Source: Rhizoclosmatium globosum (Eukaryota; Chytridiomycota; Chytridiomycetes; Chytridiales; Chytriomycetaceae). From it: a stretch of DNA of 64,000 nt. Each line of letters opens with the position of its first letter. Position 1 is the first letter of the stretch. Under the pieces are notes generated by a model. The model worked only from the letters and a program-made list of their open reading frames with translations, was not told the DNA's origin and made no database searches. Location of the stretch: assembly GCA_002104985.1 (NCBI GenBank), contig MCGO01000011.1:186001-250000 (forward strand), in the 5' to 3' direction. Positions 1 to 64,000 of the stretch are shown in pieces. Made by a program: the position numbers and the translations under genes.

Positions 1-1816
1 ATGCCGATGCTCGGCTGGATTGCCTTCTGAAATCATAAGACCAGTTTGAGCTTCGATATTTGAAAGCTTTGTCCACAGTTGATAATAGTGAGGCCGAACT
101 GAGTTCGTCCGAGGCAAAAGTGAATCAAATTCTTGGAAGAATGACCGTAATTGTCCTGACTTCAAAATTTCCTCGAGTGGAGGGACATTGGACTTTTCTT
201 GATTTGACCCCCCATTTTTCTGTGAAAGAGACATTCATTAATCTAAGCAACAACAGTACGAAATTAACCTGTCTTTTCAAGACCCTTATTCTTCGCTTCA
301 CTCGTTTTACCGCCTTATGATATAGCTTAATCCGATGCTTTATGTCTTTGACTTGAATAAGTTCGCCGTAATTCCCTTTTGCGAGACTCTCTGTATGAAT
401 GAATTAATACTGACTGTTTTACCAGGCTTGATTGTTACCCATTCGAGCTTTATCTGCCATAATTTCGTTCTGAATACATTCCTTCATTTTCATGGCATCC
501 TTTAAGATAGTACATGACTTAATTTCATCCAAAATATCCTCTATATTTCCGTTGGAGATCATGGCGGCGATTCCAGAATCAAGGAGCGACTGTGGGACTG
601 GCTGTTTGTCCTCTCGCTCAACATCTTCCTCATTTATTTGTTTTTCCACAGCCTCAGATATTCTTTTTGCCAAGACATGTTCTTGACTCATTACGTGGTC
701 TCCCTAGAATTTGAATCTTAACCCCTCAAAACACTATGAAACAATTACCAATGTATCGAATATTTGATTCCAATAATCAAAATCAGATAGCATATCAATT
801 CCTGCTTTCAGAACCTGATCCGCCAATAACTCAGTCATTAGAGTTGAAAAGACAGAACTTTTTGTATCATTCTCAAACAATGTTGGCAATAATTGTCGCA
901 CAATCCCTTTCAAATATTCAATCTCACTCAATTTGTGAGATGATTTTTCTGGCCCCTCAGCCGTCCATGACTTGAGTGCTGAATGTAACTCTCCGTCTCT
1001 ATAGCATTGTACCAAAAGGGCCTCGTCAATTGTCTCCGATCCAGCTGACTGAATTTTCGAGTTATTTGATGTAATTTTAGAAGCTTTGATGGCGGCTAAT
1101 CTGCAGTCTTTGATGTGCTGTGTGATTTTTGGTACTAATTTGAGAGAAACGAGTGCAGTGAAGTCAATATTGGATGATTTTCGTCCAATCTCGGTGATGG
1201 CAGATATGATCGCGGACTCTATGACTTCAAGGACTTTTGCATCGTCATCTCCTTGAGTAATTATGTTGACGATTGGAGTTAAAGTCGTTTTTGAAAATGC
1301 AGAGACGACTTCCATTAGAGGCTTTTCAGTGCTTGGAGCAAGTGGAATTACAACCTGAAGTTTCATCGAAGTCGATTTTGATTCGGTAACTGTTGGTTTC
1401 GCAATGAAGGCTGAGTGGGGCAGTAGATAACGTGAAGGTTCGCGAACGAGCTTTCCGAGTTGTTTCGCCTTCACCACAACCCCACCATCTGATAAAAATA
1501 TATTCCATATACCAATAAGTACTAGTATGTGGTATAATGTAGCTCTGAAGGTCGGTGAGGAATAGCAGAGTAGAAATATGAAGTAGAGAGTGGCGGAATA
1601 CAAAGGCCTCTTCACGATTGAATACAGTGTTGACGAAATAGCAGATTGAATGGATGCATGGATAAACTCTAATGCTTCCTTCGAAGTCACAAGGTGTTTC
1701 AGTGGCATCCTCGTTTGTGGAAGTGACAATTCCAAAAAAGGAGTTTCACTCGTTTGAAAAAAAGAATAATTCAGTTGTACAAAAAATTGTGTTTTGAATT
1801 GAAATAAATGTTGCAT
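1..1816 (-). CDS. PXA-RGS sorting nexin (Mdm1/SNX13-like), N-terminal part
   Basis: Partial gene running off the left edge. Exons as I read them: 749-1816, 439-703, 269-390 and <1-219, with GT-AG introns of 45-49 bases. The N-terminus has a hydrophobic pair of segments (around residues 70-110), followed by a PXA domain; the stretch with EIEYLKGIVRQLLPTLFEN and ADQVLKAGIDMLSDFDYWNQ is typical of its end. A basic linker follows, then the start of an RGS-like domain (LEEILKSGQLRSFFQEFDSL). The order membrane anchor-PXA-RGS is that of Mdm1/SNX13/SNX25, which tether the ER to vacuole/endosome and lipid-droplet membranes; PX and nexin-C domains would lie beyond the window. The start ATG at 1814-1816 is the first in the open frame; a later ATG near 1710 is possible. 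It is divergent from channel 1, with 210 bases between the starts. Confidence 0.75.
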
Positions 1817-2026
1817 GCTGTATCAATACCCCACTCAAGTATCAACTGATTCAGCACACCATTCATACAAAAACTTAGGGAATGAAACGTGTATAAAAGT
1901 GGCTCAAACAGCGTTAAATTCAAAGCAACGACTTAACAGACTAGGTTGTGAAAATTAAAGTGACTATATATTGGAAAGAAACGTCTGACCACCGGGAACC
2001 TGAGAAAATTGTAAATCTGACGAATA

Positions 2027-5000
2027 ATGCAGTCATCTCTCCACCACGAACTTCATCGAGCACTAATAGCCGATATCTTAGACTTAAGGGAGGATCTTAT
2101 TGTCAAAACAGACAAGCTGATAAATATGCTTGGTGGAACTGTTCCTGTTGGTGTCGTTGACAAGCGAAGATCGGAATCACCCTCTCCCAGCCCATTACGA
2201 AGCAAGAATCGTGAACGCGTCAAAAAATCTCACTTAGAGCTTGGATTGCGCTGGGAGGCTGGCGACTACGCTGAAAACGTCGCAGCAAATAGATCATCAA
2301 CTCGTTCGGTATTTTCGGCAGAGTTTAAAGAAAGCAGTACGAATCTTCAAGACTGTGAGGCAGGCTCTTTGATTTTTCCCTCCATAATGACACACAAATC
2401 TCGGAGACAAAGTGCGATAAATAACGCAACCACATCAAAGCTCACTTCTTGGCTCAAACGCAGCAACACAAGTGTTGTTTCTCAAACTAATGGAGTAACT
2501 GATGCCGGAATCTCCTTGCTCCCAACCGTGCTTAAACCTAAACCGAAAGGTGTATTCTTTTCAAGTTTCTTTGAATCCACATCATTTTCAATGCTCCCAA
2601 ATCGACAAAATCCATTTGTTCCAAAAACTTCAATAGCAAACCTAGCAAATGATGCCGAAAATGCTTCAGGAAATGCCATTCGCAAACCTTCAGCTAAAAA
2701 ACGGTCTGATATAGCACTTGACATCCATACAATATCCAAGCAACGCAAAACTTCGGATGGCCAATATCCAATAGGGGGTTCTCCGCATCGAAATCCAAAT
2801 TCTGAATTTGACACATCAAACAAACAGCGGTTACTTCCCACTGGAGGATCCACAGCCATTAGACAACAGAGCATTCCAATACCCTCATCTCCAGGCAAAA
2901 TTATTTCTGAGGATTTTGACGATAGTGAGAGGGAGAAAACCATGAAGAGACCAAGTTTGACAACGAAAATGGAAGAAACAGAGAAATCTGACTCAAGCGA
3001 AAGTTCCGACTCTGAAACAAGCAGTGCAAACAGTTTGGCACTGCCGAAATATGTAATTGCAACCAACAATCAGAAGATTATTCCCGCCGATTCTTCACAG
3101 AGTTTGGCTCACCATGCAAGTATTAAAAAGCTCAAAAACCCTCACAAACACACTGTAATTGCTCATTATGCAGCCAGAAAAGGGCTTCTCAAGAAATCCA
3201 TGGCGCAAGTGCAGACTCCGGAAGAAAATGAGGATCCCAGCCACAATGAAGAAACAAAGTCAACTGCTGCACCAACACACGGACACCCTTTGCAACTTCA
3301 ACAAAAAGTGTCATTGATGTATCATATTTATCTGGTGTGGCTATTGATCCCAGCATTTGACAACAAAGGCCGCAAATTGACTATGGATGAATTTGATCAC
3401 ACAGACTTTGACGAGATCACATTCATGCTGAATGGACTTCATCCAAAGTCGTACTTTAGTACAATATGGGATTTCATTATGTCGCTGCTGTATTTTTGCT
3501 GTTTATGGATCATTCCCTTTTTGGTTTGTTACAGCGAGGACCTATCGAAAGAGTTTTCATTGTACCTCAGCTTGAGTGTTACCGCAATTTTCACGTTGGA
3601 TTCTATTGTAACTGTGATGACACCACAACCCGAAACCATCAATGATATGTCAAGTTTCCGAGAATATGAGGCGATGCGACCTACGTTTCGACAATGGGTA
3701 TTCCGATGGTTGAAAACACAGCTTTTACTTGATATTGTGTCTACGGTAAGAATCGATGAAGCTGAGAACGTTTATTGACTGGTTGATGATATAGTTCCCG
3801 TTTGAACTCACCCTGCATCAATACGACAACTCCATCTTCTTATTCACTCTGCGACTCATACGATTTATTCGACTTCCACAAATGATAAAGCGATGTGCTA
3901 TTTACCGCAGTATGCGAAACCATATGGAGTCTCAAATGGGAACAGGAATATCCAAAGTGATTCCAATTGCGGTGGGCATGTTCTTTTTTATTCACATCAA
4001 CGCTTGCACAATATACTATGCTGGAAGAGCTGTTAATTTTGTTGGGTGGGATCAATTATGGCTTGAACTACGCACTGCAAGCATCAGTCAATTTTACACT
4101 TGGACATTCTTTCAAGCGGTGGGAAACATTTTCCCAATGTCTTTTAAGTTGGGTTTGTGTAACTCAAAAATTATTATTTACAACATAATTAGACCGCAGA
4201 CGCAAATTGAACAGGCAGTGGCCATTTTATACATTGTTGTCGGTGCAGTCATCGTGAGTGTACGTTTTGTATTGTAGCAAATTCTCAGAATTCTCACCAA
4301 AAGTATGCTGTCTTTGTCGGATATATATCATCGGCGGCAATGTCATTGGATACGTCAGGTCGCTTATATCAACAGAAAATGGAGGAACTGGTTGACTACG
4401 TCAAATGGAAGAAATTGAGTGAAGAAACCAAACGGAAACTCGTCAGTTATTACGAAACCAAATATCGCGGCAAGTACTTTGAAGAAGATACGCTGTTATC
4501 AGATATGAATGAGTCTCTTCGAACAGTGAGTCTTGATTTTAACATTCATAACATAGAAACAAATTCAACGATAGGAAATATCGTTGCACAATACACGCGC
4601 CTTGATTGAAAAGGTGCCTTTCCTTAAACGGTCTGAACAAGATGGGCGTGATGAAATTTTCTTTAGCCGGATTGCAACTGTTCTTCACGCTCGCTATTTC
4701 ATTCCAGGCGATTTGATCACCCAGCAGGGAGATTCTGGGTTGGATATGTATTTTATACTTTCAGGGAAAGTTAACGTCTTTGTCAACTCTGTCAAAGTTG
4801 TGTCTCTGTATGATGGATCATTTTTTGGAGGTTCGTAGTTTGTTTTTTTAATCGAGTTGGTTATCGATACTTTCTTGAAGAGGTTGCATTAATCTCGCGA
4901 GTCCTGCGTACAGCCACCGTTCAAGCCGCTATGCCATGCGTTGTTTATAGACTGACATATAGTGATTTTCATGCAGTAATTGGAGAGTTCCCCGATATGG

Positions 5001-5278
5001 TGAAAAAGATTGCAAAATTGGCAACAGAACGAGAGAAAATGATGCACAAACAACGAGAGAAAGAAGGAGGGGGGCCCATTTTCATCAAGAAAGCAAATTC
5101 AATGAGCAAAGCGGGAAGAAGCCAGGCACGAAGCGTTGGGGGAATTATTCGACAGTCAGTCACGGTGTGGGGAATGATTATGAACTTACATCAGCTATAC
5201 GTCGCTAACGTGTCCAGCAGCTCCACGGGAGGCCAAGTGCAAGATAGGAAAGTATGTGGATTGTCATCCACTCGCTGA
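2027..5278 (+). CDS. cyclic-nucleotide-gated / HCN-like cation channel (channel 1)
   Basis: Six exons: 2027-3745, 3795-4147, 4193-4253, 4304-4525, 4575-4830 and 4881-5278; phases agree and give 1,002 residues. A long Ser-rich cytosolic N-terminus (about 470 residues) precedes S1-S3 (end of exon 1). Exon 2 has an S4 with Arg at every third place (LRLIRFIR), then S5 and a pore reading FFQAVGNIFP, not the GYG/GFG of K+-selective channels. S6 leads into an HCN-type C-linker (YAVFVGYISS, then GRLYQQKMEEL and KYRGKYFEEDTLL). The cyclic-nucleotide-binding roll follows, with RDEIFFSRIATVLHARYFIPGD-like strands and the GDSGLDMYFI segment. It would sit in the plasma membrane and respond to cGMP/cAMP, as expected in zoospores (family knowledge). 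The extreme C-terminus after about 5160 is uncertain: its last bases overlap the antisense end of the repeat-borne gene, and the stop lies only 15 bases before the repeat. Confidence 0.8.
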
Positions 5279-8200
5279 GTTCCTCGGTAGTCATCCTCAG
5301 CCTGCCTCGAAGTGGGACCAATCCCACCTTCGTCCAATCTCCCTTCCACCTCCTCCACCACAACATACTCTAAACGACCTTTTACAATTCGCTGCTTCTT
5401 TGCAGGCGGTAGTTTGGAGTCACTGCCACTTGGTCCTCCATTTCCCTCACTGCTTCGACTTCCACCACTTCGTCCACTCCCTCTACCTCTCCCTCCACCT
5501 CTCCCTCCTCCCGGTCCTCCACCACCCGGATCGCCGTTTCCGTCATTGTTTTCAGCACCTCCTGTCCCACCGCCTCGAATGTGGTGATGAACCCGCATCA
5601 ACGCAATCGCCCACGTTAGATTCTCAATGAATAAGCCGCTTTTGATGTCGCGTGGGAGACGGAAGGTGAGGCCATCACGCGAAGTAACTGCACGACCACT
5701 GCACCGTGGGTTGGAGCATTTGAATGTCTTGGCCTTCCCGATTCGTGAGATGCGACCGCAGAAGCACATGATTGTTGACCCAATCTAGAAAACAGTGAAC
5801 AGGTTAAATAAAGTAAAATACATGAGACTCTTACTTCAGTCACTATGACTACAGCCTTGATCTTTCCAACTCTGCCAACAAGAGGAAACGCAGGATCAAA
5901 TTCTTTGGCCATGATTTTTTTCATTGTGGGTGTATTCCAGGCAGGTCCACCAGGATTAAAGAACGCGCCGTCATTTTCCGACTTTTTGTACGCCATTACT
6001 GTGGTTTGTTTCCTGATGGAAGCATGAGCCGCATATGAAAGGACCGTCTTGACCCATTCTAAGACAGAGGAGGTTAGATTCAAAATTAAGTGATCAATCA
6101 CACTCACTTGGAATACCATCCTTCCCAGAAGTCACTTTCTTGTTTGTGGTTTTGGAGTTGAAGTCAGAAGTAGCGTATGAGTCTGCACCAGAATTCCATT
6201 CCGCGGCAGATCGGCGAACTCGTTGAGCGTACTTGTTCAATTTGTCCTGCGTGTTCTTGAGCAGCCGTGACAAAAGGTTTGTGTCGTCTCCACCACCGCC
6301 TCCATCACCACCTCCATCAAAAGTGACATTGAATTCATTTCGGATCTTTTTCAACTCCTTATCCACTCTCCCCACTTCATCCAGAAAATCATTTTCCTCC
6401 TCCACCACATTCATGTCATCTGGGCCAGGAGTTGGTTTACGAACCATTCTTGCTGACGCGCGAAGATCCTTCAACCTAGCGTCCAATTCCTGTTCCGCTA
6501 CAAGTACAAGATTTTCCAGTCGCAATTTTTCTTTTGATACAACTTGATCACCAGAGGCGTATTGAACAAGATCCAGTACAGCAGCAGCGACAAGACTCCG
6601 TAACTCCACCACAGCCTCAAGTTGATCAATGGCTCTGTCTCGAAACGATTGAAGTGTGCTGATGCGTTTCTGAAGACGACAAATCACTGCCTCAAATCCG
6701 ACTCCAATCTGAACAACATGACCAGTGCTCGCCATCTGCGTTTCTACTGTTCTCCCACCTGGATCACTGCTCAACAATAAACGAGATGTTCCAAACGCAT
6801 TCCGAAACGCAGACTGAACCGCTTTTGATGGATTTGTGATCCAAACATCAGGACTGTGGAAGGATCCCATCCGAGATTTGAATAGTTCAGTATCTTCAGC
6901 ATGCACTGCGCCCAATTTGACAGAGTCGTAACGAAAAGATCCAAAGTTGTGTTGCCGAGAATAAACAATCATGGCATCTTCCAGTTTGCGGCGGTGCTTT
7001 GCAGAACATTCATTCTGAATTCGATTTCGGATGTACCGAACCAAGTGCGATGCATGCCAATATTCCTCGCGTGCCTTCAAGTTTGATGGATTTGCAGCAT
7101 AGTATTTTCGAGTCTCAGCCATCTCTTTCAAAGAATCTGACAATAACTCTTGGACTTCATTAAAGCTGACATCAATGGAATTGCGGTTGACTGCGGGTGT
7201 TGTTGTTGGATAATGTCGAGGGGCGTTTTTGTATGAATATTGTTTCGTAATCTGTCCTAATTCTTTGGTGTTCATGTGGTGAGTTTGAAGCGGCAACATT
7301 GATTTGAAGATTCCAGTTTCCCTGTCATACGTAATGCTGATTGCACCTGGCCTATACGTCACGAATTTATTCTTGGACGTCGGGAAGTTGATTGTTGAGT
7401 TCTTTGTCAGACGAAGGTGGATGACATTCCTTGCACTCGCAAATATCTTGAATCCCAGTGGATGAACAACAAGCCTCTGACAGAGCGGACCTCCTTTTTC
7501 TAAAGCCAGACGTATCAAGTTCAGGTAATGCAAATTGACAGAAGGGAAATTAGGCGGCCATGGAATCTCTCTGGTGGGTTCATCACAAGAATCAAGGAAA
7601 TAGCCTTCAATGTGTGGAGCTGTTTGTTTGTTCTGATCAAAGACTGCAGACTGCATCCCCCGAACTTGAGAGTCAGGCAGTCTGGGAAATATGGTGTGAC
7701 CATCAACCGAGAGATAACGACGATTTGAGTGGCTGAACTGTTCATGGAATGATTTTCCTGGTTGAGTGTGTTGGATTAGGAAAGTGGAATGAAAGAGATG
7801 ATGTCAGAGAAAGGAAAAAAGATTACCTAATTTCAGGCCAGTAGTAGCCCATGTCTTGTATCTGGCAATAGCGCCTTTGAACGCACCCTGCACAACACCT
7901 GTGTTGTTGAGCTGTTCACCAACCTTGTTTTCCAAGAATCCTTCATTCCCAAACAACAGATACTTGCTCTTACTCAGCTTAAATATATCAGTGAACAAGT
8001 TTAAAAGATCATCTCGGCATAAATGTGTGATGTTGACATATGGTGTTGAAGATATTAGTCGTGTTCCAGTTTCCAGACACAAGCCCCACTGAACAGGCTG
8101 GATATATTGGAGAATAGAGGTCTTGAACGAGGTTCGTAGTTGAGCCAGAGTTAGCTGGGAGTTGTCCTCTGGGGCTTCGTCTTCTTCAACCACTCCCTCT

Positions 8201-11200
8201 TCCATTTGAACTCCAACACCTACGCCAACTCCAACTCCAACTCCAACAGGTATTTCAACATCAATTTCTTTCACAGGCTTGATGACAAATGAAACGACAA
8301 GAGCATCGAGAAACTGGGAAAGAGCCTTGGCGTAAAAGTTGCCTCCGACAGCAGGCCGAACTCCAGTGATGATTGCTGGATGCCTGTAACGCTCTATATT
8401 ATTCCGCGACTGTATAGTATCATCGATTCCATTTTCCACTTGATAGACAGGCAAATTCATGACATACTGATAGATGGAAAGTTCATGTGGACTCAAAGAA
8501 CTCAGATTCACTTGATGATCAGTACCAACCAGAAACCCATCAACCATGCTGAACGGGCCAGTTTCGATAATCACATTCATGGCTCTTGTGGTACCAAGCT
8601 CTGCATCAGTCAAAGGGACTTTGGAATCAGGGAAGCGATTAAACAAGAGATTCGAAAAACATTGTGCAGCATCTTGAAGAAATTGAACTGGTATGGCTTG
8701 ACCAACACCTGGTGCAAGCCGAACTCGATAAACAACCTCTCCAGATGAATCTTCACTTGTATTCTGTTGGCGTGGAACATAGTCCTCATTATCTCCACCC
8801 TGAAGACTTTCTTCATCATCACTATTGTCTGCTTTAGCCTCCTTTGCAGCCTTCTTTTCTCTCTTCAAGTCATCTTCAAGCCAGATGCTCAGACTCAGTT
8901 TCAACGCTGAGATGCTGGAGTCCTTCAAGTACACTGCAAGGTAATGTTCCTTGTTGGGGATGTTGAAGCCAGATTATGGATCTAAAAGTTGAGTAACAAC
9001 AGCAGTCCTTAAGAGCGCGAGCTGTTTGGCAGAGTGGTCTGTTGGATAATACCAACAATGTCCAGAATCGGTGATGAACCCAACAGCTCCGTCATTCATT
9101 TCTTCTTCCCAAACTTGGAGTGATTCACTGGTATTTGCTGCTCCCAACAACATGGCCAAGATGATCATTCGATCCCAACAACTCGACTTTGAAAGTTTGA
9201 GCCCATCAAGTTCTGTGACAATATCAAACAGAATTCTCAGTGGATTTGAATTTTTATCTCCAAACAGGTCGCGTATAATCTCAAGAAGATGTTGAGGTTG
9301 CTGGCCAGCAGACAGACAATTATTCTCAATCTCAGGGCTCTGGTTTCTTTTGAATGTTGGAGAGTCCAGAAACGATAATATTCTGTGGTGGACTGGAAAC
9401 TGATTCTGATCTTCGGGCGGACCATTTTGAAGTCTGATGTTTACAGCGGCTGCATGCAACTTGTTGAACAAATTGATGGTTCCAGGAGTAAGAACATGGA
9501 CAGTGTCAAAGATCAAGGTTGAAAGATCCACGTAAGCTTTGAGTGACTGTCTTTCAGCTTCGTTTGGAACCGTTCCTATTCAACAAAAGGGAAAGAATAA
9601 GAGAAATGAAGAGGAGTATAAAGATATCAAAGACATAAAGTAAACATACCATAAGCTACATATGTATTCAAGAAATGCTGTTCGTGGTCTTTCTTGTCAA
9701 CCGTCATCCTTTTCCGCTCCAGTATCATGTCGGCTTGTGCGGCAGTCATGTCCCTAAAACCAGAAAAGATCAGTTCTTTGATGACAACAATGAAGTTGAA
9801 GAATGCTCACGCAAGATCAATCTGTTCTTGGGTTGCATCATCAGCAAGGTTGCGACGGTTCACAAACGCTTGTTTCAGCTGACGTTCCTGCTCTTCTTTG
9901 AGAATCTTGATTACTTTGGGAGCCATTTGTTTCAGCTTTTTGTTGTCTAGTTCAAAGATGGAAGTGTCAATCTCGCGTCGAGGTTGTTTCTAGGTATTTG
10001 GGTTAGGTTACATAACGTTCTGTAATTCAAACATTATACCAAGACTTGAACTTCCTCAATGCGGCCTTCACACTTGGTCTCGTCACTCTTGGTCTCAAAA
10101 TCTCCAGTCTTGTTCTGTTTGAAAAGCGGCAGAAACAAGGCCTCGTATTGATTGTTGTTGGACCAGTTACGCGGAACCTCGCCCAGTTGCGGAACTCGTT
10201 GTGAAGGCATAGTACCAGACAAGTGGGCTCCTTTGTATCCACGAGTGTGTTTGAAGGTAAATTTGGACCCATCTGAGGAAACAACAACTGGACGGATATT
10301 CAAGACTTTTGAATCAGACGGAAGAATATTGGTTTGAAGTGTCAGATTCGGAAAGTTGTGCTGAGGAAATACAAAATCCCAGTCTTCATCATTGAAGCGC
10401 TCTTGAACTCTTTGATGCAGGACAAAATCAAGAGTCAGCTGCGCACCACCTTCAAAACGTTGCTCCATATACTGCAGAGTTTCTTCCAGCTTTAACCACC
10501 TTTGAACTACTGCGCGCATGTTCACATATCCAAGCTTCGAGATAGACTGAGGAGACGACATGGATTGTGCGACCCGACCTCGACCAAAGTGGGTTGCGAT
10601 TGCTGCATTCAAAACAAGATTGTTGGAATTCTTGAACTTTGGGTGACGGGACAAGAGCTTCCTTATGACTGTATTGAAGTTGTTGCGATACACAGAGGCA
10701 TTGTCTTGACTGATAGACACAGAAACAAGAGAGGCAGGTTGTTCATGTACCAAGCCAGCAACAAAGTTTTGGATTCCAACAGCAACAGAGTGACCTCGAA
10801 CACGTCGAAGAGTATCATTCCAAGCTGGAGAAATAAGTTCATTCCATAGATAGACTTGGGTCTTGTTTCCGCCAGGACTTATGAACGACTGAGAAATGGA
10901 ATAGAGTCTTTGATGCGGCTCTTTCCCCACGTGGAGCAAATGAGTTGTTTGAGATCGAAAATCCCGAAGAACCACAGTCTCGCCCATAAGAATTGAGTGA
11001 AGACCCAACACTTTGATTTTGGCAGAAACAGGTTGGTTCTTGGTGGGGTTGAAAGACGTTGTAGCCAGCACTTGAAACAAAGGTAGAATCTATTGTTGAA
11101 TGCTCGGTTTTAATAATTGGAAAGAAGTGGAAGAATAGAAAAACATACATGTGATATCTTTGAATCCTTATTCTTGAAGAACACAACACCAAGCTCCGTA

Positions 11201-14200
11201 GCTCCTGAAAACGTCATTGGTTCTTTGGTGAAATCAGGTGCTTTCGAATAATGCTTGAACAAGACAGACCCAGAACACCATTCTCCATTTGTAAACGTTG
11301 GCCCATTGTCAGCAAGCCCGTTCAGTAACGTCAATGCTGATTGGAATACGTGATGCATACCATTCTTTTGTACTTTGAGGCTGCGACCAACAACCTTCTT
11401 GTTGAGCAAAGAAAGTCCAATCAACATTAGTTTGCTCAAGTCCATCAGCTCTGTGTAGTTTTCAGAAGACTGGAGAAATGATGCAGGACTGATTGGAGTG
11501 GCATCAATGAACAGCTGACACTCTCCCAATCCTTGTCAAATGATGAGTTTCGATACTTGGTTTAACAACAAACACTCACCATGTGCCTCTCCCATCTCAA
11601 CGTCTTCATTATCGTGCAAAACGTCAACACCACCAACAACAACGTTTCCAACTGCATCAACTTGAAGATCAAGACGGTGCTGGTTGTCCTGAGCAACTTG
11701 GACTCGGTGTTGATGAATTGGGGTGTTCAATAAACGCGCACTGTTTGTCCAGTGCAGAGTTTCCACAATAACCCCAGTCACATTCTTGATCCCGCCCTTC
11801 TTGTTGTACTGCTGAACTGCACCAAACAACTCTATTGCCTCCTTGTCGCTCAGCTTGGATTTATTGGCTGCTGCGAAATCAAGTCGGTGCGCCAAATACG
11901 GACCATAGCTTTGAGAAACGTCTTGATTCTTCACGGCGTGATATACGTTAGTCAAGTCAACGTCAGTCGGATCACCATTTGTGAATGCCTGCCAGGTAGC
12001 AGCCAGTTGGCGAAGAACAATAAAGTCATGAAGTTTAAGCTCCCGATTTGTCATGGCTGTCCGTGGAGGTTTCAACTGTTTTCCATTGTTGGTCTTGATC
12101 CAAATTGGGTAACTGCCTGGACGCATAGAGTGAGCTGCTGTTGCTGGATGATTGACTGAGTATACGTGACTTGATCCCATTTCGAAAGCCTGGTTTACTA
12201 GACGAGCGTCCATAATCCCAAGCGACGTGACACAGCGAGAGGCGTCAGAACCAGCCACCAATTGTCGATTCACAACTGAGTTGGCACTTGTGGATGGAGT
12301 GACAGTAGCATTTGGATCAGCCAGAGTCGGAGAATCTGGAGAATCTGGAGAATCAGGAGCAAGGGGAGCAACAGGGGCAACAGGAGATACAAGGGCTACG
12401 GGAGCGACAGAAGCAACAGAAGCAACGGGAAAAACGGGAGCAACAGGAGCTACGGGAGCAATGGGAACAGTAGGAACAGCGGTAACGGCTGGATCATAGT
12501 TTGGATGTGACTCAATCATATGTCGAATCAAGTCTTGACAATATCCATCTTGAAGGCAGACAGGACAAGTATCGTCCTATAACAGTATACCACATAAGTA
12601 AAATATAAAATTGGCAAGATTCAAAACAAACCGTTGATCCAGCTTTGGGTGAGTTTGAAATCAGTCGAGCAAGATGGTTGTTGAAAAGATTGGCATCTGT
12701 GTATGATCCTATCGAGGGAACAGTAGACCGTAATGAAGCAGGTCGATGAAAATGTTGAGCCAACAGGTGAGCTTCAAACGCAGCCAATGTTGCAGCGTCA
12801 CTTGACTTTTGGTGAGAAGTTCGACACAGTGGACAGAAGCCATTCTAAGTGTTGAAATTAGTATGACAAACAAAATGAAATATCATACCAAGAAGTGTTG
12901 TTCGGTAAAGACCTCTGCAAGTCGATAATCTTGATTCTGCAATTTGTCCATTAGTATGAAGTGCTCCTTCTTCCAAGCTGCTCCGCTGTCTGGTCGAGGA
13001 CGTTGAGGCCAGCTTCCAAAAACAGAGCTACTTTGTCTTTCTTGTCTTCCCCCACCAAGTACATTGGATGTTCTGCCAACATCTCTGACTCCACCACCTC
13101 CAAGTACATTGGATGACCTTCCGAGAATTCCAAGTCCACCACTGCTGACAGACGTGAATTGTTTGTCCGCGACAAACAAACTTTGACTCCCGCTCCGACC
13201 TCCACCAATACCAGTAGAACCATTCCTGTTCCCACTTCCACCTCCACTTCCACTTCCACCTCCACCTCCACCTCCACCTCCACCTCCACCTCCACCTCCA
13301 CCTCCACCTCCACCTCCACCTTCACCTCCACCTCCACTCCCACCAACACCAGTAGAACCACCACCGTTCCCATTCCCACCAGCACCAGCACCAGCAGCAA
13401 CACCAACACCAACGCCAACACCAACATCAACATCAACATCAACATCAATCTCTGGTTCATCCATCAAAGAAGCAGCACCAGCCTTGACCATGAGCGCCAA
13501 AGTCACTTTGTACATGGCTTCGTGAATGGCCTCAACATTGGCAACCTTCTTTCCAAGAACTGGTTCCGCACACACACCAACGTCCAGGAGTATCTTTGGA
13601 CAGAACAGATACCTAAAAAGGAAAACGCGTCAACTCTAACAAGACTAATATAAAAAGAGAACTAACCGATTCAGCGACAAGATAAACACAACAGTCGGAA
13701 CAACGTTTCGCCTTCGAGATACCAACTCCTGCCTAAACTGTTCCAACCTTCCACTCAGAGGGAATATAGTAGCGGCGTGAGTTTCTCGCAGCACATCAAA
13801 AGTTGCTTGATTGATACTGTAGCTCCAGTCCCCTGTGAAACAGCTGCAGTGATCCAATCCATCAATCATACCCTGAGGACACTTGTACAGTTGAGGTACT
13901 ATACTGAACTGCGTTTCACCCTCCAGATTGTTTTCAGCATTGAGTCTACGCACGGAAATAATGCGATTACGAATCGCAATCAAGGCAGACCCAGCTGGAT
14001 GAATGAACCCAAACTGAGATTCAAAAGAGGCCAGAGCTTCATGGATGGTCATACTATCAATAGTATCCAAAAAGGATTGACAAATAAGTAGCGACTGTGA
14101 TGTACTCAAGAACCTATCATAAGCACGAGCAAACAAACGATAGCGTGGCCTCAAGGTGTTGGGAATAAACGACGTGCTGCCATCAACGTAGATAGAACCT

Positions 14201-17200
14201 TGAGGTACTTTGACGCGGGTCAGAGACAAAGGCTCCTATTACGAAACAAAAATACCATGGTTAGAATCACGATGAGAGACATTTTGCTAAACTCACCATT
14301 GGTACCGGATCCGAAGGAGGATCCTCTTCAACATCATCTGCACCGTCATCTTCCATTGCTCTCTTTCCTTTCCCTTTCGTCACTTTCCCTTTCGTCGCTT
14401 TTGCTTTTGTTGCTTTCGCCTTCAATGGTTTTGCAGGTGGGTTTGACTCTTTTGCTTTCTTGCTCCCTTTTCCAGCAGCTGAAATGAATGGAGCCGTACC
14501 GTAGCCAAGATCCAAATCTGCCAGGTCTTGCTCGAGCTCAAACAGATCAACAGAATCAAAGCTGTCCAGATTCAAAGTTGTGGTTCCGATCAGCAAATCT
14601 TCCAGTCCGTTATCAGAGTCCACATCCGAATCCACCTCCAAGTCCACCTCCAAGTCCACGTCTGAGCCCGCGTCTGAGCCCGCGTCTGAGTCCGCGTCTG
14701 AGTCCACCTCCAAGTCCACCACACCCAAGTCCAAGTCAGAGTCATTGGAGTCATCGAAACCAAATCGCTGAAACCAATCAAGTAGTTCGGAATCAATGTC
14801 ACTGACCTTATCATCAAGAGTTAGATTCAACAGAGCATCAATCAAGATATTACCTCTCCGTCAGCCAAAGATTCAGGGTCGGAATTGTTACACGTTGAGG
14901 GTTCACTTTCCGTCTCTGAATCAGACACAATAAACGAAACATATTCTGATATTTGAGCGGGAGGAGCAGACAGTGTGGACGCAAGGCCCGACTCGGCTTC
15001 CACGGTTTGAGACAAGGCAGAAGGAATAAAAGTCGCATCAAAGCCAGACATTTCGAATGGAGCGTATTCAGGCAACGGAGAAGCAGTCAAAACGGAAATA
15101 GAACTTGTTCCGCTTTCGACTGCACCAGAAGTGGCTAACATGTTGGACCTCAGTGGGACAGTCGTCTCTTCGTCAGACTGATAATCTATTTGGTTCAGAT
15201 TCTTTGGTGTTGGTGTTGCTGCTACGTCGAGGTAATCACCGCGTGATATAGTCGCAGAAGAGTCGCCGACGTTGAGATCAGAATCCTAAAAAACCAGTGA
15301 GACAACACTATTTCGAGCACAAAAAGAAAAAAACTTACAGTTGTGGATGATTGGCGGGAATAATGGAAGGGGCGACGACCTCGGCGAGAATATGGCTGGA
15401 TTGGGCTGAAACTTGGGACAGATGAACCACCCACTGATGAACCACTAAGAGATGGAAGCTCATTGGACTCATCACGAAGAGGAACAGACGGTGGTTCTTG
15501 ACTTTCGACGGGTGATGCATCAGTACTGGATGAACCAACTTTTTGGCTAGGGTCAGTACTTGAGTACATATTATCGGCTCCTCCAGGTAGTTTCCCAACA
15601 AATCTGATAGTGGAGTCAACAACGAGATTATACGCTAAATTAAAAATGTTAGATCACATCTAAACAAAACATTACAAACGTACACGAGAGTAAATGAGAG
15701 TCATCCATATACTGTCCTCCAAAGACCAACTGAAGCGAAAAAGCATTCGCAACATTTCTGGACTGGACGAGATAATTTCGAAGCTCAAGAACAGTGGCGT
15801 CTTGCCGAATCTCGACAAACAAATGCTTCCCGTCCAGCAATTTGACAAAGAACGCCAGGACTTGAGTCAAACGCGTATTGAAGCTTGTTTTAATAATAGC
15901 TTGTTTTTCCATCACATTTGGTGCAGCATCTGAAGCTTCAAAGATAGCCAGTGCAAGTGCGGGTGATGGAATCCAATCATGATGCGACATGGATTGCAAA
16001 GAGAACCAGGATGCGTTTGTTTTGATTACAGTCTTGGACTGGAGTTGCTGGACCAGTGTTGGTGGCGGAGGCGGAGTTGGAGGAGGAGGAGGTTCTGGTG
16101 GAAGACTGTGGCCCTGAGGTATGGTAATGGCAGCGTTACTTGAGTCAACAACCTCGAGTGGAATTGATAAACCTATTAAATTATAATGGATGAGAAATAG
16201 TGTAAAGAGATTGTGTCGAATAGTTACCAAGTTCAGGAAGCATACGTGGTAGAATGAAGTCAATCAAGGTGATTGGTTCATACGGTGGCAAGTAAAGTCT
16301 TGCTTTTTTGATGCCTAAAGACGGGATTGGTGGAGTTGTGACAACAGACGATATTGAGTGACGATGTAATGAAGCAGACAGCCAATTCAATGACGGGATA
16401 TCACCCATTGCAGGATGAAAGATGGAAGGAGACCATGAAGGGGATAATTGAGGATTCATGTCCGAGAACCAAATCCCAGAATAGCGATGACTTTTCTTTG
16501 TAGATGGAATATTGGTTTGGTCAGACGTCGTCTGTGACAGACGAGGATTTGGAGACGCGGTGGTTGGAATTATGGCAGGATTCAAAATGACTGAATCGGA
16601 CTGGTTGGAAGCAGGAATTGGAGTGGAGGTCTTGGTGGTATTTGATGGGCTGTGTGGCTTTGGACGTGATGCAAGACGAACAAGAGTACTGGGATTTAGT
16701 CCAAGGCCTGACCCAACAATTAGCTCTAGACACCTTAAATAAATTGAATCTTACCTGAGAGTGTTGCACCAGATGTTAATCGCTTCCAGTGTCGGCCAGG
16801 TCGATACAGTTGGAGGCCTTCAACTGGGAGGCCAACAGCCGCAGATGCAGCCTGCTTTGCTTCCAGCACAGTTGAATCGTTGGAGACAAGAACCATAACG
16901 ATTGATCCATTTGGTACGATAACAGATAGATAAAACTTGGCGTCCAGTGACAACAGCTTCGAAGGCACTGATAACCAACTGGACAGCCAAGAGTAGCAGA
17001 CATACTTGATGAGATCCAACGGCCCGCCAATAATAAAGCCACAGAAGACCAGTAGTGAGTAGAACGGGAGAACAAGGTTCTCATAACGAGCAACTAACTC
17101 AGCAACACGAATCTCCTGGATAAGTCGTTCGTAGCCAGAGAGCAACTCGATCAGTTGAGAGAGCTTCAGTTCCTTGGCCACGGCCTTGAGACTCCTCTTG

Positions 17201-17879
17201 GCCCAAGACTTGTGTCGGCGATGTTCTTTCCTTCTTCGTTCATATTGGGCAGGTCCAAAGAGAGGATGATTCCTCAACCATTTTGAGTGGAACTTGAACT
17301 GGAGACGCAGTGAGTTCTGAAATAGAAATCTTTCCCAAACAAGTAGAAAGAATGGAAGAGGGCATGAGATGGACACGGAAAGGAGTGACGAGATTGAGAG
17401 TTTCAAGGTGATCTGGGTGGAGAAACAAACGTTAGAAATGCGATTCAAGAGGACACAAGAATCGTACCTGCGTGTCCACAAGTGGAAGACAGATTGAAGC
17501 CAAGATTCCTCCCACGGTGGTTGGCGACCAGTGTTTGGAACCCCTGATTACATTCACTTGGACAATGGACGTCAAACACCGACAAATGATCAGAGAGAGA
17601 CCACGGAACGAATAGGATACTATGTGTCAATATTGTCAGTAATGCTTATTGCGATTCAGGAGACACGACACACCTCCAGCAGTAAAGACCTTCGAAAGGA
17701 AGGAAAAGAGAGCGACGACGGAGAAAGAGAATAGCATCGTTTAAGTCTATTTGGATCTTTAGTATTAGTGCTTAAATCAAGAAGAAGAGGAAAGGCATGG
17801 TAGGAATTAGGCGTAGGTAGCCTCTGCAAGGTTCCACTCCTTCACCAACAACAAACATTTGACACAACCACAGATTCAT
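5191..17879 (-). CDS. giant Fanzor/TnpB-like RuvC nuclease protein, copy 1 (one premature stop)
   Basis: Hand splicing gives 21 exons, 5' to 3': 17846-17879, 17468-17619, 16755-17412, 16228-16707, 15684-16172, 15339-15634, 14854-15285, 14297-14767, 13667-14235, 12889-13612, 12632-12844, 11580-12576, 11149-11531, 10040-11089, 9811-9989, 9650-9753, 7827-9575, 6108-7757, 5835-6058, 5191-5784 (plus the short first exon). Every intron is GT-AG and all phases agree over about 3,815 codons. Order: hydrophobic N-terminus, ubiquitin-like domain 1 (about 220-297), ubiquitin-like domain 2 (about 548-624, ending KLPGG), acidic and Gly/Val repeats, two CxxC zinc fingers (about 1436-1531), Pro-Val-Ala repeats, then the C-terminal nuclease. 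RuvC-I Asp is residue 3325 ([12 protein letters not shown]), RuvC-II Glu 3618, zinc ribbon Cys 3625/3627/3641/3646, RuvC-III Asp 3664 (LPRDIKSG; Asp 3655 is an alternative). A TAA at 8974-8976 (codon 2611) replaces the GAA of copy 2. The first two exons and the C-terminal tail past 5294 are uncertain. Confidence 0.7.
5308..5332 (-). ncRNA. terminal hairpin, candidate end of a guide-RNA scaffold (copy 1)
   Basis: CGAAG-TGGGA (5308-5317) pairs perfectly with TCCCA-c-CTTCG (5322-5332), a ten-pair stem with a 4-base loop and one bulged C. It sits 14 bases inside the element edge, at the 3' end of the nuclease gene. In TnpB/Fanzor elements the guide scaffold occupies this position and the guide is read from the flank just outside. 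The same hairpin is at 22591-22615 in copy 2. It is also coding sequence as I read it, so the RNA role is inference. Confidence 0.4.
5647..6800 (-). other. RuvC / zinc-ribbon nuclease core of copy 1
   Basis: This is the catalytic end of the giant protein. RuvC-I Asp codon is 6763-6765 within [12 protein letters not shown], followed by [20 protein letters not shown], which matches the TnpB/Fanzor pattern DPGxRT...G.vv.IG.g....i.rL..ri. A coiled-coil insert of about 200 residues separates it from RuvC-II (AVVIVTE, Glu codon 5835-5837, last codon of its exon). Splicing then joins Glu to [12 protein letters not shown], giving the E-x-x-S-x-x-C-x-C form. The zinc ribbon closes with FKCSNPRC and RuvC-III is [10 protein letters not shown] (Asp codon 5647-5649). 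A basic stretch [12 protein letters not shown] beyond a Gly-rich linker could be a nuclear signal. All four catalytic/zinc elements are unchanged in copy 2. Confidence 0.78.
12290..12500 (-). repeat. Pro-Val-Ala-Pro coding repeat
   Basis: Nine-to-twelve-base units (on the plus strand GGAGCAACA/GGAGCTACG) encode a run of APV/VAP followed by [10 protein letters not shown] in copy 1, all in frame. In copy 2 the tract at 29580-29900 has been rearranged: the unit with GGATCAGCCAGAG is duplicated and the frame is lost there. Confidence 0.8.
12502..12844 (-). other. two CxxC/His zinc fingers of the giant protein (copy 1)
   Basis: Finger 1 starts an exon ([12 protein letters not shown], with His in AHLLAQHFH about 20 residues on). 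Finger 2 starts the next exon ([12 protein letters not shown], then LIRHMIESH). Both are C2H2-like. They sit just before the Pro-Val-Ala repeat tract and could bind nucleic acid; the binding role is inference. Confidence 0.5.
13200..13480 (-). repeat. Gly-rich / Val-Gly coding minisatellite, length differs between copies
   Basis: A CACCTC/CACTTC hexamer array (densest at 13246-13325) and CAACATCAACACCAAC-type repeats encode Gly-Gly-Gly and Asp-Val/Gly-Val runs in the giant protein. The matching stretch in copy 2 (about 30660-30810) is clearly shorter. Long open frames on the opposite strand are by-products of the repeat. Confidence 0.85.
14600..14740 (-). repeat. acidic Asp-Ser / Asp-Val coding repeat
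   Basis: Tandem TCCACCTCCAAG and TCTGAGCCCGCG units encode Asp/Ser/Val/Gly-rich acidic repeats. Copy 2 (about 31975-32050) has fewer units. Copy-number change keeps the frame because the units are multiples of three. Confidence 0.8.
15577..15856 (-). other. ubiquitin-like domain 2 of the giant protein, ending LPGG (copy 1)
   Basis: [20 protein letters not shown]...[36 protein letters not shown] matches ubiquitin segment by segment: FVKtLtGK, the LiFaGkqleD turn, LsdYNi, stl.lv.rLrGG (established family pattern). The domain crosses an intron at 15635-15683 and the match is only seen after splicing. It is followed by more protein, so a Gly-Gly processing site in the middle of the chain is conceivable but unproven. 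Confidence 0.65.
16671..16938 (-). other. ubiquitin-like domain 1 of the giant protein (copy 1)
   Basis: Spread over two exons joined by a 47-base intron. The pattern [10 protein letters not shown]...[17 protein letters not shown]...[13 protein letters not shown]...[22 protein letters not shown] follows the ubiquitin fold: beta hairpin, helix, the L-x-L-x strand, and the tL..lGl..gstl.lv.RprP ending. It follows a hydrophobic, possibly membrane-associated N-terminal stretch. It has no terminal Gly-Gly, so it is likely a structural or interaction module. Confidence 0.6.
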
Positions 17880-18164
17880 AGGGAAGGAGGAGTGAATAAC
17901 CGATGGTATCAAGAGGAATTGAAGGGTGAGATATGGGCAGATGGGATCGTAATCAAATTGAGTGGGGGACGGTGGTCCAGACCAATGACAATCCAGATCA
18001 CGGAATGAGAGGATGCCGTAAGATCGCAGAGGACTCAAGGTGAACAAACAGTCCTCAATCAACGACAACTAACGCTCGCAGCTTTAAGAAGGGAAGGGAA
18101 GGTAAGGGACGAAGGGGAAAGGGGATTCACTTGCAAGCGTTTGTTCAAATTTGTGAGGATTTTC

Positions 18165-18912
18165 AAAATTTGTCTCCCTTATTGAAAAGGAAGAGGAAAG
18201 AGAATGAACAGAAAATATATGGCATTATCACCTCGTTGTTGAAACCCTTGTTTCAGTCCTTAAAAAAAGGCAGTATTTTGCACTATTAGCGATGACTGGA
18301 TCAGTTTGAGGGATATTGCAGCAAAAGAAACCACATTTATTCATTGCTTTATGTACGAAAAATTGTCGTCGAAAGGATTTGTTGGAAAAGATTTTGTTTA
18401 CTTTGGGCCTTTCTGTCCAGAAGACCTTCGACTGCCTTCTGATGGTCAGATTGTAAATAACCATCGGAGAGGCCAACAACATTAAAATATCAAAACCATT
18501 CTGCTGAAGCGTTTTCGTCATTGTTATGCACATTGGCTCCCTTTTTTCACATATCATGGCCAGCCTTGTCACTTTGAAACGGTTCAATAGCAAAACCAGC
18601 ACTTCCGGCGTTCCGCCCATGGTATCCAATTGCATATAGTATGGGTATTTTATGCGATCTTAGAGGCCGTATTGTGACTGCTGAGATTCGATATCCCGTT
18701 ATGTCACCAAAAAGCGCGATCACATCTAATTGCAAGTTAAATCATTGAATTTCTAGCTAATGGCTGACCTGTGTGTGATTCGGCAATAGGAACGATTGTT
18801 TGGCTGACGACATAACCGCCATTGATGGTCCCAAACTTGTCTCGGGTAGCAACGTTGAATCGCTTAACATTGATGTGAACATTTGGAAGTATATTCGGAT
18901 TTCGTTGGTGTC
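18165..18912 (-). pseudogene. fragment of class C GPCR ligand-binding (ANF-receptor) domain
   Basis: Reading on the minus strand from 18912, HQRNPNILPNVHINVKRFNV, then GGYVVSQTIVPIAESHT, an intron (18726-18768), then DVIALFGDITGYRISAV and SHKIP. This is the type I periplasmic-binding/ANF receptor pattern found at the N-terminus of GABA-B-like receptors. A TGA follows near 18550 and the remaining 380 bases show only broken frames. No ATG or upstream exon is visible, and the 3' end is cut off by the right edge of element copy 1. It is a decayed fragment; the transmembrane part is absent here. Confidence 0.6.
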
Positions 18913-18949
18913 ACTATGCGAACTTAGATTCCTTTTTATTGATTGAAAC

Positions 18950-20471
18950 TTAAACTTTCACCAAGTCCCGTTCAGAATGTACAGAAAAAGTGATACCCGA
19001 GTTTTCCAAGTCGCGAATCAAGTCTGTGTTTCCAAATGCAGCGGCAGGTGTAAGGACGCCGTGAGGAATTAAACCAGTGTTAAGATTTTTGAGAATTTGA
19101 AGTGCCGAGCAAATGACAGCAATTGGGGTTGTTACATAGCCTCCTTCAGGACCATGAACTTGAGCAATGATTTCGTAATCTGGAACGGCCTTTGCGTCTA
19201 CTTCAGCAGCCGTAACAGCACGTTTGAAACCATTTGCCACAAACGTTTCAGTAAATGTTGTTTCAGCAATTTGTTTCGGGGTTGGAGGAGTCTTCTTGAA
19301 GAGGCCTATTATGAAATGAGTTAGTTAAATTCGAACTTTTAAAAACAAGTGTCCAACACAACTCAATGATTTCATGGATCCAACATAACATTTCAATCCT
19401 CCCATACCGAACTCATTTAACTCAATATCACAATCAAATGCTTACCCATCGAAAAGAAACCAGGATACTTGAGCAAAAGGTTACGGCCAAATGAGGAGGA
19501 TGAAAGATAGAACATTGAGAACCCGAAGAAGGAGAAGCGCAAAACTTGAGCAAAAGATTTCAAAGAAAAGTAGGCATTGAACTGGGTTGGTGGAAGGGAC
19601 GAAGTGGATGAGGCAAGTTGGAGTTGTTGCGAGAGACGAACGATAGACGCATCGGCACCAAAGAATGGAACACACCACTTCTTGGTAAAGAGCTTTTCAA
19701 AACGGGCACTTCCATAGAGTGGCAGTTTTCGGCCAAGGAGGGGAAGAGGAGGGCGGTTTGCATCCTTGCGCATCTTTCTGAGGGTTGATGTATTCGCCAA
19801 ACTATAGACGGCGCTTTCGTAGGTTGCAAAGTTTCCAGATGTTCCCGACGGACCCTCCTCGATATCAATGTACACTTCGCAGGTGGCAGCAGTGAAGCCC
19901 CGCTTTCTGAACTGATCTTTCACAAACAGGTTTCCAAGGTCAGCCGGAATGCTGTCGAAGCCGCAGCAAGGCACGACGGTTACTTTGGCGTCCTTTGCCT
20001 TTTGCGAGAGAGTGAGAATGCGCTCGACAAACTCGGGCTGTTTTGACAGCAAGTGTGATTAGCCAGTGCATTACAAATCGCACCAACAAGCAAACAAACA
20101 GACAAACAAACACGCACCTCGCCCGCAATGTCGACATAGGACGTGTTCGCAGCGATGCAGGCCGCCACGACGTCGACGCCCGAAAAGCGGAACGGACCGA
20201 CGCAGTTCACAACAACAACGGCACGCGCCACCGCAACAGAAAGCGCTGCGGCATCGCCAACATCGACAACAACTACTTCAACTTCCGACGAAGTGATCGC
20301 CGCCCACGAAAGCGTCTCTTGCAACTTCGACAGGGACCGCCCACCAACACCCCAACGAAGTCCCTGCACACGCGCATCCTTGCTCTGAACGAGCTCGTGG
20401 AATGCCTTGGCTACGTACTTGCCGGTAAAACCGGTTGCGCCGAGAATCAACACGTCAATGTCTTTGGCCAT
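18950..20471 (-). CDS. saccharopine dehydrogenase-like oxidoreductase (SCCPDH family)
   Basis: Three exons (20118-20471, 19446-20037, 18950-19305), in phase, 433 residues, the usual size of the family. The N-terminus is a Rossmann nucleotide-binding fold (DVLILGATGFTGKYVAK), followed by VVNCVGPFRFSG and SYVDIAGE, then CCGFDSIPADLGNLF, all hallmarks of SCCPDH/trans-acting enoyl reductase-like proteins. A hydrophobic stretch around residue 280-300 (SFFGFSMFYLSSSSF) fits the lipid-droplet/membrane association reported for the family. The enzymatic substrate is unknown; it lacks the lysine-pathway context. The start ATG is 20469-20471. It is divergent from channel 2, with 170 bases between starts. 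The gene is intact although it lies between two element copies. Confidence 0.82.
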
Positions 20472-20641
20472 CCTCAATTTTCAGAGAGTTTCTCCCACGT
20501 GTTAATTGTGTGTCATCAGACTTTGACAGTTGTGTAATGATCCGTAATTATCCGCACTGGCGTGCAAATCTGTTATATTCTGTATGGCCCAAAGGAAGAT
20601 TTACATCCGAAAGGCTCAACTCTTTTCTCAACTATCTTTTG

Positions 20642-22549
20642 ATGCCATCGTGTACAGTTTGCGCGGAATTCAATCTGGCCCTTCTCTCGGACGTGTTGGA
20701 TTTGCGATCAGAACTATTGCACAAGACTGAAAAACTGATTGTACTTTTAGGAGGGGTCGCGCAAACTTCTCCATACCCACCAAGAAAAGGCCCACATCCA
20801 CTGAAAGAATCTTTTTCCAATGACGGGATTGAAGTTATTCCAAACGTTCCAAAGTCTCCACGGGATCCGAGTCCCATAAGTTCGCACCTTGATCTCGGCC
20901 TTCGATGGACGGCGGATGACTATAAACTCGATATTGAAGCCAACAAATCAACAGTCCCCACAATTGAAGTGTTTGACAAGACACGTAATCGCAGACTCAG
21001 TACCGTTTCTGCCGTTTCCAAACAGTCGAAAAAATCTAAATCGGAGCGGATAGATCAATCAATTCCTCTGAAATCATCGATGGATATCCTCACTAATATA
21101 TTCTCTAATCGAAATTCCAGGGTTAGACGAAGTTCTATCACATCTAAGCGACCACTGAGTCAAGTAACAACCCATGTTGTAGAAATCACTGCACCAAAAA
21201 GCGACCATGAAATTGTGGGGAGCCCACCAAACCAAAAAAGTTCCCAGTTCTCTGAAAAATTGGACAACGCCGCTGTCACAACCACCAATGCCCATAAATC
21301 AGACGGAACACGAACAAAAGGAGAATCTATAGCAGAACGTGTTCTGGCGAACCAGAGTGTAAAAAGTTCTAATACAAGCCTCGAAAGTGCCAAGAGCTCT
21401 TCAATGCTTCCGTCTCTTGGTCGATATATGTTTGCCCAAAACACTGCACTTCAACAATTATTGAAACGCGACGTCAATGCTACCAGAAATCAACAATCTC
21501 TGGTAGGAATGGAGCGCAATCTCGAAACAATTGACTCCAACAGCGAATTCAGCGACTCGGCTGTTCATCGATCCACGCACAGTTTCGCTGATATGGCCGA
21601 TAAGGAAGAATCAAACATGATGCACAACTACGCGTTTGCGTCCTTCAAGCCGAAAAAATCGTCAGATCAATTGTTAAGACACTCCTCTGACCGTATTGAA
21701 TACGTTCCTCCTCCAAACGCTGGATTCCCAGTGAAAAAGAAATCGCAACAAATAGGAAAATCGCAGGAGTTTGCGTTAAAACCTAAACCTGGCGGAGGTG
21801 TGGGTGGAACAAGTCCTATTATTCATGGGGCCGGGCTTCGTCGTAAATCAGGGCTTCAGAACGCTTTCACAGCTGCAAGTCAAGAAATTGTCCATGGTTG
21901 GAGCAGCCGTGCAAGTGCAGTACATGCATCAAAACGACACTCGGGAACGGGGACTGTTCAGAGTCATGATGGCAAGGAAAATAGAGAGGATGCCGTGTAC
22001 AAGAATGCTGGTGGTGATAATGGAAAAGGGTGGCTTGGAAGTGTATACTTGTTTCTCTTTCTACTTCCTGCGTTTGACAATAAGGGTCGCCCTTTGACAA
22101 ATGACTCCTTTGATGGTTCTGATTTGGATGGGATTAGTTTTGAGGTACATGGATTGCACCCGAAATCATATTTCTGTACTGCGTTAGATTTTATCATGAG
22201 CTGTGAGTTCTTTTGTGTAACTTCGCGTTTTTAAGTTGGAAACTCTGTAGCACTTTTCTTTGTCTGTCTTTGGATTATTCCGTTCATGATCAGCTATGAT
22301 TTATCGGAAGAAGTGTTGCTCGGCCTATCGCTGACGTGAGTTCCAATTGGATTGAATGATGCTGACATTGCACATAGTGTTACGATTATATTTGCTGCTG
22401 ATATGCTATTATCTTCCATTATACCGCAGTCATCAAACAAGAACTCAATGTGCTCATTCAGAGAATATGAAGCTCTTCGACCCCCTCTCCAGGATTGGTT
22501 AAGTCATCACTGGTTAAGGAACCAACTTCCTTTTGATATTCTGTCAACT
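20642..22549 (+). pseudogene. cyclic-nucleotide-gated channel 2, 5' half (N-terminus to S3)
   Basis: Paralogue of channel 1. Exons 20642-22202, 22251-22335 and 22378-22549 are in phase (606 codons). The N-terminal motif SDVLDLRSELLHKTEKLIVLLGG matches channel 1, and the S1 approach FDNKGRPLTNDSFDGSDLDG...HGLHPKSYF and S2-S3 up to QLPFDILST are conserved. Channel 1 has one exon here; channel 2 has two extra introns. The exon ends at exactly the same splice point as channel 1, but the following intron (from 22550) is interrupted after 27 bases by the element. The S4-S6 exons do not follow anywhere in the window, so this gene cannot make a normal channel. Confidence 0.75.
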
Positions 22550-22576
22550 GTAAGAAGGACTATTTTAGATACTTTT

Positions 22577-25500
22577 TCCTCAGCCTGCCTCGAAGTGGGA
22601 CCAATCCCACCTTCGTCCAATCTCCCTTCCACCTCCTCCACCACAACATACTCTAAACGACCTTTTACAATTCGCTGCTTCTTTGCAGGCGGTAGTTTGG
22701 AGTCACTGTCACTTGGTCCTCCATTTCCCTCACTGCCTCGACTTCCACCACTTCGTCCACTCCCTCCACCTCTCCCTCCTCCCGGTCCTCCACCACCCGG
22801 ATCGCCGTTTCCATCATTGTTTTCAGCACCGCCTGTCCCACCACCTCGAATGTGGTGATGAACCCGCATCAACGCAATCGCCCACGTTAGATTCTCAATG
22901 AATAAGCCGCTTTTGATGTCGCGTGGGAGACGGAAGGTTAGGCTATCACGCGAAGAAACTGCACGACCACTGCACCGTGGGTTGGAGCATTTGAATGTCT
23001 TGGCCTTCCCGATTCGTGAGATGCGACCGCAAAAGCACATGATTGTTGACCCAATCTAGTGAACAGTGAACAGGTTAAATAAAGTAAAATGTATGAGACT
23101 CTTACTTCAGTCACTATGACTACAGCCTTGATCTTTCCAACTCTGCCAACAAGAGGAAACGCAGGATCAAATTCTTTGGCCATGATTTTCTTCATTGTGC
23201 GTGTATTCCAGGCAGGTCCACCAGGATTAAAGAATGCGCCGTCATTTTCTGACTTTTTGTACGCCATTACTGTGGTTTGTTTCCTGATGGAAGCATGAGC
23301 CGCATATGAAAGGACAGTCTTGACCCATTCTAAGACAGAGGAGGTTAGATTCAAAATTAAGTGATCAATGACACTCACTTGGAATACCATCCTTCCCAGA
23401 AGTCACTTTCTTGTTTGTGGTTTTGGAGTTGAAGTCAGAAGTAGCGTATGAGTCAGCACCAGAATTCCATTCCGCGGCAGATCGGCGAACTCGTTGAGCG
23501 TACTTGTTCAATTTGTCCTGCGTGTTCTTGAGCAGCCGTGACAAAAGGTTTGTGTCGTCTCCACCACCGCCTCCATCACCACCTCCATCAAAAGTGACAT
23601 TGAATTCATTTCGGATCTTTTTCAACTCCTTATCCACTCTCCCCACTTCATCCAGAAAATCATTTTCCTCCTCCACCACATTCATGTCATCTGGGCCAGG
23701 AGTTGGTTTACGAACCATTCTTGCTGACGCGCGAAGATCCTTCAACCTAGCGTCCAATTCCTGTTCCGCTACAAGTACAAGATTTTCCAGTCGCAATGTT
23801 TCTTTTGATACAACTTGATCACCAGAGGCGTATTGAACAAGATCCAGTACAGCAGCAGCGACAAGACTCCGTAACTCCACCACAGCCTCAAGTTGATCAA
23901 TGGCTCTGTCTCGAAACGATTGAAGTGTGCTGATGCGTTTCTGAAGACGACAAATCACTGCTTCAAATCCGACTCCAATCTGGACAACATGGCCAGTGCT
24001 CGCCATCTGCGTTTCCACTGTTCTCCCACCTGGATCACTGCTCAACAATAAACGAGATGTTCCAAACGCATTCCGAAACGCAGACTGAACCGCTTCTGAT
24101 GGATTCGTGATCCAAACATCAGGACTGTGGAAGGATCCCATCCGAGATTTGAATAGTTCAGTATCTTCAGCATGTACTGCGCCCAATTTGACAGAGTCGT
24201 AACGAAAAGATCCAAAGTTGTGTTGCCGAGAATAAACAATCATGGCATCTTCCAGTTTGCGGCGGTGCTTTGCAGAACATTCATTCTGAATTCGATTTCG
24301 GATGTACCGAACCAAGTGCGATGCATGCCGATATTCCTCGCGTGCCTTCAAGTTTGATGGATTTCCAGCATAGTATTTTCGAGTCTCAGCCATCTCTTTC
24401 AAAGAATCTGACAATAACTCTTGGACTTCATTAAAGCTGACATCAATGGAATTGCGGTTGACTGCGGGTGTTGTTGTTGGATAATGTCGAGGGGCGTTTT
24501 TGTATGAATATTGTTTCGTAATCTGTCCTAATTCTTTGGTGTTCATGTGGTGAGTTTGAAGCGGCAACATTGATTTGAAGATTCCAGTTTCCCTGTCATA
24601 CGTAATGCTGATTGCACCTGGCCTATACGTCACGAATTTATTCTTGGACGTCGGGAAGTTGATTGTTGAGTTCTTTGTCAGACGAAGGTGGATGACATTC
24701 CTTGCACTCGCAAATATCTTGAATCCCAGTGGATGAACAACAAGCCTCTGACAGAGCGGACCTCCTTTTTCTAAAGCCAGACGCATCAAGTTCAAGTAAT
24801 GCAAATTGACAGAAGGGAAACTAGGCGGCCATGGAATGTCTCTGGTGGGTTCATCACAAGAATCAAGGAAATAGCCTTCAATGTGTGGAGCTGTTTGTTT
24901 GTTCTGATCAAAGACTGCAGACTGCATCCCCCGAACTTGAGAGTCAGGAAGTCTGGGAAATATGGTGTGACCATCAACCGAGAGATATCGACGATTTGAG
25001 TGGCTGAACTGTTCATGGAATGATTTTCCTGGTTGAATGTGTTGGATTAGGAAAGTGGAATGAAAGAGATGATGTCAGATACAGAAAAAAAAAAAGATTA
25101 CCTAATTTCAGGCCAGTTGTAGCCCATGTCTTGTATCTGGCAATAGCGCCTTTGAACGCACCCTGCACAACACCTGCGTTGTTGAGCTGTTCACCAACCT
25201 TGTTTTCCAAGAATCCTTCATTCCCAAACAACAAATACTTGCTCTTGCTCAGCTTAAATATATCAGTGAACAAGTTTACAAGATCATCTCGGCATAAATG
25301 TGTGATGTTGACATATGGTGTAGAAGATACTAGTCGTGTTCCAGTTTCCAGACACAAGCCCCACTGAACAGGCTGGATATATTGGAGAATAGAGGTCTTG
25401 AACGAGGTTCGTAGTTGAGCAAGTGTTAGCTGGGAGTTGTCCTCTGGGGCTTCGTCTTCTTCATCCACTCCCTCTTCCATTTGAACTCCAACACCTCCGC

Positions 25501-28500
25501 CAACTCCAACTCCAACTCCAGCAGGTATTTCAACATCAATTTCTTTCACGGGCTTGATGACAAATGAAACGACAAGAGCATCGAGAAACTGGGAAAGAGC
25601 CTTGGCGTAAAAGTTGCCTCCGACAGCAGGCCGAACTCCAGTGATGATTGCTGGATGCCTGTAACGCTCTATATTATTCCGCGACTGTATAGTATCATCG
25701 ATTCCATTTTCCACTTGATAGGCAGGCAAATTCATGACATACTGATAGATGGAAAGTTCATGTGGACTCAAAGAACTCAGATTCACTTGATGATCAGTAC
25801 CAACCAGAAACCCATCAACCATGCTGAACGGGCCAGTTTCGATAATCACATTCATGGCTCTAGTGGTACCAAGCTCTGCATCAGTCAAAGGGACTTTGGA
25901 ATCAAGGAAGCGATTAAACAAGAGATTCGAAAAACATTGTGCAGCATCTTGAAGATTTTGAACTGGTATAACTTGACCAACACCTGGTGCAAGCCGAACT
26001 CGATAAACAACCTCTCCAGATGAATCTTCACTTGTATTCTGTTGGCGTGGAACATAGTCCTCATTATCTCCACCCTGAAGACTTTCTTCATCATCACTAC
26101 TGTCTGCTTTAGCCGCCTTTGCAGCCTTCTTTTCTCTCTTCAAGTCATCTTCAAGCCAGATGCTCAGACTCAGTTTCAACGCTGAGATGCTAGAGTCCTT
26201 CAAATACACTGCAAGGTAATGTTCCTTGTTGGGGATGTTGAAGCCAGATTCTGGATCCAAAAGTTGAGTAACAACAGCAGTCCTTAAGAGCGCGAGCTGT
26301 TTGGCAGAGTGGTCTGTTGGATAATACCAATACTGTCCAGAATCGGTGATGAACCCAACAGCTCCGTCATTCATTTCTTCTTCCCAAACTTGGAGTGATT
26401 CACTGGTATTTGCTGCTCCCAACAACATGGCCAAGATGATCATTCGATCCCAACAACTCGACTTTGAAAGTTTGAGCCCATCAAGTTCTGTGACAATATC
26501 AAACAGAATTCTCAGTGGATTTGAATTTTTATCTCCAAACAGGTCGCGTAGAATCTCAAGAAGATGTTGAGGTTGCTGGCCAGCAGACAGACAATTATTC
26601 TCAATCTCAGGGCTCTGGTTTCTTTTGAATGTTGGAGAGTCCAGAAACGATAATATTCTGTGGTGGACTGGAAACTGATTCTGATCTTCGGGCGGACCAT
26701 TTTGAAGTCTGATGTTTACAGCGGCTGCATGCAACTTGTTGAACAAATTGATGGTTCCAGGAGTAAGAACATGGACAGTGTCAAAGATCAAGGTTGAAAG
26801 ATCCACGTAAGCTTTGAGTGACTGTCTTTCAGCTTCGTTTGGAACCGTTCCTATTCAACAAAAGGGAAAGAATAAGAGAATATAAAGATATCAAAGACAT
26901 AAAGTAAACATACCATAAGCTACATATGTATTCAAGAAATGCTGTTCGTGGTCTTTCTTGTCAACCGTCATCCTTTTCCGCTCCAGTATCATGTCGGCTT
27001 GTGCGGCAGTCATGTCCCTAAAACCAGAAAAGGTCAGTTCTTTGATTACAACGTCAAAGTGAAACAACACTTACGCAAGATCAATCTGTTCTTGGGTTGC
27101 ATCATCAGCAAGGTTGCGACGGTTCACAAACGCTTGTTTCAGGTGACGTTCCTGCTCTTCCTTGAGAATCTTGATTACTTTGGGAGCCATTTGTTTTATC
27201 TTTTTGTTGTCTAGTTCAAAGATGGAAGTGTCAATCTCGCGTCGAGGTTGTTTCTAGGTATTTGGGTTAGGTTACATAACGTTCTGTAATTCAAACATTA
27301 TACCAAGACTTGAACTTCCTCAATGCGGCCTTGACTCTTGGTCTCGTCACTCTTGGTCTCAAAATCTCCAGTCTTGTTCTGTTTGAAAAGCGGCAGAAAC
27401 AAGGCCTCGTATTGATTGTTGTTGGACCAGTTACGCGGAACCTCGCCCAGTTGCGGAACTCGTTGTGAAGGCATAGTACCAGACAAGTGGGCTCCTTTGT
27501 ATCCACGAGTGTGTTTGAAGGTAAATTTGGACCCATCTGAGGAAACAACAACTGGACGGATATTCAAGACTTTTGAATCAGACGGAAGAATATTGGTTTG
27601 AAGTGTCAGATTCGGAAAGTTGTGCTGAGGAAATACAAAATCCCAGTCTTCATCATTGAAGCGCTCTTGAACTCTTTGATGCAGGACAAAATCAAGAGTC
27701 AGCTGCGCGCCACCTTCAAAACGTTGCTCCATATAAGGCGGAGTTTCTTCCAGCTTTAACCACCTTTGAACTACTGCGCGCATGTTCACATATCCAAGCT
27801 TCGAGATAGACTGAGGAGACGACATGGATTGTGCGACCCGACCTCGACCAAAGTGGGTTGCGATTGCTGCATTCAAAACAAGATTGTTGGAATTCTTGAA
27901 CTTTGGGTGACGGGACAAGAGCTTCCTTATGACTGTGTTGAAGTTGTTGCGATACACAGAGGCATTGTCTTGATTGACAGGCACAGAAACAAGAGAGGCA
28001 GGCTGTTCATGCACCAAGCCAGCACCAAAGTTTTGGATTCCAACAGCAACAGAGTGACCTCGAACACGTCGAAGAGTATCATTCCAAGCTGGAGAAATAA
28101 GTTCATTCCATAGATAGACTTGGGTCTTGTTGCCGCCAGGACTTATGAACGACTGAGAAATGGAATAGAGTCTTTGATGCGACTCTTTCCCCACGTGGAG
28201 CAAATGAGTTGTTTGAGATCGGAAATCCCGAAGAACCACAGTCTCACCCATAAGAATTGAGTGAAGACCCAACACTTTGATTTTGGCAGAGACAGGTTGG
28301 TTCTTGGTGGGGTTGAAAGAAGTTGTAGCCAGCACTTGAAACAAAGGTAGAATCTATTGTTGAATGCTCGGTTTTAATACTTGGAAAGAAGTGGAAGAAT
28401 AGAAAAACATACATGTGATATCTTTGAATCCTTATTCTTGAAGAACACAACACCAAGCTCCGTAGCTCCTGAAAACGTCATTGGTTCTTTGGTGAAATCA

Positions 28501-31500
28501 GGTGCTTTCGAATAGTGCTTGAACAAGACAGACCCAGAACACCATTCTCCATTTGTAAACGTTGGCCCATTGTCAGCAAGGCCGTTCAGTAACGTCAACG
28601 CTGATTGGAATACGTGATGCATACCATTCTTTTGTACTTTGAGGCTGCGACCAACAACCTTCTTGTTGAGCAAAGAAAGTCCAATCAACATTAGTTTGCT
28701 CAAGTCCATCAGCTCTGTGTAGTTTTCAGAAGACTGGAGAAATGATGCAGGACTGATTGGAGTGGCATCAATGAACAGCTGACACTCTCCCAATCCTTGT
28801 CAAATGATGAGTTTCGATACTTGGTTTAACAACAAACACTCACCATGTGCCTCTCCCATCTCAACGTCTTCATTATCGTGCAAAACGTCAACACCACCAA
28901 CAACAACGTTTCCAACTGCATCAACTTGAAGATCAAGACGGTGCTGGTTGTCCTGAGCAACTTGGACTCGGTGTTGATGAATTGGGGTGTTCAATAAACG
29001 CGCACTGTTTGTCCAGTGCAGAGTTTCCACAATAACCCCAGTCACATTCTTGATCCCGCCCTTCTTGTTGTACTGCTGAACTGCACCAAACAACTCTATT
29101 GCCTCCTTGTCGCTCAGCTTGGATTTATTGGCTGCTGCGAAATCAAGTCGGTGCGCCAAATACGGACCATAGCTTTGAGAAACGTCTTGATTCTTCACGG
29201 CGTGATATACGTTAGTCAAGTCAACGTCAGTCGGATCACCATTTGTGAATGCCTGCCAGGTAGCAGCCAGTTGGCGAAGAACAATAAAGTCATGAAGTTT
29301 AAGCTCCCGATTTGTCATGGCTGTCCGTGGAGGTTTCAACTGTTTTCCATTGTTGGTCTTGATCCAAATTGGGTAACTGCCTGGACGCATAGAGTGAGCT
29401 GCTGTTGCTGGATGATTGACTGAGTATACGTGACTTGATCCCATTTCGAAAGCCTGGTTTACTAGACGAGCGTCCATAATCCCAAGCGACGTGACACAGC
29501 GAGAGGCGTCAGAACCAGCCACCAATTGTCGATTCACAACTGAGTTGGCACTTGTGGATGGAGTGACAGTAGCATTTGGATCAGCCAGAGTCGGAGAATC
29601 TGGAGAATCTGGAGAATCAGGAGCAAGGGGAGCAACAGGGGCAACAGGAGATACAAGGGCTACGGGAGCGACAGAAGCAACAGAAGCAACGGGAAAAACG
29701 GGAGCAATGGAGCAACAGTAGTATTTGGATCAGCCAGAGCCGGAGAATCTGGAGAATCAGGAGCAACGGGAGCAACAGGAGCTACGGGAGCGACAGGAGC
29801 AACGAGGGCTACAGGAGCAGGAGCAACAGGGGCTACAGGAGCGACAGGAGCAACAGGGGCTACGGGCTCAACGGGAGCAACAGGAGCAATGGGTACAGTA
29901 GGAACAGCGGTAACGGCTGGATCATAGTTTGGATGTGACTCAATCATGTGTCGAATCAAGTCTTGACAATACCCATCTTGAAGGCAGACAGGACAAGTAT
30001 CGTCCTATAACAGTATACCACGTAAGTAAAATATTAAAATGGCAAGATTCAAAACAAACCGTTGATCCAGCTTTGGGTGAGTTTGAAATCAGTCGAGCAA
30101 GATGGGTGTTGAAAAGATTGGCATCTGTGTACGATCCTCTCAAAGGAAAGGTAGGCCGTAACGAAGCAGGTCGATGGAAATGTTGAGCCAACAGGTGAGC
30201 TTCAAACGCAGCCAATGTTGCAGCGTCGCTTGACTTTTGGTGAGAAGTCCGACAAAGTGGACAGAAGCCAATCTAAGTGTCGAAGTTAGAATGAAAAAAG
30301 AAAAGAAAATATCATACCAAGAAGTGTTGTTCAGTAAAGACCTCTGCAAGTCGATAATCTTGATTCTGCAATTTGTCCATTAGTATGAAGTGCTCCTTCT
30401 TCCAAGCTGCTCCGCTGTCTGGTCGAGGACGTTGAGGCCAGCTTCCAAAAACAGAGCTACTTTGTCTTTCTTGTCTTCCCCACCAAGTACATTGGATGTT
30501 CTGCCAACATCTCTGACTCCACCACCTCCAAGTACATTGGATGACCTTCCGAGAATTCCAAGTCCACCACTGCTGACAGACGTGAATTGTTTGTCCGCGA
30601 CAAACAAACTTTGACTCCCGCTCCGACCTCCACCAATACCAGTAGAACCATTCCTGTTCCCACTTCCACCTCCACTTCCACTTCCACCTCCACCTCCACC
30701 TCCACCTCCACTCCCACCAACACCAGTAGAACCACCACCGTTCCCATTCCTACCAGCACCAGCACCAGCAGCAACACCAACACCAACGCCAACACCAACA
30801 TCAATCTCTGGTTCATCCATCAAAGAAGCAGCACCAGCCTTGACCATGAGCGCCAAAGTCACTTTGTACATGGCTTCGTGAATGGCCTCAACATTGGCAA
30901 CCTTCTTTCCAAGAACTGGTTCCGCACACACACCAACGTCCAGGAGTATCTTTGGACAGAACAGATACCTAAAAAGCAAAACGCGTCAACTCTAACAAGA
31001 CTAATATAAGAAAGAGAACTAACCGATTCAGCGACAAGATAAACACAACAGTCGGAACAACGTTTCGCCTTCGAGATACCAACTCCTGCCTAAACTGTTC
31101 CAACCTTCCACTCAGAGGGAATATAGTAGCGGCGTGAGTTTCTCGCAGCACATCAAAAGTGGCTTGATTGATACTGTAGCTCCAGTCCCCTGTGAAACAG
31201 CTGCAGTGATCCAATCCATCAATCATACCCTGAGGACACTTGTACAGTTGAGGTACTATACTGAACTGCGTTTCACCCTCCAGATTGTTTTCAGCATTGA
31301 GTCTACGCACGGAAATAATGCGATTACGAATCGCAATCAAGGCAGACCCAGCTGGATGAATGAACCCAAACTGAGATTCAAAAGAGGCCAGAGCTTCATG
31401 GATGGTCATACTATCAATAGTATCCAAAAAGGATTGACAAATAAGTAGCGACTGTGATGTACTCAAGAACCTATCATAAGCACGAGCAAACAAACGATAG

Positions 31501-34500
31501 CGTGGCCTCAGGGTGTTGGGAATAAACGACGTGCTGCCATCAACGTAAATAGAACCTTGAGGTACTTTGACGCGGGTCAGAGACAAAGGCTCCTATGACG
31601 AAACAATAATACCATGGTTATAATCAAGATGAGAGACATTTCGCTAAACTCACCATTGGTACTGGATCCGAAGGAGGATCCTCTTCAACATCATCTGCAT
31701 CGTCATCTTCCATTTGTCTCTTTCCTTTCCCTTTCGTCACTTTCCCTTTCGTCGCTTTTGCTTTCTTCGCTTTCGCCTTCACTGGTTTTGCAGGTGGGTT
31801 TGACTCTTTTGCTTTCTTGTTCCCTTTTTCAGAAGCTGAAATGAATGGAGCCGTACCGTAGCCAAGATCCAAATCTGCCAGGTCTTGCTCGAGCTCAAAC
31901 AGATCAACAGAATCAAAGCTGTCCAGATTCAAAGTTGTCGTTCTGATCAGCAAATCTTCCAGTCCGTTATCAGAGTCCACATCCGAATCCACCTCCGAGT
32001 CCACCTCCAAGTCCACGTCTGAGCCCGCGTCTGAGTCCACCTCCAAGTCCACCACACCCAAGTTCAAGTCAGAGTCATTGGAGTCATCGAAACCAAATCG
32101 CTGAAACCAATCAAGTAGTTCAGAATCAATGTCACTGACCTTATCATCAAGAGTTAGATTCAACAGAGCATCAATCAAGATATTACCTCTCCATCAGCCA
32201 AAGATTCAGGGTCGGAATTGTTACACGTTGAGGGTTCACTTTCCGTCTCTGAATCAGACACAATAAACGAAACATATTCTGATATTTGAGCCGGAGGAGC
32301 AGACTGCGTGGACACAAGGCCTGACTTGGCTTCCACGGTTTGAGACAAGGCAGAAGAAATAGAAGTCGCATCAAAGCCAGACATTTCGAATGGAGCGTAT
32401 TCAGGCAACGGAGAAGAAGTCAAAACAGAAATAGAACTTGTTTCGCTTTCGACTGCACCAGAAGTGGCTAACGTGTTGGACCTCAGTGGGACAGTCGTCT
32501 CTTCGTCAGACTGATAATCTATTTGGTTCAGATTCTTTGGTGTTGGTGTTGCAGCTACGTCGAGGTAATCACCGCGTGATATAGTCGCAGAAGAATCGCC
32601 GACGTTGAGATCAGAATCCTAAAAAACCAGTGAGACAACACTATTTCGAACACAAAAAGAAAAAAACATACAGTTGTGGATGATTGGCGGGAATAATGGA
32701 AGGGGCGACGACCTCGGCGAGAATATGGCTGGATTGGGCTGAAACTTGGGACAGACGAACCAGCCACTGATGACCCACTAAGAGATGGAAGCTCATTGGA
32801 CTCATCACGAAGAGGAACAGACGGTGGTTCTTGACTTTCGACGGGTGATGCATCAGTACTGGATGAACCAACTTTTTGGCCAGGGTCAGTACTTGAGTAC
32901 ATATTATCGGCTCCTCCAGGTAGTTTCCCAACAAATCTGATAGTGGAGTCAACAACGAGATTATACGCTAAATTAAAAATGTTAGATCACATCTAAACAA
33001 AACATTACAAACGTACACGAGAGTAAATGAGAGTCATCCATATACTGTCCTCCAAAGACCAACTGAAGCGAAAAAGCATTCGCAACATTTCTGGACTGGA
33101 CGAGATAATTTCGAAGCTCAAGAACAGTGGCGTCTTGCCGAATCTCGACAAACAAATGCTTCCCGTCCAGCAATTTGACAAAGAACGCCAGGACTTGAGT
33201 CAAACACGTATTGAAGCTTGTTTTAATAATAGCTTGTTTTTCCATCACACTTGGTGCAGCATCTGAAGCTTCAAAGATAGCCAGTGCAAGTGCGGGTGAT
33301 GGAATCCAATCATGATGCGACATGGATTGCAAAGAGAACCAGGATGCGTTTGTTTTGATTACAGTTTTGGACTGGAGTTGCTGGACGAGTGTTGGTGGCG
33401 GAGGCGGAGTTGGTGGAGGAGGAGGTTCTGGTGGAAGACTGTGGCCCTGAGGTATGGTATTGGCAGCGTTACGTGAGTCAACAACCTCGAGTGGAATTGA
33501 TAAACCTATTAAATTATAATGGATGAGAAATAGTGTAAAGAGATTGTGTCGAATAGTTACCAAGTTCAGGAAGCATACGTGGTAGAATGAAGTCAATCAA
33601 GGTGATTAGTTCATACGGTGGCAAGTAAAGTCTTGCTTTTTTGATGCCTAAAGACGGGATTGGTGGAGTTGTGACAACAGACGATATTGAGTGACGATGT
33701 AATGAAGCAGACAGCCAATTCAATGACGGGATATCACCCATTGCAGGATGAAAGATGGAAGGAGACCATGAAGGGGATAATTGAGGATTCATGTCCGAGA
33801 ACCAAATCCCAGAATAGCGATGACTCTTCTTTGTAGATGGAATCTTGGGTTGGTCAGACCTCGTCAGTGACAGACGAGGATTTGGAGACGCAGTGTTTGG
33901 AATCATGAAAGGATTCAAAATGACTGAATCGGATTGGTTGGAAGCAGGAATTGGAGTGGAGGTCTTGGTGGTATTTGATGGGCTGTGTGGCCTTGGACGT
34001 GACGCAAGACGAACAAGAGTACTGGAATTTAGACCGAGGCCTGACCCAACAATTAGCTCTAGACACCTTAAATGAATTGAATCTTACCTGAGAGTGTTGC
34101 ACCAGATGTTAATCGCTTCCAGTGTCGGCCAGGTCGATACAGTTGGAGGCCTTCAACTGGGAGGCCAACAGCCGCAGATGCAGCCTGCTTTGCTTCCAGC
34201 ACAGTTGAATCGTTGGAGACAAGAACCATAACGATTGATCCATTTGGTACGATAACAGATAGATAAAACTTGGCGTCCAGTGACAACAGCTTCGAAGGCA
34301 CTGATAACCAACTGGACAGCCAAGAGTAGCAGACATACTTGATGAGATCCAACGGCCCGCCAATAATAAAGCCACAGAAGACCAGTAGTGAGTAGAACGG
34401 GAGAACAAGGTTCTCATAACGAGCAACTAACTCAGCAACACGAATCTCCTGGATAAGTCGTTCGTAGCCAGAGAGCAACTCGATCAGTTGAGAGAGCTTC

Positions 34501-35201
34501 AGTTCCTTGGCCACGGCTTTGAGACTCCTCTTGGCCCAAGACTTGTGTCGGCGATGTTCTTTCCTTCTTCGTTTGTATTGGGCAGGTCCAAAGAGAGGAT
34601 GATTTCTCAACCATTTTGAGAGGAACTTGAACTGGAGACGCAGTGAGTTCTGAAATAGAAATCTTTCCCAAACAAGTAGGAAGAATGGAAGAGGGCATGA
34701 GATGGACACGGAAAGGAGTGACGAGATTGAGAGTTTCAAGGTGATCTGGGTGGAGAAACAAACGTTAGAAATGCGATTCAAGAGGACACAAGAATCGTAC
34801 CTGCGTGTCCACAAGTGGAAGACAGATTGAAGCAAAGAATCCTCCCACGGTGGTTGGAGACCAATGTTTGAAACCCCTGATTACATTCACTTGGACAATG
34901 GACGTCAAACACCGACAAATGATGAGCGAGAGACATCGGAACGAATAGGATACTATGTGTCAATATTGTCAGTAATGCTTATTGCGATTCAGGAGACACG
35001 ACACACCTCCAGTAAAGACCTTCGAAAGGAAGGAAAAGAGAGCGACGACGGAGAAAGAGAATAGCATCGTTTAAGTCTATTTGGATCTTTAGTATTAGTG
35101 CTTAAATCAAGAAGAAGAGGAAAGGCATGGTAGGAATTAGGTGTAGATAGCCTCTGCAAGGTTCCACTCGTAACAAACATTTGACACAACCACAGATTCA
35201 T
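22577..35201 (-). CDS. giant Fanzor/TnpB-like RuvC nuclease protein, copy 2 (frameshifted)
   Basis: Same exon structure as copy 1; introns and splice sites correspond throughout, except at the 5' end, where a small deletion near 35168-35173 removes the donor used in copy 1. Exon 25091?-26839 is open here where copy 1 has a TAA. Two other lesions are present: a C-run of four at 30478-30481 where copy 1 has five (13049-13053), shifting the frame after TSNVLGG; and a rearranged Pro-Val-Ala repeat that shifts the frame at about 29700-29712. The nuclease end is intact: RuvC-I Asp codon 24034-24036, RuvC-II Glu, zinc ribbon and RD motif as in copy 1. The frame runs straight through the element edge and stops in the flank, adding about 20 residues different from copy 1. 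Start and first exons are tentative. Confidence 0.65.
22591..22615 (-). ncRNA. terminal hairpin, candidate end of a guide-RNA scaffold (copy 2)
   Basis: Identical to the hairpin of copy 1 (ten pairs, one bulge), 14 bases inside the element edge. The sequence just outside on the minus strand reads AAAAGTATCTAAAATAGTCC, whereas copy 1 reads TGACTACCGAGGAACTC. If the TnpB/Fanzor layout holds, these different flanks would be the guides. Confidence 0.4.
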
Positions 35202-35488
35202 AGGGAAGGAGGAGTGAATAACCGATGGTATCAAGAGGAATTGAAGGGTGAGATATGGGCAGATGGGATCGTAATCAAATTGAGTGGGGGACGGTGGTCC
35301 AGACCAATGACAATCCAGATCACAGAATGAGAGGATGCCGTAAGATCGCAGAGGACTCAAGGTGAACAAACAGTCCTCAATCAACGACAACTAACGCTCG
35401 CAGCTTGAAGAAGGGAAGGGGAGGGGAGGGACGAAGGGGAAAAAGGGGATTCACTTGCAAGCGTTTGTTCAAATTTGTGAGGATTTTC

Positions 35489-36193
35489 GACTTTTAATTC
35501 TTTCTAGTGTTTTGATAGGGTTACTTTCTGCAATTATTAGCTCCGATAGCCATACGTCAGATATTCAACAACTGTTTCTTCTTCGACCATTGCTTGTGAG
35601 CCTGCTGGAAATGGCATTGCCGACGATGTTTATCCTACCGAAGGTTTTAGCTTCCACTTCCGATATCAGAGCAATCATATTGAAATCATCTATCAAGTCT
35701 TTGAGTTTGAAACGCAGGAAAGAGAGTTTGGAAAAACAAACGGACTTAAAATCATATCCTCAGCTGGATACCATCAGCGCATTGCCCGCTTCCGATGTAA
35801 CAACTTTGAAACGATCAGACCAAATGAAATCGAGTACAGTCTCACGCAGCATCCGAATATCCACGGTTTCAAGCAAGTTGGCTTACGAAAGAAAGAGCGA
35901 TGTACCATTATATTCGTGTGAGGTTGTCTACTCTAGTACTGGGCTATTCCAAAATTGGACGAATGGTGTGATATACATTGTGCGTTGCCGGGAGAAGGTA
36001 ATTATTGTCTTCACATCACTTTGTGAAGAAGCATCTCATGCGATACCAATCTTGGAATCGACTGTTGTATATGAAACCAAACTTGAATGCGGCGAATGCA
36101 AAGTAATACGAATTACCATAACATGCAACTTAAAACGTTATTCGTCGAGGTACATTGATTTTATAATGGAGAACAAGTTTCTATATCAAAAAG
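35489..36193 (+). pseudogene. fragment of a class C GPCR: TM6-TM7 and PH-like C-terminal tail
   Basis: An open frame enters directly from the right edge of element copy 2. It reads RLLILSSVLIGLLSAIISSD (a membrane helix), then LFLLRPLLVSLLEMALPTMF followed by ILPKVLA, the PK-containing end of TM7 seen in class C receptors. A Ser/Lys-rich linker follows, and then a beta-rich stretch (GVIYIVRCREKVIIVFTS, AIPILESTVVYETKLECGE, RYSSRYIDFIMEN) resembling a PH-type tail. There is no start codon and nothing upstream of TM6. It ends where channel 2 resumes at a splice acceptor. Function lost; the assignment rests on pattern recognition only. Confidence 0.5.
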
Positions 36194-36981
36194 TATGCCA
36201 TGTTTGTTGGATACATCTCCAGTGCGGCTGTTTCCCTGAACCCATCCGGAAGGCTTTACAATCAGAAAATGGAGGAGCTCCTCGATTATGTCGAATGGAA
36301 AAAGCTCAGCAATGTAACGAAAGACAAACTAATAAGCTATTACGAAACAAAATATCGTGGGAAATACTTTGAAGAGGATAATCTGCTAGCTGATATGAAC
36401 GAGTCATTGCGTACTGTATGTTCTCTTTCAATAACTTCCTTTATTTGCTAACTTCCTTTATTTGGCTTCAGGAATATCCCTACATAATACACGAGCACTG
36501 ATAGAGAAAGTTCCATTTTTGCGGCGGTTTGAGGATGACGGACGAGATGAAATCTTCTTCAACCGTATTGCAACTGTTCTTCACGCACGTTATTATATTG
36601 CCGGCGACTTCATCACCCAGCAGGGAGATTCTGGGTTGGATATGTTTTTCATTGTGAGTGGGAAACTGAACGTATTCGTCAATAATCACAAAGTTGTGAG
36701 TTTATATGATGGCGCCTATATAGGAGGTTTGTTTCCTTTGTTTAACATCATTTGTTTGCTAATTGGTTAATTTGCCAGAGGTTGCTTTGATTTCCAAGGT
36801 GTTGCGAACTGCTACTGTCCAAGCTGCAATGCCATCCGTCCTTTATCGTTTGACATATAGCGACTTCCATACGGTTATTAATGAGTTTCCTGACATGAAA
36901 CTCCGAATTGATAAGCTTGCCCGTGAAGGGAAAAAGATGGTGCGAGAGGCGGAAGAAGGAGTATTTTCAAAATACAAATGA
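36194..36981 (+). pseudogene. cyclic-nucleotide-gated channel 2, 3' half (C-linker and cNMP-binding domain)
   Basis: Exons 36194-36415, 36472-36726 and 36779-36981 correspond exactly to the last three exons of channel 1. They encode the end of S6 and C-linker (YAMFVGYISS, NQKMEELLDY, KYRGKYFEEDNLL), the cyclic-nucleotide-binding roll (GDSGLDMFFIVSGKLNVF) and a short tail ending FSKYK. The first exon begins at the same acceptor (aaaaag/TATGCC) as channel 1. The second exon starts GA-ATA-TCC after the AG, one base short of channel 1's GAA-ATA-TCG, which breaks the frame. Together with the missing S4-S6 exons, this indicates a dead gene. Confidence 0.75.
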
Positions 36982-37083
36982 CATGATTCTTCAGAGTCAT
37001 AGAAGTCCGATAAAATGTTGATATTATTGCCAATGTTGTCAAGTACAAATATGAAAAGACAGAAAATAAAGAAGGACATGAAG

Positions 37084-39739
<2,656 letters not shown>

Positions 39740-39898
39740 TTTTCGATGTTCTTTGTTTTCTTTGTTGGCCGCTGAACAACGGCCTTTTGTTCCACGTTTG
39801 TCCAGGGTTCTTTTGCTTGCTTGCACCAGGTTCAACGAGTGTGGTTTGAGTGGTTGTTCTGCTTGAATTAACTGATTAAACAAAGACAACCACCATCA

Positions 39899-41439
39899 AT
39901 GTCGCTGCTCTCTCGGCTGGGCCCAAAGAGCCAAAGCCAAGGCCAAAGCCAAAAGACCTTCAAATCATCGACATCGCCACTCGGACGCGCCTTCCTGAAC
40001 AGCGACGCCACTGCGGCGGCCTCGGCTGTTGCGCTGGGACCCACTTACGGGATCCTTGGTAGTGTCGGTGGTGACGTTGACTTGGCCGCCGCCGAGTCCG
40101 AGTCCGAGGTCGATGTGTCGCTCGCGGACTTGGCCGCAGCCGATGACGCAATCGACGAGGCCCGCGCCCAGTTCAACGCGGGAAACTACCCCGACGCATT
40201 CGCAACTTACAACTATGCCGCACAACTCATTCACAACAACGCTGCTTCAACGGCCCGCTGGTTCCTCGCTGCCCTCTTTCAACTCAATCTCAACTTATAC
40301 TCCCTGGCTGTGAAAGGGGACGAAACTCTGGCGAATTCACACCAGAAGACACGTTGCCTCGAAGAAGCTGCACGTACAATGAACAAGGCCTTCTCTGTTT
40401 GTGCTACTGATCGGTATACTAATTTTGTCTCCGGTAATCGTACGTCAACTCACCTTCTCCACCTAGTTTCAATAACATCAATCAGTCTCGAAAATGGGGC
40501 GTCTACTACATTTGCAACTTGCTTTTCCGTACCTATTTTAAGGTACGTTATGCTGCTGGGTCATCAAATTGCTTGGAACTTTGCAGAACGCGTCCTTCAA
40601 ATGTCTAACTCATCTCGCCACACCTTCAGTTAAACCAAATCAATCTTGCCTCGAACCTTATTCGGTCTTTCCGAGGAGTAGATCTTCCTGACTTGTCTCT
40701 GTATCCTATCGCGCACGTCGTTACTTATCGCTATTATATGGGCGTCTTGGCTTTTTACGATGAGCAATATAGAAAGGTACGTTCGTGCTATTTTCTCAAA
40801 ATTTGGCGGCCAAACTTAATAATTTGGGTAGGCGCAAGATGATCTTTCGTTCGCCCTTATAAACTTTGCACCTTTGACAACCCCCGCAAGAATTCATAAT
40901 CGCAAACTTCTCCTCACTCACCTGATTCCTATCAATCTCCTCTCTGGAATTTCCCCCTCAGATGTTGTGTACAGCAATCACCCTGAACTATCTGACTTGT
41001 TCGGAGACTTGGTGAATGCAATTGAGGCTGGAAAACTGGGTTCATTTGATGAACTGTTGCAAAGAAAACAGAAAGGGTTGATTCGAGCAGGTGTATATCT
41101 GACAATTGAGCGATGCCGAATAATCTGCTTCAGGAATCTAGCTCGACGAGTGTGAGTATAAATTAGTTCTGCAGTTATAGAGAGGCTGGAAGAAAGAAAA
41201 CTGACACGTCACTAATTTCCAGATTTCTGATACGCGGCAAACCTACACGGTTAGAGTTACAAGACATTCTCACCGCTGTAACAGTCGCAGGCTGTGAGGC
41301 TGATATGGATGAAATTGAATGCATGGTAGCAAACTTAATTGATAAGGGATTATTGAAGGGTTATATCTCGCATGAAAAGCTTATGCTGGTATTGAGCCCA
41401 AATAACGCGTTTCCCTCTCTGGATTCAGTTCCTGTGTGA
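39899..41439 (+). CDS. PCI-domain protein, PCID2/CSN12/Thp1-like
   Basis: Five exons (39899-40413, 40467-40542, 40630-40776, 40832-41151, 41223-41439), in phase, 424 residues, matching the family length. Diagnostic stretches are [40 protein letters not shown] and [12 protein letters not shown], then the C-terminal PCI winged helix ([20 protein letters not shown]...[20 protein letters not shown]). Family members are subunits of the TREX-2 mRNA-export complex or are CSN-associated; they work at the nuclear pore. The Ala-rich N-terminal 60 residues are not conserved. The choice between the PCID2/Thp1 and CSN12 roles is not possible from sequence alone. Shares a short divergent promoter with GFA1. 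Confidence 0.85.
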
Positions 41440-41618
41440 AATAATAAATATCAATGTCGGGTATTGTGTTGATCTGAAAAAAAGGGATTTACGTCGTAGT
41501 GGGAGCCTCCAAAAAAGAGATCTGCAAGAAACGACTTGCTCTTGATATTGGTCCAACTCACAAACGACACATCGATTTCGCGTGTCCATAAGATTGCCTT
41601 GTCACTGATATCCTTCAA

Positions 41619-42813
41619 ATGAACAACTTTGCGCAAAAAGAGTTCAACACAATTGTGTTTGGAGCCTGTATCTTGTCTGCAAATGCTGGATTTATCAACG
41701 TTGTGACCCTGGCTGGAGTGTTCTCCGTTACTGTCTCACACGTTGTAAGTGTGTTCGTTTAACCCACAGGCAACAACCTGACTTTGATGATTCCCAAAGA
41801 CGGGTAACGTGTCTCGTGTTGCAATATCCATATTTCAGGGAGATTTAACCACAGCCGCGCTCGTAACTTCTATTCTCTTCTCTTTCATGTTTGGCGCGTT
41901 TATATCTGGATATATGGTTGGAGATCATAAGTTTGTGTTGGGGCGATCATATGGATACGCTCTCTTGTTGGAGAGTGTCATGCTATTTATGAGTTATATT
42001 TCATTGAAGGGTGAGTTGATTGTGGGAGAGTGGTGTGCTGCGTTTGCTTGTGGACTTCAGGTATGATATCTCATTTTTTATAATTGAAACAAATTGTTTC
42101 GGAATAGAACGCAATGGCCACAAGTTACAGTGGTCTTGTTGTAAGAACAACACACATGACTGGTATTGCAACAGATATTGGAAATATTTTGGGTCAGGCG
42201 TGTAGACAAGACAGTCATGCTGAAGTGTGGAGATTATATGTTCACGTTCCAATCATGATTAGTTATATGGTTGGAGGTGTATTTGGACAGCTAGCATGTT
42301 TGTTTTCATCAGTGCTATATATGAGTTACTGATACTCTCTTTGCAGATTACTTTCTCCATGAACAATCACTTCTCTTCCCTTGTTTTTTGACTGGAATCA
42401 CAGCTGTCACATATCTTTCCCTGCCCTTTATTCAGGCAGCAACCCAAGCACATCAAGAAAAACAAAATATATTAAAAGAACAAGGCAGAAAACACTCAAA
42501 TATGGAGATTCGTCTTGTTGGTGATCCACGTAAAGTTGGTGGGGGCTTAATCCTTACAGACAAGCAGACGGTTTTGAAGGGAACTAGCAATGACTTAGAA
42601 ATCAGAGAATTTTTTGGTGATGTGAATAACAGTTTAGATGAGTTGGATATGGAAAGGGGAAAGGGTAAACCAAAGGCAACTCAAGGAGATACAATGATTG
42701 AGAAAGAAGAAAAAGCGAATCAGTTTACCAGTGTTGGTGGAGTAAAATACACTGGAGTGTATCAAGAGGAGGGAAGCACAGAAGTTTTGACTGCCAATCA
42801 TCCAATGCAATAG
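41619..42813 (+). CDS. DUF1275 (YoaK-type) multi-pass membrane protein
   Basis: Four exons (41619-41744, 41800-42060, 42108-42297, 42347-42813), in phase, 347 residues. The core has the DUF1275 signature: GACILSANAGFINVVTLAG, VTVSHVTGNVSR, then helices at LVTSILFSFMFGAFISGY and YALLLESVMLFMSYI. It continues with AFACGLQNAMATSYSGLVVRTTHMTG and IGNILGQA. The third intron uses a GTTTGT donor. A hydrophilic cytosolic tail of about 115 residues, Glu/Lys-rich, follows the last helix (FLTGITAVTYLSLPF). The family's transported substrate is unknown. Fungal and bacterial members are common; the tail looks fungal-specific. Confidence 0.82.
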
Positions 42814-43289
42814 AGAGAGAAGCATTTATGAGCCTTTTTAAAACATTATATTCCATTGCTTTTTGAATACTAGTTGTTAAGTTTTAATTTAGCTCTTTGC
42901 AACTGTGGCAACTTCTTTGGAAACAATGTGAAAGCATCCCTTTTATTTTCACAGGGGGTGGTAAAGCCAGTGAGAAGTGTGATTTTTGCAGCAAAACGGT
43001 CCAAAATACCCATCTAGAATTTGAACAGATGTCACTGCCAAACTGGTGGAAATAATGTGTCCAAACTTTCAAAGTACCATAATATAGTACATATCTACTT
43101 GTTTTAGGACTGACAGGCTCCATATGCGTTGTTGAAAATGCCTCCAAGAAATTTAAATATGTTCACTGAGGACTTGACAGCTCCCTTTTCTGAAGTTTAG
43201 GTACATAAGACAAATCTGCTGAATAGTTCATGGCCAGGTTGGTTACCACACAATTGCAAAGTTTATGTTATAAAGAGATGTCTCCTGCT
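42814..43289. other. intergenic, no gene seen
   Basis: AT-rich sequence between the DUF1275 gene and the first transposon remnant. No frame with family similarity was found on either strand; it may include the end of the neighbouring transposon. Confidence 0.5.
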
Positions 43290-44455
43290 TTATGACATGA
43301 TGGAAGAAAAGGAAGGCACATGCTCAAGTTTCCACCAGAAGAGTTTGGAAGATCAGGAGATTCTACAAAAGAAACAAGGAGATCTTCCAACTAGCCTGCC
43401 GACTCTGCATCATGGAATTCATACAAATACTCAATTACAGCTTGATTGTTTGGAAGATCCCAATACAGCCTCTTCCACGATACCTTTTTCCATTCCAAAT
43501 TGCAAATGAATTGCACCAATTCATTCACCGTTTAATGTTCAAACCAAGCGCACCATTACTCGTCGTGGAGCCAGGACTGTTAACATTCGCAAACCCAAGG
43601 CTACCCATGGAAGTCGTGCTACAGCTGCTTTGGCTGTTACAGCATCAGGCTGTTGTCTTCCAGCTTTTGTCATATTCAAAGGCAAAAAAAAGGCCCCGTG
43701 TCTATTGTGAATGCACCACAATTCACAACAAGGTTGCTCCCAAGAAAGCTCTTTTCACTACTCAAGCAAATGCCTGGTGTGATGGACTAGCAATGGAGGC
43801 TTGGGTAACAAAGGTAATGAAGCCATTTGCTGCAGAGGAGAAGTCCCATGTCCTCCTCCTGCTGGATTCCTTTCCAGTCCACTTGATGGCATCTGTGGTC
43901 AACTTACTCGAAAAACTAAGAGATGCTCTGCTGCATTTATTTCTGAACCTCCTCCCTTTTCTCTTCAAGCCATCATCCGAGATACTCAATCTTCTCAGGT
44001 AGTTGAGAACTCCTTCATACCTACCATATCTAAAACCCAAGTAAGCATTGTTTTCATCACAACCTCACTCACCTCTCCCCTAGCCGTGCAATGTTGGGAT
44101 CATTCGACCATTCAAAGAATGTATGTTTGATTTGCAAACAATGTGGCCCATGAACAACCAACAGTCAGCTATTGGACGCTCTAAAATCTGTTCATTCATG
44201 ATAGATGCCTGGTCCCGTATCTCTCCCCAGTCCATCATCAATACATTCAGACACATTGGATATATGTCTTCAAGTACTGCTGATGAATTGAAGTGTGGTT
44301 TGCCAGAGTTCTTGTCTGAAGAAGCTGAAAGTCAGGATGATTATTTAGTTGAATTTGGGGTGGCAGTTTATGGAGACATACTGAATGAGGATGGAGACAT
44401 TGTGATGTTTGAAGATGAAGAACATGGTTCCGACGATGATGATGACAATGAGTGA
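43290..44455 (+). pseudogene. decayed pogo/Tigger-like DDE transposase
   Basis: Pieces of one transposase appear in shifting frames. At 43534-43690 they read TITRRGARTVNIRKPKATHG, then ATAALAVTASGCCLPAFVIF-KGKK. At 43770-43890 they read ANAWCDGLAMEAWVTKVMKPF, then SHVLLLLDSFPVHL (the second catalytic Asp region). At 44085-44110 they read PCNVGIIRPFKECM. A C-terminal frame from 44123 (MIDAWSRISPQSIINTFRHIG, ending in an acidic DDDDDNE tail) is intact. At least three frameshifts separate the pieces, so it is dead. No inverted ends were identified. Confidence 0.7.
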
Positions 44456-45676
44456 ATGAGCTGAGAGATTAAGAGTTTATTCAGACCTTACTTCTATGCA
44501 CATAGCCATGCCCCCGTTTTGTTGAGATAGTGCATGTAAAGCTTTGTTTTCGCTGTTTGTGTACAACACAGCATCTCCAAGTCTTTCCAACATACTTTGC
44601 AGACTGTTCCATCAAAAACTTTGGTAGAAACCCAACACAACAGCTTGGACTGTCTGTGGTAACTAGAGAGGCCTTCAACGCCTTTTCTGTTCCAAGTTTT
44701 ACAGCTTCAAACTGCAGGCTGTCTCCAACAACAGACTTGCTACAGTCTCCATTTAAGCAGCCTTTGTCATTCATCTCCAGTCCAACAACGTCGACTTCCA
44801 TTTTCAGCAGTCTGTTGTCACGTTTGAAAATGTGCAAAGAAAATTTGACATGCAATATGACAATAGGGTGCCATATGACCACACAAATTATGGTAGGCAT
44901 TCAGATTTGCTTCAAAATTGAGATGACAATGGAAGAAACAGTCTTCAGCTTCAGCAAAATTTCCAGTTAAAGGTTTTGGTAAGTTGACTTTGATACTTTA
45001 ATGCACTGTAGCAAAGAGAGAAGGAGTGGAAGCAGTAGTGGTACAAGCTGTGCAACCTTTGCAATCTTGGAGTTTCTTTATTGCATCTGCCAATAAGAAG
45101 GTTTCCCTATTTGGTCAACAGCACCTAAATGTGGCAGTGATGACCCTGCCGTGGCCTCAACAGAGAAGCAATCACAACCGAGCATTCCAATACAATGCCT
45201 GAATTGACGTCTTGCTTCTAAAGGAGGTCACAAGCATTACACCCTTCAATGCTGGACATGGTAAGACTGGTGAGGCTTGGGAACGTGTTGCTACAAAAGT
45301 GAAAATGGTCTCCATAACGACGCCAATGTCAAGGCAGCAGGAAAAAATGCCTTTGAATGCTTCAAAGAGCTCCTGAAAAAGTTCAAGGCTGATGTAATGG
45401 AAAGCTTGCAAGCCTCTGGAACATTCCAGAGGAGGAGTGTGAGCAGTTGTTGTTGCATCTTTGAGATTTGGTTTGTGCCTCACATCCCACCCATTACGCC
45501 ATGCTCAATCAGCCAAAACATTAGATTATGATTCTGAAGAGAAGCAAGTTGAAAAGAAGGCAAAGATGTTAAAGGAGAAGGAGCACTGTAAAACCAATGG
45601 GGCTGCCATCTAAGAAGCTGCTGTCAAACTGATGTCTGACAAGGTGGGCAGCTCAAGTCCAAAAAAGGTTGAGAGC
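44456..45676. other. transposon debris, not resolved
   Basis: Short broken frames only. On the plus strand at 45200-45300 a stretch LLKEVTSITPFNAGHGKTGEAWERVATKV resembles the Myb/SANT-like DNA-binding partner of PIF/Harbinger elements. A 139-residue minus frame at 44481-44900 has several Cys pairs but no recognised family. Confidence 0.35.
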
Positions 45677-46150
45677 TCATTTTCTCCCTTGCCGCAAGTC
45701 AACATGTTTGTAAGCAACATTATAATAAACACCAATTAGTTGCAACCACAGCTTTAAATTGTGGTGGAAGTTGACAAAGGCCCAGTTTGCAACTATGAGC
45801 CCAAATGCCCATTCAACTGTTACGCGCACTCTTCTCATTGCCTTGTTGAATGCATCCTGCTCTTTTGTCAACTGAGCACCCTTGACGGGAGAAACCAACC
45901 AACCTTTTATTAATCTGTAGGCAGGATTGCCATACACCACACGCCAATTGAAGTTGAGTGCTACAGGAAAGATGTCTTCCAATCCACTTTGCAAAGGAGA
46001 TAAAAATCATTGTGAGATCCAGATATGCAGGACAACTGATTGATTGCCTCTGCAGCTTTCTAAATGCCATATCCAGGACAACACATTTTGTGCACAGTGC
46101 CATCAGGATCTCCAATACAATGAATGAATCAACACACAACTTTCTCTCAA
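45677..46150 (-). pseudogene. decayed PIF/Harbinger (DDE_Tnp_4) nuclease
   Basis: The minus frame has NWRVVYGNPAYRLIKGWLVSP, then LTKEQDAFNKAMRRVRVTVEWAFGLIVANW, the C-terminal DDE_4 pattern (GDxaYpl...FN.amsr.R..vEwaFG). Upstream pieces (SISCPAYLDLTMIFISFAKW) are in another frame. The catalytic Asp of GD is Asn here (YGNPAY). Only the 3' half is present. Confidence 0.6.
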
Positions 46151-46520
46151 AGAAATCCTTGTGGCCACAACATCAAATGTCACAAAATATCCTACTTGAA
46201 AAACCTCTCTATTACATCATTAGCAGTCTTGGACGTGTCCTTGTTTGTAGTTGGAACCCTTGTGATTAGATTTGGGAATTGTTGTTGGATTTTCCAGTGA
46301 AAAATTGAATTTTACAGACCATTTTTTGGTCAAATGCAAAACAATCATATCCAAAAACTGGAACAGAATGCCACAAAAGAAAACCACAAATGCAGGCAAC
46401 AACCAAAACACCCTGAAAGATGAATTGGAGGATGCCAAGCCCAAGCTGTTGCTCAGCAGCAGCAACTGCCATTTCCAGTGAGAGAACATCTAAATCAAAA
46501 ACCCAATAAGGCATATCTAC

Positions 46521-47590
46521 AGTCTGTCTAGCAAAAAACTGAGACGATAAAAAATTTGTTTAATATCTTGTCCAATGTCCTTTGACTCTTACACATTCTT
46601 CCAATCTGTTATGAATAGATAATAAAAGAGAATCACAAAGAGAGCTGTCAATTTCCTGCCATACAGCAAATCCCAATTGTACATGTATTTGTCTCCGAAC
46701 CTTCAAAATATGCCATAAATTCTCAATTGGGTTCAGATCCGGGCTTCTTGGGGGCCATTCAAGGACTGTTCTCGAGCAAGATATTCCGTGACGGAGTTTG
46801 CTTTGTGACAAGCAGCATTGTATTGGATAAAGACCAAATCAACCCCAAAATCCTTCTTTGCCGCGTGTATTTCAGGTATTAGATACCGACAAAGTGTTTT
46901 CTTGTAGGAGTACTGATTTTGATTTCCTTCCAGGGCTACAAGTGGGACCAGACCAAATCCACTGAAGAAACCCCAAAACATTACTGAAAAGCACCCTGTT
47001 GCAACTGATGATTGACTGGCAAATTCTCACGCTCGATGCTTGAGTGACATTGGAAATAAAGTTCCTGGCTCTTGGGGCACTTTCTAACTGTTGTTTCGCA
47101 AGTCCAGATTGTGTCACTCACCAAAAGGTCCACATCCTTAAGATGTATCTTCGCAAATTTGAGTCGTTCCAAGCGATTTACTTCTGATAATAGCGGTTTC
47201 TTCCATAATTTGTGGAGGGTGAGGTTGTTTTGCAGTTTGAAACGGTTAATGGTTGACCTTGATTGGATGACAGCTTCAGGACCATGACAATTTGCAAGCT
47301 CCACCCTCACATCTCTAACAGACGTCATAGGGTTTTCTTCAATTACTTTTTTCAGTTGAGAGTCCAGTTCTTCCATCTGTGATGCGTTTGCGGAGTGACG
47401 CGTTGTTTGGGTGGCAAATTCTTATTCTCCTCGTACTCACAGAACCATTGTCGTAGCGCACCTGGTTTCTTTCCCAATTTCTGAGCTATAATATCCGAAG
47501 GTATGTTGCCCTCGCGCAGGTCAAGAATTCGTTGTTTTTCAAATTCAGTATACATTTTTTATGTGTCAGTTTTTTTGCTAGACAGAAAAA
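46521..47590 (-). mobile_element. Tc1/mariner-like element with inverted ends, dead
   Basis: The outer ends match as inverted repeats: left CTGTCTAGCAAAAAACTGAG (from about 46524) and right, on the complement, CTGTCTAGCAAAAAAACTGA (ending about 47585). Inside, the minus strand has a helix-turn-helix (EFEKQRILDLREGNIPSDII), a DDE core and the C-terminal WPPRSPDLNPIENLWHILK signature, in several frames. The second catalytic Asp, normally in QDNAxxH, reads QYNAACH. Frameshifts near 47370, 46980 and 46800 confirm loss of function. Confidence 0.8.
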
Positions 47591-49860
47591 AACACACTTA
47601 AAACTTGATCAACTCTGTTCTTTTCATTTTATCGTTGGACACTCTATTTATAAGCATGAATCCCATTCATTTGCATACTACATCAGCTCGATCTCTCTCC
47701 TTATCAATATTTCTACGAAAAATTTTGTTTGAGCCTACTATTGTTTGCTTGGGCTGCTTTTTGAGTAAAAAACGAGTTTTCAACAAAAATGGACAATTTT
47801 TTATTCACGTATATTTCAAGGAAAGATTTTTCATGGAAAAGCAAATATCCAGAATTTGTTCCAGTTTTGCCACAAACCATTGCCGGCTCTTCTTTTCTGC
47901 ATCATACATCAGCCATCATGATATTGAGGATTTTATTGAACGTTGCTCCAGAAAGACGCATGAACTGATTAGCGGCAGACACACTAAGATTGCCCATCAA
48001 CAGAAGTTGCAAGTGACGCAGCAAGTGCAACTGCCACGCAACATGGCAAGATCAAACCAAAGACAGGCTTTCAAAATTGTATGTAGTTGGCGATGAAGTG
48101 GCTAAAAATTGAAATGCCGGCAGAGCTGATCTGGAAGAGCTGCCCGAGGTCTGCTGGAAAAAGGCCGGAAGAGACAAAAAATAAAAATTTTGTTGACCTT
48201 TTGCTCTGCTTTAACGTACTTGGAACCGCCCCTTATAGCTTGTGACTCACAATCACAAACTTCTGGATTTTCTGATTTGTCATAAAAAAGGCAGAATGCA
48301 ATGTTAGATCTGTATTCCAGCACAATCTCTCAGTTTGACCATAAACCAGAGCGAACTATTCATGAGATACATTTTCAACCAAGAATACAGCAATGTTTAG
48401 ATGATACAACAGGTTCTAAAACCTGTCATTTGGGTCCGTTTCAGAAAAAAAAAAGATTTTATATTCACTTTATAAATTTTTGGCTGTGAATGCTAGGCTC
48501 GGTTCCAGCCTCTCCTCTCTCTTTTTCTTAGGGACATTTTTCTCTGGAGGAGAGGCTGGTCCGAAATCACTGTTCAAAGTGGCCAGCTGTAAAGCCTTAA
48601 AGTGACAAAATCAGTAGTTTCAGCAATACTAAATATATGGAGTCTGAGGGCGGGTGATAGATTTTGGCTCTGTTCTTAGTAAGTTGGATCAGTAAGAGTC
48701 GATTTATGGGATATCCGCTCAAAACGAAAGAGGAGAGGCTGGATTTGATCCTATGTGAATGCAGGAATGGGTTATTGTGTATCTGATGTGTATCTGACTG
48801 CTTGGTGGTGGTGGTGGTTGGTGGCATGGGAGTTGTGGAGAAAACAATATTTCCAGACACTGGCTGCAAATAATACCACAATTACTTTCAAAGTTATTTC
48901 CTTTTTTGGAATAGTTTTTGTCTTTTGATAAATTTCTTGTGCAACACAAACGAAGAAGAATAATAGGAGACATTTGTTGTGGAGTTGTTATAATGCATGC
49001 AATCATTTTTTCCCTTCTTGAATAAAACTTATTGATTTTGTACCTGAGTTGAATACGGGTTTTTTAGTTGCGCCTAAAGCTATTGTTGGTGCTGGCAGTA
49101 ACATTCAAAGCTACCAGTTATGGAAAATCGATTCCAGATCTTGGTATTCCAGAGTATGGGATGTTGAGTTTGACGGAGCATGGTTTGTTGTTGAAGGGGT
49201 AGCAGGCGTTGCTGAATTACGGGAGCGCTGTATTATTTTGTTGTTGTTTCTTTGATTATGCTTCTCAGGATTCTGAGGCTTGCAGTTGCTGAAGTCCTTG
49301 GTGGAACTGGCTGGAATACCAAAATATACTGGTGGACATGGTTTGAGAATCGTAACAGCGGCAGCAGTGTGAGTGTTCTTTTGGATTTCGTTGCTGTTGT
49401 GGCTAAATATTATTTGATCACAGGGACTCATTATTTCAGGGATACTGGGCTTTTGAATGCAATATATGTTCTTTGAGTTGTTGACTCCTTGTTTTATGTT
49501 CATAGATCTTAATTTCTGGGTATGTAGGTAGCAAACACAAAATTCATTCTTCATAATCCACATCAAGTTTCTCACCGTAGAAATAAACAAGAAACACTTG
49601 TAGCAGAATCTCAGGCAAAATGTATGCTCCCTTCTGAATAATTCATAATCACAAAAACTGTTTTATTGAATTACAAAATTGTCACAAAATCCATCTGGCT
49701 AGCCATCAAACAAAATGTCACAAAGATTTCTTTGTAACAAAAGTCTCTATAATTGTCAAAGATACATTTGAACCCACTAATATTGCCATATCAAATGCAC
49801 CATGCTGCAAGCAGTTTTGTGACTGATAACTTCTGCAACAATTAGTGTCATCTAAGTGCC
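47591..49860. other. 2.3-kb stretch without a recognisable gene
   Basis: AT-rich, with short open frames that match no family I know. The only structured item is a 13-base motif at 48505-48517 whose complement occurs twice at 48547-48559 and 48730-48742. A frame at 47605-48096 is open for 163 codons but has no domain pattern and reads like low-complexity filler. Confidence 0.4.
48505..48742. repeat. inverted/direct 13-base repeat set
   Basis: CCAGCCTCTCCTC at 48505-48517, its exact reverse complement GAGGAGAGGCTGG at 48547-48559, and the same again at 48730-48742. The first two can fold into a hairpin with a 29-base loop. It could be an RNA fold or a trace of a small inverted-repeat element. 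Confidence 0.5.
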
Positions 49861-49869
49861 ACCCTCTAC

Positions 49870-50840
49870 CAAATGAAATCTTATAGCAGAGGGATTTCAG
49901 GTACAAGACTACTAGGAAATTACTTCTCAGCAGATAACCTTGGCAAAACAGCAAATGGAACACGATTTCCCCTGTTCAACAAGACTGACTACAACTGGTT
50001 TAGGAAGCTAACAACTGCTTTGAACAGGAAGGACACCACCAACAGAACCAGACTCAGTCTTACAAAAAGGGCAAGACCAAACCCGTTTGCAACAGAGCCC
50101 ACAGCCAGTGTGGCCTGGGTAAAAAGCGCAAGATAGTCACTTGGAATGACCCTCAAACAGAAGAACAACATTATGGAGAAATCATAGAAATTGAGCAAGA
50201 CGAAGGAACAACAATACACAGACTCCATCTTTATGTTGAACGAAATGACCTTCACTCAGGGATTCATACAGAATGGAAAATGTATACCTTACAAACGAGA
50301 CGGCTTCATGAACATATGTTCGAACAAAGACCAGTCAAATAAACTCTATGAACTTGCTGACATAACAAATGAACAACCAGCAGAAGACCCACAGCAATCT
50401 ACATCCCGCCAAATAATAGAACGAAAGACAATAACATCTGCAAAAGACTCAATACCAAGGGAAACCAATGACCTCAAAACCAAGCATGAAAGCCCACTTG
50501 GAGTGACAGAGGAGGAAAAAACAACTGGTCAAAACAGAGCAGCAAACTATTTTGAAGGTCCACATGAGCTGATCACGGCTATTAGAGCACTGAAAGCCCA
50601 AGAGTGTAATACAAGAGACGCCATATACTCAGACGGATCTCTTACATTTATCAATGGAAAGCCCAGTGAATGCCTGGGACGGCACCCAAAAAGGGAGAAG
50701 AATCAACTTTGGAATTGAGGGAAATGCATCCTCAACCAACGCAGAAATCAATGCTGTCCTTCTGGGAGTAAACGGACCAACAGATATGTACATTGACAAA
50801 ATGGCAGTTATTCCAACAAAAGTCTGGAAAGAAGCAACTT
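49870..50840 (+). pseudogene. LINE-type ORF2 remnant with RNase H domain
   Basis: Broken frames. At 50125-50330 they read KIVTWNDPQTEEQHYGEIIE, then HRLHLYVERNDLHSG. At 50600-50830 they read DAIYSDGSLTFINGKP, continuing after a frameshift with NFGIEGNASSTNAEINAVLLG. The YSDGS...NAEI pattern is the ribonuclease H domain found near the C-terminus of some non-LTR retrotransposons. It ends about 40 bases upstream of the resolvase gene. The piece at 56978 starts where this one stops in the same domain, so both probably derive from one family. Confidence 0.55.
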
Positions 50841-50875
50841 CAACATCAAATGAAGCAAATTATTCACACTGTCTA

Positions 50876-51675
50876 ATGCATATACTGCCGCTCAAATGTG
50901 CCATTCACTCTCGGTTAACAGATGCGACACTTGTTTCTGATTTAGCTTATCAAGTTGCAAAAGTTGGTCGCCAGATTGTTTATAAGCGAAACCCTGGAAT
51001 CTACCGCGCTTTTGACCCAGGGTTGGAAAAGATTGGTGTTTGTGTTGGATATCAACACTGGGGACCTAACCGTGGCCCTTTCTGTATTTCCTATGCAGGC
51101 ACCAGTCGTCTAAGCGGCAGCAATAAAGTTTCACGTAGTATTTCGGTTGCAGGGATATTGGAGGATACGTATGGGTATATTCCCTCTAATTACAATGGAA
51201 TGCAAATGATTACATTGGTTGAAAAACAACAGCAAAGACCGGGAGTTACTGGGAAAGGCTTGAGTGGGGCATTTGACAGCGAGACTATGTTGGTTCAAGG
51301 TGCTGTAGTAGAGGCCCGAGGTCCAGTCTTGAATTCCGACCTTGTGATGGGAATCGACTCTACAAAAGTCTCCAAACTTTGGAATCTGGAAGTCAAACTG
51401 GTGAAACGCGTGAGTCATGTAGTTGTGCCTGATTCACTATTAATTGTAACAACCAGCGCGGTGAAAGTAAGAAAAACTACAATAATCGTAAACGAGCCGC
51501 CAAAAAGGAAAGAACCGTGGCTAAAGTTACAGAAATGATTTCAAGTGGTGACATTATATTGGAGAATCCCGTTGCAGGCGAACTCACACACGACATTTGT
51601 GACGCAATCTTGATTGCAATGACACTTTCTGAATGGTACAACAATGCGCTCATGATTGGAATGAAACGTTGGTGA
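50876..51675 (+). CDS. RuvC-fold Holliday-junction resolvase-like protein
   Basis: Two exons (50876-51409, 51457-51675), in phase, 250 residues. The RuvC-like catalytic pieces appear in order: AFDPGLEKIGVCVGYQ (first Asp), ITLVEKQQQRPG (catalytic Glu), then VKLVKRRGESKKNYNNRKR (basic KK patch, made by the splice) and THDICDAILIAMTLSEW (last acidic residues). This arrangement is that of Cce1/Ydc2-type mitochondrial and poxvirus A22-type resolvases, which cut four-way DNA junctions. Length suits a compact resolvase. The start is uncertain: the ATG chosen is the first after the LINE remnant, and a true 5' exon may have been lost to that insertion. No mitochondrial signal is obvious at this start. 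Confidence 0.6.
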
Positions 51676-52324
51676 ATTTTTGTTTCAGTTGACATCTAAT
51701 GAAGTAATCTATTAAATTCGCTGTTTCGCTTTGAAAGTTTCAACGTTAAAGCAAAAGTGCTGCGCTTTGTTGGGAATCGATCTCCGAGCCTCATGTCTTT
51801 TTGACACTCAGCAGCTCGTGTGCTAAACCATTCCCCTCTATATCGCCCCTCGTTCTGCTAAAAATTGTAAATATAATCTTATAGCGTAGTAGTTACTCTT
51901 CGTTTCTCATTCACACGTGGAGAGAAAGGAAGTCCGAAGTTGACAGAAGCCACTCCTGCTTTAATAGCTCTGGATGGCCGATTTTATAGTACATAGTACC
52001 GGAGTACATACCAAAAGTACCGGAGTACTGTACTAATAAAAAATTGGTGCTTGGATGAATAAGTATATTGGGGGGGTCGAAGTTTCAGAGTACCGTACTT
52101 TTGGTATGTAGCTGGCCGGCATGGTCAAAGTACCCGGATTTAAGGTTCTCTATGTCTATAAACTCATAATATAGTGTTCAACGCTCTTTATTGTCTGTTC
52201 TGGGCCGGTGCAGGCCTTCCCATTCTGCCCATTGTGTTCGGGTCTTTGTCAAATTTTCACCCCCCTTGACCCCCCCTCTGTATGGTAGTACGGGACTCTC
52301 TTTCACTATTTTTTAAATTAAAAG
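51676..52324. other. intergenic with a near-palindromic repeat
   Basis: No gene. It contains a perfect 16-base inverted repeat, TACATACCAAAAGTAC at 52005-52020 and its complement at 52095-52110, and the direct repeat AGTACCGGAGTAC at 51996-52007 and 52018-52027. A stretch near 51757-51835 vaguely resembles a minus-strand tRNA but fails key rules. The last 60 bases are the pyrimidine-rich leader of the rhodanese gene. Confidence 0.5.
52005..52110. repeat. perfect 16-base inverted repeat, MITE-like
   Basis: Arms 52005-52020 and 52095-52110 are exact complements; the 74-base spacer is AT-rich with a G7 run. The arms extend imperfectly (GTACCGGAGTACTG against CAGAGTACCGTAC). Size and symmetry suit a miniature transposon or a hairpin RNA. 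Confidence 0.5.
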
Positions 52325-52850
52325 ATGACATCAACAAGCAACAACTGGTGGGATGTATACCCTGCGCCCAAGTCCAGTCCTGAGCGATGGACGCATGACA
52401 AAGTAGCTGAGCTTATTCGATCCGATGCCGTTTCCGGGAAGGACTACTTGGTGGTGGATGTACGAAGAACTGACTTTGGCGGAGGCAAGTGCTCTGTCCC
52501 TTCAAAATAACCATCCACACGAAGTAACACACTCTCCAGGCACAGTCAAAGGCGCAATCAACGTGCATGCGCAGACTTTCTTTGATCAGCTTCCGGACTT
52601 TGTTGCCAAGTACAAGGATGTGCCTCGCGTCTTTTTCTTTTGCAACTCGTCCTCGCAATCTCAAACCAAGATTGGAAGAGGGCCTCGCTGTGCAATGTGG
52701 TACCAGGACGCCATGAATGAGCAGGGAATCACAACTTCGAAGGCCTTGATTCTTGCAGGAGGTATCAAAGGATGGGTGCAGCAGTACAAAGGCGATGCTT
52801 CACTTGTTGATAGATACGACGAAGAGTTTTGGAAGGTGGAGCATCCGTGA
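52325..52850 (+). CDS. rhodanese-domain protein, Acr2/Ych1-like (possible arsenate reductase)
   Basis: Two exons (52325-52484, 52540-52850), 156 residues, joined by a GC-AG intron (GGAG/gcaagt). The rhodanese/Cdc25 fold is clear: DYLVVDVRRTDFGGGTVKGAINV, then RVFFFCNSS, then RGPRCAMWYQDAM and LILAGGIKGWVQQY. Yeast Acr2 arsenate reductase and the phosphatase Ych1 belong here and use a C-x5-R loop. In this protein the catalytic Cys is followed by an unusually long loop (CNSSSQSQTKIGRGPRC), so either the loop is expanded or a few bases are intronic. The setting next to ArsC and ACR3 argues for a role in arsenate reduction. Confidence 0.75.
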
Positions 52851-53467
52851 TTTTAATCATCTGTATAGATGAATGAGAAGTACAGTAATGTGGGAATAAA
52901 GCGATAAAGTAACGGCATAACCACAACCACCTTTTGACAGCACAACGGCCAAAACTGAAGCCTCATGCTCAACCAAGACGTGTACAGGCCACACTCTACG
53001 CGTACCTCTCTTCCTCATCCCTTTGTCTATATTGATATTTCCTGATTACGGATAAGGATATATTGATATTTCTGATTTCATGATTACGGATAAGGGAACA
53101 GTGATATGATTTATTGATATTTCTGATTTTATGATTATGGATTATTTCAGCAACAAAATCTTAACAAGCCAGATACGAACTTGCCTCCAAATCTTTGAAT
53201 GAGTTGAGTACTTTGCATCCCTGCACGGCGATCGTGACTGCAACATTGTATCACATGTGGCTCAAGAGGTAGAATGTCACATGGAACAAAGTTCGTTATC
53301 GTTTTCAACGAATTGCATCGCTTTTACATTGGGAGGTGCAGCTTTATTCACTTGTTTTGCGTTTGTTCTTTCACTTTTCTACCTTCAAAAGTTGTGCGTG
53401 CCTCATTAGTTTCAAAAAACACTCTGTAGATAATTTTATTGGTGGTTGCATTTTTATATTATAGCAA
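52851..53467. repeat. intergenic with repeated TGATATTTCTGATTT...GATTACGGATAA unit
   Basis: Three copies of an AT-rich unit (ATTGATATTTCTGATTT, then ATGATTACGGATAAG) start near 53031, 53061 and 53111. The last, through to about 53190, is a diverged duplicate of the ACR3 leader at 54060-54140 (same TTTCAG, AGCAAAATC, AACGAA landmarks). No coding sequence follows it, so it may mark a lost second ACR3-like gene or a shared control element. Confidence 0.65.
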
Positions 53468-53942
53468 TCATTGCTCCACCAGCAATTCCTTCTCAATTCG
53501 TTCACGAATCTGATCACGAACCAGACCATAGAACGCCTTCTGCTCCTCTTCCGTGCCCGTCGCCTTGGATGGATCCGGAAAACTCCAATGCAGTCTCTTG
53601 CGGCCTTTGCGGAAAACAGGACACGAGTCATTCGCGTTGTCACAGACTGTGATCACATAGTCGAATTCAGTATCCAAGAATCGGTCCAATGTCTTGGAGT
53701 AGTGGCTGCTAATGTCCATTCCGAGTTCAGCCATGCTTGCCAGTGCCAATGGTCGGACATGTGTTTCCTCGGTCCCGGCGGATTGTGCAGCAAATGTTTC
53801 AGGGGCGAGTTTGTTCAAAAGACCTTCTGCCATCTGTCATGTACGTTAGCTTGAGAGTAATGCTTGAAATGGGACGCTATACCTGAGAACGAGCAGAGTT
53901 GTGCGTGCACAAGAACAAAACTGTCTTCTTTTCAGTTTCCAT
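53468..53942 (-). CDS. arsC: thioredoxin-type arsenate reductase ArsC (LMW phosphatase fold)
   Basis: Two exons (53883-53942, 53468-53833), 141 residues. Reduces arsenate to arsenite using thioredoxin. The P-loop is LFLCTHNSARSQMAEG (C-x5-R). The second and third redox cysteines lie in CDNANDSCPVF, and the Asp of the DP loop is in HWSFPDPSKATG; all match Staphylococcus-type ArsC rather than the glutaredoxin type. The family is mainly bacterial, so the gene was probably acquired by transfer and later gained an intron (inference). It is divergent from ACR3 across 212 bases, giving a shared control region. Confidence 0.9.
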
Positions 53943-54154
53943 TTGATTTTTTTTAAGCCATGATAATGGTTCAATTGGTGATGTAATTCTTTATTTTTTG
54001 ATTACGTCGGTGTTATCACCATTAATAGTAAATGGTAATGAGTGGGAAGGTGACATAATATATTGATATTTCTGATTTTATGATTACGGATAATTTCAGT
54101 AGCAAAATCCTGGCAAACCAGAAACGAAACTTGTCTCAAAACCCCGTAAATCAT
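53943..54154. promoter_or_regulatory. divergent promoter between ArsC and ACR3
   Basis: 212 bases between the two start codons. It contains the repeated unit TTGATATTTCTGATTTTATGATTACGGATAA (54060-54095, quoted here in part as TTGATATTTCTGATTT and TGATTACGGATAA). That unit also occurs three times downstream of the rhodanese gene. Being shared within the arsenic cluster and not seen elsewhere in the window, it is a candidate binding site for an arsenic-responsive regulator. Confidence 0.4.
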
Positions 54155-55447
54155 ATGTCAGAGACGACCAAAATGCAGCTGTCCTGGCTGGACCGCCTCC
54201 TTCCTCTCAACATTCTCCTTGCGATGGTTCTCGGTACTCTGATTGGCCATTATGTCCCATCTGCCGCAACCAACCTCAACTCAGGCTCTATTGCCGATGT
54301 ATCTGTGCCCATCTTTGTCGGTCTCCTGTGGATGATGTATCCTGTTCTCTGGTGCGTACAGAGTTGCCTTTGAAAACCTTGACAGGGAGTGAAAACTGAC
54401 TCCTTGATAAAATTGGAACAGCAAGGTCAAGTACGAATCACTCTACTCGATCCTCTCTCATCAAGACGCAAAGAAAGTTATACTCTTTTCTCTCCTCATC
54501 AACGTCATTGTGGCTCCGTTGATTATGACGGGTCTTGCGTGGGCCACGCTTCCGGATCTCCCACATGAACGGACGGGTGTAATCATGATTGGGGCGGCTC
54601 GATGTATCGCCATGGTTCTAATATGGAATCAACTTGCGTGTGGGGATAGCGAATGGTGTGCAATTCTTGTTGCCATCAACGCGTTTATTCAGTTGTTCTT
54701 GTATGGTCCTGTTGTCTATTTCTTGTCAGTGACGATTAGTGGTTCGGATGGAGGGATAGTGTCCATGTGGTTGACTGTTCGTTCTGTCTTAATTTTCCTG
54801 GGGATTCCCTTGGCAGGTGGAATGGTGACACGGTTTATCCTTCGTCATTTAACTAAATGGGAGGACTGGTACGACAACAAGTTTTTGCCTCTTATTGGTC
54901 CTCAGGCTTTGATTGGGTTGTTGTACACGATTGTTGTCATGTTTGTTTTACAAGTGAGTTCACCTTTTGTTTAAGACGATTATCTGACTTATGACAGGGA
55001 GACACCATTATTCACAATATTCCAAACGCACTTCGAACTGCAGTTCCGCTGTTGCTCTACTTTGCCATTCTGTTTACGGGAACACTTGTTGCGTCCTTGT
55101 ACATTACAAAGTCTCCATATCCTATCGCTGTCACGCAAAGTTTCACAGCTGCAGGAAATAATTTCGAGTTGGCCATTGCGGTGGCAGTTGCCACGTATGG
55201 CATTGATTCCAAGGAGGCGTTCAGTGCTGTCATTGGACCTTTGATTGAAGTCCCCGTGTTGTTGGGACTCGTCTATTTGGCTCGTGGTGCGGAAGGCTTC
55301 TACAATCGCAAGCTTGTGATCGTGTTGGGTACAAGTGAAAGTGGTAGTGGTATTGAGTCAGGACCGGCTCATAGTGAAATAACTTTGGGAGGCCAAGGAA
55401 GACTGCCGTTACAACCTGCAAACGAATTCAAAGTTTCTGACAACTAA
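54155..55447 (+). CDS. ACR3: arsenite efflux transporter ACR3
   Basis: Three exons (54155-54351, 54422-54953, 54998-55447), in phase, 392 residues, the usual ACR3 size with ten predicted helices. Exports arsenite across the plasma or vacuolar membrane. Signature segments: LPLNILLAMVLGTLIGHYVP, VGLLWMMYPVLCKVKYE, and GAARCIAMVLIWNQLACGDSE with the conserved Cys needed for arsenite. The characteristic TAAGNNFELAIAVAVATYG follows near the end, with PLIEVPVLLGLVYLA. The start ATG at 54155 fits the family; an in-frame ATG at 54080 would add 25 residues lying in the repeated leader. Closely linked, divergent ArsC and the upstream rhodanese gene support an arsenic module. Confidence 0.95.
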
Positions 55448-55989
55448 AGCGTTCTTCTTTCCTCTTGTTTTATTTGTCTATTTTAAAAAAGTTCCAGTTT
55501 ATGAATGAGGCGGAGATGCAGCAGATATGATAAGCCTGAGCACCTTCTTTGAATCCAAAGTGACTAGTGGAAGCAGGAAAACAGTCCAAGTTCTCCCTAG
55601 AGTCGGACCGAGCGAAGGCGACGGGGGTGAGCATCTACAATTGGAATACCACCTTGGGGTTTGACGGAGGCGTTGTTGCAAAAAAAGGGTCCGCGGAGTA
55701 TATGAGGGCATTTTATTTCGAGGATCAAGGAACTGGGGAGTTGAGATTGGTTTACATTGAATGATGAGACTGTACCGAGACACCAAAGTTGTTTTTTTTG
55801 TTAATGTCCTGTTTTTAAATAACAAACTCCTTTTTCGACGAATAATTGCATTAATAATTATCGAAATAAGGAATGGAGAATTCCCTCAAAACTTGTGCGA
55901 AAACACAAATACACACACACCCTACACACACAAATACACACACACCCTACACACACCAATACACACTCCACCTGAACATCCCGAAGTGA
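55448..55989. other. intergenic with a CA microsatellite
   Basis: No convincing gene. A CACACAC/CCTACACACAC microsatellite occupies about 55905-55975. A small plus frame at 55567-55764 (65 codons) is unrecognised. Confidence 0.5.
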
Positions 55990-56166
55990 ATGCACAACAA
56001 ACTGCCCCGGGAAATCCTCGGCGAGATCCAGCTTTTGGTGCGTCTCGAAGCCGCCCTACCACTTGGCCGGACCTGCAAAGCCTTGCTGCCTATGCTAACA
56101 GCTCCCATATCAGCAACCGACAGTATGTCAAACTGGACAAACACGGGATTACGTTATTCGTGGTAA
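55990..56166 (+). pseudogene. short F-box-like fragment
   Basis: An ATG-initiated frame of 58 codons begins HNKLPREILGEIQLL, then ALPLGRTCKALLPML, the F-box core (LPxEIL..I......lgrtcK). It stops soon after, with a possible splice donor at the end (TGGTAAAG). No partner exon with a recognition domain was found, so it is probably a fragment or the first exon of a degraded gene. Confidence 0.4.
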
Positions 56167-56950
56167 AGTCAGCTTGCTCTTTTCTTCAATTAGTATGGGA
56201 AAAAATGAAGTTCCGACCACTGAATTGTCAAGCACACCGACCACTCATACACACACGTTACATCTCATATGTAGAAGCCTCGTATGATCCCTAACGCGAA
56301 GGGTTTTGGTTGTGACGTATATGCGGCGTCATGGTAGTGATAGGTACTCGAAGGGACTCATGAGAAGAGGAAAAACTTTTGAACATTGGCATACAGAGGA
56401 TGGTTCCAAATGCAGAAGGATCAAGGAGATCAGTCTCACCTATGTGGCCAAGAGAATGGCGTCGCTGAGTGGAACGTGGCATTGTATGAAAAACGAAAAT
56501 CACTATAAATACCATTAAAAGACAAAAGACCAGGAAAGTATAAAAGCAAAATAAATAATTGGACGAAGAAAGTATCTGATTTGAGTTGATATTGCAAGGT
56601 TGGTATGCAGGCATTGATCAGTAAGCGACAGAAAAAGTCCTAAGGCACTGAGTTCTTCCTCTTTTCCTCCAACTTCGCAGCAACAACTTCGCAGCAACTA
56701 GAATTCGTGTCTGCTCAAGCCACATATCTATAGGCTTTGTGCACTCGTTGCATTCTTCAATCTGAAGTGTATGTTAGGAAAGGGACAACGTATGAAGTTC
56801 GCTTACTATAAGAGAATATAGCCAACTTCCTCGATAACCAATGCCAACTGAATCAAAGTGGGTACAGTCCTTATCACATTTGAGAGGGTGAGGGAGGTGA
56901 CATTGAGAAAACAAAACCAATCACTAAATCCATAACAGGACTACTCCCAG
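56167..56950. other. no gene recognised
   Basis: A minus frame at 56291-56614 contains one strongly hydrophobic helix (FLVFCLLMVFIVIFVF) but no family pattern. The rest is AT-rich without signal. Confidence 0.35.
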
Positions 56951-58208
56951 CACTACATCATGTAAAGTCCCATACAGGTGTCCCCTAATGAACTGGCAGA
57001 CTCAGGTGCAAATGATGGACGCATGGCTCCAGTACTCAAAATGAAACTAGACAGTCGTCAATCACTCATCCAATTCACCCTATGCACAAACAATGTCGTA
57101 CTTGAAGGAAATTACAGAGAAACTCTTAGTATGATCAACAAGGCCAAAACCTTTCTGGCATGGATAGAACAACCTGCACACTCTTACATTGCAGAAGTAC
57201 AAAATAGCATCAACTTTGGCCTCACATTTACACTACTACAAAGAGACCACAAACAAACACCAGTGAAGCTCACAGTCACTACAGAAAATGGGACATCAAC
57301 GCTATGCACTGGCTGCTACCAGTACAATCTGAGATGCGTCGGAGACACCAAGATGCATACCCCAATGGAACATACCGTGTAGACCACCATGAGGAAGAAA
57401 CAAATGATCATCTTTGGAGCTGTATAGAAACAGAAGCAATCGGGATGGAGATATGGGAAGATATGATCACACTGCTTGTAAAACAAACTGGACCCCCCAA
57501 AAAGAGGAAAAGAAATGAAAACACAGTGGACAGACAAAGCAACAAAGCAAACAAAGCCAAAATTAGGTCATGGCTCCCACCACAACCAAGAGATGAGATA
57601 GGCATTGAAGCTGATAAAATGACGTTCACCCATATTGCTGGATATGGACTCATACTAAATGTTATGCACAGAATTTTGGAAAAGTGTGGTATCAAGAAGC
57701 CCCAAACACAACATATGATTATACCGACAACATGGAAGGAACTTACAATGATGGTAAGGAAAGAATCTGGAAACCAAGTTGTGACAAAACCACAGCATGG
57801 GAGGAAACAAACCAAATAACTGCAACAATCAAGGCCATACAAAATAACACCAAACAGAAGCATGAGAGACCCAGAAACAAGCCAAAAGAAGGCAAATGGA
57901 AACACAAAACAACAGAGATAAATGAAGGTACACGTTGCCAACACTGTATGAAACCACTTAGCACAGATGAACCCCATAAGTATGGCGGATCCTATGGACA
58001 ACAGATAAGAGCCATTGATATGATATCATCAGATAACATGGGAATAAGGAAAATCTCACCGGGAATAATAAACACACTTGCAACCTACATGGACCAAAAC
58101 ACAAGGGAAGAGGAATTCTGCTATAACCATTCTACAACAAATGCAACGCTGTCAACCCGGAAGATCAAGATAATCCTGTCCATTTCAGGCCACAACAACA
58201 AATCATAG
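56951..58208 (+). pseudogene. LINE-type ORF2 remnant: end of RNase H and C-terminal zinc knuckle
   Basis: The frame from 56978 begins NELADSGAND, the usual end of a retrotransposon RNase H domain. After a frameshift near 57300 comes HWLLPVQSEMRRRHQDAYP, then HHEEETNDHLWSC, a Cys/His knuckle typical of the LINE ORF2 C-terminus. A third frame carries GTRCQHCMKPLSTDEPHKYG and ends at 58208. Two shifts and no reverse transcriptase in view: a dead 5'-truncated copy. Confidence 0.6.
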
Positions 58209-61188
58209 TTAAATCTCCAGAGAAAATTGACTACGACAGCAAATGCATTAATCTTCAATCACGAGATTCATTTTTCCAAGTTCTCCCTTGTCCAGAGCCA
58301 CCACAACCATAGAAACTCTGTTTCCTTGTGATTCTTGTCAAGGAAGCAACTTTGAACTCCAATGGATGAGAAATGAATCTCCAACACCCAATCCAATCAA
58401 CCTCGACGCGAGCTGATCATGTTTTTGATTTTCACTGCTCAAGCCAGTCATCTATCCATGTTCCACCACAACGTGGTCCATTACGAGCAATTTGAGAGCT
58501 AGAAATGTGCTGCAAAGAAGAATCAAACATTTCAGTGCAACGTAGAGGATTCAACGAGTTGAAACAGAGCTGGAAGTCACTTCCACGTCCACATCTGGCC
58601 CCTAATTAGACACCAACAACCTCAATCATTAATTTGTGAACAGTCTAATAAAGCACTCATTAGCAAGGGCAAACATTTACACTTACATCCGTTTCACCCT
58701 TGTAGTCCACCACATCGACTTTGCTGTCCCGTCTCATCTCTCAAGCACACCTGAAGGAAACCATAAGATTCCGTACCGTAACACTAGAACAACAGACTTG
58801 CCATTAAATGAGTCATCTATTGAATTGAAACAGTAACAGTAATCTGAAACTCTCCACATCCACCATCACCGCTTACAACAAGCTGCTTCTAACTGGTATT
58901 GTATTGCCAACAATGATTGAGAGGACCGCCGCTTTCCAGGCTAGGATTGTCACCATGCAATTACAAGTTTTCTGACAAGTCTCCTCTTAGAAAACTTGGA
59001 CCTGTCCACTAATAAAAACTAGGAAGAATCTATTTGAACTACAGGTACTATTCAATGTTCCCCCTGTGATATATTATGGCAACCTACAAAAGCAAGTTCT
59101 GGTCCTTCTGGTTCTAGTCCTGCTGTATTTCGAACTGAAAGGTTGATCCCTTGCAACACCGGTGAAGGTAGCAGTTGCAGTGAACATCAAAGATTTAATT
59201 ACGCTTTTAATTACGTTTATTGGGTGTATATAAAGCCAATAATCGCCAGGATTGCTGTAATCTGCCTTCCTTTTTCCCTCACTTACCTTTTTAACACACT
59301 GCCTAAATTGAAAATCGAAATACAATGTGATTGCACATTTCTCGTAGTGCTGAGCAAAAGTGGTGTGCTGGTGGTTTACAATCATGTCAATTCCCGAGAC
59401 TGAGCTGCAAAAGAGCCAGGTGTTCAATAACAGTCAAAACCAGCGTATTTGAAAAGGACGGAACAGCTATGAGCTGTTTTGATTACCTATGTGTTAACAT
59501 TTAGGAGGATGTCGAGTAGTTAAATGAGAGGGAGGCTAAGATGCCTTTGATGCTGACAAGAAGTCTATTTTAATGAGATAATGCCAGGGAAGAAGTCTCC
59601 TGGGTACGGCAGCTGTTGGTTTATAAGATGGTGGGTATTGTGACTGTCAACCAATCACTGCCATATCCATGTTGTCTGTTATGAATACCTTAAAAAGGTC
59701 ACCATAAATGAGGAATTTCAGTGCACCCTTTCTCGTCGCCATCACCAACACAGACAGACAAGCAACGCCACTGAACAGTGGTGTTGAATAGATTCTTCCT
59801 AAAAACTAATATTTGCGAGAAAATGATATGCCACTCAGTGTACAGAGGACTGTTACCTTTTATCTCCTCTGAGACCTTTTTTGTTATTTGGACAACAAGC
59901 ACATCTTGCTGTTGGGCTACATTGTTTGACAGGATCAAAACTGAGATAAAGCCAATGGATACTTTTGGTTGAGTGGGTGTTTGGTTTAATTGCTAATAAT
60001 TGGGTGTTGTGGATTTCCATAAAAATCTAAAATTTTGACTTCAACCAGGAGGCATTTACAACCATGTTGCAGGATTACTCACAAACTGTCTCACTTGTTG
60101 CAAGGGATCAAATTTAGTAAGTTTTTTTGGTTTTGAACTTCTGTCACTCCAAGAATACATGCATTCTTCACCAGCACCTACACAAGTGTCTACACAGTAA
60201 ATCATCATTTTTCAGATTTAACTTTGCCATGTTTGAATAAATTCTATCCCCTGTTGTACCACCTTTGTATCCTATTTTTCCAACACCTTCTTGAATTTAT
60301 CAACTGCAACTGCTGCTCTTGTGCCTTCTGCATCATTGCCAATCTGCTTGCTTCAAGGACATGTTTTTGCTTCTGTAGTTCCAGCTCCTTCTTCTACATT
60401 GCTGCACATACTCCTCAATTTGGCTGTAACAGCATATGTTTTTGCTCCATTTACTTTCCTTGTAGAGTCGTTGAATACCTGAGCCATGATGTCCAATGTT
60501 GCATTGCAGTAGTCTTGTCTAAGAGCCAATATCCAAATCTTCAGACAGGTGTTGGCTTAGTCTACAACAAGCAAACACAATAAGTATTGTCTGTGCAATA
60601 TATGTATCTCTTGCCAAAACAATATCGTCGATATGTATGAATGTAAAAGAGTTACTGTAATAAAATTTTATTGTTTTTAATGATAGTATGCTACATATTA
60701 TATTGACAAAATCTGTATGCGTTTGACAGCTGAAATAGACTAATAGAGTCTGGCAATGAGTGAGTTGGCAATTTGAGAAAGTCGGCAATCCCAGCCCACC
60801 CCAAAATCTTCTAGCAGCATTTACTGTGGAAACTGTTGAGACTAATTCCTCAAAAAGAATTGCAAACAGTTGAAATAACGCAATAATACTTTGATTAAGG
60901 TTTTAATTATATGTCTAGGTTTCCAACTCAACACTTCATCTTAAACAACGCACTACGCCAGCTTTCTCGGCTCATCTCATTCACCCGCATAGATATCAAA
61001 CATTTGTTTATCCATTTTTTTGGTATTTAATGCAATTAAATTTGTATTGTTGTAGTAATGCTTAACAAGGGCCCCCCAAAGGCCGTTTGGATCTTCCTAT
61101 TTTGGGTTTTACTATGACTAAAAAGCAAATCAAAGGGACAGGTGCTTTTAATATAACTATTTATTTCTGTTCTCTTCTAAATACAAAA
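58209..61188. other. 3-kb stretch without a recognisable gene
   Basis: AT-rich, with only short unrelated frames. Pieces around 60230-60490 on the minus strand read like a decayed Gln/Lys-rich coiled coil. No RNA gene, inverted ends or repeat array was seen. It may be mostly transposon debris. Confidence 0.4.
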
Positions 61189-64000
61189 TTAATCATTGCC
61201 CTCTATTTCATGTGCAGGCCACCCTTGCATCACTGACCCAGAATGAACAACTTCCCCACCGACAATTAATGTATGCTCCAAGAGCTTGCTTTCATTTTCC
61301 ATTTCACCACCAGACAACAGTCTAGAATCTGTTCGAAGTACACAACCATCTCCAATCTTGAGCAAATTCAAGCCAAACAACCCTCGGCTGTTGACATGTG
61401 CTACAACACTAGCTCTATCAATAACAGTATCATTTCCAATTATGCACAAGTCAGGTTCTGGCACCATAGGGTCCCCACCAGTAGGGTATAGGCAAACACG
61501 TTGACCAATTTTGCTTCCCAAAGCACGGAAGTAGGCAACAAGGAAGAATGAACCACGAATATTGTTCAAAATATCACCTTGAATATTTTGGAGTGTTATA
61601 AAGAGCTGCCACCGCTGACAGTAGTCAGATTTGTCCCAGTCATAACTTCCTGGTTTTCTCCTTCCAATAAAACCCCATTTGGCCATAATTACAGTGAACA
61701 ATGTAACAAACGTTACAATGTAAGAAGCAGCAAATGTTGTCAAAACAAACATAATTTGCATTACTGCTTCTCTGGAAATCCATGTTAAACTTGAAAACCA
61801 ATAATCACCAGTATATGTGGTTACTGCAACCACCACACCAATTAATGGAACCATACTCCAGATGCAACTTGTAACACAGACCCACACCATATTGGTGATA
61901 ATTATTTCCAGTTCTGAAAATACTCTGTAAGGTGCATCTCTATAGTAGAAAGCCTTTCCAAACGGTTTCAAGGTATCTTCCTTCTTTGTTGCAACACAAT
62001 CACCTTCTTCAAGTAAGACTGCTTCTCCACCCTTAGATCCTATCCAAGTTGATTCAGGTGGATAGTACCCATTTTTGAATAACAATGACCCACTTCCAAT
62101 CATAGCGTTCTTTCCAACAATTACACCTGGAAGAATAATGCATCGATCCGCAATCATACATCCCGCGCCAATTACAATTCGTCTTGATTCAACAGCATCT
62201 GAGAAGACTAGTTTGCTTCTTGATCCAAAGACAACATCATTACCAACTTCCAGCAGGTCAAAAGCATAAAATCCAATTGGTATTCCCGGCCAGTATATGC
62301 GTTGTCCAACTTTAGCACCTAACATACAGTATATCATTGAGATACTTTCATAGTGTCGACCAAGAAGGCTGTAAGTGCCACACAACGTTCCATCCCCAAA
62401 CAACTGTTTCATGATCCACTGTTTTACAGCATGCCATTCGCTACTTAATTTCTGACCAGGAACAAATGGACCCAGTAGAATTTGCTTCACAAAAATTGAA
62501 GCCCCCAGTTTAAACCAAGGCGACATAACACTACGCAACGACATCAATACAAAAAACAACAAAACAACACGGCGCATTTCAAAGAAGTTTTGTACAACTT
62601 GGTTAATTGATGACAAGTTTGACAATTCAGATTGCATGACACACTGCACTGACCAAAGCAGCCATAAAATCCATGGTAGCGATCCAATGAATTCCACAAG
62701 AAACACGATGGGAATTCCAAAAGTGATCATTGACCATATTGTTGGTGACGGGCCGCCACTAGAAGCAAAAAGTCGATGTTTTTGTGAAGAATCAGTTATT
62801 TCATGAGAAGAGCTGCGGGGAGGAAGCACAGTGTCTGGTGGAAGAATAGCACCTGGAGAAATAGTTGAGTCAAAGTTCACCACGCTATCTTTTCCTGTTT
62901 GTGACCATTAGACAAGGTCAATAAAAACCACATCAAACCCACCAATAATAATTGGAGCTAATATCATTATCCCAGAATCAATAGTGAAACCACGCACAAT
63001 AGAGCTCGTAATCGACGTGCCTGAGTCAACCCTAATCAAATCAAACTCTCTGAAAACAGTTCCTCCGTCGAATTTGACATTTGATGAAATCTGAGCACCC
63101 ATCAAACGCAGGTAAAAACATTGTGTCCTCAGCGTTGCATTGAATATGCCAGGGCCAAAGAAGTTCAGGGTTTGGTCAACAAACCACCACCGCAAATAAT
63201 AAGCACTCCATAAAGGATATTTACCAGCTCGATAGCGACCAATGATAAGCCACTTTATCACAATTCCTAGCATGGGGTAACATAAATATGTCACAATAGA
63301 TGTCAGCCCATAACCGACAAGAAGCTTAAAGACTGTCACATGCGAAGTTTCTTGTAAAATAATGTTCATACCAGCCATTACCCTGAGATAAACCAACCAA
63401 AATAAGATAATTGGGAGGGGTTGCAGAAATAAAACAGACAGACTTTGGATCATTAAAGCCAGAGGTCGGACAGGGGATTCACACCGAGTAACGCTTAATT
63501 TCTTGTCCAGAGTGGGCGCCATAGACACCGACGTAGCAGTGGCTTGTGAATCAACAATTGTTGCGAGAGCTTTTGCTGTACGACACTTAAATAAGGTCAT
63601 TGGTGACATCTTAATGCCATACTTTGCACTACTCAAAGCCTTAGTCGACAGTGTGCCATACAAAAAGAAAAACACTTACCGAACGAGAGAAACAATTTTG
63701 GCAGCTGTTAATGAACTTCCTCCGATTTCAAAGAAGTCATCCAGGATGTGTGGAGGGTTATTAATATCCAGAACAGTCTGAAAAGCAGAAAGAACGTAGA
63801 GTTCGGTTGTGGACATTTGTGTTCGAGGCAGTGGCTCCAATTTCCCAGTCTTTTCTGATGTGGCAAATTGATGGTGGCCACATAAGTCTGCATCGTGTGT
63901 TGGTCTGCAAGTGATCGAGACTGTTAAAGGTGTTCCGTTTGGTGGGCAGTCTGCCTCGAAACACCTTTCTCCTGGCGCCATGCCATCATGAATTGAGCCA
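61189..64000 (-). CDS. NRPS-like protein: carrier domain plus Pls-type membrane/left-handed beta-helix terminal module (partial)
   Basis: Exons 63680->64000, 62943-63628 and 61189-62894, in phase; the 5' part (presumably an adenylation domain) is outside the window. First comes a peptidyl-carrier domain with the phosphopantetheine Ser in DDFFEIGGSSLTAAKIVSLV, then SPMTLFK. Next come several membrane helices and left-handed beta-helix hexapeptide turns in alternation (VIGAGCMIADRCIILPGVIVG, KNAMIGSGSLL; later LCIIGNDTVIDRASVVAHV). This is the C-terminal module of Pls, the epsilon-poly-lysine synthetase, and related single-module synthetases (TIGR02353 type). The family joins amino acids without a classical condensation domain. 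The product here is unknown. The protein ends WPAHEIEGND. Confidence 0.8.

Follow-up and report, generated by a model that had tools for sequence, protein, structure and literature searches.

A 20-exon gene and its coding state

The window, a 64,000-nucleotide stretch of the Rhizoclosmatium globosum genome, carries on its minus strand a single gene of 20 exons (5188..17737), for which a hand-set model with all phases in agreement gives a chain of 3,838 residues. Exons 1-7 lie at 17737-17674, 17619-17468, 17412-16755, 16707-16228, 16172-15684, 15634-15339 and 15285-14854; exons 8-14 at 14806-14297, 14235-13667, 13612-12889, 12844-12632, 12576-11580, 11531-11149 and 11089-10040; and exons 15-20 at 9989-9811, 9753-9650, 9575-7827, 7757-6108, 6058-5835 and 5784-5188. 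The preliminary description had also joined its exons into one frame with concordant phases, but counted 21 of them and set the gene at 5191..17879; the gene is real, with model limits of 17737 and 5188. The copy that it occupies, copy A, has an in-frame TAA in exon 17 (8976-8974, minus strand; residue 2634), around which an automatic model splices, and this splice may be the source of the extra exon. We rejected the 21-exon structure because the additional junction would bridge a nonsense codon present in copy A alone: among 13 other copies tested, exon 17 is free of stops in all 11 that cover the codon, the partial copies C9 and C10 being those that do not. A reductase-like gene lies upstream of the giant gene; automatic models that took it in, or that split exon 20, were discarded.

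Several observations bear on whether these exons form one chain. When 11 further copies were mapped by alignment, GT was found at 201 of 201 splice donors and AG at 200 of 204 acceptors, the misses being the exon-12 acceptor in D1, D2 and D3, where the alignment probably slipped, and that of exon 20 in D3, an exon that the mapping did not locate. In C3 and C5 exons differ in length only by multiples of three, as they do in C11 and D1 as far as the last exon; C4, B, C7, C8 and D2 have some changes of other sizes, and in L012, outside the 14 copies compared, the segment corresponding to exon 18 contains two stops. In C3, C5 and C11 the frame is open end to end through 20 exons (3,811-3,835 residues). 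Between A and D1, dN/dS is 0.17-0.39 across all seven segments of the chain, well below 1 throughout, as expected if the single chain of ~3,800 residues first described is maintained by selection. The N-terminal exons 4-8 evolve fastest (0.39 for A and D1, rising to 0.60 when A is compared with the closely similar C5), some exons are only 44-54% identical between A and D1, no closer than introns (56%), and exon 20 has a dS of 0.45 vs 0.6-1.2 elsewhere.

The rapid change of exons 4-8, and the fact that the public proteins found are incomplete, at 536 and 549 residues, would fit two or more neighboring genes within one element and no 3,800-residue chain. We consider that arrangement very unlikely, given the stop-free 20-exon frame of three copies, introns of only 44-74 nt with no intergenic gap, and annotated proteins that cross the putative boundaries: P0002 and P0003 both link exons 17 and 18, and P0004 links exons 15-17 with the DPG segment described below, skipping some 450 residues. 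P0003 and P0004 are partial proteins from two other Rhizoclosmatium, and the NCBI protein P0001 corresponds to the end of copy C7 after splicing, introns 18 and 19 being the same. Judged from sequence, the giant frame is real and most probably a single gene: in several of ~20 copies the chain is shown to form a single open frame that can be spliced throughout and is under selection.

The upstream part of the chain is composite. Hydropathy of copy C11 marks hydrophobic N-terminal segments in exons 1-3 (16755..17737, minus strand), possibly membrane or signal segments, and a weak Pfam ubiquitin match in the same exons (E 0.21) makes a first ubiquitin-like fold possible there. In exons 5-6 (approximately 15595..15851, minus strand) lies a ubiquitin-like domain, for which PF00240 matches residues 573-641 of C11 at E 1e-4 with a score of 22.4 bits, where the cut-off is 25.4; C11 was scanned in place of copy A, whose version differs much here. 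Inspection of exons 11-12 (approximately 12490..12844, minus strand) revealed two motifs resembling C2H2 zinc fingers, CPLC...H...H and CPVC...H...H, the second of which matches zf-Di19 weakly in C11 (E 0.072), and exons 12-17 (7827..12576, minus strand) form a conserved middle region with no known domain. A Pfam scan of the C11 chain found no transposase, Rep/helicase or reverse transcriptase. Nor did comparison of the chain with itself reveal a second nuclease module arising by internal duplication, the best HH-suite probability being 31% over 10 columns and 259 of 500 shuffles being equally good by Smith-Waterman.

The C-terminal nuclease-like core

The end of the chain holds a Fanzor/TnpB-like RuvC and zinc-ribbon core (5642..6768, minus strand), split by introns 18 and 19. 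Its motifs SSDPGGRT, VIVTE with the ribbon, and LPRDIKSG occur in the spliced product where the preliminary description had placed them: the D of DPG is encoded at 6765-6763, VIVTE ends in a glutamate (5837-5835) and joins the ribbon segment across intron 19, the first ribbon cysteine follows at 5766-5764, and LPRDIKSG, with the D of RD at 5649-5647, lies further downstream. The core is C-terminal, as proposed, and the estimate of the last ~15% of the chain becomes ~13% when counted from DPG and ~21% for exons 18-20.

The Fanzor fingerprint comprises DPG in RuvC-I and a glutamate six residues before the first ribbon cysteine, and its full expression is DPGx(120,160)Ex6CxxCx(12,18)CxxCx(4,8)D (NAR 2023, PMC10711439); an earlier Fanzor/TnpB motif reads D-X(125,275)-[TS][TS]-x-x-C4 zinc finger-X(5,50)-RD (Bao and Jurka 2013). 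The last ~490 residues of the giant contain the main signature residues, namely DPG, the glutamate six before the ribbon, [ST]T, four cysteines and RD. SSDPGGRT is present in C3, C5 and C11 and the DPG also in P0001, P0002 and P0004, P0003 stopping short of this segment. In E-IGSTIM-C the glutamate stands exactly six residues ahead of the first ribbon cysteine, and RD occurs in C11 both 7 and 16 residues past the last one. The spacings are less orthodox. In C3, C5 and C11 the strict full expression fails, and the D-to-[ST] distance is 292-295 residues, 17-20 over the 125-275 range; the ribbon is CxC-x13-CxxxxC, not CxxC...CxxC, with its four cysteines invariant in five aligned copies. With the cysteine spacings relaxed to fit, the [TS][TS]-x-x-C4-X(5,50)-RD part (S-T-I-M-C...) was matched by 0 of 20,000 shuffles, as were relaxed forms of the two signatures, and the relaxed glutamate-ribbon-aspartate part alone by 1 of 20,000, all with spacings widened after sight of this sequence.

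Direct searches with the giant gave no Fanzor/TnpB match in Pfam, NCBIfam or PDB sequences. PF07282 does not match it at E<=10, and none of the 13 places listed in a genome scan with that profile is a copy of the element. In the protein database, no Fanzor/TnpB match appeared among the 8,000 scored candidates sharing most words, nothing emerged when 1,600 candidates were scored against the giant, and IMG/VR yielded no viral relative for P0001 or for a 737-residue open frame of the same genome. The profile comparison with Fanzor/TnpB, which the preliminary description had proposed as a check, found no match for the C-terminus in Pfam or NCBIfam; equally, no profile placed it in another family, the outcome taken beforehand as telling against the proposal.

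Other sequences of the genome offer indirect comparisons. A diverged paralog (G000:C334:100415-103999), colinear with parts of exons 13-14 and exon 17, has three tested segments in the same order as the giant at 24-36% identity; at 34-36% identity it retains the glutamate, the [ST]T pair and also the second RD, and two of the four ribbon cysteines are missing. A second zinc-ribbon family, L053, resembles the giant (0 of 3,000 shuffles were as good), has an E-x6-C motif and a CxxC...CxxxxC ribbon, and matches PF07282 at E 0.0013, below the curated cut-off. The giant is therefore linked to PF07282 through L053, which resembles the one and weakly matches the other. The 737-residue zinc-ribbon frame is also weakly recognized by PF07282, and 8,000 protein-database candidates scored against it gave nothing; pairwise alignment did not support similarity between this frame and the giant core, 2,345 of 3,000 shuffles being as good. 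L053-type and 737-residue frames differ from the giant in being separate, smaller open frames.

A giant that is mobile but ends in a zinc-binding or RNase H-like domain of other descent, with a chance likeness to the signature and a conserved 3' end serving purely as a transposon end, would account for the lack of a match to PF07282, NCBIfam, PDB or the scored protein-database candidates, for the atypical cysteine and D-to-E spacings and the relaxation needed to fit the signatures, and for a 3' module without RNA covariation or unusual stability. We regard this as unlikely, because several signature residues occur at once (0 of 20,000 shuffles), three of them persist in the paralog at 34-36% identity, and L053 ties the giant to PF07282. 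The C-terminus is probably a highly diverged Fanzor/TnpB-type RuvC nuclease with a D-E-D site and a zinc ribbon. Of the Fanzor/TnpB identity first suggested, then, the signature residues stand, whereas a direct profile or sequence match does not and the spacings are unusual.

A dispersed element with a constant 3' end

The R. globosum genome contains ~20 dispersed copies of an element of ~13 kb, two of them inside the window. A 1.5-kb nuclease probe found 13 full, 7 nearly full and 5 partial matches in four identity classes (98-100, 93-94, 90-91 and 77-78%); the RuvC-I segment found 20 places and one partial, and exon 3 was matched over its length at 17. Copy A spans 5167..18337 on the minus strand by comparison of flanks with other copies, its 5' limit being uncertain between 18286, the limit common with C11, and 18337, that common with C3. 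Copy B (22577..35488, minus strand; 95-98% identity to A) has neither the 3' module nor the 3' end, has exons 10-12 rearranged, and sits within, and interrupts, a second channel-like gene. The idea of a single-gene element is supported, the one gene lying in a mobile element of ~20 copies; copy B had been overlooked.

C4 and C5 have both flanks in common, which means that at least one pair stems from a duplicated segment or represents alleles, and several contigs hold more than one copy, features that a tandem or segmental gene family spread by ordinary duplication would share. We find such an origin scarcely credible for the family as a whole: flanks at the other copies are unrelated, beginning at the same 3' base or a few nucleotides past it, short 3'-end fragments (~50-140 nt; eight truncated places were read) lie at other unrelated sites, and copy B interrupts another gene. 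The evidence supports assignment of the giant chain to a mobile multi-copy element.

The 3' end is the most constant part of this element. A near-invariant terminal module of ~95 nt (5185..5280, minus strand) overlaps the stop codon and is conserved although the reading frame shifts there; the last 60 nt are 97% identical between A and D1, the preceding 60 nt 85%. Its alignment used 16 of 17 anchored full copies (L005 was dropped as the same insertion as L004) and three of four anchored fragments (the shorter L050 was dropped), with L002 (copy B), L017 and L018 having no 3' anchor. The module is a candidate omega-RNA scaffold and/or transposon end. No compensatory changes were found across 24 predicted pairs, and folding energies of five sequences are ordinary (z -1.9 to +0.5), giving no support to an RNA structure that is stable or covaries. 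Three of five folds place an 8-bp stem 3 nt ahead of the 3' end.

The exact 3' end is common to the copies and matches 35 places in the genome, whereas 5' ends are ragged and a 601-nt 5'-end probe finds 13, a contrast that overstates 5' truncation because the probe cannot pick up the more diverged D-type 5' ends. A constant 3' end with 5'-truncated copies, as in Helitron2-type one-ended elements, is thus apparent from the sequences compared. Beyond it, where an omega-RNA guide would lie, lineage-specific tails of 18-28 nt travel with the element; that of copy A (18 nt; 5167..5184, minus strand) is common with C3 and loosely with C10. Exact occurrences of two tails fall at element ends in 6 of 6 cases, two of these being a single insertion held twice, and in 3 of 3. 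The tail TTCATTTCCAATTTTAAAAG has two matches outside known 3' ends, each with two mismatches beyond the first 15 nt; by rough arithmetic these are within chance, and we set them aside as evidence of targeting.

Many copies have a T-rich stretch on the 3' side. Flank duplications of 13-33 nt occur at 5 of 13 insertions, imperfect in four of the five and mostly displaced, and were not found at the other 8, so that most insertions show no clean target-site duplication; the null comprised 154 cross pairs, including D2 against its own neighboring, overlapping fragment. These duplications, the exact 3' end with truncated fragments and the donor-inherited tails could also reflect spread by LINE-like, target-primed reverse transcription in trans. 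This alternative has an appreciable but minor chance of being right: introns are kept in the mapped copies, whereas passage through RNA would tend to strip them out, none of the 17 anchored ends has an A-rich tail, and Pfam finds no reverse transcriptase in the chain.

Models of mobilization and functional implications

Our preferred reading, to which we give a probability of roughly 0.65, is that this ~13-kb mobile Rhizoclosmatium family consists of one 20-exon gene with a probable Fanzor-type C-terminus, Helitron2-like movement and a guide RNA. The element could move by one-ended, 3'-anchored transposition resembling that of CRe-1, CRe-2 and CRe-3, and transcription of the 3' module and adjoining tail could supply the nuclease with its guide RNA. 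Cleavage of DNA that matches this guide would then maintain or spread the element, and the upstream part, with its hydrophobic, ubiquitin-like, zinc-finger and unassigned regions, might aid mobilization or targeting. A stronger version, in which a Fanzor-type nuclease is fused to its own mobilization machinery in a one-protein RNA-guided transposon whose guide is the inherited 18-28-nt tail, is doubtful on present evidence. A guide carried as a tail, in place of one picked up anew from each host flank, would be common to sister copies at different sites.

Published descriptions present Fanzors as compact RNA-guided nucleases that ordinary transposons have captured. With Fanzor1 proteins (SpuFz1, GtFz1, PpFz1) the giant shares DPG, the glutamate six before the ribbon, [ST]T, four cysteines and RD, and with Fanzor1 elements a conserved 3'-end module and variable sequence in the guide position; it differs in its 292-295-residue spacing, atypical ribbon and inherited tails. 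SPu-1-1p, for example, is a 633-residue protein whose ~2.1-kb element has TIRs and TA duplications; here the protein has ~3,800 residues, the element measures 13 kb, and no TIRs were noticed. Closer parallels are offered by CRe-1, CRe-2 and CRe-3, Fanzor1-carrying Helitron2-like elements of Chlamydomonas reinhardtii. As far as the available portion of their published account extends, they share an intron-containing Fanzor gene, one-ended transposition, 5'-truncated copies, variable-length flank duplications and a T-rich insertion context. By contrast, their genes have 5-10 exons in place of 20, that portion of the account describes no giant fusion, and neither a Helitron terminus nor a Rep/helicase was identified here. 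The IS607 TnpBs (pro-Fanzors) have the same rare arrangement of DPG and alternative glutamate in the active site, but are bacterial, and the giant has no profile match.

We did not find described a Fanzor-like domain ending a ~3,800-residue, one-gene mobile element. If our reading is correct, nucleases of this kind can become part of large multidomain machines. With ~20 natural copies to work on, of which at least three keep the frame intact, two matters become directly testable: the role of the ~3,000 residues upstream, and the possible action of the inherited tail as a heritable guide.

The Fanzor-like C terminus

The C terminus of the giant, the ~3,800-residue protein of the 13-kb mobile element, is a probable and highly divergent Fanzor/TnpB-type nuclease (a chance of roughly three in four), a call held at that level because signature residues and an indirect profile link must be set against the lack of any direct match. 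In the numbering of element copy C11, the giant carries D3349-P-G, E3639-IGSTIM-C3646-x-C3648-x13-C3662-x4-C3667 and two RDs, at 3675–3676 and 3684–3685. Available passages of Bao and Jurka define Fanzor/TnpB proteins by D-X(125,275)-[TS]-[TS]-X-X-[C4 zinc finger]-X(5,50)-RD (PMC3627910), and those of a 2023 paper give the Fanzor fingerprint as the RuvC-I DPG plus a glutamate that precedes the ribbon by six residues (PMC10711439). Applied strictly, these expressions fail in the giant, in which the D-to-S spacing is 292–295 and the Cys residues are unusually spaced. When either signature was relaxed, with spacings widened post hoc to fit those seen in the giant, it occurred in none of 20,000 shuffled versions of the chain, and the E–ribbon–D part alone in one of 20,000. 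L053, a separate zinc-ribbon ORF family, aligns with the giant ribbon at a score of 59 (0/3,000 shuffles as good) and is matched by PF07282 with an E value of 0.0013, below the curated cut-off. By contrast, neither PF07282 nor any NCBIfam model or PDB sequence matches the giant directly, and among 8,000 scored candidates in the protein database only four proteins, all from Rhizoclosmatium, reached E≤1.

Searches of the genome found one diverged paralog colinear with the giant, at a single place (G000:C334:100415-106118), comprising exons 13–14 (100415-101644; 29% identity, with one TAG inside, possibly in an intron), exon 17 (102308-103999; 24%) and the ribbon (105894-106118; 36%); a protein search of the genome did not find its RuvC-I segment. 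Aligned to the giant, the paralog keeps the glutamate, the [ST]T pair, one Cys per ribbon half and the second RD, and is without two of the ribbon Cys and the first RD. This retention of the second RD but not the first favors the preliminary description's proposal that the second RD is RuvC-III. Because its segments are colinear, the middle region looks to have been joined to the nuclease before the present element families arose. The paralog itself may have been domesticated, or may be the remnant of an old element.

A five-copy family with open frames of 737–741 residues (G000:C63:48880, C89:36922, C179:265604, C256:18315 and C413:86914) has a PF07282-type C terminus (E 1.3e-4 in the one member read), with an acidic stretch inserted between VDEFKST and the ribbon; its members may be Fanzor-like genes of a more ordinary kind in this genome. 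Two more zinc-ribbon ORF families, of 415 and 385 residues and weakly matched by PF07282, lie at L053 (G000:C89:41690-42490), C334:93854, C223:518164, C399:330301, C410:472094 and three places on C201; the ORF read among them has the form E-x6-CxxC...CxxxxC-RD. The available text of open-licence PMC literature on Fanzor, fungi, transposable elements and domain fusion yielded no description of a giant Fanzor, and we rate the protein as belonging with the Fanzor-bearing transposons, already known, in a giant form not found described.

A single long reading frame

The exon model was built by dynamic programming, revised and then set by hand, giving copy A a gene of 20 exons and 3,838 residues with a single in-frame TAA (exon 17, 8976-8974). 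In exon-by-exon tblastn against 14 copies, exon order was kept in the full-length ones; exon 18 had a stop in none of the 14, and two stops in L012, a locus outside that set. Alignment mapping of splice sites in 11 copies recovered GT at 201 of 201 donors and AG at 200 of 204 acceptors, the four others being exon 12 in D1, D2 and D3 and exon 20 in D3. By the same mapping, which covers D1–D3 incompletely, the frame is open throughout in C3 (3,811 residues), C5 (3,812) and C11 (3,835), and is broken or truncated in B, C4, C6, C7 and C8. Taken exon by exon, D1 has no stops; its exon 1 was not found. For A against D1, Nei–Gojobori dN/dS is 0.255 over the chain as a whole and stays within 0.17–0.39 in all seven segments (dS 0.45–1.2); for the close copies A and C5 it is 0.12 to 0.60. 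With gaps counted as differences, A and D1 are 56% identical in introns and 44–85% in exons, so that the exon/intron contrast is uneven. Open phases over the whole length, together with low dN/dS, are the pattern expected of a single long selected coding sequence.

Public proteins matching the giant are fragments: P0001 joins exons 18–20, P0002 and P0003 join exons 17–18, and P0004 joins exons 15–17 to the DPG segment, skipping ~450 residues. P0001, from R. globosum, is 100% identical to the copy on C63 across the exon 18, 19 and 20 segments.

Upstream of the nuclease, C11 has three hydrophobic stretches in its first ~100 residues, and its residues 573–641 match the Pfam ubiquitin model just under the cut-off (E 1e-4). 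Inspection found two C2H2-like motifs in exons 11–12; exons 12–17 are conserved (dN/dS 0.19–0.21) and have no recognized domain. Gly-rich and Asp/Val-rich simple repeats lie within exons 10 and 8 (window 13200-13330 and 14600-14720, minus strand), and their length differs among copies mostly by multiples of three, with exceptions in B exon 10 and in C4.

Copies, termini and spread

The window (G000:C13:186001-250000) holds two minus-strand copies, A (about 5167-18337) and B (22577-35488), the latter 95–98% identical to A. Across the 56.9-Mb genome (420 contigs), a 1.5-kb nuclease probe matched at least 13 places in full, at least seven nearly in full and at least five in part. Copy B appears to split a second cyclic-nucleotide-gated-type channel gene (20429-22480 and about 35500-36712, plus strand), a paralog of the gene at 2021-5180; segments in 36253-36712 and 4362-4816 match at 76–79%, and the channel label comes from sequence inspection. 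A saccharopine-dehydrogenase/enoyl-reductase-type gene, so labeled by inspection only, adjoins copy A (18950-20480, minus strand). DNA upstream of copy A (18346-18912) is present again, in part in inverted orientation, on the downstream side of copy C3 in the same contig; flanking DNA of these copies has apparently been moved together with the element or close to it.

The genome has 35 matches to the element's 3′ end, 20 to the RuvC-I segment and one further partial one, and 17 that run the length of exon 3; the A-type 5′ end occurs at 13 places with ragged starts, the D-type 5′ ends being too different for that probe. Terminal sequence ends in GTAAG or GTGAG at 17 of 20 loci. The last ~95 nt, the 3′ module, has 95% mean column identity in an alignment of 19 sequences (16 copies, D group included, and three fragments). 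Since it is conserved even though a one-base shift moves the C and D copies to another frame there, constraint on the module goes beyond protein coding.

Tails just beyond the module are inherited with the element: one 20-mer is exact at six places, all element ends (two being one insertion held twice), and a 22-mer is exact at three places, again all element ends. Four of eight truncated places read (L046, L048, L049 and L050) have a 3′ piece of ~76–141 nt, two of them with a small separate element piece upstream, and a ~50-nt element fragment lies beside copy D2. Flank duplications of 13–33 nt occur near the ends of five of 13 insertions (p ≤ 0.03 in comparison with 154 mismatched pairs). 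Four of these duplications are imperfect, and most are offset from the ends; the other eight insertions are without such duplication. The closest described behavior is that of the Fanzor1-carrying CRe-1, 2 and 3 of Chlamydomonas, which, in the available part of their description, similarly combine introns and a T-rich context with one-ended transposition, 5′-truncated copies and duplications of varying length (PMC3627910). The main alternative is spread by LINE-type reverse transcription in trans. L045 (G000:C20:25000-26050) and L044 (G000:C168) are truncated and belong to another subfamily, whose 3′ terminus differs; L045 lacks intron 19, and its sequence points to loss by an imprecise deletion, not by exact splicing.

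Our best guess for the mechanism is that the 3′ module and the next ~15–20 nt would be transcribed as a guide RNA for the C-terminal nuclease. This candidate, known here from sequence conservation only, is similar in length to the SpuFz1 omega-RNA and guide, given as 90 nt (PMC11423790) and 15 nt (PMC10432273) in available passages; RNA fold tests on the module were negative or neutral. If the guide-RNA reading is true, sister copies would have one guide in common, unlike elements guided by new host flank.
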